From Dioscorea cayenensis subsp. rotundata (lineage: Eukaryota; Streptophyta; Magnoliopsida; Dioscoreales; Dioscoreaceae): DNA of 64,000 nt. Of the stretch, positions 1-64,000 are shown piece by piece. The position numbers were made by a program, and so were the translations under genes. Below the pieces are notes generated by a model. The model worked only from the letters and a program-made list of their open reading frames with translations. It searched no databases and had not been told where the DNA came from. The DNA is taken from contig NC_052474.1 in the NCBI RefSeq assembly GCF_009730915.1, forward strand, positions 3,259,501-3,323,500, read 5' to 3'. The first letter of the stretch is position 1, and each line of letters begins with the position of its first letter.

Positions 1-1908
1 GATACTATAGCTGGTGGCATATGAATAGATAAATTCTCAATGCAAGTCTCAAGGTCTGAAGCAAGGATATCAAATCTTTTCCTCATAAACTCAACCAATG
101 GTATGATGACCATGTCATCTACCTTCTCCTTTCTCTTTTCATTCTCTATATATGTTTCATATAAAATAACACATTTCTGAAGAAATTCAATCATAGATGA
201 AATACAATTGTGCCATCCAGAGAGGGGAGCAAAGCACTTGGCAAGCTGGTCCACACGATAATCAACAAATATTTCACGAAGATCATCGTCTATCTTTAGT
301 CGGTCATTATTACCAAACAGAACAATGTCTCCCAATCTGCCTGCTTGTCTCCTATTCTTAACTAACTTCAAGAAACGTGAAGCTACTTCCACAATTGAGG
401 TGTTTGTAGGTGAACAGGTAACTACCCTGCGTTTCATTTTGAGGAGTATCCAAAGCAATTCAGTGATAGTTTTAGTTTTCCCAGTTCCAGGAGGCCCCCA
501 AATGAGCTTCACCGAATGCTTGTGGGAACACTGCATCTCCTTAATAGAGCTAACGATAGCATCTAATTGTGAATCATTTAGCTTAGAGCTCGCATTACAG
601 AAAGCTTCAGGTGCATGTTCAGAAATACAGAGATTGCAACCTTCTCTACTCTGCAATGACAAAACAAATGCAAGTTTGACAACTGATTCATGGAGAAACT
701 TTGCTTTCTTAGTTTAATGAAATTGAAATAACATTCATGAATGATGCGTAGTTACCAAACATTGCTCAGTCATAGAAGAGCTACTTATACATGAATAGAG
801 GAAAAGCAGTTGCAAACCATACCACAGCATCAGCAGACAAAACATGTTTCACAACATCCAAATTGCCTGACATGGAGTAAGCAGAACCAAGAGACTTCAG
901 AGACTTCCAAATTCGGCTGTTGGGCAACATATTCGACAAGACAACAGCATAGAGAGCTCCATCATCAAACTCAATTGCCTTTGGTGCTCGGACCTTAAAC
1001 CGTTTTGCAGATTCAACATCATCTTCAATTCCTTTAACAGAAACAAAAATGTAGTGAACTCCAAAACGGTTAAGGTCATCAACAAATTCAGGTCTGATAT
1101 TAGAGATAATTAGAATATCTCCTGGCAATAGCTTGTAATCTTCTTTGCTGCCACTGGCTGAAGCATTGTTCCAACCATGAATATAAATTTCATAGATGTT
1201 CTGCGGCTTTTGCCCATTTGAACTAGTTTCTTTAAAAGAAAGGATGTTAGAATGAGGTGCTCTATCAATTCTCTCCAATGCTGAGCATAAATCAAATCGA
1301 ACCTCTTCCATTAAAGGAAAAATGAATGATTCAGCATAATGTTTAACCGATTCGAAAGTCTCTGGGATCTCTTTCACCTAAAACAAGAAACAAAACAAAA
1401 TTTAACCAACAACATAAGACTAAACAATCAGTTTTTTGCCAATGGGACTTCATCAAAGGTTAGAATTTCTTCCATAACAAAGTAGCAGCAAAAAATTTTG
1501 CTTTCTTTTGTTTGCTTCAATGAAGAAGAACATGATGTATAATTATTAAGTAAATAAATATACATCATGTAAATCACTAAATGAAGAATGTCATGGTGGA
1601 TAATTTATGCAAAAGCAAGTGCAATACAAAGTATATCATTCAACAAACAATTGAAAACACAACGAAGAAATTTGTCATCTTTTTGTATGAACAAACTACT
1701 CCACCAGCACAGCACTCAGTAATAAGTTCCAATAAATTAACACAAAGAACAAACTTTTCTAATGATTTCATCCAAAACATAAGAACATGAAACAATTATG
1801 ATAAAGGCAGACCTCGTCCCGTAAGAGATCATGATTGAGTATGTCTTCCAGAGACCAAGAGAACACCAAGTCAATCAAGTCAACCTGGTCTTCAGGCACT
1901 TCCATCAT
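1..1908 (-). CDS. SEN1/UPF1-type superfamily 1 helicase, 5' part (3' end beyond window)
   Basis: Three exons read on the minus strand: 1908-1813, 1377-823 and 707 to the window edge, all joined in phase 0 at GT-AG sites. The first exon encodes 32 residues starting MMEVPEDQ; the second continues VKEIPETFESVKHY, a start typical of the plant SEN1-like helicases of the At1g65810 type. The third exon carries the Q-motif-like LNDSQLDAI and the Walker A motif GPPGTGKTKT, followed by CSPTNTSIVEVA (motif Ia region). Later helicase motifs, including DEAx, lie outside the window. The family comprises putative ATP-dependent RNA/DNA helicases, usually nuclear; the precise substrate of this subgroup is not known. 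Family assignment is firm; the cellular role is not. The donor after A-V at 823/822 was chosen over read-through to the stop near 781 because it keeps the frame into the Walker A exon. Confidence 0.9.
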
Positions 1909-4866
1909 CCCTCAAAGTCTCAAAACACCACCAACACCATGTGCTGAGCTACAAGCTTCACTCCATTTGATTCCTCCAAAACTTTAAAACAAGATAAAAA
2001 TGAGGACTTTCCACTTGCTTTCAAAAAGTTAGGGAGGAAAATTAACGACTAAGTTATTCGTGATCGTGATTCGTGAATGAATCACAACACTCTCGTACCA
2101 TTATTGAACTTTTGAAAAATCATACTCTTAATAAGAAAACACATAACAAAAAGTTAAAGAGAGTGAGATATATGTTATATATATATATATATATATTTAT
2201 TTATAATAGATTTGATGTTTTGGTAGCTGATGTTTGCATGTATATGGGATGGTATTGGGAAACGGAAAGACGGAAAGTTGGCAGGCACGTTCAACAGAGA
2301 AACGAGGTGACGTTTGGGCGCCATTCCCCCACTGCTTCCTTCCTGAGCAAGATTTTAAATCTTTTTCTATTTTATTTTTTCAATAACTTAAAAATCATAA
2401 TGATAATAATAAAGTCATAAAAAGCGCGCGTGCGCACACACACATATATATATATATATAGGGAAAACATAATCTAAGTAAGTCCCTAGATTTGAAATCT
2501 ATGGACGTTTTAAATCTAAGCCGTTGGATCATCATCCGATGGTTGATTGATTATATAAATATTGTACACTTTTTACTGTTCATGATCACTGTACATCACT
2601 GTAGAATGCAGTTTCTACTGTTTATAATGATAAGAGCCGTCAGATTTTCATTCGATAGCTACTATGGATATCCCTATATTTGAAATCTAAAAACGTCCCT
2701 AGATGATGGGTTCTCATATATATATATAATTTTTTTAAAATACACATAGCATAGATGTAGAAATAATATCTCAATATATTGGTACCCTCACCTAATAAGA
2801 GTTAACAATCAAACATACCCTCTTAACAGCATAGAAACATCATATTTAAAGAAGTAATAATTCTTTAAATAGTTCCTCTATTTTTTTCAAACTTATTTTT
2901 TTAATCTCTCACTTCAAAGTATATGAACTACAAAAAGTAAATTTGAAAAAGTAGATAAACTATTTAAGAAATTACACTTTCAGAGAACTTAATTAACAAA
3001 TTTTTATAATTATATAGTATAATTTTAGTTGATCTTAAAACTCTCTAATTTTAAAAATAATCTCAAAATCTTTGTTCACGTGAAAACATGAGGATTTTTT
3101 TTAAAAAAAATTGTGTTATTTAATTTTTTTAATATATTTGAAATGACCAAATGACTTTTAAGCTTTATTTCCCCACTGGTTCTCAGTGAGATTTAAAAAA
3201 AAAATTTAATTGTATCTTTTTAATAACTTAATTATTATAAATTGGACGAAATAAAATCATTTATACTAACAATTACAAATATTCTCCACCACCAGGAAGC
3301 ATGGCATCGATTCACTATCAAAATTGACAAATCACTGCCATTTCCAACAAACTTGCATCTATATATTTAGAAAATGGAGATTAGCAAAAAAAAAATTTAA
3401 TATAAAGTGGACGAACTACATCACTACACATGATCACATGATAATGTAAAAAACACATTAAAAATATACAAATATTTTTTAAATTATATAATACATTTTT
3501 ATTTTATATTCACTAAGATTTAATCTCTTATTACCCATAAAGTAAAAACTCTCGGATGCCAATAAATCAAAAATTATAAAAATTAATATATTTTTTTATG
3601 ACCGTTCTGAAAGTGGAGACCAAGCATATATCTAATTAATGTTATCATCCGCTAATGTGATTGTTTTTCTTTTTTAAAATTGTTTTTATTCTGTTATCTA
3701 TTTATTTACTTTACTTATTTGTCATACAACAATATCTATATATGAGGATGATTTATCTAACTTTTTATAAAAAATAAAATAAAATTAATAACAGTAAAAT
3801 ATGAGTGGGAAGACTGAAGTCTTGAATAAAGAGAACTCCCCCTTTCGCGCATGTACAATAAGCATCATCTGGAGCAATCGGATGTAGACGTTTTTTCTCT
3901 TTTTTTTATTTAAGAAAAAAAAGGGAATGAAGAGCAGTTCAACTCTGTGTGTGTGTGTGTGGAGAAACAGCAGTCACTTTTACCTCTATTATAATAATAA
4001 TAAAAAAAATTCTACAGTCATAAATTTTTATTTTTATTTTTACTTATATGTAATTTCACCGATACTATAATTTCATTTGTAGTAAATCAAATAATTTTTT
4101 AATGACTGATTAATCATTTATTAATTTAAAATCAAAATTAATTAAAATCTTTTAGATTTAGATTCCTCTCCTAAATAAATTCATATTTTCAAATTTTAAA
4201 AAAAATAATATTAAAAAAAACTATAAAGTGGACAAACCACTCACCTCAGTCAATGTTGTTGTCTCTACCTCTTACTTAACAAAAGAATAAATTGTCATCC
4301 ATTTAATATACAGGCGATAAATATTAAAAATCATTATCGAGCTTGTTATATGATTTATATATCACAATTTATTATTTTGCATTATTTTTCATTTAAAGGA
4401 GTTTTTCCCTCACCCGGTAAAAGATGTTCAAATTAATTATTGATCCCTTAATTCATTTCTCTACAGATTTTAACCTGGTTTTTGTGTATAAATATATATT
4501 CTCAATCATGGATTCTAATGATTTATATTACCTTGTTATAAAATTTTCCCATAAATACAAATTCATGTTCATCGTTTACCTTGTTGAATAGGATGCACAA
4601 ATATCACAAAACAAGAGATTAAAATCACAGTAAAATACTAATTTCGTGCAAATTAAAAAAATGAAAAATTACCATAAATATTGAAACAATTAAACAAATC
4701 AAAGGAGAGACGGAAAGATTTATATGAGTTATGATCTGCAATCATATGCCAACTTACATTCACCATACAACTACTAGCAATTTGATTGATATGGTTGCAA
4801 ATGATGAACTAAAAATAAAAAGGTTTAATTCTTCCATCCAGATAGCACCAGGCTATGAATAAATCC
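1909..4866. other. AT-rich intergenic stretch
   Basis: No convincing coding sequence. It holds the promoter side of the helicase gene, TA and CA/TA microsatellites (around 2171-2194 and 2428-2460), a short (GT)n near 3946-3960, poly-A/T tracts and one MITE-like inverted repeat, listed separately. Confidence 0.6.
2461..2722. mobile_element. Candidate MITE between TA-repeat flanks
   Basis: The two ends, each about 45-50 bases, are imperfect inverted copies of one another. Both contain a short GGACGTTTT-like block and a TAGATTT-AAAT block. The interior carries a small palindrome around the CCGTTGGATCATCATCCGATGG region (2520-2542). Both flanks are TATATATA, so a TA-type target duplication is possible but cannot be proven. 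No coding sequence is present. Superfamily not assigned. Confidence 0.4.
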
Positions 4867-7282
4867 TCACAATGCTTGCTCTTTGATATGCTTCTTTTTA
4901 TGCAGCTTCTGTTGCAGTGAAGGCTTTTGTGTATCCGAGGGCAGGACCGAAGAACTCTCTTGAAGGACTGGTTGTGGCTCTTCAGGCAGTGTCGAAACAA
5001 GAAACTTCTTGCTGGAACCATGGTGATTACAGAACAGCTTCAGCATTTCCCTTCCCCTCATCCATTTCAGCATGATCTTCATATGAGTTTTGCTATTCAC
5101 GCCATTAATACCAGCTTCCTGTTCCAAAGAAAATTTATTGGGCAGTGACTTTCGCACAGTTCACTGTAGATTTTGCATCTTTGAATTGAATAAGTCTGAA
5201 CAATAAGAACATAAGTGAAAATTTTCACAACAATTCTGAATGTTCAATTGTCTGATAAATTGATCAGGAATGACTATCAGTGTGTAGAAAAGTATGGAAA
5301 GATCTAAAATTTGTAAAAGTGTTTCAGGGTATAACAGTCGAAAGATGAATTCATTTTAGTGTCCCTAAAGAAGAGAATCATCATGGTTAAATCATATTCA
5401 CCACAAGGCAACTGGCTTGGATGAAGCAGGGCTGAAAATTCTTCTGATATGGTAGTGACTTTAGAACACAAAAACGTATTTCAAAATAACTTCTCAGCAT
5501 GTCCGACTGGAGGTAACCAACTCATCCAACCAAAATAAATCTAACCACAGTTTCCACTCTCTACAAGCAAGTTGTTAGCTTAAGTTACAGCAACATGATA
5601 AAAGTTCACAGCTCAACCTTTTCACAATTTTTATATACTCTCCAACATGTGTAAGTTTACATAAGTATCATGTACAAAATCAGCCATACATACTCACCTT
5701 CAAAGTTCTAAACATGCACTCTTCTTACAATTATGAGGTTAGCTAAAATTCATCAAATTTCCAGTTCATGCATCCGTTTATGTTATATTCCTTTTTAGTG
5801 AAATACAGCACTTAACTCAATAACCATGCAACACGGATTAAACTCGATATGGTATCTCCTTCTAGAGCCATCAAACTATCATCTGATGAATAAACTCAAT
5901 ATGGATTAAAGAACAATTCCCTTGCACTAGGATATCTTCCAGTGTGTAAACATAGATAACTACTTGAGTGCCAGAATCATTCATGTGCAAAATAGACTGA
6001 ATAAGGAATATGCTCTCGTATTACCCCCCTTCAAACGTTGGGCTGGGATTGGATATAGTGAAGGTAGACACATAATCCTTTACCCAGTTTATTCTGTTAA
6101 AGGCGTCAGCATTTTAATGTGTATGTTTGGATGACATCCTGCTCACTCTTTGACTACGCTAAAACGTACACTATAACAGTGTCATAGTGTCATAGTGTCG
6201 TAGAATCTTAAAATGGACAATCTAGAAACCAGGAAAACATGGTTAATAGACAAAGATTAGAAGTTACTGTAGATTATTTCAAAAGCTAAGAATTATCTAC
6301 ACAGATTATAGATTCATGGTAACATTCAACATTTGCCACACAAAGCCATGATGTTTGAATTCTTCTAGCTGAATTTGCTTAGGTTACCAGTCTACATCTT
6401 CGATATCCTCTTTTGTTTAATAACCCCATTCTTAAGTTCTTAACCTTCACTAGATTTTTCTGTGTTCTTGCTTGTTCTAAAGTTTACCTTTCTTATTTTG
6501 AAATCCACTACATACCTTACCTTTCCTTAATTCAGGATAGCAAACTTCATGAAACTTTTCAGCTCAAACAATTTTCTTCTTTATGTTCCAAATCAAGTCA
6601 CAAGTAGACAAAATTCTAGGGTTTACCTTGGTAATAAACTCTAATAATGCAACATGAGACTTCTACAATTTGCTACCAAGGCCAGCCCATGACACAGACT
6701 TCCCAACCAGCAAAACATCCAGAGAAGTTTATCCCATCATCTTGAATCCCATGACACCCAACACAACCCTAAACCCTAAACCCAACATCACAACAGTGCA
6801 AAATTCCCTTCTTGATAAAATATAACCAGGCAGATTGCAGAATCTCTGGGTAAATTTCTTGCTCTTATTTACAAATAAAGAAAGCAAATGAGAATTTTGA
6901 TGACCAAAAAATTCCCCTGACATTGAAGCTAATCAAGATGAACCAAAACCATTTACTTAGGCATCAACTGACAACTCATTGAACTCACAACAAAAGAAAG
7001 AAATTAACAGAGGAGAAGTAGGATCAAAACGAAGAAAGAGAGAAAAGAGTATACCTTGACGAGATTCCAGGTGTTGGAGACGGTGAGAGGACCATGATCT
7101 TTGATGATCTGGTAGAGATCATTGGCGATGACCTTGGCCTCCTCTCGTGGAACCTTGGGATTGATCTTCCTCACATTCTCTGCTCTCTTTCTCGAGAAGT
7201 GCCTCGCCGCTATCTTCATCAAGCTCGCCGCAACGCCATCAGCGCCGCCGCCGCCGCCGCCGCCGCGACGAAACAGCATCAT
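4867..7282 (-). CDS. Small conserved plant protein with a winged-helix-like core, probably organellar
   Basis: Two exons: 7282-7055 (76 codons) and 5118-4867 (83 codons plus stop), phase 0, separated by a 1.94-kb intron; total 159 residues. The N-terminus MMLFRRGGGGGGG is basic, has a glycine run encoded by a GGC repeat, and could be part of a mitochondrial presequence. The core runs from KINPKVPREEAKVIAND to WMRGREMLKLFCN and crosses the exon junction as TWNLVK|EAGINGVNSKTHMK; its helix-turn-helix pattern with a short basic wing resembles a winged helix. The C-terminus is a lysine-rich tail. I recognise this as a conserved plant family but cannot name a function; a plant-specific mitochondrial ribosomal or nucleic-acid-binding role is a guess. 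Confidence 0.8.
6765..6783. promoter_or_regulatory. Telo-box-like repeat in intron
   Basis: About two and a half units of AACCCTA in the long intron of the small conserved gene. Plant telo-boxes are common near the 5' ends of genes for the translation machinery and organelle biogenesis. It may be regulatory or a chance short interstitial telomere-like repeat. Confidence 0.35.
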
Positions 7283-8467
7283 TTTGCAAAGCTGTGGGTT
7301 CTTCTCGCCCTCGGTGACAACCTAAAGCGGTTGAACCAGATGCCATAATGGGTGCGCTGTTTTAGGTTTTCGCTCCACCCGATAATTTTTAGAATTTTTT
7401 TAAACCCTTTTTTTTCTAAACAAATTATTCTGCAAAATAAGAAGAAGAAAAAGGCAACGAGAATGGGAAGCGAAATTAAATTTATCAAATATATTTTAAT
7501 TACCAATTAATGTGGTTTATAAGAAGCCAAAGAGGTTATAGAAATTGACACAATATTAATTTATTTTATTTTTTTATTTTTATTTTTTTTTGTGTTTGTC
7601 AAAACTGATGAAGATGATTAGGAGACCCAACTTTAATAAAAATTCACCGCTAACTATTAGAGAAGGTTAAAATATTAAAATTAGCTATGCTACAGAAGAG
7701 TTTTTGGTTCAATGATATTGTCATCACTGTAAAAAAAACTTAAAATTGTGGGACCTGCATTATTTGGGTTCAAAAAATATTGATCTGACCTTTAATAGAA
7801 CATATGCTTATCGTATTTTGTTAATTTAAAAAAAATAATATGCTAAAGAAACTAGTGATTTATTTATTTATTTATTTTTAGATGTGTAAGATTAAATTAC
7901 TTGTTTGATACGATCATTCACCATCTTGTAAACAAACATGTTTATGAGCTCTTTCACAATCCCTGATTGATCTTAAAAAATAATAACAATTAAATAATAA
8001 ATCATCAGTCAGGTCTAAAACAATAAACTTTGCATTGTTCAAAGCCTGTTTGTCTGTTCTCCTCTATTCTTTTGCTACCAAAATTTCAATTATAACACTT
8101 GCATGATTTAACTACACCAAAACCCAATGGAACCAACAGAAAACTATATATATATATATATATATATCTCACCAGCTAAGCTTTGATGCATTCAGAGTTG
8201 AATTAATAATCACCAGAAATGGCTGCAATTCCGAAAGGTCAATCCTTTCCTTCCCAGTGGAGGAATGCAGTTCATCATGACCATATTGTATTCAAGTAAT
8301 CATTCAGACTTCAGAAATAGATATGTAAATCTTTAATAACATCCCATGTTATTTTTCTGCAGAAATAATAACAACTTGAATAATCTCTAACTGACATGAA
8401 TTTTTTTTTTTTCTGCTAATGCTGGAAAACAAAATTACACACCAGTAAAGACTGAATCAGAAATATT
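7283..8467. other. AT-rich intergenic stretch
   Basis: Promoter side of the small conserved gene on the left and 3' flank of the UNC93-like gene on the right. It includes a (TA)n tract at about 8146-8167 and poly-T tracts. No gene seen. Confidence 0.6.
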
Positions 8468-9991
8468 TCAAGCAGGCAATGCAAGTTCACTGCCATTCTC
8501 TATGACACCGATGCCTGCCGGAGATGAGACAGATGGCTTCTCAGTCTTGCTTTCAATATTCAAGGTGGTTATGTTATCATCCTTCACAGCCAGTATCACC
8601 AACACCACCAGCAAAGGATAGCTTATGGTAGTAAGAGACCAATTCACTACCAATTGTGTCACCAATGGCACCTTATGTGTATCAATCTGCCAAGCTACAG
8701 CACCACCAGCACTCTGCACACCCTTATAGAATCCACTATACCTGTAAATACTTCAAAAGTTTAAACAAATATTAATCTGAATATATTATCAACATGAAGA
8801 GTTATACCTGCTGAGAGTCTCAGAATCATCAGCCAATGCCCCAATGATCCAATAACACAAGCTCTGGAACATAGCATCAAGCAAGCCATACGAGAAGTAC
8901 AAGATGAAGGGGCCGGCGAAAGCAGAGTCCTTAAAATCGAGTTTTTTTGATAACTCTCCATCATTATACCTCAACTGGTTTGCGAGCCCCCCAGCCCAAA
9001 TGGCGGTGCTGAGAACAGAGACAACGGCAATACCGACGAAGCCCCGGAGTCTCCTGCTGCTAAAGCTGAAGTCTAGCAGATAGCCAAGGCCAAGAGAGCC
9101 AATCATCTGAGCTCCCCAGTAGAAGACATTGTTAAGGCCACTGGTCCTGAGGTTGAAGAGCTTGCCATTGACATTGTTGAACTGGTAGCTGTAGAAGAAG
9201 TTGCTGGCCCAGGCTGCAGGCACGATGAGTAGCATTTTCCAGTTGGTGAAGAGCCGGAGAATCTCCAACGCCTCAGTGGCAGCACTGGAGTACTTCACAG
9301 TGGCGACACGGTAGCCGTCATCTCGAATGACTTGGTTTGGTGGCAGAATGACAAGTGAGAGAACGGTGCCTAATGCCATGAAGGCCATGAAAGCAATGTA
9401 GGTGCCGTCATTAACGGATGTGGCGGAAGTCCTGTGGTAGTTGAGAATGAAGGGGATAAGGCCGCCAATGACACCGCCTAAGTTGAAGATGCTCCAGAAG
9501 ATGGAGATGAATGTGCCTTTCCGGTGAGGAGGGGGATAGGAGGTCATGATAGCTCCTTGGCCGGACCAGAGTAAGCCGGCGCCGATGCCAAGGATAGCAC
9601 CAGAGATTATGACGAAGAGCTGATGCTGGTGGTGGTTGTAGTAGAGGAAGGAGCCGGCGTAGAGGACGAAGGTGGAGCAGCCGGAGAGGAGAGTGAGGCG
9701 GGGACCAAGGAGGTTGTAGAAGCCGCCACCGAGGACGCCGAAGATGGCAAAAGTGGTGTAGAGCGCAGTGTTGGCATTGTTGGCTGCTGTGTGATCGAGC
9801 TGGCCTCCGCCGCCCATGCCGGAGAGGGCGTTGAACATGCCCGGACAGCAGAAGCAGACAACACCTATGAGAGAGACTTGGATAAGAGGGGAGTTGAGGC
9901 GGAGGCCCGGGGAGGGAGGAGGTGTTTGGTCTTGGTTCTCTTGTTCCGGCACCACCGCCATTGCTCCGCCGCCACCGGAACCCCACCCCAT
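8468..9991 (-). CDS. UNC93-like MFS-type membrane protein
   Basis: Two exons: 9991-8808 and 8741-8468, split within an arginine codon by a 66-base intron; 485 residues. The N-terminus is a hydrophilic, proline-rich cytosolic stretch (about residues 1-35), followed by roughly eleven hydrophobic segments spread from about residue 36 to 450. Signature stretches include CFCCPGMFNALSGMGGGGQ, GAGLLWSGQGAIM and FNLGGVIGGLIPF, characteristic of the plant UNC93-like 1/2 group (Arabidopsis At1g18000/At1g18010). The second exon gives YSGFYKGVQSAGGAVAWQID and a short cytosolic tail. UNC93 proteins resemble major facilitator transporters; in animals they regulate channels or receptors, and one Arabidopsis relative is linked to potassium and ABA responses. 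No substrate can be read from the sequence. The ATG at 9991 is the first in frame; the next, MAVVPEQE, is 10 codons later. Confidence 0.93.
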
Positions 9992-11139
9992 TGCTCCTTT
10001 TCTCCTTCTCTTTGTCTGTTGGTTTGGATGATGTTTGGTAGTGTTAGTTTAAATAGGGGGATGGCGGGAGAGGAGGAACGGCAAACTTGGAGGGAAAGAG
10101 TTTTTTAAATGTTTGTAATGTGTTGTATTAGAGGTTTTTTTTTTTTTAATTAAAATTAAGGCAAAGGGCAAATGGGGTGTGCCTGTTGCTCCAAGGCAAG
10201 TTGGTGGGGTGTCAGTATTGGATTTGTATGCTTGGATAGACTTGTTCGTGGCTCATGATCTTAAAACATGTTGCTCGGTCTTTCTGTAGACTTTGATATT
10301 AGATGTGGAAAAAATAAGTTCGTCTCCTCATCGCCTGCCAAATGGAAGCAATGTTTCATGGAAATATAGAGCTTAGTTAATTAGTATATATATGTATTCC
10401 AACTTATGCCACTTCTCTTTCTTCACATCATCAAGTCGTATTTTATCCCATAAGCTTTGACAGTTATTAAAGACGTTCATTATTATTTTTCTTAGCCATC
10501 CAAAAACCCACATTGCCACCCATAATATATTCCACTGTATTCTTGCTTTCAATACCAAAGAATGAAGTTGTCCCGGTAGCGATCAAATTTTGATATGAAA
10601 ATAATTTTTTTTTAAACTATTCACTGTCTAAATGGAAATTTGCTAGCACAAATTACAAACTAACTTGACTGGCCAAAAGGACAGGATCCTAACCGCCCGA
10701 CAAATTGATTTGAAACTCGCACTGAGACATGCAGCAACAAACCCTTGAAAAAATTACCTAGTTAAGTTAAAAGGCCAGTAATCAAACACAGTCCGAGCAA
10801 TCATAATATTACATAGCACCTAGAAATGTTACAGGTCATACATTTTGGAATCCAAGCGCAGTCCCATAACCGTAGAATTCGTAAGCAATGCTTCTTTGAG
10901 CTCTTGGAAAGTATAAACTTTATGTAGCACAGAAATAGGACAACTTCCGATCATGTTATATCTACAGTTGCAATTAAGCAGTAACAACACAAATTGAAAC
11001 AGACTCATAATAATTTACAGAGATCATGATAGCGAATATATCCCCTGCTGAAGAAACTAATTGCTCTGCAAGTAATAGAAAAACGCTGACAGCACTTATA
11101 GTGCTCCACTTCTTTGAGAACATTTGACCAGAAAAGGTT
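9992..11139. other. Intergenic stretch with a possible LINE remnant
   Basis: Holds the UNC93 promoter side and the 3' flank of the GIL1-like gene. A (T)n run lies at about 10137-10148. A minus-strand fragment at 10373-10558 weakly resembles the C-terminal end of plant LINE proteins. Confidence 0.5.
10373..10558 (-). mobile_element. Possible degenerate LINE 3'-end fragment
   Basis: The minus strand reads WNILWVAMWVFGWLRKIIMN followed by VFNN. This recalls the W-x-x-A-x-W-x-I-W-x-x-R-N-x-x-I-F pattern found after the zf-RVT domain in plant L1-type elements. It is short and diverged, with no target duplication or tail seen, so it is only a tentative call. Confidence 0.3.
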
Positions 11140-12414
11140 TCAATCAACACACTTCGCACCAGAAAGGTAGACTTGGGATTGGATGACATTGGCCCCGATC
11201 ATAAAACCTGGCATTACCATAAGACCAACCTTTGGCTTCTGATCTCCCTCACCAAGAACTATGTTCTTCACCACACTCTCCATGTAAACCTCTGAGAATT
11301 CAGCTCCATTCTTCACCTGGAAAACCTTTACTGTTGGATCAAAAGAATATGCTAGCCTGTGCAACATCCAGATAGATTTGGCCAGCTTCAGAAATGCCTG
11401 GTAGAAAGGTGTCCTTGGATGGCCACCGCTCAAAACATAGTTTCTCTGATCCAGATTCCCAAAGAATGAGTTCTCCATCTTTGAGTGCACAATCAAGAGG
11501 TACTTGCTCCGGCAAAATTTCCCAAAAACTGAATCTGGATTTTGACTGAGAATATCCAGTGGATCCATGGCTCTTACAGCCAGAAACTGATGAAAGAAAC
11601 CCTCATTGGACACAGTGAGATCACCAGCCTCAACAGAGAAACTCTCTTCATGGAATCCACTAAAGATCCTCTGGCAAATGTGTGATTCAAATGCATACTT
11701 CTTGTGAGCCCTCTTTGCATAAATAACTGCAGGTTCAATTGAGTTGGCTGCTGCATCAAGGTCCCACCCAGCAGCTTTCATCATGTTTATCAAAGGTTTA
11801 GAGAAATCATGTATGGATTTATATGCTGCATCCACAGCAGAGCAGAAGAGGTTTGGTGTTAGTTCAATGGAGAAGAAATTATTTTCCTCTTCAGAGTCTT
11901 CTTGATCCTTGTTCAGCAAACCCCTCTGCTTGAGTTTCTTTTCAAGCTTTAACTTCCTCTGGCTCGACTCTTGGATCTGTTGCTGTAACTCGACAATCTC
12001 AGAGTCTTTAGTCTGAATTTGGGTCTGAAATTTTTTTACCATGACCTCGTAGGTTTTCAACAAATTCTGTTGTTCCTGAATTTCTGTAGCTAGACGGGAG
12101 TCCTGAGGCGATGAAGATGCTGGTTTGGGATTGCTCTCCCTGTATGAATGCTTTAGTTCAGAGAGCTTCATAAGCTCCTGGATAACAAGTTTATCAGCAG
12201 CCTGAATCTTTTCTGGATCATATGGAGTATGAGCATCCTGAAGCTGGATGTAAGCTGTTTTCAAGGAGGAAATATTGTTGAAAATTTGCAATATTAGTGC
12301 TTCAATAGAGTCCTTTTTCTGATTCATGCTCATGCTTTCTTCTACAGGTTGAGGATATACTTTCTGATTGTTGTTATCATGGTTTTGTGTTTCTTTTGGT
12401 CCTGTGCGGATCAT
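11140..12414 (-). CDS. DUF641 / GIL1-IRKI family protein
   Basis: One uninterrupted coding exon of 424 residues starting MIRTGPKETQ. The N-terminal DUF641 region (about residues 30-115) carries the typical KDSIEALILQIFNNISSLK and AADKLVIQELMKLSELK. A glutamine/lysine-rich coiled coil follows at about 115-170. The C-terminal GIL1-type region contains AVDAAYKSIHDFSKPLINMM, FCRSKYLLIVHSKMENSFFG and the terminal VGLMVMPGFMIG, with the usual cysteine near the end. Relatives are GIL1 (gravitropism in light), IRK-interacting protein and UNE1, plant signalling proteins without known catalytic activity. The start was chosen because it is the first ATG after a strong acceptor at 12457/12456; the in-frame codons upstream have no ATG. 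Confidence 0.92.
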   Translation of the reverse strand: MIRTGPKETQNHDNNNQKVYPQPVEESMSMNQKKDSIEALILQIFNNISSLKTAYIQLQDAHTPYDPEKIQAADKLVIQELMKLSELKHSYRESNPKPASSSPQDSRLATEIQEQQNLLKTYEVMVKKFQTQIQTKDSEIVELQQQIQESSQRKLKLEKKLKQRGLLNKDQEDSEEENNFFSIELTPNLFCSAVDAAYKSIHDFSKPLINMMKAAGWDLDAAANSIEPAVIYAKRAHKKYAFESHICQRIFSGFHEESFSVEAGDLTVSNEGFFHQFLAVRAMDPLDILSQNPDSVFGKFCRSKYLLIVHSKMENSFFGNLDQRNYVLSGGHPRTPFYQAFLKLAKSIWMLHRLAYSFDPTVKVFQVKNGAEFSEVYMESVVKNIVLGEGDQKPKVGLMVMPGFMIGANVIQSQVYLSGAKCVD

Positions 12415-14370
12415 AGCTGTTGTGGCTTTCTCCTCACAGAAGACCAACCGAATTTCCTGTAAAATCCTCCAGGTTATGGTCTGATCTCAGGTAAACTAAA
12501 ACAGCATCAGACTAACAATAAGAAACAATTCAGAAAAACAAGAATAACAGAAGTAAAATATGAACTGCTAAAGAAACCATTACCACAAGCCACATGTGCT
12601 ATGAGGCTGCACCATAGATTATATTTCATGTATATAGATCGAAGATACATCTATATTTGCTTTGCCCTTGATTATTTATTACTTAACCCAAATTTTCTAG
12701 AAATTCCTTGGGTGCTTGATATCAAACATTATCGAATCTCAATGTTATAGAAAGAGACTTATGTGAGAAAGTTTATATGTGGCAAAGGCACAAGGAAGAG
12801 GTGTAGAAGATCTAAGTTGTTATGGATGGTTGGTACAGTGAAGAAGTGTTCAACAAGTGCTTGTGCAATCATAACCTGACATCTTTTAAGCAAAAAATTA
12901 AGATATTTGAAAAATGTTAAGGTGGCACCATACTAACCCTTTTTACCACCAGCAAAAAGTAGATATTGGCACTATCATGTATTCCAATGCATGTAAGCTA
13001 GGCTAGACAAATCCTTTAGAAGACCCTTCCGCTTGAATCACAAGTCTTCCTACACTCCACATATCCCTATACAATACTATCTTCTCTTTTCCATCATCAA
13101 TTATCATATAATCCTCCATCACCCACATCTGAAACTCTTCAACCATTGTTGTTGATTGAGGGGGGCTCACTAACTTAACTTTTCCCTCCATACTTATGCA
13201 GCATATAGAGGGCTAAACTATCTTTAACATCTCTCCATCACCTTCATCACCAATCAAAACAACTACTAATTCGACATTAATACCATTATTTGGAAAAGAT
13301 AAATTTACAAACTTATGTTACTCAAGAAGAAACGAGACAGAATTAAAGAGAAACTAAAATGTATTCAAATAAAACTTTGGTTCATGATGTGTAAGTCAAT
13401 AATAAAAGCTAATTTTAATAGCCAGTATAGAAAATCAAGAGAAAAAACCACAGCATGGTATTCATCAGAGCCACGAAAACATACAATAGAACTAATTAGC
13501 ATTGCAAAACTTTAGGACAGTAATGAAATCTTGCATGAAAAATGGGAATGGTAAATGATAATAAAGAGTTGCAAAAGGAGATTCAGGATGTAATTCCCTT
13601 TTACATATGGGTTCCAAAAGTACATTTTTTCCAACAAAATATATATAAATTCAAATGGGGAAGGTGAGGAACCCATACTTAGGAAAAGAAATGATCGAAG
13701 CCATCAAACTTACAACAACATTAGAAAAGTATTGCCATTTGAAATTCATATAGAGATGTACATAGCAGAATAGCAACTAGTGATAAGAATTACAGGGATC
13801 AACAATATGAAGATCTACAACAAGCAATCCGATCATTCTCAGTAATGATCAGGAACTCATGATCCAACTTATTCTGGTCCCCTCAGACACAAAAATTGCT
13901 ATACCTGAAAGAACTAGCAACAAATATCATGAAAAAAGGCCACACAAAAATAGGGAGAATATAGAGAATCATTCCAGTAAAACAAAACCTTTATAAAAAC
14001 TTTTTAAGATCGAAATGGTCCCAAGTCACAAAACCTTAATAATTTCAACCAGGTAAATTCGTACATTTTTCAGGTTAAAAAAATAATCATCAGCATCCGC
14101 AAATATGATCCATCAATGACAAGCCTACGGTTGGAAAACACATCAAAGATGGAAACTTCACAACAAGAAATAAGCAGACAAACGATTAAGCTTTTGCTCA
14201 GAAATCTAATGAGAACGTACCCAACAACGAAGACGGGTAAAATCCCTCGGCTTTAGATTCGATCAAACCCTTCCATTCATGACCTTCTTCGAACCCAGCG
14301 ATCGCTGGTCACCGACGGCGAATCCTCCGATTCGAAGAAGAGAGGGAGAGAGAAAGAGGGATCCAAGAGC
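12415..14370 (-). other. 5' UTR and 5'-UTR intron of the GIL1-like gene
   Basis: A donor, gtacgttc, at 14220 and an acceptor, ttttacag, at 12457 bracket a 1.76-kb intron inside the 5' UTR. The first, non-coding exon would be 14221 to about 14370 and is more GC-rich and purine-rich than its surroundings, with an AGGGTTAGGG telo-box-like motif just upstream (near 14383). No other gene is supported inside the intron; a weak 62-codon frame at 13003-13191 is treated as noise or a relic. Confidence 0.6.
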
Positions 14371-15900
14371 TAGCGGGTTTCTAGGGTTAGGGCTTGGGAA
14401 CCATCAAAAGAGAGACCTTGGGTTTTAGGGCTGGAGCACATCGAGAAGTTATTCGAAGAGGAGGGTTGGGATGCCCGGCTTTCGATCCTGACCGTAGGAT
14501 GAAGAATGGACGGTATATGTTCATTGATCTGTGGGGCCCACCCTCATTTGGCAATACTTCGGATTCCACTAGCAAGGAACCTTTTTGTCGCCGCGTTGCC
14601 CTTTCTTTTCTTTTTTTTTCATGTTAAAAAAAAAATTAAATGAGTCAATTAGATATTTAAATAATCTATGCGCTTTAACATTAACTGGTTACTAATTATA
14701 ATTAGGAAAATCCCATTAAAAAAAAAATTTAAAAACATGCGTTTTCTAATGTTTATCGTGATATTTTTTAAATAATAATATATTATTGGAGTAAGTGTGT
14801 ACTTGTGCACATTTGAGTGGAATTTAAATTTTTATGAATTAACTCAATGAATAATTGAACTTTGGAACTTGACAGTCCAACTTTTTGTGGGGCATTTTGT
14901 GGATGGTGAGAGAGTATCAATTTATTTATTTATTTATTTATTAGTAAAATTAGGTGGAGGGTGGGTAAAGAGAGCAAGGTTGTTTGATTTTTATAATGAC
15001 AGTAGTTGGGGAATTAGATGATACATCTTCTACCACAACCTTATTCGTACAAAATAATTAGAATTTTGGGCTTTTTAAACTGAAATAATTATTATTATTA
15101 GATTTAGGAGAAAACTCATTATTTTTTTTTTCAAAATAATGATATATTTACATGAAAAAAATAAGAATGAATTGTATGTTAATTATCAAAGCCATTTAGT
15201 TCAAGTGGTTAGAGGCACTAACATAATTTTTTTGTGTGACATGTAAAGTAACGAGAGTTTAAATATTTGTTGAAAAAATTAACTTACAGATAATATTGCA
15301 TCTTTTTAAAATATTAACTCATGCACGATAGAAATATTAATAGATGATTGCCATCTTTGTAAAAACAATGTTAATTGGCATCATGCATTCACATTATTTT
15401 CCATCCCTTTTAATCAGTATCCTCAATAGCAATTATAGTTTATATGGCACTACAATGTTGGACACTCGTCACAACCTGCCTTTTTACTTGTACTTCGTTA
15501 CGCTCCCTCTTTTAACCATGGTTGAGAACTGCCCCAACTCCACCTTCAACTTCATTTGCTCTTTTGTTGGAGCCTCTGCTCCTTCCTCCAAATTCTAGAC
15601 TTCTCCTTTATTAGTATCCATGTCATTTGAGCCTATTATTTAAATATATAATTATTCATTATTTTAAAATACAATATATTTAAATTTTTATTATAAATAA
15701 ATTTTAAAATATAAATAGTGATGACCAAATAAAGGTTTGATTAACATAATTTAAAGAAAACCTCTATTTTGGTTAAAAACAAATTATAAGTTCGTTTCAA
15801 ATATGAATAAATGAAGTCGTGATGAGAATATTATTATTAAAACTTGAATTTGCATATTATTAAAGTCATCCTTTGGTATTATTGTCAATTTCATATGTTG

Positions 15901-15941
<41 letters not shown>

Positions 15942-16734
15942 TGCCAATATATTTTTGTTTAAAAAAATCATGGCAACAAACCTTAGATTTCCAAAAAACA
16001 GAAAAACAATATTATGGTATTTTCAAGTTTTTTTAAAAATTTTTACAACACTAAACACTTGGATGAATAGCGATCTTTAATGAGTTATAACATTTGATTC
16101 CCGAGAGAGAGACATATCATATTATCATGTTATTTATTTATTTATTTATTATTATTTTCACAAGTAAACTCTATATCTCCCTTCTCTTTTTTCAATATAT
16201 ATATATATATCCCTTCTCTTCTTCACTTTGTAAATCACACAGCTCATCTTCCTCTCTTCGTTAGATCCATCTCCTAAATCACTAATGCAGATTAAAATTT
16301 TAGGGATTTTTTCCCCATAATTTTTTTCATCCATTCAGAGTTCTTAAAATCTTTGATTCACTCTAGATGGCATTCAAGCTTTTAATTGAAAAGATAATCT
16401 CTTCATTAATAAAGTTTTGATATTGGATTAATTTCTCAAAATAAATATATTAATTAATTCAATAAAAAAAAGTGTCTAACATTTTAAAGTAATAAAGCTA
16501 ACAACTTGACATTCTAAACACATTTATACTTACTCTTAAACTTATCCCCTAAATATCTTCTTTACCAAAGTGATTTCTGTGAGTACATTTGGCCATATGG
16601 TATTGGTTGATTGTTGTTATGTTATCTCTTTGATCATTAAAGACTCTCTTTTTTGGTATATGTTTAAAGTTATTTTGTCTTTGCTGGTACACAATAATAT
16701 CTAAACCTTCAGAAAACCCGTGAGTGAGCATATC
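14371..16734. other. AT-rich intergenic stretch
   Basis: No gene recognised. It contains a TTTA repeat near 14925-14942, a long (TA)n at about 15903-15938, a second TA tract near 16197-16210 and one SINE-like candidate listed separately. Confidence 0.6.
15184..15330 (+). mobile_element. Possible tRNA-derived SINE
   Basis: TAGTTCAAGTGG at 15199-15210 fits the RNA polymerase III A box. A degraded B-box-like GAGTTTAAATA follows about 45 bases later, then an A-rich stretch. No clear target duplication was found and the 3' limit is uncertain. Confidence 0.3.
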
Positions 16735-17160
16735 TTAATGAATTTTGTTTTGTTGATCTTGCCCCTCTAACCCTAGAGAAGGCCAGTCAAGGAGGATGAG
16801 GCGGCGGCGTGGGCGGTCGAGGAGGCGGAGGCATCGTTTGCAGATGAGGGAGGCGGCAAAAAACACGAAGTCCGGGAGGCCGGAGAGAAGGCGGAGGAGG
16901 AGCTCATCAGAGAGGTCGGGCCCTAGCATTAGGGTTTGCTTCTTTTGCATGCCGAGAACCTCATGCTTGACTGGGTGCTTGAGAGGAACGTCGGCAAACC
17001 ACAGCTTCGGCCAGCTACGGGAGCTCGAAGAAAAGGCGGAGGAGGAGCTCATCAGAAAGAGGGGCAGTGAGGCCGGGCCCTAGCATTAGGGTTTACTGCT
17101 TCTGCATATCGAGAACCTCATGCTTGACCAGGGGCTTGAGAGGAGCGTCATCTCAGAATC
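16735..17160 (-). pseudogene. F-box protein gene fragment with an internal tandem duplication
   Basis: The minus strand encodes LSDELLLRLLSGLPDFVFFA followed by SLICKRCLRLLDRPRRRLIL and LDWPSLGLEG, a clear F-box domain of the F-box/LRR At5g07670 type. The frame then stops and no leucine-rich repeats follow. The upstream part (antisense of 16901-17010 and 17046-17155) is present twice with a 145-base period, so the start region of the F-box gene has been duplicated. It looks like a gene relic or transposon-captured fragment rather than a working gene. Confidence 0.65.
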
Positions 17161-17250
17161 AGCTGACTTTCACTTTGCTAGCTTATTGCACCAATTTTAT
17201 TCTCATTTTTCTTCTCCATTTGACGGGAAATTTATTTCTTTTCTATTGTA

Positions 17251-17420
17251 AGGTTGCAGATGTTTCCCGAGCTGTAAGACCAAATGCAGATGCCTTGATG
17301 TTACCTGGTAAGTCTGCTCCGTGCCACGATCGGGCAAGGATATTGCCAGTTGGGGTGGGAAAAGAGTATTTGAATTTTCTTCATGGCTCCAAAGTTCCAT
17401 GCGTCCCCTGCTCATACGCA
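17251..17420 (+). pseudogene. Plastidial pyruvate kinase exon fragment
   Basis: The plus strand reads VADVSRAVRPNADALMLPGK followed by SAP and, further on, RARILPVG. This matches the VADVSEAVRQxADALMLSGESA block of plant plastidial pyruvate kinases. It is preceded by ttgtaag, an acceptor-like site. In the intact enzyme this block belongs to the catalytic barrel; here only about 40-50 codons are recognisable and the conserved Glu of GES is Lys. A fragment, not a gene. Confidence 0.6.
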
Positions 17421-17469
17421 AAGATGGAAAAAGCTTTATGTTACAAATTAGGGTTTAAAATTTGGTGAA

Positions 17470-19367
17470 ATTTTGATTTGCTTTTTTGATTTGGGTGTGA
17501 AATTAGAGTGCGATTTTAAGTTTTTTTAATTAGGTATTTTAATCATTGACGGATCTTGGCCGAGATGCTTCTCTTTGGTTCGGTTCGTTCTTTGTTTTTT
17601 TCATCATTTTTTATTTTTAATACATTTTTATTTTTTGTTGTTGTTTTCTCTTTCTTTTGCGGCCGCTTTCCAAGTTTCCATTTGTTTGATCGTGGTTCTT
17701 GAATTTTCCTATTTTACCTTTTAATATTAGATCTGGGTAATTGCTCAATAATTTTATCTTCGTTTGTTTTTTCCCTTTAATTTTTTTCCTTATTTTACTG
17801 CATATATATATATATCATATAATTGGGGGGTTTTTAATTTGTTTACATGCTTTGTTTGCTTCCCATCTGTTTTAGCTTATGATTTCTTCTGATATATAAG
17901 TATCAAGTTGATATATGAATTGGATAGGATGTATAAGTATCAAGGTGATATATGAATTGGATAGGATATACACATTAACATTTTGAAAATTTAAATCTTT
18001 GTCTGATAAGTATGAATTGATATGAATTGATAGAATTTGTACTTTCCTCGTATGAAATCATATATTTGAAAATCCAAATCTTTGTTTAGATTTGGATTGG
18101 CTTCTGAATACATATATAAGTTTAATGGCATGAATTGAATAGAATTGACACGTTGGTAGCTCAGTGCATTTTAGATAGGAATGACCATTTATCTTTACAA
18201 GCCCAATAATTTTTTATCTATAGTATTCAATTGGTAGTAAATGCAAATCCTAATGTTAATTAATCTTACATGGTCCCACCATTAGATGGAATCAACACAA
18301 TTCCTTGACATGTGTATATTTAGTTGCAAGTGTGATCTTATCCTGACATTACATTAAAATTGCTTTGATTTCTCAAGTACATGTACATTAATTAGATTAG
18401 ATCAAATAAATCTCAACTGCCATCCATTGCTTATAAAACCATCTCAATGCATTGTAACAAAGTTACCTTCCCCTTTTGGCACACACATGGCTGAGGCTAT
18501 TCAAGATTAGGTAAATCTTTTAATTATGATTTTTTTTATTTGTTAATTTTAATAACTGACATCCTTCATGTTTATTTTATTATACTTTTTAATTTTATAA
18601 TAATTTAAAAACCCATTTGATTTTTTTCCATTGTTTGTTTAATACAACGTGGTGATGGTTACTTATTATTATTGTTATTATTATTATTATCTCATTATTA
18701 TTATTGTGAATATTATATGTTTCCAAAAATATTTTCCTTACTAAAATTTGATGACAACCACTTAATGGGTCACATTAACATATGTATTTAATGTTCTTAT
18801 ATTTGGAAATTATTGAATTTAATTTCTATTCTAATTAAATTAAGAGAAACTTATATATATATATATATATATTGGACATGTATCTTATTTCAATTTTTAC
18901 AACAAAGAAGAAAAAAATCAAGTAGAAGGCTTAATACTCAAAATTGTTTTTCCTTTCAAAGTATTGAAATGAAATCATTTTCATTATTCAATAAACAATA
19001 TAATATATTACAGAAATATATTTCTCCACTTTTCAGATTTTGCGAACATACTTCTCATACTGAAAACGATTTACAAAAAAAAAATGACATTAATAATTTT
19101 TTTAAAAAATTTATACTATCTTTTCAATCTTCTTTTTAGATATAGTTAACACGCAGCGTTAGTGCGGGTACATAAATCAAGTAGTCTTTAATTCATCCTT
19201 TAACTATAATTTTAATATTTAATAATTTGAATTTTGAATATATATTTTTTTTTCAGTTTTGAAAACTTCATGATAATTTTGTGTTAATTATACATGTTTT
19301 TGTATTTTTAATTTTATAAAACACACAATAATTTATGTATCTAAATAGGTTTTTTTAATTGAAAACA

Positions 19368-19398
<31 letters not shown>

Positions 19399-19540
19399 TT
19401 ATAATAATAATAATAATGAAAAAAAAAACAGAATGTCAAAAACGATGCCACGGGCAATGAAAACGAAAACTGTTAATTTCACGTCAGCTGATACATTAAG
19501 GACCTAATTGCAATTAAAATTCACTGAAGGGGTTTAACGC
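17470..19540. other. AT-rich intergenic stretch
   Basis: A 37-base unit is tandemly repeated at 17895-17968. ATT and TAA trinucleotide tracts lie near 18664-18712 and 19369-19417, and a (TA)n near 18855-18872. No gene recognised. The right end is the likely promoter of the Ycf20-like gene. Confidence 0.55.
17895..17968. repeat. 37-base tandem duplication
   Basis: Two nearly identical units, 17895-17931 and 17932-17968, differ at one or two positions. They are AT-rich and non-coding. Confidence 0.8.
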
Positions 19541-21610
19541 AAACATGGCTTTACCTTATCCCCTTCTTCCCCGAGAGAAGGCGCGAAAGGGACTGGAGTT
19601 CATCGGAGCTCGAGAGCCCGCTGGTCGTCCGCTGGTCGTTCCTGGTGAGATCCCGATCCTTCTCGTTTTCATACAATTGGGTTTGGAACCTCCTCAGCAT
19701 GGGTTGAATTCGATTGCTTTCGAGGTCCATGAATCATCCATTTGTCTTCTCCACTCGTAGGGTTTTAGGAATCTTTCGATTTGATCTCAGGATTTAATGA
19801 GAAATTGCTGAATTTCTGTAGATGTATGTGTTCCAAATCATTATTGGGATTATGGAGATCAGTTTTTCAATTTGCATAATTTTTATTGGCCTCATCATCA
19901 AGTAATTCCTTTTGCGTTTGGTGGGGAATTGGGAGCAATGTGAATGTTCGTGTCTTTGCAAATCCAGTATTAGGTTTAGGGTTTTATGGAAATACCTTGG
20001 GTTGCATCGGTTTGGTTCGAATTTTTGAGTATTTTCTTTAACTATATGAATGGCTTCTTGACAGTGCACGAGATGGGGATATTGGGCCATGCACTGGCTG
20101 CTTTTTTGAGTAGGTTCTATATGGCAATCGAAGTTGCATCCAGAAGTAGAGAGCATGTTGGCCTGCATAAATGCATCCTTTATTTGTTTGCCTTCTCAAT
20201 GTCTTGTTCAAAGTATGATTTTTCCTCTTTTTTTCTGGCGGGTTTTGACATCCATTGAGCATTCTTAGGTACTTCTGTCTACTTTGTTTCTGCCAACCCA
20301 GAATCATCCTTTAATCCACTCTCAAAGGATGTCAAATAAAGAATTTATTAATGGTTTATATTGGTATTTGTTTCTTATTTGAAGAATAAGACATCCTTAA
20401 AGCTATACAGCTTGTATTTTACTTGTGTTATTATGAATGTCTTCTGCATGAGAGAATCAGTATCAGGATTTTAGGCGAAGCGTGAATTGCAAGATTAACC
20501 AAACTATAGTACAAGCTTGAAATGGAATTATTAGAGTTGGTAGAGCAAATCAAGCCATTTGGGCGGTAATTTAGTAACTAGGCACTTCTAATAATTATTA
20601 AGAAAATTGAGTGAGAAGGTAGCTTGTAACTTATGGATTGAAAATAGTTGTTTCATTACTTTTGCTGGCATTGCTTTTATAGCATGCTAAGTTGTAATTA
20701 ATTAGTTTTTGTTTGTCACAGGTTTTCGGTGGCCTTTTTGAAGATGGAGAGTGCTACTAGATTACTTCAAACATAAAGGCAATTCAAACATAGCCAAATG
20801 TTATCTTTAAACTGCTATATATTTTCTTGTTTTCCACCTACTTATATTTATTCATCCTTTCTAAATCCTGAAAAGATATGTTTATTGTTAGATATTGAAC
20901 CATGCATGTGAAATTTAGACAGGAGTTGTGTTTTAGTCATGCAAAAATGGATTTGTTTATTATTAGTATTCCATATTTTATGAAATAAAGCTTTTGCTGA
21001 ATGAAATATATATTTTGAAAAATATGAATTCGATCCAAAGAAAATGCCACGAAAGACATGTGCAAATCTATTCTTCCAATAGATTCCTGCCTGATTGTCT
21101 GAAAATGAAGGTCCTATATCATGTTTTTAATGTTGACTTGAGCTGGTCCAGTTCAGGCAACAAATGCTCCCCTTTTTTCCAACTGCTGATTCACCTGATA
21201 GTATTGTCATCAACAGTTTTCAGCGCAACTCCCCTTCTGCTGTCACCAGCAGTGGGCCATAGGTGTTTGTCCACTTGGTCACCTGAGTTCTTCTGACAGA
21301 TGACATCTATCTCAAGTTGAGACAATCAAAATAACCGCCAGGTAAATGCTTAATAGGAGTAGGAGATTAATAAATATAGGATAAAAGGATCAACAATAAC
21401 ACATCATTTTATCCTTTTGTTAACTGGATGAAATATGATGACCTTTTAACCTAAATTTTCACCTAGATTGAGTGCAAACGCTAATTTTCTGTACATTATG
21501 CTTTGGATTTCACTATTTTCTGAGTATTTCTGTCTCCTCAATGAGCATGTATTATTGCCAGTATATGTATCTGTACCCAATTTTACCTTGGTTGATTTTC
21601 CATGGGCAGC
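19540..21610 (+). other. Putative 5'-UTR exon and first intron(s) of the Ycf20-like gene
   Basis: A GC-richer segment at about 19540-19642 ends at a good donor (gttcctg|gtgagatc). It contains an ATG at 19545 whose frame is not related to any protein I know and could act as an upstream reading frame. An acceptor at 21610 (ccatgggcag) would open the coding exon. Further small non-coding exons in between, for example near 20722, cannot be excluded. Confidence 0.45.
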
Positions 21611-21632
21611 TGAATTACTGTTGTGAGTGCAA

Positions 21633-23276
21633 ATGTTGGCATCACCATTTTGCAATGAGGTTATCTTCCATTCATCACTAAAATACTCACAGTCAAGATT
21701 TCCTTTGGTTGCATACCTGCAAAAGGCAGCTTTTGGTTTTGACCAAAGCTTTTTCCATCACTGCTGCAGTTTGAGAGTATCCAAGCAATTCTATATATCA
21801 AGGTTGGCTCTAATATTTGATGTTTCAATTGTTAGACTCCTCTGATAAATTATTTCTGAACATAAAATTTGATTTCACTCTTCTGTTATCTTCTAAGTTT
21901 TGTAAAAATGTGAGACATTCAAAATTTTGAATACGCAATCAGCACTAGTAGCTAGTTATATACAGTACAGAATGGTGAGTGTGTATATTATCCAAGGTGT
22001 TTGGATATAGATTATACCTTTTTGGTTGGTTTCATGTTTATATGATGCCCACGTATAGATGATGTGAGATCATGTTCTTCAACAGATGATAATGCAATAG
22101 AAAGATAAGAAATTATTCAAAAACTCAAAATTAAAGGAAGCAGCGTAGGCTAACAATCATGTAGTAGTTAAGATTCTTACTAAAAACTAAAAAACTAAAA
22201 TCTGAATTCAAAATCAAATGTTGCATCAAAAAGGGTGAATCTTCCATTTTTTATTTAGTCCAAAACATACTTAAGATGTTAGGAAATTGTTTGAGAGGTC
22301 AAATGAAATCATAGAGCCAATGAATTGTTATTTTTTTTATGTCAACTAACCCACAAATTCAATGTGATATCTATATCTGTACACACACACACACACGCAC
22401 ACTCTTACACACACACAGATATATAGGTTTAAAGTTGGTTTGGTTCTGAACAAGATACCAGCACATCAGAATTTTTTTTTGTGCTTGGTGACTATGTTCA
22501 TCTCTGTGAGTCTGTTGTAACTCTTTTTAATTTAAATTTGTTTCCATTTAATCCCGTTGTCAGCAGAAAGGATGTAGATGATGAGGATGATGGTAGGATT
22601 TATAATAGTATGATTGATTACCCATGAACTAGTGTTTTGTGACATGAGTTTTCTTGAATAAAACTTTTGATGCAGTTACCTTTTACATTATATATGTAAG
22701 CAAGAACCACGTAATGCATGCATATCAGCTATCTTGAAAATGATCAAGGTACCCTTACTAATGATCCTTCATCCACATTTTCTAATCTTCGTTGTGCGGG
22801 GCTGCAGACGCATGAAATGGGTTATTAGAAGCATGGTAGATGGAAGCAGGCCAGACCCTTCAGGAAGCAACACAAACAATGGAACTCGTCTTGTCAGAGC
22901 AATCCAGAATTTCCAAATTAAATTGAATTCTAAGCTCCAAGAGCTGAGGAAAGGCCTGCTAATGAAGGTTCTTTTCTTCTTACTAGGTTTTTACTGTGCA
23001 ACTGCATTTGCAACAGTTATAGGGCAAACAGGTGACTGGGACATTCTCTCTGCTGGCGTTGCCGTCGTTGTGGTCGAGGCCATTGGTGCTCTCATGTACA
23101 GAGCTTCTTTCCAAATACTGGACAAAATCAAAAGCCTCATAACATTTTTCAACTATTGGAAGGCCGGGCTTTCCCTGGGGTTGTTCTTAGATGCGTTCAA
23201 GTATGAAGTGGATACTTTCTTTGAATCTTCCAGCCCATTTCAAATCCAATTTGATATATTATCCAAATTCTGGTAG
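21633..23276 (+). CDS. Ycf20-like chloroplast protein
   Basis: Two coding exons, 21633-21802 and 22808-23276, join within an arginine codon (YIS-R-RMKWVIRS) and give 212 residues. The first exon, MLASPFCNEVIFHSSLKYSQ onward, is rich in Ser, Phe and basic residues with almost no acids, as expected of a chloroplast transit peptide. The second carries the Ycf20 core: GTRLVRAIQNFQIKLNSKLQ, then FLLGFYCATAFATVIGQTGD and AGVAVVVVEAIGALMYRA (two membrane segments), then FNYWKAGLSLGLFLDAFKYE. Arabidopsis relatives At5g43050, At1g65420 and At3g56830 are chloroplast proteins, some needed for normal non-photochemical quenching. The start is inferred from splice-phase fit and is less certain than the core. 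Confidence 0.87.
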
Positions 23277-24164
23277 ATAGTACACATTTTTATTTTATTT
23301 AGATGAAAAATGCATTGTATCAGAATGATTGTTGTTTTGTGAAATTTTATCATATGTATTTGTCTCTCTTTCTTGGTTTTTGTTGGCAGACATGCATTTG
23401 GCCCACCAGACAACAAGAACTTCCCACTTCCCAGTATAATGTTTGGACAGATGTGCTGTTTGTTTGTGAAATTCCAAGTATAACCTTTAGATGGGTATGC
23501 TGTTTGTTAGTTGATGGTTCACGGTGAAATTTTTTTTAATGGACAAACAACTTCCAGGTGAAAATTTGTTAGCATCTTTTTGTTTTAAGATTTTTTTTTT
23601 TTACATATATATATATATATATAAACACCCCCTAAAAACCTTCAAATTACACGTCTATTTTCATGAAGTTTCTCTTTTTACAATACCCTTAAGTGGAGTT
23701 TTTTATTATTTATTTATTTAACAATGCGAACAAATCACTCAAAACATATATAATTTTTAGTATTGTAGTTCAATCATATATTGGAAGGAAGTCAAATTTT
23801 CAATTTCATATATAGGAATCAAGTGTTTTATTTGTTAGATTATTAACGATAATTGTAAATCTTAATTATAATTTTTTTTAGTTTTTATTAAAAATAAATA
23901 AATAATATCAAGAGCCCTTAAGTTTAGTGATATTGTTTCACTGAAAAAAGTATTTTGTAGGGATTTTCATTGTCCATGATTCATAACGTGCCACATAAGG
24001 TGGCACAAAAAAGAATCTCTAGTGTGGAAGTAGACTTGCAGGTCAATTCTCATATGTACATGGTGAGTGTATTTATCAATTTTCAATGATGCAGGCATGT
24101 TTGAGATGTGGTTTATTTATTTTATAAATAATAATTATAATAATAAATAATAATAAATGTATAA

Positions 24165-24385
24165 ATAATAATCATTCATTGTTGAATAGTAAAGGACCCG
24201 CTTCAGCCATGTTCTTTATCAAATGCCATAGACTTGAGCAAAGATTCAAGAATAAACATATGCCCAATAAAAATAAAAGTACAAATAGTCATCATTCATA
24301 ATTGAATAAAAAAAGAACTGCTTCAGCTATGTCCTTTTATCATATGCCAGAGACTTGAGTCAAGATTCAAGATTAATTATATATG
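24165..24385. repeat. Tandem duplication, period about 120 bases
   Basis: Segments 24165-24262 and 24285-24382 share CTGCTTCAGC-TATGT, CATATGCCAGAGACTTGAG-type blocks in the same order. They are diverged by roughly one fifth and non-coding. Confidence 0.7.
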
Positions 24386-26912
24386 CAAGGGAATCTGATA
24401 ATTGCACACTTAAACCAAGTTTAACTTGAGTGACTAATCGAATAGTCTAATTGTTTATTGATCTAAACTTTTGGGATACTTATCGCATCTCTGATATGCC
24501 TCTGTAATTTTTTATGTTCAATTTGATGGTAATGAATTTAAACAGTATTTTTTTTAAAAATACCTGTGGGTGATCAATGTTGTAATAACTAAGTGGTAAA
24601 ACATTTAATTTTTATATGAGTGAAATAAATTAATTTATCGACATTGTCATATATATATATACCTTTGGATGTGATTAGTATTATCATTGTAAATTAGGTT
24701 TTAACAAATATATCTAATAATAGATGGTAGTTGTTTTGAATTAAAATGTCAACAGGTTTTCATTTTAACTAGTTATTATAGAAAAATATTTTTACATTGA
24801 AAAAATAATAAAACATTTTAGTTTAAAAAGTTAAATTCAAATAATTTTTTGTGAGAATTGTAGAAATACTTTATTTAATAAAAAAAATGATCAAGGATTC
24901 AACTCTTATATGGATGGTCGAAGATTCATCTCACACCATATACTGATTGAGTGGTAAATAAAGTTTTGTGATGGAGACTTGTTCACATTATTAAAAATAA
25001 AATAAAATAAAATAAATTGGCTTTCATTCTGCTTAAAAAAACTAATGCAAACACAAAAATAAATACTTACATATATAATAAGTATTTTTGGGATTTTTAT
25101 TAAAAAAAAAAAATCAATCCATGAGGGCCATAAACTCTTGAACTTAAATAGAGATGATTAATGGAATTAATGGAAGTACTGTGGACTAATTGATTTAATC
25201 CGACGGAGCTCCATCATCATCAAAGTTTGATAAATTCTTTGGTCATTACCGTACAACTCCACCGGAATATTTCATGCAATTAACTTTTTTTAGAGTTCCT
25301 TGATTCCAACAAAATGCACCCATGTCTGTTTATAAAGAAAAATCAAAAACTAAATATGGCATTGTATTTCAAAGACATGCATGTACACGCCAATAATTCT
25401 GAACCATATGATCAACATTTAGTGAGCTGTGATATTTTATTATTTTTACATGATTTGTTGACATTTGATGGACCATGTTCAATGATGTCAGCAGGCAATA
25501 TAAAAATTAAAACAGATGGGAAGTAAGATGTATGCACTAATAATAATTATTGGTGTGTATATATCTTATTGTGTCATAACATTAATTGGTGTGCATACAA
25601 ATAAATAATCCAAGCCAACACCGGCCAACTTCGAATCTCAAATATTCACACATTTGCTATTTCTGAGCAAATTATGCTTCCTTTTGTATCATGTTTTTTC
25701 TCCATGTTTTTCTTATTATTTGTAAATTATGTCAAAAGTTAATGAAAATTAATAAAATTATTTAATTAATATTTCTTTGGTATTTTTACAAATTAAAATA
25801 GTAATTATATCATTATAATTTATCTAGATGTGTAAAAAATATACATAATTTTTTAGTTTTTATGAGTTTTAATAATAATTTTAATATTTATCCAAAGTTT
25901 GAATGTGACAATCAATATGAGAAGAAGGGAGTATTTGTAATAAGATGTAAGCAAATAATTGGTCATTCAATTAATTAAACATTTTTCATTAATTAGATTT
26001 TGAACTAAAAAACTTAATTATTTTGGCTTTCCAATCCTTTTTTTAAAAAATAAAATAAATTACATATTTTTTTGTGTGCAAGAGAAGAAAAAATTTTAAA
26101 CTTCAGAGGTAAGCCAAAATCTAATGTTTCCATCACTTTTAAAGTAGAAGAGTTGGTATTTTAAGCCATTCCAAAACCAAAATTGAAGATTTAATTCTTC
26201 AACAACTCAAATATTGAGAGTTCTTATTCAAACTAATGTTTTGTTAGACAAACAAGATTCACAACCCATCCTTTAAAAATTGACTTAAAAAATTAATATT
26301 TTTATTTATTAAAAGATTAAAAAAATTTAAAAATTTATGTGCCACAGTGAAACACGCGGCTTGATTTGGTTGAGAGAGTGACAATGCTGTCGAGTTTGGT
26401 AACTAATAAAAATTTAATAAATATTAATTTAAATAAATATTTTCAAAATTAAAACATTATATATATATATATATATTAAAAAAGGAAAAATTACTCTGCA
26501 ATCTCTGAAACTTTTTATTCTTTCCATGAGTTCTTCTGACAAAATATTATTCTTTGTAGTCCCTCCTTTTTACAATAAGTCCCATTTCATCTTGTTTTTT
26601 TTACCAAATGGTAAAGTTGCTTGAACTTTTTGAACAATTCCACTTAAAAAAAACTAATCACATATGATTTAACTCAAATTTAGAAGTCTGAAAAATTAAA
26701 AAGTTGGTGGCACATAATTTCTCAATTTTACATCAAATAAAAACCTTAATCAATAATAGTATTTCACTGACAATATTAACTTACATTATTAAATTTCATC
26801 ACATTACAAAACAACAATTAAAATAACACAAAGGCGCAATTAGTTATTATATTATATGATTATATCCAAGACCTTTATTCAAACATTAATATCCCTACAT
26901 ACATAGTGCATC

Positions 26913-26920
26913 TATAAATA
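26913..26920 (+). promoter_or_regulatory. TATA box of the CYP76-like gene
   Basis: TATAAATA lies 70 bases upstream of the ATG, with an A-rich leader between, matching a typical plant promoter-leader arrangement. Confidence 0.6.
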
Positions 26921-26989
26921 TCCACACAAACAACTCAATACAACAACAAAAAGGCCAAAGAAAAAGAAAAAAACAGAGAGAAAAAAAAA

Positions 26990-28666
26990 ATGGAATTCCT
27001 ACTAACAAGAACAGTAACAATAATTCAACTAGCTCTACTCCTCTTAGCTTTGTCTTTCATTCTCCACCGCCGGCTCCGGCGGCGGCCAATCACCACGCCG
27101 GCATCCCTTCCACCAGGCCCCCGCCCTCTTCCACTCATCGGCAACTTCCTCAACATCGGTACTCTTCCGCACCAATCCTGCGCCATGCTCGCCCGCAAAT
27201 ACGGGCCCATCATGACCATCCACCTCGGCGCCGTCACTACCGTCGTCATCTCTTCGGCCTCTGCCGCCCAAGAGATGTTTAAACAGCATGATGCCGCCCT
27301 CGCCGGACGCTATGTCTACGAAGCCATAAACCTCAAGAACGGTAACGAAGGCTCTGTGATCACGGCTCAACCCGGCCCTCGCTGGCGCTCGCTGCGCCGT
27401 CTCCAAAACACCATGTTCTTCACGTCGTCCAGACTTGAAGCCATGCGTGGCGTGCGTGCTGGTTGTGTCGACACACTCATGCGCCGCATCACTGCTGCCA
27501 GCGGTGGAGGTACTCAGCCGGTGAATGTCAGCAAGTTGTTGTTCTTGACTATGTTTGATCACATTGGACGTATTGCTCTGTCACGAGACGTGTTGTTGGA
27601 CTCGGACTGGGACCAGATTGGTGGCGCGTTCTTGTACCATGCAAGCCAGATTATGGAGCTCATGGGGAAGCCAAACTCAGCTGATTATGTGCCATCTTTG
27701 AGGAGGTTGGATCCTCAAGGTATAAAAAAAAGGATGGAGTTCCATATTGGAAGTTTGCTTAAATTAGTATCCAGTTTTGTGATGGAGAGGATTGCTGAAG
27801 GTGTTAGAGATGATAAGGAGAAGGATTTCTTGGATATGTTGCTGGAATTTGCTCATCAACAAGTGGATGAAGACACTAAGTTGTCTCCTACTGCAATTAA
27901 CATAAACATTGTGGTATATTTAGTTTTGATGTTACAAATATTATTTTCATATGTATATATATATAAACTAGTTGCTTAATTTATTCAATAATTAAATACT
28001 TATTATATTATATGACAGGAAACTCTGATAGCTGGAACGGACTCGAGTGCAGGAACGATGGAGTGGGCAATGGCAGAGCTCATGCACAAACCGAGCACTT
28101 TAAAGAAAGTACAAGAAGAACTCAGGCGAAATATACATCCAGGAGAAAAGATTGAAGAGAAACACGTTGTAGAGCTTCCCTACTTGAATGCAGTGATAAA
28201 AGAAGCATTGAGAATGCACCCTCCAGTGCCATTCTTGATACCCCACAAGTCCACTAAGGCATGCACAGTGATGGGGTATCACATTCCACAGGATACTCAA
28301 ATCCTTGTGAACTCATGGGGGATAGGGAGACAGGAGAAGCTGTGGAATGATCCAGATGACTTCCAACCAGAGAGGTTTATCAAAGATGGTGGGATTGATT
28401 ATAAGGGCAATCACTTTCACTTCATTCCTTTTGGTAGTGGCCGACGAATTTGCCCTGGGATTCCTTTGGTGCAGAGGATGTTGCCATTGGTGTTGGGAAC
28501 TATGTTATATAAATTTGACTGGGTTTTGCCTAATAATGGCATTAAAGCAGAGGACATGGATATGAGAGAGAGGCTTGGTACTACCCTACGTAAAGCTGTG
28601 CAGCTGAGCGCCATTCCGGTGCCTTACAAGGCTGAAGAAGCGATTGGTGTTGCCGGGGATCAATGA
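26990..28666 (+). CDS. Cytochrome P450, CYP71 clan, CYP76-like
   Basis: Two exons, 26990-27913 and 28019-28666, phase 0 (ININIV|ETLIAG); 523 residues. Order of parts: membrane anchor about residues 9-25, Arg-rich stop, proline hinge LPPGPRPLPLIG (40-51), C-helix WRSLR (132-136), I-helix AGTDSS (313-318), ExxR as E370-A-L-R373, PERF (425-428), heme loop FGSGRRICPG with Cys453. The C-terminal MDMRERLGTTLRKA is typical of CYP76-type enzymes. It would be an ER-bound monooxygenase taking electrons from CPR; CYP76 members often oxidise terpenoids. All catalytic motifs look normal. The first 500 bases are strongly GC-rich while the second exon is not, a gradient common in monocots. Substrate unknown. 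Confidence 0.92.
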
Positions 28667-30014
28667 ATTGATAGTTCATCATCGATCACAAATTAACCTT
28701 CTCTTGTTACTTCTTTAATTGGTTACTTAATTTGTCCAGTACCATATTATTATGCATGGATGTGCGCATGTCATCCTTGTATTAGATAATCTATGGGAGC
28801 AAAACATTATATTCAACGAGGATTACAATTTGAATAAATATTAAATGTCTTGATTTATATAGAATTTTTCCATCATGAAATAAGCTTCATTTTAAATTTT
28901 AAAATAGATTAATATATTCAAAATAACATTAACTCGTGATTTTAATAATAATAATAAAAGATTAATCTAAAATAGTTTGAGTAAATATATACAATATATC
29001 CAAATCATTCTTATTCAGAATTTGATGAAATAAAATTTAATTAAATAACATCTTATTCGTCAAATGGAATAAAATTAAGCCACTTTTGTCTCTTAGCGTT
29101 AATGGTAGTAATGGAGAGAACTGTGTTGTTGCTTTTTGTTGTTGTTGTTGATGCCTTGTGTTTAGTTTTTTTCTTGTTTTTTTGTAAGTGCATGTTTATG
29201 TTCAGTGTTGTAATGTGGCTTTATGTTGTTTTTTTTTTAATAAATAAACCACTTTTAATTAGAGATACAACTGAAAAATCTAATAGATGTGAATAAATAA
29301 AAAATAAAAAAAATAACGACAATACAGAAATAGAGAAGAGACATATATCCTCGGATAAGACTATGTTACCTTGTGTTGAGATGTTTATGAATTATATTTT
29401 AAGCTCCAATTTCCTTTTGATTTTAAGACAGCTCAAGTTGATATATACCCCATTGAAAACAAGCTATGCTTAACTTACTCTTGGTTTAATATGCTTACCC
29501 AAGCCATATATATGATGCCAATTAATTAATAATTAATTAGTTTTTTATTATAAAATTATTTAATTTTTTGTGTGTGATATTACTTTATCACATAAAATAA
29601 AAATGTTTCTTCCTCTGAGACTTGTGATTGGTGAATTTATACCAGATACCATAGTAATAAATATACAATTTATATACCATGTAGGTGTGTATTATCACCA
29701 TGAGGCGAATTTGTTGCATAAAATAAAATGTTTCATTTTCTAAGCTACATCAATACAAATAGAAGTATCGAAATCCAATTTAGTAACACATGAAGGAAAG
29801 TTTCATACTGGGAAACCGTGATATATATATATTTTTCTTTAAGAAGCAAATTATTAATCTCCCTTTTTTACTATACTAATACATATTTCATAATTATTTT
29901 CAGCATAATAAATTATTATCTATCGTTTGCACATGCCTAATAAAATGATCTATGCATCTTACTTTATTGTCTGGATTAAAAAAATTTTATATAACAAAAC
30001 GTGTAACTAGTGGA
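28667..30014. other. AT-rich intergenic stretch
   Basis: 3' flank of the CYP76-like gene, then low-complexity AT-rich DNA. No gene, RNA or clear transposon ends seen. Confidence 0.55.
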
Positions 30015-30237
30015 CAAACACTTGCTTTTTTTAAAAATAAAAAAATAAAAAGTGGATAAACCACTGATTTATTTAGAAAGGAGAAAACATGACAAAGATG
30101 CAAATACTCTCACTAGAAGTGAGGAAGTACAAAGTACAATAAAGATAAAAGCTGATAAATAAAATAAGATAAGAATCTAATCAGGCGGAAGGCACCGTCT
30201 GGTGTCTCAAGCCTGGTTAGAAGAGCAGATGGGTAGA

Positions 30238-30951
30238 CTATTCCTGTGGAGCATAGTGGTCTGTCTCGCCAGTAGGATTTGAGGCCCTTGCGCTGAAGAA
30301 GTCAAGAGAGCGCTTGATTTTCTGAGATGCTTTGTTAAGAGTTTGCTGGTGTCTGTTTGCAGCTGTTGGAAACCAAGAGTGAAGCGTATTAGCAGTTTTA
30401 AAAATAATACTTAACTGAGGCAACGTAGTCAGTTGAAAGATACGAGAGTTTCTTTTGAGCCAAATATGACAAAAGATAGCACGGGAAATAAGGTCCCAGA
30501 GGGGTCGAAGTTGAGGAGCAAGGGACGGGATCCAGGAAGTCCACAAAAGAGGAATGGTTTGTGGGAGTGAAATTGAGTATAGGGAATGAACAACGAATAC
30601 CCAGATTCGTTTTGAGAATTCGCAGTCAATGAAAAGATGTTGAAGATTCTCAGAGGCGTTGTGACATAGAACACAGGTGTCTAAGGAGTTTTGAAAATTG
30701 CAACACTTCTTGAATAGGTTGGATAAAGTGAGAATTTTGTCTTCTCTAGCAAGCCAGCAGAAGAGAGTGATTTTGCTAGGGGTACGACTCTTCCAGAATA
30801 GGGAGTACAGTGGACTGCGGGTTCCACCATCAATGAGAAATTTATAAAAAGATTTAACTATGAAAGTGCCACATTTTTCAAGGGTCCATGTGTAAATGTC
30901 GCTCTGAGCGTGAGAACATTCAGAGATAATTTCTATGAGAGGAGATAACAT
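30238..30951 (-). pseudogene. LINE ORF2 C-terminal part (zf-RVT)
   Basis: 237 codons in one frame: SDIYTWTLEKCGTFIVKSFY at the start, zf-RVT Cys/His residues (CVLCHNASENLQHLF), then HIWLKRNSRIF, the usual end of plant LINE ORF2. This is the correctly oriented 3' half of the twin-primed insertion. Confidence 0.85.
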
Positions 30952-30959
30952 ATCTGGCT

Positions 30960-31692
30960 TCCAACCCCATCACTCCTCTGCCAGAATCTTTAACTGTTCA
31001 CGTACCAGTCTCCCAATCACTTATTTAGGGGTTCCCCTCTCTGGTCGTAGACCCCGATGACTTGACTGGGCAAAACTCATTGGCATGGTTCGCTCTAGGC
31101 TCACTTCTTGGAAAACAAACTATTTATCTCTTGGTGGCCGTTTAACTCTTGTTAACTCTGTCCTCTCCACCATGCCTGTCTACTAGATGTCGGTTTTCAA
31201 GCTCCCAATCTGGGTGATTAAGGAAATTGATAAAATCCGGAGAGACTTCCTTTGGAGAGGCCCTGATCTGGGACCCAAAGGAATCAGATTAATTTCCTGG
31301 AATAGGATCACTAGACCACGGAACATGGGCGGTTGGGGTATAATTAATCTTCAAACTTTTAACATCGTTTTAGTAGGAAAGTGGCGGTGGAAATTATCTT
31401 GCAAACCAACTAGTGGTTGGGCCAAAATTATTCATGCTAATTACTCTCTTAGAGATATAAACGAAATCTTATTTCACATCCCACCCAGAAATAAATCCTT
31501 CTTTTGGGCTGGTGTGACCTCCACTCTCCTTCCCTTCCGTTTTTGTATCTCGAAATTGATAAAAAATGGCTCTAATATCTCTCTTTGGTTTGACCGCTGG
31601 TACGCTAAGATCTTACTTAAAGATCGCCGGCCTGATCTCTTCAATGATTGTAAGGATACTTGGATCACCATTAGGCAGTTTCCCAGCTTTTA
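30960..31692 (+). pseudogene. LINE ORF2 reverse-transcriptase C-terminal part, inverted
   Basis: Reads LDWAKLIGMVRSRLTSWKTN and YLSLGGRLTLVNSVLSTMP, a stop, then MSVFKLPIWVIKEIDKIRRD and WGIINLQTFNIVLVGKWRWK, ending near ITIRQFPSF. This is the segment that precedes the zf-RVT part in an intact element, here reversed relative to it. The N-terminal catalytic YxDD region is absent (5' truncation). Confidence 0.8.
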
Positions 31693-31725
31693 AACAACAC
31701 ACAGCATATTTTTCAAACACTTGCT

Positions 31726-32244
31726 CTTTAATTTGGTTTGTTCTTAAACCTAACCAAGCATCACCATGCTCTGTTAAGAAGTGCCCACCAAAAATTATTA
31801 ATTTTGAACGAGAATATAATAAATTTTCTTTTACAGAATGTAAGCAGAACCAAATACTGCTGTCTAGTAGAGTGGAAAAGTATGCAGGTGTAAGTGGAGT
31901 GACCGTAGTGTCATATCTCTCCTTCTGTTAAACATGATAAATTTCTAGAAAGTTCTCATATCTCTCCATATGTCAAACATGATAAATTTTTAAAAAGTTA
32001 TTAAATCATAATTAATACATAACTATATATTCTTCTGTCAAACGTAATAAATTTTTTAAAAATTATTAAATTATCATAATTAATGCATAATTATATATAT
32101 TTATTTTTTTTATAATTATTATTATTTTTTTTGCATGAAGCTTGTCGTCTTTGGATATACATATATATTAAAGACACATAATAGTTTTTTATGTATAATT
32201 AAAATTTACTATAAAAAACACACAATTTTTTTATTCCAGCACTC
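31726..32244. other. AT-rich intergenic stretch
   Basis: Contains a short direct repeat of a CATATCTCTCC-ATGATAAATTT-like unit between 31910 and 32060. No gene seen. Confidence 0.5.
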
Positions 32245-32832
32245 TAACAACCCATTTGGATGGCAACAATCATTCTACTTTGGAATTAGAGATGATAACG
32301 GATAGGAGTATAGGCAAGGTATGTTAAACTCTTACCCGTACTCGAAACTCTTATTTTATACCCATATTTATAAGGTACTCATTTACCCATTGTTCAAATT
32401 ACAGAATTAAATTCAAATACTAATAATAATAAAAATAAAATTCATAATTCATTACAATACCATGTTTAAACACATGTCCATAAATTCAAAATTATATAAC
32501 AAATAATAAAAAATTATATATATATATATGAGGGTGTTGGTACGGGTACGGATTTTACCCATATCCTCTTCAACAGTTAAGGTATCAGTAGGATAGGAGC
32601 ATAGCCTTATCCGATCCGTACCAACTCAAAAAATAACGGGTAATGTCCTTACCCGTACTCAAAGAGGGTAATATTCTCTTTGACCGGGTATGAAAATAGG
32701 TATATCCATCGGCTAGGAAACAAATTGTCATCTCTATTTGGAATGGAATTGATAAATGGGTGTACATTGCTGGATATAATTACCCTTCAACCCGTGGCCA
32801 TGAGCATCGCTCCCCCTAATTTACTTTTCCCC

Positions 32833-32875
<43 letters not shown>

Positions 32876-33403
32876 ATATTAATATTAAAGTAATTAATGT
32901 ATTATAAATAGGTAATAATGGTATTAAATATATATTTATTTCAAATACAAGCCACAAAATTAAATATAATTTATTTAAATAATTATAATTAATAATGATA
33001 TATAAAATGTTTATAAATAAAGAAAATTAATTAATTACCTATTAATTAACTACAAAAATTATTATTAAATGAATCATTAAAAAAATATTACTTATTTTAA
33101 ATAAGTAATTATAATAATATTGAATGATAATTACATAATTTAATATATAATTATAGTGTCTATAGTTAATTTAAATTTTATAATTAACCCATATGTTATA
33201 TATAAATATTATTTTTAAATTAAAAATATAATAGTAATCTTCACACATATTCTCTTCTAACTTTTAGATTCCTAATAAATTTTTCATCCAAATAAATAAA
33301 CTTTTCGTTTCTATCCCACTCTCAAAAATTTTCATTCATATTATTCTCATTAAAGTTATCATTCCTATTCGTATCCCCATTTCGCCATCCAAATACTACT
33401 TAA
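32245..33403. mobile_element. PIF/Harbinger-like non-autonomous DNA transposon, interrupted by a hAT-like element
   Basis: The ends 32248-32290 and 33355-33400 are inverted relatives sharing ATTTGGATGGC and GGAAT-G-ATAA blocks. TAA trinucleotides flank both ends (32245-32247 and 33401-33403), as expected of PIF/Harbinger insertions. Without the inserted hAT-like element it would be about 0.7 kb; the interior is AT-rich and non-coding. Superfamily call rests on terminal sequence and TSD length only. Confidence 0.5.
32287..32736. mobile_element. hAT-like non-autonomous element, 450 bp, 8-bp TSD
   Basis: The termini TAGAGATGATAA and TTGTCATCTCTA are inverted repeats with one mismatch. The flanks carry the 8-base duplication TTTGGAAT at 32279-32286 and 32737-32744. 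The interior has several ACCCGTACTC/GGGTACGG-type motifs, typical of small hAT elements. It has no coding capacity and is inserted inside the PIF-like element. Confidence 0.72.
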
Positions 33404-34083
33404 CTACGTGGTTAAAGGTTGAATGGGATTTTATTAAAAAAAAAAAAATATTAAGACTGTAGATTTAATATTATATTAAAAACTTCATATCTTTAAGAAT
33501 AGTTTTACTTCATAAAACCATTATGAGGTATAAATACATAAATCTTATCCATTAATTTGGTTTGTTATAATTACAATTCCTCCTCCTTTATTTGCATATA
33601 TACTCTTCTGTCTGTTCCTTCGCTTTATCTTATATTATACTTCTTTCTCTTTTTTCTATTATAATGTCCATGTTAATTGTTTCACGAATAAAATAATAAA
33701 GAGAGTTAAAATTAAATATTTTATAAATCTTTAGTCTATTTTTCCTATTTTACCTATTTTTTTCCCTTCACAAAAATTGTACATTTAAAATGACAGTGGT
33801 GGAAAATATGCATTTAAAGAAATTGACAATAGTAAATTTAAAAATCAGTTCTTACATTAAGTGGATAAATAATTTGGGAAAACGAAATCTCCCAGAACAT
33901 CACAATTATAATCAAATGAGAGGAGTATATTCTAAATATAATTAGAACTAAGATCACATTTGAAAATCTAAACTCAAGCTTAATTGGATCACAATTTCCC
34001 ACTAAACTAAATACATTATTGGATATATATATATATATATATAACTATACTAATCAAAATTTTCAACAAATAATAAACATGAT
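33404..34083. other. AT-rich intergenic stretch
   Basis: Poly-A/T tracts and a (TA)n at about 34022-34042. No gene seen. Confidence 0.55.
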
Positions 34084-34135
34084 GTTGCAAGCCTCATTTA
34101 GTCCCATATTGCCTAATTGAAAATGAGTTCATGTA

Positions 34136-34320
34136 TGTTAAGATAATGATGTTTATTTTAGTTTGGTTAGGATATCTTTGATTTAAAAATTTAAGTTAGT
34201 TGTGTGTTAATTAAAACTCAAATTAGTAGATATTATCTTTTTAGAATTTTGCCTTTATAAAGGCTTCAATGATTATGAATAAAGTGTGCAGTTTTTCTCA
34301 TCTCTTCTTTTAAGTTATCA
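34136..34320 (+). repeat. 5' LTR of the copia element
   Basis: 185 bp, TG...CA ends, with a TATA-like CCTTTATAAAGG. About 99% identical to the 3' LTR. Confidence 0.95.
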
Positions 34321-37300
34321 GTGGTATCAAGTGCCGAGGTCTTCAACAAAAGGGAGGGTTTTTTTGTAGTGAAGAAATTCACAATGTCTGCAGACAACTT
34401 TGTGCAACCATCTATTCCACGTTTTGATGGTCACTACGATCATTGGAGCATGTTGATGGAAAATTTTTTAAAATCCAAGGAGTATTGGAATATTGTTGAA
34501 TTCGGAGTAGTAAAACCTGATGTTGGAGTGGTACCTACAGAAGCACAACGGAAGGAACTTGAGGCATCAAAGTTGAAAGACTTGAAGGCAAAGAATTACT
34601 TATTTCATGTCATTGATCGATCTATTTTGGAGACGATTCTTTGCAAAGAAACCTCCAAGGATATATGGGATTCGATAAAGAAAAAATATCAAAGCTCATT
34701 AAGTGTGAAGCGTGCACAACTTCAAGCCTTGAGAAGAGATTTTGAAAATCTACAGATGAAGGATGGAGAATCTGTTAACAATTATTTTGCAAGAATCATG
34801 GGATTGGCCAATAATATGCGGTTTCATGGGGAGAAGATGGATGATGTCACTAATGTTGAAAAGATATTGCGATCTTTGACAGCAAAATTTGACTACATAG
34901 TTTGCTCAATTGAAGAATCAAAGGACATAGATGCACTCTCAATTGATGAACTTCAAAGCTCTCTATTAGTTCATGAATAGAAGATCAACCGTAATTTTAC
35001 TGCTGAGGAGAAAGCTTTGAAGCCCTCTACAACCAACAACTTCTCAATATTACGAGGTAGAGGTCGAGGTGGAAGTAGAGGAAGAGGAAGATCAGATAGA
35101 GGCTACAGAAGTGGCAACAGAAATACTGATGATGCTTATCTACAAAGTAAAGGAAGAGGACGAGGTCAACAATTTGATAAATCTAAAATTGAGTGTTTTA
35201 GATGTCATCGATTTGGTCATTACCGTTCTGAATGTTATACCAAGCTTCCTAATGACAAAGACAAAGGAGAAAAGTCAAATTGTGCAAAAAGTAAAGAAGT
35301 GGAGACTTTGCTAATGGCAATTTAAGATAGTCAAGAATCTCACAAGTCAGATATTTGGTTTATTGACACTGGTTGTAGCAACCATATGTGTGGAAGTAAG
35401 TCCTTCTTTTCTTACTTAAATGAAGATTTTCACTTTACTGTTAGTTTTGGAGATTGCTCTATGGTGAATGTGATGGGAAAAAGTGATATTAATATAAAAA
35501 CCAAGAATGGTTTTATAGAAAAAAATTCTAATGTTTTTTATGTTCCTGACTTGAAAAGTAACTTACTGAGTGTTGGTCAGTTGTAAGAAAAGGGATATAC
35601 AATTACTATTCAAAAGAGTACTTGTGAAATATATGATCCTTCTAGAGGTGCAATTGCAATTGTGCCGATGAAGTCAAATAGGTTGTTTCCTTTAAAGATT
35701 GAATGTGCTCAACCTTGTTTGAGGGCTAAAACAAAAGACCCTTCATGCCTATGGCATTATCGGTATGGTCACTTGAGCTATGGTGGATTGAAGACACTCC
35801 AAGAAAAGGATATGATGGTAGGGCTTCCTAAAATCACTATTCCCTCCCAAGTTTGTGAAGAGTGTGTTGCTGGAAAACAACATCGTACTCCTTTCTCTTA
35901 AGGAAAGTCTTGGAGAGCAAAAGATGTTTTAGAACTTGTTCACTCGGATATTTGTGGACCAATAAATCCTACTTCTAATGGAGGTGGAAGATATTTTATT
36001 ACTTTCACTGATGATTATTCTCTAAAAACTTGGCTTAGTTTTTACAGGAGAAATCAGAAGCTTTTAGTGCATTTAAAAGCTTCAAGGAATATGTTCAAAA
36101 TGAAATCGGGAAGCCTATTAAAACAATTCGCACTGATCGTGGAGGAGTACTGCTCGAAAGACTTTGAAAGTTTTTGTAATTATCATGGCATCTAAAGAGA
36201 GCTCACAACTTCCTATTCCCCACAACAAAATGGTGTATCAGAAAAAAAAAAAATCGAACCATCCTCAATATGGTGAGAACCTTGTTAACAAAGGGCAAAA
36301 TTCTAAAGAATTTTTGGCCAGAAGCAGTGAATTGGAGCATTCATATCTTGAATAGAAGTCCTACTTTTGCTGTTCAAAACAAAACACCAGAAGAAGCATG
36401 GAGTGGAAGAAGACCAGCAGTAGATCACTTCAGAATTTTTGGTTGCATTGCATAGAAAAGAAAGAAGCTTGATGATAAGGGGCAAACGTGTGTTTTTCTT
36501 GGGATTAGTGAAATATCCAAAACTTTTAAATTGTATGATCCATTAACAAAGAAAATTGTGATGAGTAGGGATGTTATTTTTTATGAGGAGAGCACTTGGA
36601 ATTGGAGTGAGCAGCAACCTACTTTAATTATAATTAGTGATGAAGCTGAAGAAGAAGGAAAGCAGGTCCAACATCAAGAAATTTCAACTAATGAATCCTC
36701 AATTACTACTAAACTTTCACAAACAGCAGCAGAGACATCAACTAAATCCCCTATTACTCATGTCCGAAAAAAGCCGGCTTGGATGGCAGATTATGAAGTA
36801 ACAGATTTCAACCAATCTGAAGACCTTGCTACCCACTTTGCTTTATTTTCAGATTGTGATCCTTTATCTTTTGAGGAAGCTATCCAACATTCAAAGTGGA
36901 AAAAATCTATGGATAATGAAATTGCATCCATTGAAAAGAATAAAACATGGGAATTGACTAAACTTCCCAAAGGGCAAAAAACAATTGGTTTAAAGTGGGT
37001 ATACAAAAAAAAATTAAACGAGAAAGGTGAGATTGACAAGTATAAGGCACGATTGGTTGCAAAAGGTTATAAGCAAGAATTTGGTATAGATTATAAAGAG
37101 GTCTTTGCTCCAGTTTCAAGGCTTGACACTATCAGGCTTGTGGTTGCATTGGCAGCTCAAAATTCATGGTTAACATTTCATGTAGATGTAAAATCGGACT
37201 TTCTACATGGAGAATTAGAAGAGCAGATATTTGTTGATCAACCTTTGGGTTTTATTAAAGCAGGGGATGGGCATAAAGTGTATAAATTGAAAAAAGCTTT

Positions 37301-38466
37301 CTATGGATTAAAGCAAGCTCTACGGGCATGGTATAGTCGCATAGAAGCTTACTTTTTAAAGAAAGGATTTTAGAAGTGCCACTATGAACATACACTCTTT
37401 ATGAAATTTGAAGCTGAAGGAAAGGTACGTATAGTTTGCTTATATGTGGATGACTTAATCTACACTGGCAACGACAAAGTGATAATTGAACAGTTTAAGA
37501 CTTCCATGATGATTGAATTTGATATGTCTGACCTTGGTTTCATGCATTACTTTCTGGGTATAGAAGTTATCTAATCTTCTTCAGGTATTTTTATTTCTCA
37601 AAAAAGATATGTGCATAATATCTTGACCAGGTTTCGAGTGGAAGATTGTAATCCGGTTTGTACTCCTGTTGAGATGGGTTTGAAGCTTGTTAAAAATTCA
37701 GAAGGAAACATGGTTAACAACACTTTTTACATGCAAATTGTTGGAAGTTTGATGTATTTAACTGCAACAAAGCCCAACATTATGTTTGGTGAAAGTCTCA
37801 TTAGTAGGTTCATGGAAAATCCAAAAGAGGTGCATTTCATGGCCGCAAAACGAATTTTGCGATACTTACAAGGAACAATAGATTATGGAATATTGTACAA
37901 GAAAGGAGAGATATCAGAACTAATTGGATTTACATATAGTGATTATTATGGAATATTGTACAAGAAAGGAGAGATTTAGATGATCGGAAAAGCACATCCG
38001 GTTATGTATTTATGATGGGTTTTGGAGCTATCTCATGGTCATCAAAGAAGCAACATATTATTACTCTTTCCACAACTGAGGCTGAATTTGTAGCTGCAAC
38101 AGCATGTGCCTCTCAAGCAATATGGTTAAGAAATATTTTTGAATAACTTCAATTAAAGCAAGAAGGTTCGACTCCAATATATTGCGATAACAGTTCAACT
38201 ATCAAGCTATCTAAGAATTCAGTTTTTCATGAAAGAAGCAAACATATTGACGTAAGATATCATTTCTTGCGAGATCTTACAAAGGAGAAAATTATTGATC
38301 TCATCTACTGTAGAAGCAAAGATAAGATTGCTGATTTATTTACAAAACCTCTCAAAATAGTTACTTTTCAGAAGCTTAGGGCATTGATCGGTGTATCTAG
38401 TATGAAAGCATTCATGCAAGAGAGATAACTTTAAACTTATGAGATAATCATAAGTTTAAGGGACGA

Positions 38467-38651
38467 TGTTAAGATAATGATGTTTATTTTAGTTTGGTTA
38501 GGATATCTTTGATTTAAAAATTTAAGTTAGTTGTGTGTTGATTAAAACTCAAATTAGTAGAGATTATCTTTTTAGAATTTTGCCTTTATAAAGGCTTCAA
38601 TGATTATGAATAAAGTGTGCAGTTTTTCTCATCTCTTCTTTTAAGTTATCA
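38467..38651 (+). repeat. 3' LTR of the copia element
   Basis: 185 bp, the same length as the 5' LTR, with two substitutions between them. Preceded by a purine-rich tract and followed by the ATGTA target duplication. Confidence 0.95.
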
Positions 38652-38860
38652 ATGTACATATATGTGGGACAATTTTACTCAACCAATCCGGTGTTTTGAG
38701 GTGTGGGCCCCTCACTATGCGTATCGTTGGTGTTCGTGCTTGACCCAATAAAGACGTCGAGTTTGATTGGGGGAGTAGTGTTACAAGTTCTGTTTAATCT
38801 AATATTATCTAATATAAGGGAAGTTCATATGCATATATGTGGGGGTAGCAATACTCTATT

Positions 38861-39926
38861 AGGCTACAAAAATACAGTTTCTATAGTGAATGTTTCTTCA
38901 ACCAACAACTCTATTTTTAACTTTAAAACAGAATATTCTAATAATATTTTTCTCATTTCACAATTTATATATTCTTACCGTTAATAAATTTAATCAATTT
39001 TAATTTTTTTTCACATTTAACTATTGAATTTAGATATTATATTATTTAAAAAATATATTTTATTATATATATTACAAATTTTATAATAATGTATATTTAT
39101 GCGGCTAAAAATAAATAAAAATTGTAAATTAATGATGTAAACTTCATTAAATAACTATTTAAAATACTACATTTGCAGGCAACTATTAAACAATTATCAA
39201 ACAACTTCATTAAACAATTATTAAAATAATAATAATAATAAATTAATTAATAACTTGTGCATGCGCAATTATGTGCGCGTTGCACGTCACTCTAACAAAT
39301 TTCTAATTTGGCATAGAATGTGATGGTCGGTTGGAGGCCATTCTGATCCTGCACCCAAAAAAAGAAAAAGAAAAAGAAAAAAGATGGGTAATGGACATAG
39401 TTGCTTCTCTTTGCCCACCAACAGCACTGAGCTTTTAGTTTATAGTGCTGTTCTTCATGAATGCACATTTCTTTTGGTTTGTATATGTCTCCCAACTTGC
39501 AAGATTGACTAATCAAATCATGTTGTTCAAGAACCAAATATATTTTTCTAAAATGGGCATTGATGGAGTCCTTATTGCAAAAGTCACTAAGATCTCAGAT
39601 TTGGTTTTTATACCATAAATTATTCCCTCCGCTTTTTTTAATCCATCATAAACCTCTATATTTTTTTATTTATCATTTTTTAAAATCGAGAAATATTTAT
39701 TATTATTTTTCTAAAATTACTTTAACACTCTATTCAATTTTTTTTTTTGAAATTTAATATGAGAGATAGAAAATATAAATTAGGGGTAATTTTAAAAAAA
39801 TAACTATTTTTTTTTATTAAATTATGTGAAATAACCAACTTTTTTAGTATTTGAGATTCGGTTATTCACCACAAACTCCAAATTCTATTCAAAAAAATAT
39901 ATTCACAAAATATTCTTTTTACATTC

Positions 39927-39983
<57 letters not shown>

Positions 39984-40350
39984 ATTTTTAACAACCACCT
40001 CCTTCAACCTCGAATCTATTTGAAAACTATTTCGAAAATCTAAACAGAAGTGCTGCTAATTTAACAGAATAGTAATTTTAATATAATTAATTCTTGCATT
40101 GTATTAGTTTTTATTAAACTTATTTTCAATAAAATTTTAACTATTCTTATTCTTGTTTCATAAATTTAATTAATAATTTTATTATTAATTGAGTGATTAA
40201 TTACACATAAATTAATATTGCATATATATAATGACTACTTATAATTATATTAATTAATTATTAATTTTATAATTTTAATAATAATAATAATAATAAATTG
40301 TTAAAAAATAATATTTATGTGTGATCCTAAATATGGGGTCATAATAGTGT
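38861..40350. other. AT-rich intergenic stretch
   Basis: Low-complexity DNA with an (ATT)n microsatellite at about 39930-39982. No gene seen. Confidence 0.55.
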
Positions 40351-40397
40351 GATCTCAAATTTGGGGTAATCTTATGTCAAACCCTAAATTTGAGATC
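40351..40397. repeat. Inverted repeat (17-bp stem)
   Basis: GATCTCAAATTTGGGGT at 40351-40367 pairs with ACCCTAAATTTGAGATC at 40381-40397 with one mismatch, enclosing a 13-base loop. A GGGCATCTTC-like transposon terminus (antisense) lies just to the right, so this may be a MITE end. Confidence 0.65.
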
Positions 40398-40428
40398 AAA
40401 TTTGAGATTTGGGTCTTCATTGAAGATG

Positions 40429-40535
40429 CCCTAATAGCACAAAAAAAAGCTTCCTCATTTGGTTAACAAGGAAGTTGTCCTAATAGCACCCAAAAAAAAA
40501 GTTCCTTGATTTGATTAATGCGGAACTGTGTAACA
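40429..40535. repeat. 50-base tandem duplication, each unit with a small hairpin
   Basis: Units 40429-40478 and 40479-40532 both run CCTAATAGCAC, an A-run, then a short stem (CTTCCT...AGGAAG; GTTCC...GGAAC). Non-coding. Confidence 0.65.
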
Positions 40536-41870
40536 AAAAAAAGTCACCAATGACAAAGATAGCTATTAAAATGTGCATTCATTGAGTCCACAATTTTATA
40601 TAATATATGAAATTTTATATTTATAACATTCATTCACAAAAAAGAAACAATAAGATATAATTAGAAGAGGCAGGATTGTAAAATTATAACACACTAAAGA
40701 AAATATAGTCCCACATTGATAAAAAAAAAAATAATAGAGCAAATGAGTATTAAATGTAATGGGAGGTGATTATTTAAGTTTTAAAAGCTAATGTTAATGG
40801 TGATCCAAAAACTATAACATAAATTCCAAAGGTGATTAACTGAAAAGATTCAAGCATGAAGAGTATCATTTATTATATTAGTTTAACTTTGTCTTCCAAA
40901 TTGCTGCTAGTGGTTGTTTTGTCAGGCATGATCCAAATGACATCAAATAATGACCACATTTTATCAATCCACATGCAATTAATGTATTCTTTTATATTGA
41001 ATGCATGCATTCTTAATTAACTGTTGAGTGGAACTTAAGCTAAATAACAAGTGTAAGATAAATGCAAGCGTTAGTCTGTACATTCTTATTTTTAAATGAA
41101 ATGAATGAACACAAATTCACATTCAAAGCAAATTTACTCTTAAAAAAATGGATAAAATTAGTAAAAAAAAATATAACAAATTTGTGGTTTTAAGTTTTTA
41201 ACAACCAGCTCTTGTGAGATGGTGCTCCACGCCTTTATAAATAAAAAATAGCACCACGCTTTGTGGTCCAGCTAGTAAAAAAGCAGTGACACAAGGTCAT
41301 CATGAACATCATGAACATTATAATTCTAAATTATAATAATAAGAACAAGGACATTGAATTATATTTTGAAAAGGCAACTTGATGGAAAGTGCTAGAATTT
41401 TAAAAGAAGGGAATCTTTGATGGTGGTGCTTGCATGATTATATTGATTGCGCGCATGGCGATGTGATAAGAATGATTTGTTTAATTGCTCAGTGGAAATA
41501 TAAGCTTCCTATTGTGTGTATATATATATATACATAATAAGTTATATGTGGACGTCTACATCCGTTTATAAAATAAAAGAGGAAAAAGTGAGTGGGGGGA
41601 GAAAGAAAGAGTGAGTGGGAAGAGAAAGAGGGTGTTTGGTTTTGACTTTTGAGTTTGATCAGGTGGGAAAATAGTGGAGAAATGGGCCATCCGATTTCTC
41701 GAGTGACATTTAGATTTATGACTCCAAGTGACGTTATATATATATACATATATATGTTAGACATTGTTATTGTATTTCATGTTCCATCAAAGATGTCTTG
41801 TAAATTAAAATTCTAAAAAGGATATTTGAACCACGTGAAATATTTTGGAAGAATTTAGCTTTATTGTATT
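40536..41870. other. Intergenic stretch
   Basis: AT-rich with TA tracts near 41518 and 41735. No supported gene. Confidence 0.5.
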
Positions 41871-42455
41871 TTTGATATAATTTTATTTTATTAAAAATTA
41901 GATAGTATTAATCATGATTTTATAAATGAAAGTATTTAAAGTTTTAAAAGTAAATATGATTAAAATATCCATACATAATAGAACAATAAAGCACACCAAA
42001 ACTGAGTTAGAAAAAAAACACATGCCTTTTAGTCCAACTTTGTATATATTTTTTATTTTAATAAGTTGGGTTAGGTAAGTCAATCAAGCAAAGTGAACCT
42101 AAGTGACTTTTTTAGAGAAAAGTGAGGGCAGTACATTAAAACAAAGACCACTATTATTATACTTTTTTGTTTGGTTAATTAAAAATCAAATAGTATTAGT
42201 TATGATTTTATGGATGAAAGCATTTAACTTTTTAAAAGTAAAAATGATTAAAATAGCCATAGATAATAGAAGAATAAAGCACACCAAAACTGAGTTATGA
42301 AAAGAACACATGCCCTTTAGTCCAACTTTTTTACTATTTATTATTTTAATAAGTTGGGTTAAGTAAGTCCAGCAATCAAAGTAAGCCTATGTGACTTTTT
42401 TAGTGAAATGTGGGGAGTTACATTAGAACAAAGACCACTATTATTGTACTTTTTG
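41871..42455. repeat. Tandem duplication, period about 288 bases
   Basis: 41871-42158 and 42160-42455 are direct copies, clearly similar along their whole length (shared CACACCAAAACTGAGTTA, AATAAGTTGGGTTA, CAAAGACCACTATTATT). They have diverged by roughly 10-15% and are non-coding. Confidence 0.8.
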
Positions 42456-44036
42456 TTGTTGCTTTCCAGTAATATCTATCAGAATCAATTTTTTTCTATT
42501 TCTTTTTTTTAGGAATCAATTTGTTTTACATAATAATATTAATATTATTTATTTATAAATTATCTCAAGATATAGAGTTCAGACATAGTACCTCGCATTC
42601 AAACATGTATAGAAGATTGAAGTCTCCTCTCCCGTAAAGCAAGTTATCTATGTTTAGAAATAATAATGATAATAATAATAACAATAATAATAATAATAGT
42701 TTCCTTGTGTATGTTTAGAGAAGAACTTGGAATGATGTGAATTATATTCCGATTTATCAAACCAATTGAGGGGAAGCGAAAGTATGAGTTAGCTAGAAGT
42801 GTCTATTGGAAAGCAGAAGCAGTTGTATATATATACACATATTGATAGTTACAACACATAAAATTGAAAGAAAGAAGTTTTATATTTACTTACCTACTCA
42901 ATTTTTCTTCGAAAAATATGTTTTTAAAAGAAAAATTTGTATAAAAATGTTTGTAACTTTGTCAACAATTTATTGATATGTTGATATGAGTTAATCCTTA
43001 CGTAAGATGTTTATGTTTTTTTTTGAAAAAAAAATAGTTTAAAAATTAATTTCACATAAAGTAAGGACACATGTATATTAAGATAATAACTTTAAATTTG
43101 TACATGTCTTGACGGTATATGTTCTTAAAAAAAAAATCAAAATTTTATCTTAGAAAGACTTTTATTACAATGTTTTTTTTTCTTTATAAAAGATGCAATA
43201 AAATTAAAAAAAAAAAAAATCTGTTTTCTTCTAACGAACATTGTTAAATAGAATTACATGTCAACAGTTCATTTTATTGTAATTTTCCGTACATGGGAGA
43301 GGATAGACATGTGAAGGCCATTAACCTAAATCTTACCATTATCTTCTCTCTTATGCACAGCTTCTAATGCAAAAAAGACCCGTCTTTAAGGCACCACTGA
43401 TTTCTATTTCCAGCTTTTGATACGTTAATTGTATGTGTTTCATCAAACGATTCACAAACCAATAATCCATGCACTAAATAATATGAAAAATTATATTTAT
43501 ATATGTATAAATTTTTTTCTTCTTAATTACTATTAAAAATTTCATAATTTCACTCGCGGAACAAAACATCCCGCTACCGACGTGCATAATTAAACATAAA
43601 AAATAAAATAAAATAAAATATTCTATAATTCTTTCACGTTACAATTCCAAACATTCATGTAGCAAAAACCAAACACTCAACAGAAAAAGTTTTGCCTCAA
43701 TAGTTATAATCTATTATATTTATATAGGGGCCATTAATTATTTATAAACGTTCTACAATGAAAAGTACGATAAGACATTATTATAAATAGTTATACAATG
43801 CAAAATGTTATTAAAACTTTCTGATCACATTACAACGGGTGAAAGATTATTTACATTCCTTTGGAGTAAGAAAAAAATATAAATCACCCAATCAAACTCC
43901 GCGGACAATGGTTATGGTACTATTTATATGACTATTTAATTATTATTTATTTATTTACTAGATACAAGTAAACGCTAACAATAAAAGATACAAAAATTAT
44001 CATGCTATCAGTAATGATTCCTTTGATCCAAACATA
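42456..44036. other. AT-rich intergenic stretch
   Basis: Includes an ATA/AAT trinucleotide tract near 42660-42698. No gene seen. Confidence 0.5.
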
Positions 44037-44377
44037 TCCCACACTTTTTTTTTTTGAAATAAATGTAGATAAATCACAACTTTATTAAAAAATGAAAGAC
44101 AGAGAACATAAGAAAAAAGCTCTCTCCAGAAGTGAGGATAACTAAGAATGACAGGAAAATAAAATACAAGGAGAAAAAAAGCTGGGAAGGAAGAAGACAC
44201 CGTCTGGTCCCTCAGGCCTACCCAAACTATCAAAAGGAGCAACTACTCCTGCACATGATCAGGGTCCGACTCTCCAGCGAGATTAGAGGTTCTAGCGCTA
44301 AAGAAATTAAGCGAACGCTTAATTTTCTGAGAAGCTTCAGTAATACCTGACGGCTGACAATCAGCTCCCACACTTTT
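44037..44377 (-). mobile_element. Short 5'-truncated LINE, same family as the 30-kb copy, 12-bp TSD
   Basis: The target duplication TCCCACACTTTT lies at 44037-44048 and 44366-44377. Between them is about 317 bases ending (minus strand) in a poly-A tail. The body aligns with the 3' end of the LINE at 30.03-30.34 kb, sharing CACCGTCTGGT, GAAGTGAGGA and TTTTCTGAGA blocks in the same order. Only the last ORF2 codons and the 3' UTR are present. Confidence 0.85.
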
Positions 44378-44669
44378 GCTTTAAGTTTTAATTTACCATA
44401 TATATATATATAATCGTTAAAAGCTTCTTGTTATAGTTCAATCTAATTGAGAAAACTAAAAAACAAAGTTCCAAGCAAACTCTGATCGTTCCACAAGTTA
44501 AGAACAGAAGAGGTTCCAATGATTGCTAACACATGTTCAAACAGGCATATATATATATATATACCATCCATGATAAAAAGTAGACAGGCAAAAGCATGCA
44601 CCTTGTAATTATTGGACAAATAAACTCATGCACTCCCAGCTCACATGATCACTGCGCTCGCTCACTGGA

Positions 44670-46366
44670 TCAGTGACTAAACTCATAAAGCGTCGGAGGT
44701 AACCTAGGAGTTACCAGAACATCCAAAGTTTTATAAGAAATAATCCCAAGAGCTTCATTAATCTCCACAGGTTTATTCTCCGGTGTCTCCAAATGAAACC
44801 CTTGTAAGAAGCGAGCAAGCAACAAGTGCATCATTTGAAGTGCAAATGCATTCCCAGGACAACCAAACCTTCCTGACCTAAAAGGAAGGAGCTCATAATG
44901 CATCCCTCTAACATCAACTTCTGCATGCTTAGTTAGAAACCTTTCAGGCTTGAAAACCAGAGGATCGTCCCAAATGGCTGGGTCTCTTTGTATCTTCCAT
45001 ATGTTAACGGTGATGTGTGTACCGGTGGGAATGTAGTAGCCGCCAATTAGGCAGTCTTCTTTAGAGGCACGTTTGATTAAGCTGGATGACCCTGGGCATA
45101 GACGGAATGCTTCTTTGATCACTGCTTGCAGGTAGTGGAGGTTCTTCACATCAGAGTGATCCACCACTCTCTCTTTCCCTACCTCTTTATCTATCTCCTC
45201 TTGCACTTTCTTCAATATCTCACGGTGCTTTAGTAGCAGAGCTATTGCCCATGTTAGATAAAATGTTGTCGTATGTGTACCACCGAGAACCATTCCCTGT
45301 ATATATATAAATACACGTTCATATTCAAATCATATATATATATATATATATATATATGAACACATATTTATATTTTTAACCATGCAAGTAATTAATTAAA
45401 TACCCTACGTACCAAGCATGTAGCTTTGATGGCAGTGTCAGCATCGAACTCAAAGAAATTAGTATTTTTAGACATAGATAGCATAATATCCATGAAATCC
45501 TGGTCCTCAGTGACAGTACCAACCAGCTTGTTCTCCATTAACCTCCTCCTGGCTTTATGCTCCTCCAACAAGGTGGTCAATAAGGAATCCAGCTCCTTGA
45601 AAGCATTATTCATTACCTTCTTATGACCACCAAAATCAAACCAATCAAGAAAAGGAAACATATCAGAAGGCACAAACACACCAAGTGAACTTATAAGCCC
45701 AGAGATGGCTCGCCGGAACTTGCATGCCTCCTCGCTGTTCCCACCGGAACCATAGTATCTTTTCCCGGCGACAATCTGAAACACAACATTATAATTCAAG
45801 TCCCCCACCCACTTCAACAACTCCACCTTCAAAGTACTCCTCCCAATATTTATGAACTCAGAAAAGATTTCATGAATACAAAGATCGATCTCTTTGGACT
45901 GTGCCTGCTTGTGGGTTTCCAAGCAGGAGGTGGAAAGGAGCTCAGTGGTGACTATACGGCGGATGGTGCGCCAGTAAGGGCCGTAGAAGATGAAACCGAG
46001 GACGCCTTGGTTGTAAGCGAGGAGGCGGCCGGCGGTGGTGGCGGGTTTGGAGGACAGGGCTCTGTCGTTGGTGGTGTAGCATTCTTTGGCGATGTCGTAG
46101 CTACTGACGACGACGGTGCGGCATGAACCGAGGCGGAAAGCGAATACAGGGCCGAGTTGGTCGGCGAGCTCGGAGAGGACGATGGAGAGGAGTTTCTTGG
46201 ATTTTATCATTTGATGGAGATGGCCGATGATCGGGAGGGCGCCGGATGGCTCCGGCGGCTCTTTTTTGGATGCTAATTTGGTTCTGAGGAGTTTGCCGGC
46301 CCAAGCGTAGCTCAGGACGGCGACGATGAACAAGCCCAAGATCGACATAATTTCCGCCATGTCCAT
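44670..46366 (-). CDS. Cytochrome P450, CYP82-like, copy A, with unusual catalytic motifs
   Basis: Two exons, 46366-45413 and 45296-44670, phase 0 (TCL|GMVLGG); 526 residues. N-terminal membrane anchor (about 7-22), hinge PPEPSGALPIIGHLH, C-helix WRTIRR, ExxR E380-A-F-R383 and KPERFL are present, and the C-terminus has the CYP82-type LLARFLQGFHLETPEN. Two departures from the family: the I-helix reads GGTHTTT, with His326 where Asp/Glu is normal, and the heme loop reads FRSGRFGCPG, with Phe462 where the conserved Arg belongs; Cys464 is kept. Frame and splice sites are intact, so either the gene makes an enzyme with altered oxygen chemistry or it is losing function. The start ATG (MDMAEIMS) is the first in frame. 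Tandem paralogue of the gene at 51.5-53.2 kb. Confidence 0.9.
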
Positions 46367-48128
46367 CTTCCACACTCTCGAGATCTCTTGATTGTTTTTT
46401 TTCTTTCTTTGTTCACTGGTGCTACTAGTTAGTTTTTGTTTTTTGTTTTGTTTTTTTTTGCTTTTTTTTTTTATATATATTGGATTTGCATCATGTGGCT
46501 ACAATGTATTTATTTATGCATAATAGTGCAAAACAATAATATTATATTCTAACTGTACTCAATGTTTATATAAATAATAATAATTATTAAATAATGAGCA
46601 AACATCCTAGTGAACAATTTATATGGTCTAAAGATGATGATGTAGGTTAATATATATAAGACATATTAGGAATATTATATATTGACCTATTACTTTTGAA
46701 TAGTGTGATAGTATTTAATTTTTTCTTAATTTAAAATGTTAGGTTTAAATATCTTTAAAATCAGAATTTATGATTTATCTCTATTTATAAAAAAAATAAA
46801 AAACACTTAAAAATTGCTATTGGTTAGAAATGAAATAAATGAAAATCATTACTGACAATTAAGAAAAAAAAAACTTTAACTTTGCAAGGCTCTTTACTGA
46901 TCAATAATTGAGAAGTATACCTTTGTCATGTTGGTCCAAATCATCTGTGAGTAACTAATGCTTGAGAGACTACTCTCTATTATTATTTTAACATATGTCA
47001 TTTTACTCATTAAACTGTATTTTATATACTTTATTAAAAAATAAATAAATAAATGAAAGGAAAAAAAAAAGTGCGGTATAATGTTATTTCTATAGAGCCA
47101 GTCTTATATACAAATTTGCATAACGAAAAGCAAATTAGTTTGTACTGTTCTTTAAATTATAAAAAAATATTTTGTAATTTTTTTTCCAAGTCTTTTAACC
47201 ACCCCTTGGTTATGCATTGTAATTATTGACCGTAATAAGGCTGTTGTTACAACACATCACGAGGTTAAGAAGAAGCTAGCATGCATTTAAAACAAAAGAG
47301 CGCAAAAAGCTAAGTATAATTAAAACATATTTAACGATTTGTCACACTCATGTAACATGCATATCCATGTGACTTGTATCAACATCTCCACTATCAATAT
47401 ATATATATATATATATATATAAGATGACATAGAAGGCCACTGTTTATTAAAAAAAAAAAAGTAGAAGGCCACCATGGGTTTACCTAACACGCGCACAGAA
47501 CTGGCAAATCCGTTTCGCATCTTAATAATCATTACATCATTCAATTATTGGTATCCGAGTCAGACTTCACTATGGTCTATATACATATGGTCAATCTTGC
47601 TATTTTTGCCACATGTTTTTGACTAAGATTGATAGAGATAGTTGTACAATTGGAATAGCTAAATAATATGGCATAAAAGCACGAGGTGAAAGTTAAAAGT
47701 CTAAATATTTTTCTTGGCAGACTATTTTTATATTATTCATATTATACACATGAACCAATATAGTTTATGGGTACTGTTTATAGTCTAAATACGGGTCAAT
47801 TATGAGAAAAACGGTAATTTATTTTAAAATCGTTTGGCAGTTTATTAAATTTTAAAATAAAAATTCAAAATTTATTAAAATAATTAATCACCAACTGAGA
47901 TAGACTGCAGATCAAATTTATTTTACAAATCTTCGAACACAAGTTCATAATTTTTAGAAATTATTAAATTGTAAAAACAACGTCTTTAATGTTATTGCCC
48001 AATTCATTAGGAGAAAAATTGATTAATATTAATCTTCTTGTAGGTGACACCTCATTCCGTATTATATATATATCTACATAGATATGTTGTTCAACCAAAA
48101 TTATTACTCTGTTAAAAAGAATTTTTAT
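46367..48128. other. Upstream region of CYP82-like copy A and AT-rich intergenic DNA
   Basis: A pyrimidine-rich leader and a TATATATA tract lie 80-110 bases upstream of the ATG. Beyond it is low-complexity DNA with (TA)n at about 47397-47421. No gene seen. Confidence 0.5.
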
Positions 48129-48325
48129 ACAAATTCATTTTTTGCCAGCTCATAGAGCCAACATATATTCACAAAGAAAACAAGAGCGCAATATAAATAC
48201 TAATTAATCAAAGGCACATAAACACACAAAATGATACATGAAATTATCTTATCATCTCCCAATTTGCATTATAGTCTTTTAATTATCACAGACAACCACA
48301 TGATATATCCATTGTTAATTTAAAA
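48129..48325. repeat. Orphan copy of the 3' flank of CYP82-like copy B
   Basis: About 200 bases closely match 51287-51470 in the same orientation, including GCCAGCTCATAGAGCCAACA, CTAATTAATCAAAGGCACAT and CATGATATATCCATTGTTAA. The matching segment at 51.3 kb directly follows the stop codon side of the copy B gene. Here no P450 sequence lies next to it. Confidence 0.85.
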
Positions 48326-49516
48326 ATACAAAAAACAAAAAATTTATAAGTGTATATATATATATTAAATTTATATGTGATTTCCTTACCTCAAAGCTTT
48401 CAAATTCTAATTCACACTTGGTAACCAAAATCAAACCTAGCCTAAAAAAATATAAAATAGATTCTAATTACTCAGTAATTTTTCTAGTATAATACCATCG
48501 AATTTCTATGCCAAATTTAAGTCCACAGAATGCTTATCAGGAATCCCCCTAATAGAAAAACAATTCATTAGCCAAATTATTGTAACAGTGAAAAGGTGCC
48601 ACCTGTTATAATGAATATCCACCTATAAGACACTAGTTTTACTAGAGTTACAACCATGGCACATTACTTATAAATCAACGTGCATATGGTGTTAAAAGCA
48701 TGGAAAACCTGCCCCACTTACCAAGTACAATTATTCAATGAAATGACTGGATGATGCATGAAACACAATAAACAAAATAAAAGGAAGGCAGCTACATCTA
48801 AACTTTAATAGCATGTGATGTGAGAAGAAAAACTAAACCTATAAAGATAAACTAGATGCACGAGTATTTATCGGTTGGGACAAAGTTATCATATGGTGAT
48901 CACATCTATACTGAGATGCAGAGAATGAAATTATGAGGTTGGACACACTAATGGGAAACACTAGAAGAAAAAAAAGACATATGCTAACAAGACAGCCATA
49001 TCATTGAGAAATTAAAAAGCTATGAACTAAATCAAAGCAACATGAAACTTCGAAACAATCAGATCTACCCCAAAAATATATAGAATTCTTGGCAACTCCA
49101 GAACGAACAAACCTGAAATCAAGGAAACTTCAATTCTTACAGATTAGGAATAGAATCAAATCAAAAGCAATGCCATGACCCATAGCTATAATCATCCCCC
49201 AAACCAGACAAATCAAGCACGAAAAGAAATAAAAAAGAATGAGGCAGCAATACCAAGCACCACCATTACTAACCAGCACTAGCAGATAGGTTTAATTATT
49301 TGGATCAGGAACACATTTGGATTTGGAGAAGATACCGAGACATAAAAATAGGTAATCAGGGACTGGAGGTTGACAGCTATCGTGGCTCACAATAGGATAA
49401 GACTGCATTAACAATAGGAATTTGAACAGAAAATTATCCTTTTTGTTAAGGGGAAAAAAAATTTCAATGGTCAACATTAAATGTGGCTAGGGTTGCATTT
49501 AACTTTTGTAATTATA
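48326..49516. other. Intergenic stretch without recognised gene
   Basis: Less AT-biased than its surroundings and free of obvious repeats, but no long frame or RNA gene is supported on either strand. Confidence 0.45.
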
Positions 49517-49538
49517 CATATTACTGTAATTATATAAC

Positions 49539-49572
<34 letters not shown>

Positions 49573-49885
49573 GGTAAAAAGCCCCTAAGGATGTTTATAG
49601 ATATTCAAATCTACAAATTAAAATCCATGGTGATAATAATAGCCTAATCAATTTTAACCGTCTTATTCTATTTCTACTAGCATCTATAATTAAAATAAAA
49701 CATATTACTGTAACTATGTAACACAATATATATATACCGGGGGGCGGCTGCGGCTGCGGCGGCTAAAGATGTTCATAGATATTCAAATCTACAAATTGAA
49801 ATCCATAGTGATAACAATAATTTAATCAATTTTAACTGTCTTATTCTATTTCTACTATCATCTATAATTAAAAAATAAAACTAAA
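49517..49885. repeat. Tandem duplication (period about 184 bases) with a GC-rich insert
   Basis: Copy 1 is about 49517-49695 and copy 2 about 49701-49885; both contain CATATTACTGTAA, AACACAATATATA, GATATTCAAATCTACAAATT and GTCTTATTCTATTTCTACTA. In copy 2 the segment after the TA tract is replaced by a GC-rich CCGGGGGGCGGCTGCGGCTG run (49738-49763), where copy 1 has an AT-rich AAAGGGTAAAAAGCCCC. Confidence 0.8.
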
Positions 49886-50349
49886 CCTTAGAGCAACTTA
49901 TTAACCTATTGTTATTGGGTATAACGATTGAGTTACTATTTAAAGTGCTGATGATTTCTCTCTCTACGGCCACTTTGTACTCTGTCTCTCTCTAACTCAT
50001 ACTCTCTCACTTTTTCATATTTGTGAATGTCCAAAAAGACTTAATCTCATATAAATATAGATATAAATATCACTATTTCTGGAGGTAAATTTTTTTTGTG
50101 TTCATCTGACTTTAGTTTTATCTCAAATCGGTCACCGAATTTTAATTTAAATCAATTTGGTCACCTTTCTTTCATTTAATTATACCGGCATGTCACTGCC
50201 CAATTTCCTAATCCCCTTTGCTTATGTGGCAGTCGGAGAAGTCCATTCATCCTCTCCACGTCAGCAATGGGTGGACACGCCAACAACTAATGCCACATCA
50301 CTTTAAATGGGGCCACATCAGCCTCATCTTCTTCCCCATTTCACCACAT

Positions 50350-50615
50350 AACTTGAAAGAAAACCACAGCCTGGTCATCAAAGCTGTAGACTTCGTTATC
50401 AAAAGCAATGTTGTCTTCCTCACAGCAGCTTTCTCATCCACGCACCTCCTCCTAAGCAACTCCACAAAACCTGAATGCTAAAAAGCCATCACTTCAATTT
50501 GTTAAGCTTATTAGCATCCATGGAGAACACACAAATCACCTATGCTATGTTGGTCAATGCCTGTTCTTGAATTGCTCCTATAGAATCTGAACATCGGCTC
50601 ACCAATGCCTCCAAA
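50350..50615 (-). pseudogene. Captured fragment resembling condensin-2 subunit D3 (CAP-D3)
   Basis: Within the Mutator-like element the minus strand reads LEALVSRCSDSIGAIQEQAL followed by TNIA. After a splice-acceptor-like ttttagcattcag it continues LLRRRCVDEKAAVRKTTLLL then ITKSTALM. This is HEAT-repeat sequence and, from memory of the family, fits plant CAP-D3. The frame is interrupted by a stop (TNIA-stop). Family recognition is by eye only. Confidence 0.5.
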
Positions 50616-50739
50616 CAATTCATTACCCAATCATCCTCAAACTAACTAGCAATATTTTATCCAATCAAACTGAAAATACTCAAAAAAACAGGGAATAAAA
50701 TCTAAAGATTTGAATCACTGATCACAAAAGCAAAGCAAG

Positions 50740-50790
50740 GATTTGATGGTAGTCTGCGAACGCCTCTCCAAACTTCATTCCCGCATAGGA
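50740..50790 (-). pseudogene. Possible second captured fragment (gene start region)
   Basis: The minus strand reads MKFGEAFADYHQILALLL then stop, after a pyrimidine-rich leader. The first residues resemble an SPX-domain or similar N-terminus, but the fragment is too short to name. Confidence 0.2.
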
Positions 50791-51489
50791 AGAGGAGAAA
50801 CAACAATGGCGGATCGATTAATAGAGAAAGGAAGCAAAATCCTAAAAAAAGATAAATGGAGAAGAGGAGCAAAAATGGGGAAGAAGATGTAGCTGATGTG
50901 TTAGATGTGCCATTAGTTGTTGACATGTCCACCTACTGCTGACATGGAGACTCCAACTAAGAATATTGAGCTGGCAATGGACTGCCACATAAATAAAGGG
51001 ATCAGAAAATTAAATAGGGACTTGCTGGGGTAACTAAATTAAAGAAAGATGACTAAATTGATTCATTGAAATTCGATGACTGATTTGAGATAAATTAAAT
51101 TAAAAATTAGATGACCATCCAAAAAATTTACCCCTATCTCTGGATTCCGAGAATAAACATTTGAGCATAGATTGGTGACACGTCATACCTCATCGTTTAG
51201 TTATTTATACAGTACTGCTACTGTATTATATATATATATAACGAATATTGTCACACTCTTTGAAAGACTCTTTAGACAAGTTCATCTTGTGCCAGCTCAT
51301 AGAGCCAACATATATTCACAAAGAGAACCGGAGCTCACAAGATATATACTAATTAATCAAAGGCACATAAACACATAAAATCATACATGAAATTATCATC
51401 TCCCAATTTGCACTATAGTCCTTCTAATTAACACGGACAATCACATGATATATCCATTGTTAATTTTAAACTGCAGGCCTTTGTGTTCC

Positions 51490-53186
51490 TCATAATACAT
51501 AAAGCGTTGGAGAAAGCCGAGGTGTGAGCATGACTTCCATGGACTTGACATTCAGCAAACCCAAAGACTGGTTTATCTCAACCGGCACCTTCCCAGGAGT
51601 CTCCAAATCAAAGGCTTGGATCAGGCGAGTCATAACCAGATCCATCACTTGAATGCTGAAGGAGCCCCCAGGGCATGCCCTCCTCCCTGCTCTCAATGGC
51701 AACAATTCATAGTGCTGTCCTCTCACGTCAATGCCTTTATGGGTCGTCAAGAACCTCTCAGGCTTGAACTCCAATGGATCAGGCCATACAACTGGATCTC
51801 TCTGCACCTTCCATACATTCACTGCAACATAGTATCCTTTGGGGATATGATATCCAGAGATCTGGCAATCCTCAGATGCTTCACGAGAAACCATTAGTTC
51901 TCCAGCAGGGCAAAGCCGGAACGCCTCTTTAACTACCGCCGACCAGTAAACAAGGTTCTTGATGTCAGACTGTTCTACAAGCCTTTCCTTCCCAACCTTT
52001 TCATCTATCTCCGATCTCACCTTGTCCATCACCGGCCTGTTGTTCAGCAGCAACGCCAACGTCCATATCAAGTATAACGTTGTTGTATGTGTCCCACCCA
52101 TTATCATACTCTATAAGCATGCATGCATGCATGCATGCATTTGATAATTAATTAGTAACAAGATTTATATATATATATATATAGAATAAAGAAAATAATT
52201 AAAAAAAAACATTGATTGATTACCAGGCAAGTAGCTTTGGTGACGGTATCTTGATCATACTCGGAGAACTCGGGATCATCCATAGCTGTTAACACGACGT
52301 CCATGAAGTCAAGATCATCACTTTCTTTTCTAAAAAGCCTTCTTTGCTTGTGATCCTCGAGCAAAGCACTCAAGACAGAGTCTATGTCTTTGAAAGCAGA
52401 TCTCATTACCTTCTTATATCCACCAAAATCAAACCATTTAAGAAAAGGGAACATGTCACCGGGGATAAAAGCTCCGACGAGCCGAACAAAATCTCTGAGC
52501 GCCTTACGGAACTTGAAAAAGTCCTCAGAGACGACGCCGCCATTTCCAGAGCGGAAATATAGTTTGCTAACAATCATATCAAGAACTACATTGTAATTGA
52601 TATCTCCCAACCAGCTCATCATCTCAACCTTGATGGGTTGCATGTTATTGGATGTGTATTGAGAGAAGAGACCCTTGATACAAATGTAGACTTCTTTGAT
52701 GACGACGCGGCTGAGAGCATTGAGGTGGGAGTTGGAGAGGAGTTCGGTGGTGGCGATGCGGCGGACTGCGCGCCAGTAAGGGCCGTAAGGGGCGAAGAGG
52801 ATCATGCTGCGGTTGTAGCCCATGAGGTCGCCGATGGTGCTGATGGGTCGGTTAGAAAGGGCCTTGTCGCAGGTGGTGAAGGAATCTTTGGCGGTCTCAC
52901 TGTTGCTGAGGATGACGATGCGGCGAGAGCCAACGCGGAGAGTGAAGATGGGGCCGAGCTCGTCGGCGAGGTCGGCGAGGTAAAGGACTAAAGAGCGGCG
53001 GCGTTTGAGGAGGTGGAGGTGGCCGATGATGGGTAGTGCGCCGGAAGGTTGTGGAGGTTCTTGAAGATGTGATTTTTTCTTGTTTGATATTTTGTTTGAT
53101 ATTAGTAATGAGAGTTTGCAGAGGAAAAGGATGGTGAACAGGCCTCCTATCATTGATGATGCTATTTGCAGGAAATCCATTTTCAT
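51490..53186 (-). CDS. Cytochrome P450, CYP82-like, copy B, with unusual catalytic motifs
   Basis: Two exons, 53186-52224 and 52110-51490, phase 0 (TCL|SMIMGG); 527 residues. Membrane anchor about residues 8-28, hinge PPQPSGALPIIGHLHL, C-helix WRAVRR, ExxR E383-A-F-R386, KPERFL, and CYP82-type RLIQAFDLETPGK near the end. Like copy A the I-helix is GGTHTTT (His329 for the usual acid). The heme loop is LRAGRRACPG: the conserved first Phe is Leu460 while Arg465 and Cys467 are kept. The intron sits at the same place as in copy A, so the two are tandem duplicates. It is divergent from the CYP85-clan gene, start codons 805 bases apart. Confidence 0.92.
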
Positions 53187-53991
53187 TCTCTTGATACTTA
53201 CATGACTTTCAGGCTTTACATGTTCGGAATATATAACAGGTAGGATACTTGGGAAGAAGGGTAACTAACGGATGAATAAAAGAACGGTGAAGAGTTTGCA
53301 GGATATTTGTTTAATTAAATTTTTTTTTTTACTATAAAGAAATATATATATTTTTTTATGTTAAAAATTTGACATTTTTCATGGAATTTTCCCCACTATC
53401 TAGTAGAGAACTCATTTCGCACACACTCAACGCCTTGTGGGCCAATTTAAAGCTAAAAAGCAAGGAAATAATATAAAGTCACATCAGGCATGCTTGCTAA
53501 ACAGTCACGCACGAGAAAATGTTCTTGCTAGTTGCTCTATCCAATAGATTAAAATAAGAAAAGTGGTGAGCCTGATAAAGTCACTTGCTAGTGCTGATCT
53601 GACAAAAACACATTTTCTTTTTTCTTTTTTTTTTTTTAAAAACATGATTAGTTTGAAATAGATTTGAAATTACAATATTGGAAGTAACTGCTGATTCTCA
53701 GAGTGTGATTACTGATAATGATCCATAAAGAACATCGGTCAAGAGCTATGTCTAATTACCCAAACCAAAAACCCTCCCAAGAAATTTAATTCTACTACAC
53801 ATACTTGATTATATTCCAAAATTCCACTTCATCTACTGGTGTTTCTTCTACCTAACGATTAGTACCAAACATCCTCATCTTTCCAAAGCTTTCCAAGTTA
53901 TGAGTCACAACTGATAAGGTGCATCTATCCACTCTCCATATATAAGCCTGCAATAACAAGAGGAACATCAGCGGTGAATCAGAGAAGAGCA
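53187..53991. promoter_or_regulatory. Shared divergent promoter region between CYP82-like copy B and the CYP85-clan gene
   Basis: The 805 bases separate two head-to-head start codons. A TATATAAG at 53938-53945 lies about 50 bases before the plus-strand ATG at 53992. A TATATAT on the minus strand near 53229-53237 lies about 45 bases before the minus-strand ATG at 53186. The arrangement would allow co-regulation. Confidence 0.6.
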
Positions 53992-55966
53992 ATGGTTTTC
54001 TCATTGCTAATCACAGCCATCCTGGCCATCGTTGCAGCCAAGACACTTAAAGAATATCTAAAGATAAGGCATTCCAATATCCCATCGGCAAACATGGGCT
54101 GGCCTCTCATCGGAGAAACACTCTCCTTTGTGAAGGCTCACCCAGCTTTCACCTTAGGGGATTACCTGCAACATCACATAGCAAAGTTCAAACTCCCTCT
54201 GCATCACTATCCTCTCTTTTAATTGACTAACATGTATGAAATTAGCTCAAGAGAACTGCATTGTATGCAGGTATGGGACGGTATTCTGGGCAAACATCTT
54301 TGGAAAATGGTTGATACACTCGGTAGACCCTGAGCTGAACCGATTTGTTGTGAACAATGAGATGAAAATGTTCAAGCAAGGTTGGCCACGGTCCCTCTCT
54401 AGGCTTATAGGTAACAATGCGCTGACCATATCTCTAGGGGATGCTCATAAGCGCCGCAGAGCTGAGGTGCTGAACTACCTCAGTGGCAGCAGGCTGGAGA
54501 GTACGTTCCTCAGAGACATGGAGCAGATAGCATCAGCTCACATGGAATCATGGAGGAACAGGGACATGGTCATTGCTACTGATGAAACTCGAAAAGTACG
54601 TGTTTATGTCCGTAATTTTTTTATATGCTTGCTTTCAAGGCTCTAATGATTGTCTTATGCCAGTATGCGTTCTACATGATAGCGAAGAAAGCACTAAGCA
54701 TGACACCAGGATCACCAGAGACAGAGAAGTTGATGGAGGCTCTCAATGACATCTACATGGGGATTGGTTTGATTTATGTTAATTTCCCCGGAACCAGATT
54801 TCGAAAGGCTTTACAGGTAGCTAGTTGATTATGTCGTGTTTCTTGTTTGGAGATTGGATTTTCAAGATTTGTGATTGTGGTTTATTGAATGCAGTCCAGG
54901 GCCTATGTTCAAGAGGTCATCAGACAGAAATTGGAACAAAGAAGGCTAAAGGACCAGGAGGATGACGACTTCCTCAACTATCTTATTAAGGACGGCACAT
55001 ACTCAACTGAAGAAATGGGAGATCTGGTGCAAAACTTCATCTTTGGAGGCAACGAAGTGATTGGAAGGACTTTGGCTGCAGCTATTTACTACCTTGGAAC
55101 TTGTCCTCAAGCGTGCGACCAACTACGGGTAAAATGAACTAATTTTGTTGTGTGTCTGTGTGTGTGTGTGTGGAACAAACTGCTAACATGATTGGAAATA
55201 TTCAGGAGGAACGTCTCCAAGTTATTAAATCCAAGCAACAATCTGGAGACTCTAGTTTAACATTGAGTGACTACCGAGGAATGGAATTTACTCAATGTGT
55301 AAGTTCAGGTTTCTTATTGTGCACACCTATAAAACAAAATTTGTAAATCATACCTTTTACAATATGATTTCTGAAGGTTGTGAATGAGACGCTGAGACTA
55401 GGTACTGTTTCCAGATTTCTACATAAGGTCGCCACTGCAAATATCCAGTATAAAGGTGGTATCAAGCTTAACTACTTTGATTTTTAGACTGTAAAAATTA
55501 TAAGTTAGTTCAATGTGATAATTAATTACCAGGATATGTCATTCCCCGTGGTTGCACGGTCATCGCCAATATCTCTGCAATGCATTTGGATCCAACTGAG
55601 TTTAAGGACCCCGAAACATTCAATCCATGGAGATGGCTGGTGAGGCTTTTCATGCATTAGTTTATTCCTTCATCTGTCATTGAATGAACTATCATGGTTT
55701 TACTGTTGATACATTCATCTCGCTATGTTTACACGTAGACCCCAAATGGTGTGAAGAAATCAAGAAGTTTCATGCCTTTCAGCGGGGGTGCGAGACACTG
55801 TATAGGAGCTGAACTTGCCAAGCTGGAGCTGATGGTATTCATTCACCAGCTGGTTATGAAATATGAGTGGGAGTTTGCTCAAAATGACCCCCCAATGGCT
55901 ACTCCTCGTCTTGAGTTCCCCAATTGTCTGCCCATCAAAATCAGAGCCATTTCACCAAAGTTATAA
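53992..55966 (+). CDS. Cytochrome P450, CYP85 clan (CYP90/CYP724-like), unusual I-helix
   Basis: Eight exons: 53992-54185, 54271-54595, 54664-54816, 54895-55128, 55206-55298, 55377-55455, 55533-55639, 55739-55966, all phases consistent; 470 residues. Multi-exon structure and motifs are of the CYP85 clan: MGWPLIGETLSFVKAHP near residue 40, NETLR (ExxR E337-R340), FNPWRW in place of PERF, heme loop FSGGARHCIG with Cys416, and ELAKLELMVFIHQLV. Clan members act on sterols, brassinosteroids or triterpenoids. By eye it sits nearest CYP724/CYP90 but is diverged. Oddity: the I-helix reads FGGNEVIGRT, so the conserved ETT is E278-V-I and the catalytic Thr is lost. The first donor (gcaaa|gttcaa) is weak but required for the frame. 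Confidence 0.9.
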
Positions 55967-56178
55967 GCATTTCTTGTGCATCTAATCTTTCCACCAGCAG
56001 TTAATAAATAATAAACTCGTTTGAATGCCAACAAAATGGATTTGATGCACAAAAAAATGTTGAACAGGATACTTTGCTTGAATCATATCATATTACTTTT
56101 GTATCAGCTTTCAATTTGCTTTCATGAAGGACCTTTCCAATTTTTAAGGAAGAGAATTGGATCAGTGTAAATCAATAT

Positions 56179-57738
56179 TCACAAGTTGAATTCAGTGTCC
56201 AATCCTCTTTCTCTCATCATCATTCTCACCGTCTCCACATCTTCCAGTCTTCCAGCATTCCTGTATATCCTCATGAGCAACTCAAAGTTGTGCTCATTAT
56301 CAGGCTCCAGCTCAAACAATCTCTCTGCTGCAACCTCTCCAATAGTTACATTCCCATGCACTGAGCAAGCATACAACAGAGCTCCCCAAACCCTCGGCCC
56401 TCCATCAAAAGGCATTGTTTTTGCCATTTCATAAGCTTCATCAACAAGCCCTGCTCTACCCAACATATTCACCATGCACCCATAATGCTCCATCCCTGGG
56501 GCTATCCTGTATTTCTTCTTCATTTTGTTAAACAACCTCCGGCCAGAATCCACCATTCCCAGATTTGCACATGATGAAAGCAAGGACACAAATGTCACCC
56601 GGTCCGGCTGCACACCAGAGTCTTCCATTTGCTTGAATATGTTAATGGCCCGACAATCTTTCCGGTGAACTGATATCATTGTATTCCAAGTAACCAAGTC
56701 TTTCTCCGGCATTGACTCGAACACTATTCGAGCACATCGCAATTGTTTGTGTTCAGCATACATTGCAATCAGTGCATTGGCAATGGACAAGTTCCATTCC
56801 ATCCCTTGTCGGAGAACCCATCCATGAATCTCATATCCAAGCTTTCTGTTGAATGAGAACTTTGCAAGCATTGTGGAGATGGCGATCGAGTTTGGTTCAA
56901 GCCCGGCAGCAAGCATACCTCTACAAACGTCCCACGCCTCACGCGCCAGCCCGTGATGCGCATAACCCGTCAACATGGAGTTCCAAGACACAGAGTCACG
57001 GTCGGGAATAACGTCGAACACCTTGCGTGCTTTCACAATGTCGCCACACTTGGCGTACATATCCACAAGCGCGTTAAGCACGAAAACGTCACGGCCAAGC
57101 CCAGAGCGAACAGCGTGCCGGTGCACGTCTTCGCCGTGCTGTATCGACCCAATACCCGCACAAGACTTGAGAACGCGCGGGAAGGTGAAATCATCGGGCT
57201 GGACACCGTCCTCAACCATCTGATAATACAAAGCCATGGCGTCTTCATAGAGGCCTAGCTCCGCGTACCCGGAGAGGAGCGAGTTCCACACGAACGAGGA
57301 CTTATTTCTCTCGGGCATTTCGTCGAACATGCGATGGGCTCTATCGACGAAGCCACAAGAGGCATAAAGACGGAGGAGTTTGGAGGAGACGCCAGCGTTG
57401 CGGCGAAGGAGGGAGCGGGGGATGATACGGTGGAGGCGAACGCCATGGGAGAGGGACCGCATGCGTGCGCATGTCTCAAGGAGGGAGGAGAAGATGGAGG
57501 GGTCGACCTTGATGCCATTGTCGATGGAGGCCTCGAGCTCGGCAAGGACGTGGTCGAGGGCCTGTTCGCGGGTGAGGCGAAGTGGGGTTGGAGAGATGAA
57601 CAGCGGCGAAGGAGAGGACTTGGGGTACGAGAGGGTGTGAAGGTTCCGGCGTTTCAGGGAGTGCTTTTCTTTGGATTTCTTCGAGCTGGGCTTCGTTTTG
57701 AGCGTAATGCGGAGCAGTGAAATGGGAGGGGCTTCCAT
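56179..57738 (-). CDS. OTP70: PLS-class pentatricopeptide repeat protein, OTP70-like
   Basis: Intronless, 519 residues. The N-terminus is basic and serine-rich (MEAPPISLLRITLKTKPSSK), a likely plastid transit peptide. PPR units run from about residue 85, for example FVWNSLLSGYAELGLYEDAM, YVLNALVDMYAKCGDIVKAR-like and SVSWNSMLTGYAHHGL, followed by an E domain (PRVWGALLYACSVHGN, ELEPDNEHNFELL) and no DYW domain. Sequence and architecture match Arabidopsis At4g25270 (OTP70), a chloroplast protein needed for rpoC1 intron splicing; the same role here is inferred by orthology. The ATG at 57738 is the first in frame; codons upstream are open but lack an ATG. Confidence 0.92.
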   Translation of the reverse strand: MEAPPISLLRITLKTKPSSKKSKEKHSLKRRNLHTLSYPKSSPSPLFISPTPLRLTREQALDHVLAELEASIDNGIKVDPSIFSSLLETCARMRSLSHGVRLHRIIPRSLLRRNAGVSSKLLRLYASCGFVDRAHRMFDEMPERNKSSFVWNSLLSGYAELGLYEDAMALYYQMVEDGVQPDDFTFPRVLKSCAGIGSIQHGEDVHRHAVRSGLGRDVFVLNALVDMYAKCGDIVKARKVFDVIPDRDSVSWNSMLTGYAHHGLAREAWDVCRGMLAAGLEPNSIAISTMLAKFSFNRKLGYEIHGWVLRQGMEWNLSIANALIAMYAEHKQLRCARIVFESMPEKDLVTWNTMISVHRKDCRAINIFKQMEDSGVQPDRVTFVSLLSSCANLGMVDSGRRLFNKMKKKYRIAPGMEHYGCMVNMLGRAGLVDEAYEMAKTMPFDGGPRVWGALLYACSVHGNVTIGEVAAERLFELEPDNEHNFELLMRIYRNAGRLEDVETVRMMMRERGLDTEFNL

Positions 57739-58502
57739 GGCGATCCACCAAATGGAGCCATTCACTCCTGGATAACATCATATGCAGGAGGGTCCATTAT
57801 AAGAGCTTCTGAAAATATTATCTGTGATCTTTATCTTTAGGAAAAACAAAAAATTAAATATGAATTAAATAAATTTATATTAAATAATTTACCATTTTCT
57901 ATGGTTAACATTTAATTGAAAAATCCACTGGCAGTGGCCACCCCTTATTAGTTGTTACATGCTTACATTAAGAATATATTTGGGAAATATTAATTATTTA
58001 ATATTTATTTATAAATTATAATTATAATAAATATATAGATTACGTTATTTGCAATATATATATATATATATAGACATTAAAAAACTATATTTTTATCATT
58101 AATCATTAGAACCAATAAAAGGATATTCTACATTTTGAAAATATAAAATAAGAAAATATTCTTAAAATGTTTATTTAATAGAATTACTAAATATTGATAA
58201 AGTTAATGTTAAATCACAATGGAAGAAAATAATAATAATTAAAAACCAACCCATTCCAAAATAAAAGAACCATTTGACGGAAGAAAAAAAGAATTATTTA
58301 ATTTTCATCAATATATGAAATGAGTAATAATTCACTAAAATGAAATATTGTGCACGATTCATTTTTTTAAACCACAGAATTCAACTGTGGAATTTTTGGA
58401 CATTGAATGGTCTCGCTGTTCCTTATTTGTATTGGCAGGTATGGTAAAAGACAATAATGTAGGCATTAAAGCATGAAGAACTCCTTCCTTAATTCTTGCA
58501 CA
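57739..58502. other. AT-rich intergenic stretch
   Basis: Promoter side of the PPR gene and 3' flank of the kinase gene, with (TA)n near 58056-58071. No gene seen. Confidence 0.5.
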
Positions 58503-62510
<4,008 letters not shown>

Positions 62511-63418
62511 CGCCGCCTCCGGTGATCTCTTCTCTTCGGCTTCTCAGATCGTCACTTCTCGATCTCCACTGGCACCTCTCTCTTCTTCTTCCTTGCAGGT
62601 TTTTTCTGGCGCTCCTGTTTTAAGGGCTTTTTTCTTTCTCACCCCCTATTGATCATCAAAATTATATTTATCTACATTCCTCATTTTTCAGCTCAGTCCC
62701 TCATTCTAAATTAAAATAGGATTGAAAACTTTTATAATTAAAGTTAAATATAAATTTTCAAATGGATTATATTATCATTTTCAGCAGTCATCTGGAAAAT
62801 TAGTTTTTTTTTTTTAGCGGATGTAGTCCTCGCAGGGAAAAAACCGGAGTTGGAGCACTAATCAAAAGTGGTTAGAAAGAGCCAAAATCAATTGCTAACA
62901 TGTAAACTAAGCCTGTGGGTACACTTGGGTAGAAGAGTCATTAGACTACATGTATCGACATGCTCTTTTATTTATTGATAGTCTCTGTATTAGTATTTTG
63001 TTTTTGTATTTTGTTTTTATTTTATGTTTCAGCTTTCGCACTTTGCGGATATATTTTCTATTTAATATTTATTTATATTTGTTTTTTAATAAATTTGTGA
63101 ATTAATTTTTTTATAAAAAATAATTATCATTTACAAATAATACTCTTCGATAGGAAAATATAAAATATAAAAGAAATAAATATGGAAATTCACATGGAAG
63201 CTGTTATAATTATTTGATTAATGTCGATAGACCTTGAGGTAATAAGCATTATTTGTTAAAATTATAGTTATGCATCATTTATGGATCGAGATGAATAAAC
63301 AACAATTAATGTGTGAAAAATAAGGCACTAATATAGTGACTGACCTCAACATGTGGCGGTGGAGTCACACAACAATGATTGAGGCATGTCACATTAAAAA
63401 AAAAAAAAAAGTACTTTG
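62511..63418. other. Intergenic stretch between kinase and UGT genes
   Basis: Kinase 5' UTR with CTTCTT repeats (about 62520-62600), then AT-rich DNA and a poly-A run near 63394-63409. No gene seen. Confidence 0.55.
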
Positions 63419-64000
63419 TCAGTCGGATTCGTTTCCCAGAGCGTTTCCGCCAGACATGGCTCTGCAAGTGATAAGCTCATCAATCAGACGGCTGAGATCT
63501 GCATAGGAGGATCCACCCTTCCTCATCGCGGCACGTGCCATCTTCGCATACTCCTTATAAGCACTACGCCTCCTCTCCTCCGCTTCATCTCCGCCGCTCA
63601 TCACCAGCGTCACCGCCACCGCCACCTCGTCCGCTCCAACCAACACGGTTGGATCCCACAACTCCCCTCTCACTCGCACGCCAAGCCTCACCACCTTATT
63701 CAAGAACTTCTCATTCACGAACTGCTCATACGTCAGCGGCCACGTCACCATCGGCACTCCAGCCGAGATCCCCTCCAACGTGGAGTTCCATCCGCAGTGC
63801 GTCAAGAACCCACCAATCGCCACGTGTCCCAATATCAACAACTGCGGAGCCCACCCTCTGATGACCAACACCTTCATGCCAACCATCTCTTCAAGCCTCG
63901 CCGGCGGCGGCTGCACCGAGTCCCCTCTCACTGCCCAAACGAACCAACACCCAGAAGCCTCAAGCCCTAACGCCAACTCCTTCACCTGATCACTCGAAAT
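63419..64000 (-). CDS. UDP-glycosyltransferase, UGT73-like, C-terminal part (5' end beyond window)
   Basis: The minus-strand frame enters from the right edge as ISSDQVKELALGLEASG and runs to a stop at 63419 (about 193 residues). The PSPG box is present: WAPQLLILGHVAIGGFLTHC then GWNSTLEGISAGVPMVTWPL, ending with the residues YEQFVNEK. The wording of this box and of FVNEKFLNKVVRLGVRV fits UGT73-type enzymes, cytosolic transferases that glycosylate flavonoids, terpenoids or steroids. In UGT73 the residue after the NEK-type end is usually Gln or similar for UDP-glucose. The segment is GC-rich relative to its surroundings. Its position 7.5 kb from the P450 block may or may not be functional. Confidence 0.9.
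   Translation of the reverse strand: MSSDQVKELALGLEASGCWFVWAVRGDSVQPPPARLEEMVGMKVLVIRGWAPQLLILGHVAIGGFLTHCGWNSTLEGISAGVPMVTWPLTYEQFVNEKFLNKVVRLGVRVRGELWDPTVLVGADEVAVAVTLVMSGGDEAEERRRSAYKEYAKMARAAMRKGGSSYADLSRLIDELITCRAMSGGNALGNESD

Follow-up and report, generated by a model that had tools for sequence, protein, structure and literature searches.

A P450-rich neighbourhood with a putative specialised-steroid CYP90-like gene beside a CYP82-like tandem pair

Within the stretch of DNA analysed here (the window, 64,000 nucleotides), 20 kb holds a pair of CYP82-like genes, a CYP90-family P450 gene and the 3' part of a UGT73-like glycosyltransferase gene (Table 1). We favour, with about even confidence, reading this block as a P450-rich neighbourhood that includes a CYP90-like enzyme of specialised steroid metabolism, rather than as a demonstrated pathway cluster. 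Its core is an old CYP82-like tandem pair, one member of which is arranged divergently with an intact gene of the CYP90 family. This head-to-head pair is the most interesting feature of the locus and echoes the CYP90B50/CYP82J17 pair of fenugreek.

Table 1. Positions of the genes and other features discussed in the text
Feature	Position	Strand	Description
CYP76-like P450	26990-28666	plus	exons 26990-27913 + 28019-28666, 523 aa
CYP82-like P450, left copy	44670-46366	minus	exons 46366-45413 + 45296-44670, 526 aa
86% copy of the 3' flank (51255-51470) of the right CYP82-like gene	48106-48325	minus	repeat match
CYP82-like P450, right copy	51490-53186	minus	exons 53186-52224 + 52110-51490, 527 aa
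Upstream region between the right CYP82-like copy and the CYP90-like gene	53187-53991	no strand	805 bp
CYP90-family P450	53992-55966	plus	eight exons, 470 aa, spliced model
PPR protein with E motif, housekeeping	56179-57765	minus	Pfam-scanned ORF
UMP-CMP/adenylate kinase-type gene, housekeeping	~59700-62550, extent approximate	minus	exon pieces, partial model
UGT73-like glycosyltransferase, 3' part	63419-64000	minus	Pfam UDPGT; truncated at window end

All members of the gene set named in the original prediction were found in their expected places, and their identities hold where they can be tested, the CYP82 label aside. The spliced models of both CYP82-like genes and of the CYP90-like gene are free of internal stops, and their introns are of the GT-AG type. 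Pfam was run over 20 proteins or pieces taken from the ORF lists, 13 of which matched a family. The p450 family matched exon 2 of the left (1.6e-57) and right (8e-54) CYP82-like copies, and ADK matched exon pieces of the nucleotide kinase gene at about 59.7-61.4 kb (1.1e-45). The UGT part is open to the window edge and matched UDPGT (63419-63985; 7.3e-16). The single exon ORF 54236-54646 of the CYP90-like gene matched no family. GC3 ranges from 0.45 to 0.70 over eight gene models or pieces, which seems rather high for a eudicot. Two housekeeping genes had been predicted between the P450 and UGT genes, and the PPR ORF and the nucleotide kinase gene were indeed found there; the names OTP70 and UMK1 come from that prediction. 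The CYP76-like P450 expected 16 kb to the left of the block is present as an intact gene, and retroelement pieces separate it from the remaining block. No Rfam family reaches its gathering score in the window, no tRNA was detected there, and a search of a plasmid collection with 44.6-64 kb gave 0 matches.

The plus-strand P450 gene, previously assigned to the CYP85 clan, could be narrowed down to CYP90. The best PDB match of its product is CYP90B1 (E 9e-128), the next protein type following at ~3.1e-44, and 189 of 435 residues (43.4%) are identical to those of Arabidopsis CYP90B1 (DWF4, PDB 6a15-6a18). P450s are assigned to the same family above 40% identity and to the same subfamily above 55%. 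On that scale, the protein falls within the CYP90 family, as a borderline case, and outside the CYP90B subfamily relative to CYP90B1, the sole CYP90B compared. With the clan-85 gene being CYP90-like, the steroid hint that its sequence gives is stronger than the original prediction had it.

The CYP90-like protein keeps the ExxR motif (ETLR), the PERF-type NPWRW, the FxxGxRxCxG haem motif (FSGGARHCIG) and the FTQCVxNETLRLG and RFLH stretches. The canonical helix I motif of P450s is (A/G)Gx(D/E)(T/S), from which it departs, with FGGNEV versus FAGHET in CYP90B1, the Thr being replaced by Val. When region boundaries were set by hand on the alignment of the two proteins (43% identical overall), the K-helix (11/12) and the haem loop (14/19) proved well kept, whereas helix I (9/27, and 3/11 in its core), the B-C loop (8/30) and the F-helix region (4/21) are strongly altered. 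Identities are at or above the overall level in the G-helix start (9/17), the K-helix/beta1-4 stretch (7/15) and the C-terminal loop (7/14). Half of the six substrate-recognition stretches are thus conserved no less than the protein at large, so a substrate shift would be uneven across the pocket. The enzyme may descend from a sterol side-chain C-22/C-16 hydroxylase lineage. The changes in helix I, in the B-C loop and in the F-helix region, set against a preserved fold and preserved haem motifs, lead us to infer that its substrate or chemistry has shifted to that of specialised steroids.

The two CYP82-like copies are 50.8% identical to each other and, judged from their sequences, form an old tandem pair. 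Substitutions at codon positions 1, 2 and 3 amount to 0.38, 0.24 and 0.55, and dN/dS is ~0.22-0.29; since dS is near saturation, this ratio is a rough sign of constraint. Helix I reads GGTHTTT in both copies, with His at the acid position. Their haem loops each break the FxxGxRxCxG consensus, with no R at position 6 in the left copy (FRSGRFGCPG) and no F at position 1 in the right one (LRAGRRACPG). These enzymes would carry out oxidations of a lipophilic specialised metabolite, which may, but need not, be that of the CYP90-like enzyme. The label CYP82 is an assumption based on the original prediction and on stretches of sequence typical of CYP82; no named CYP82 occurs among the eight PDB matches listed for each protein. 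In the available text of the respective papers, CYP82 is said to be absent from monocots (PMC5787835) and to occur mainly in dicots (PMC10981884). If the host is a monocot, either the label or the statement of absence in PMC5787835 is wrong. The repeat match between the two copies is a possible relic of a lost third one, to judge from its similarity to the right gene's 3' flank. A tblastn search with five window proteins gave the known genes and weak P450 cross-matches, and no third CYP82 coding copy.

The start codons of the CYP90-like gene and of the right CYP82-like gene, which lie head to head, are 805 bp apart, and a TATA-type site is found ~50 bp ahead of each ATG. The region between them is AT-rich, with 10 TATA-type sites observed versus 4.3 expected. 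A scan for 11 cis-motifs against 500 mononucleotide shuffles showed none to be convincingly enriched (lowest P 0.034 over the 11 motifs), and the W-box occurs once, for an expectation of 0.80. The right CYP82-like copy may be co-expressed with the CYP90-like gene through this shared region. A literature search covering titles and abstract openings returned no report of a linked CYP90/CYP82 gene pair.

The UGT73-like part carries a PSPG box motif. Its top PDB match, 6lzx (6.5e-47), is titled merely 'Glycosyltransferase', and its named matches include UGT73AM30 (9.9e-41) and UGT73C1 (2.3e-37). The best PDB matches of the CYP76-like protein are ferruginol synthase and sugiol synthase (~6e-98); its haem loop is FGSGRRICPG, and its helix I, AGTDSS, has Ser at the Thr position. 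Both genes are most likely neighbours of the core by chance.

Several known systems can be compared with this locus. According to the available text of PMC6642093, diosgenin synthesis begins with CYP90 paralogues in Paris and fenugreek. Like the present pair, fenugreek CYP90B50/CYP82J17 combines a CYP90-family with a CYP82-type P450; it differs in that it was discovered by functional screening and in that CYP90B50 arose by recent duplication of CYP90B in legumes (PMC6642093). Its activity was shown in yeast, whereas the present pair is known from its genes alone, and that text makes no mention of physical linkage between the two fenugreek genes. Compared by description in the same source, the monocot CYP90G clade (Paris CYP90G4, Dioscorea CYP90G) also represents CYP90 paralogues outside CYP90B, is distinguished by nine residues in a figure and has changes reported near the oxygen-activation site; in contrast, its partners are CYP94D or CYP72A. 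The CYP94D144/CYP90B71/CYP90G6 set of Dioscorea zingiberensis is similar in that steroid CYP90 genes are said to form a gene cluster, with no map in the text available (PMC11177481), and different in that the partner is a CYP94, with no CYP82.

A true small steroidal cluster appears unlikely to us. In such a pathway, C-16/C-22 of cholesterol would be oxidised by the CYP90-like enzyme and the end of the side chain by the CYP82-like enzymes, with a sugar attached by the UGT73-like one. The synthesis of steroidal saponins is known to involve both CYP90 and UGT73 enzymes, and this speaks for a common pathway rather than for the neighbourhood reading. In cholesterol-making yeast, fenugreek CYP90B50 and CYP82J17 together with a reductase yield diosgenin (PMC6642093), and UGT73CR1 is reported to be active on diosgenin (PMC9917158). 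The locus would also qualify under the plantiSMASH rule, which asks for three or more enzyme subclasses drawn from two or more classes per locus (PMC5570173), by a hand count that leaves the distance rule aside: the CYP82-like copies, being 51-52% identical, form one group under the 50% cut-off, to which the CYP90-like and UGT genes are added. However, the available text of PMC5570173 reports that three recently amplified plant genomes have 68, 76 and 88 candidates selected by this rule, and that 11 of the clusters predicted in Arabidopsis withstood a co-expression test. Unlike plantiSMASH-type clusters, the present locus has no scaffold-forming enzyme among the 20 Pfam-scanned proteins or pieces, a set that genes of short exons alone could escape. 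The UGT gene is incomplete. The PPR and nucleotide kinase genes interrupt the block, which supports the neighbourhood reading. The closeness of the CYP90-like, CYP82-like and UGT genes may be due to chance. A rough binomial model, with a genome of 25,000 units and assumed P450 plus UGT rates of 1-4%, gives 0.25-15 expected occurrences per genome of three enzyme units in five neighbours and 0.08-17 of four in 11 (the whole window); the block in its given coordinates is unexceptional genome-wide. For four enzyme units in six, counting the CYP76-like gene and ignoring transposons, the expectation is 0.00-0.90, which makes chance an uncomfortable account of that count.

The functional module might instead be the head-to-head CYP90-like/CYP82-like pair alone, carrying out two steroid oxidations in succession under a common promoter region, with the other genes as bystanders, a reading that we regard as rather unlikely. 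The divergent starts with their TATA-type sites, the cooperation of a CYP90/CYP82 pair in fenugreek (PMC6642093) and the action of one WRKY factor on both fenugreek genes, as far as the available text goes (PMC12504280), are consistent with it, but the motif scan of the shared region, with its W-box at expectation, is not encouraging, and fenugreek CYP82J17 is not necessarily near these CYP82-like genes. This reading overlaps with the co-expression part of the preferred explanation. That the CYP90-like gene, in an unremarkable location, simply encodes a brassinosteroid enzyme, be it a diverged CYP90B or a CYP724, seems quite unlikely. The family-level identity, the conserved FTQCVxNETLRLG and RFLH stretches and the three substrate-recognition stretches kept as well as the rest of the protein would fit such an enzyme, whereas its identity to CYP90B1 lies under the customary 55% subfamily line, and the loss of AGHET in helix I would be unexpected in a conserved hormone enzyme. 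Decay or loss of catalysis in the P450s whose motifs are altered seems improbable to us. The Thr-to-Val change in the CYP90-like helix I, the His in that of both CYP82-like copies, their broken haem motifs and the possible third-copy relic point in that direction; against it stand full-length frames, intact splice sites and a divergence biased to third positions, and the FxxGxRxCxG haem motif is also missing from 2 of 12 cucumber CYP82s (available text of PMC10981884). Highly improbable, finally, is a linked and co-regulated CYP90/CYP82 steroid-oxidation module that would use one divergent 805-bp promoter, a CYP90 devoid of the helix-I threonine and two CYP82-type enzymes with histidine at the helix-I acid position, and that would be the fenugreek-type diosgenin pair re-assembled independently. 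Our degrees of confidence in these explanations overlap and are not intended to sum to one.

If the CYP90-like and CYP82-like enzymes act sequentially on one sterol, they would represent a second, physically linked case beside the fenugreek pair, the sole such pairing known to us, and a handle on the repeated origin of steroidal saponin pathways. The altered oxygen-activation motifs would probe which drift of the acid/alcohol pair is tolerated by working P450s. As it stands, the locus is a modest candidate.

We also looked for relatives of the CYP90-like protein outside plants. Neither a protein search nor an alignment search (92 pattern-matched stretches, 0 relatives) revealed any in viral contigs. 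A search of bacterial and archaeal genomes gave 189 pattern-matched stretches, of which one was a relative, namely a bacterial P450 that was set aside given its 21% identity.

The gene set on which the original prediction had built a candidate specialised-metabolism cluster (a CYP82-like pair, a clan-85 P450 and a UGT73-like glycosyltransferase, with a CYP76-like P450 to the left) was found in the window, and the underlying observation is correct, since these genes are present and all four P450 models have GT-AG introns and no internal stops. The assignment of one P450 to the CYP85 clan holds but is too broad, as CYP90B1 (Arabidopsis DWF4) is by far the best PDB match of that protein. Our second look thus added the CYP90 assignment, as well as a head-to-head gene layout and unusual helix-I and haem motifs.

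Features of the window, with their positions and strands
Feature	Position	Strand	Details
Helicase-type fragments	3-1377, to left edge	minus	AAA_11 and DUF6469 domains
UNC-93-like transporter gene	8789-9991		adjoins next gene
GIL1/IRKI-type gene	11140-12447		DUF641; adjoins previous gene
ORF	22734-23276	plus	DUF565 domain, 1e-17
CYP76-like P450	26990-28666		best in PDB: ferruginol synthase and sugiol synthase (~6e-98)
zf-RVT piece	between CYP76-like gene and other P450s
Ty1/copia-type element	34135-38651		RVT_2; between CYP76-like and CYP82-like genes; terminal repeats 34135-34320 and 38466-38651
Tandem duplication	41887-42457
Left CYP82-like P450	44670-46366	minus	526 aa, 2 exons
Flank copy	48106-48325		source 51255-51470
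Stretch with inverted ends	50117-51094		ends 50117-50234 and 51094-50980
Right CYP82-like P450	51490-53186	minus	527 aa, 2 exons
CYP90-like P450	53992-55966	plus	470 aa, 8 exons
PPR gene	within 44.6-64 kb
Nucleotide kinase	within 44.6-64 kb
UGT73-like gene, 3' part	63419 to right edge	minus

Among all PDB chains, CYP90B1 matched the CYP90-like protein with an E value of 9e-128, and the second protein type was taxadiene 5-alpha-hydroxylase (3.1e-44). The protein is identical to CYP90B1 at 189 of 435 positions (43.4%), which under the P450 naming convention is slightly above the customary family line and far below the subfamily line. The core motifs FTQCVxNETLRLG, NPWRW and FSGGARHCIG are kept, and conservation around the active site is mixed. 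With region boundaries of our own choice, 9 of 27 positions are kept in helix I (where AGHET is replaced by GGNEV), 8/30 in the B-C loop and 4/21 in the F-helix region; the start of helix G (9/17), the post-K-helix stretch (7/15) and the C-terminal loop (7/14) do not fall below the whole-protein level. Christ et al. (PMC6642093) report nine positions at which CYP90 paralogues that make diosgenin depart from the CYP90Bs of brassinosteroid synthesis; four of these lie close to the catalytic centre, including two near the oxygen-activation site. We infer that the CYP90-like gene is a CYP90 paralogue that has moved from brassinosteroid synthesis to specialised steroid oxidation.

The two CYP82-like copies share 50.8% (BLAST) to 52% (MAFFT) identity, indicating an old duplication. 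Both seem to have been under constraint through much of their history, because substitutions are biased towards third codon positions (0.55 versus 0.38 and 0.24 at the others) and dN/dS is about 0.22-0.29, with dS near saturation. Helix I reads GGTHTTT in both, the His position being Asp and Glu in two aligned homologues, and FxxGxRxCxG is broken at one position in each; this motif is reportedly likewise missing in 2 of 12 cucumber CYP82s (PMC10981884). The CYP82 label is putative, and a passage in PMC5787835 states that the family is absent in monocots, which matters for this label should the plant be monocotyledonous. Between the two genes, a 223-bp stretch is a copy (86%) of the sequence that flanks the right one on its 3' side. 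It may be what is left of a third tandem gene since lost; no further coding remnant was found in the window.

The divergent starts of the right CYP82-like and CYP90-like genes (53186 and 53992) are separated by 805 bp, with a TATA-type site approximately 50 bp upstream of each start in a region that is AT-rich (10 TATA-type hits versus 4.3 expected). None of 11 cis-motifs was convincingly enriched there (lowest P 0.034, uncorrected). This layout makes shared regulation of the two genes possible.

The closeness of the genes of the block (the CYP82-like pair, the CYP90-like gene and the UGT) might simply be due to chance. Counted by hand, the block would qualify under the plantiSMASH rule, which asks for three enzyme subclasses from two classes (PMC5570173). 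This rule is inclusive: it picks out 68, 76 and 88 loci as candidates in three plant genomes with recent amplification, and a co-expression test was passed by 11 of the clusters predicted in Arabidopsis (PMC5570173). P450 genes account for ~1% of the protein-coding genes of plants (PMC8340902). Chance expectations came from a binomial model in which P450 plus UGT rates were assumed to be 1-4%, tandem copies were taken as one unit and the genome had 25,000 units. Three enzyme units in a run of five neighbours would then arise 0.25-15 times per genome, four in 11 (the window as a whole) 0.08-17 times, and four in six (CYP76-like gene included, transposons uncounted) 0.00-0.90 times; the model leaves out regional clustering of P450 and UGT genes, which would raise these values, and the block was picked after the fact. 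No scaffold-forming enzyme was found among the 20 window proteins or pieces scanned. What argues against chance is that the enzyme classes fit together: steroidal saponin synthesis is reported to involve CYP90 as well as UGT73 enzymes (PMC9917158), a CYP90 and a CYP82 with a reductase yield diosgenin in cholesterol-making yeast (PMC6642093), and the CYP90 and CYP82 genes of fenugreek are both responsive to one WRKY factor (PMC12504280). On balance, we consider it improbable that the whole block is a pathway cluster, and only slightly less so that the head-to-head pair alone is a functional unit.

The CYP76-like protein has a canonical haem loop and AGTDSS in helix I, with the Ser-for-Thr replacement also seen in isoflavone synthase. 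Between its gene and the other P450s, the zf-RVT piece appears to be LINE-type, and the Ty1/copia-type insertion is recent, given that its terminal repeats are 98.9% identical. The stretch of about 980 bp directly downstream of the right CYP82-like gene, whose inverted ends are 80% identical, is probably a DNA transposon. The tandem duplication involves about 285 bp at 87% identity.
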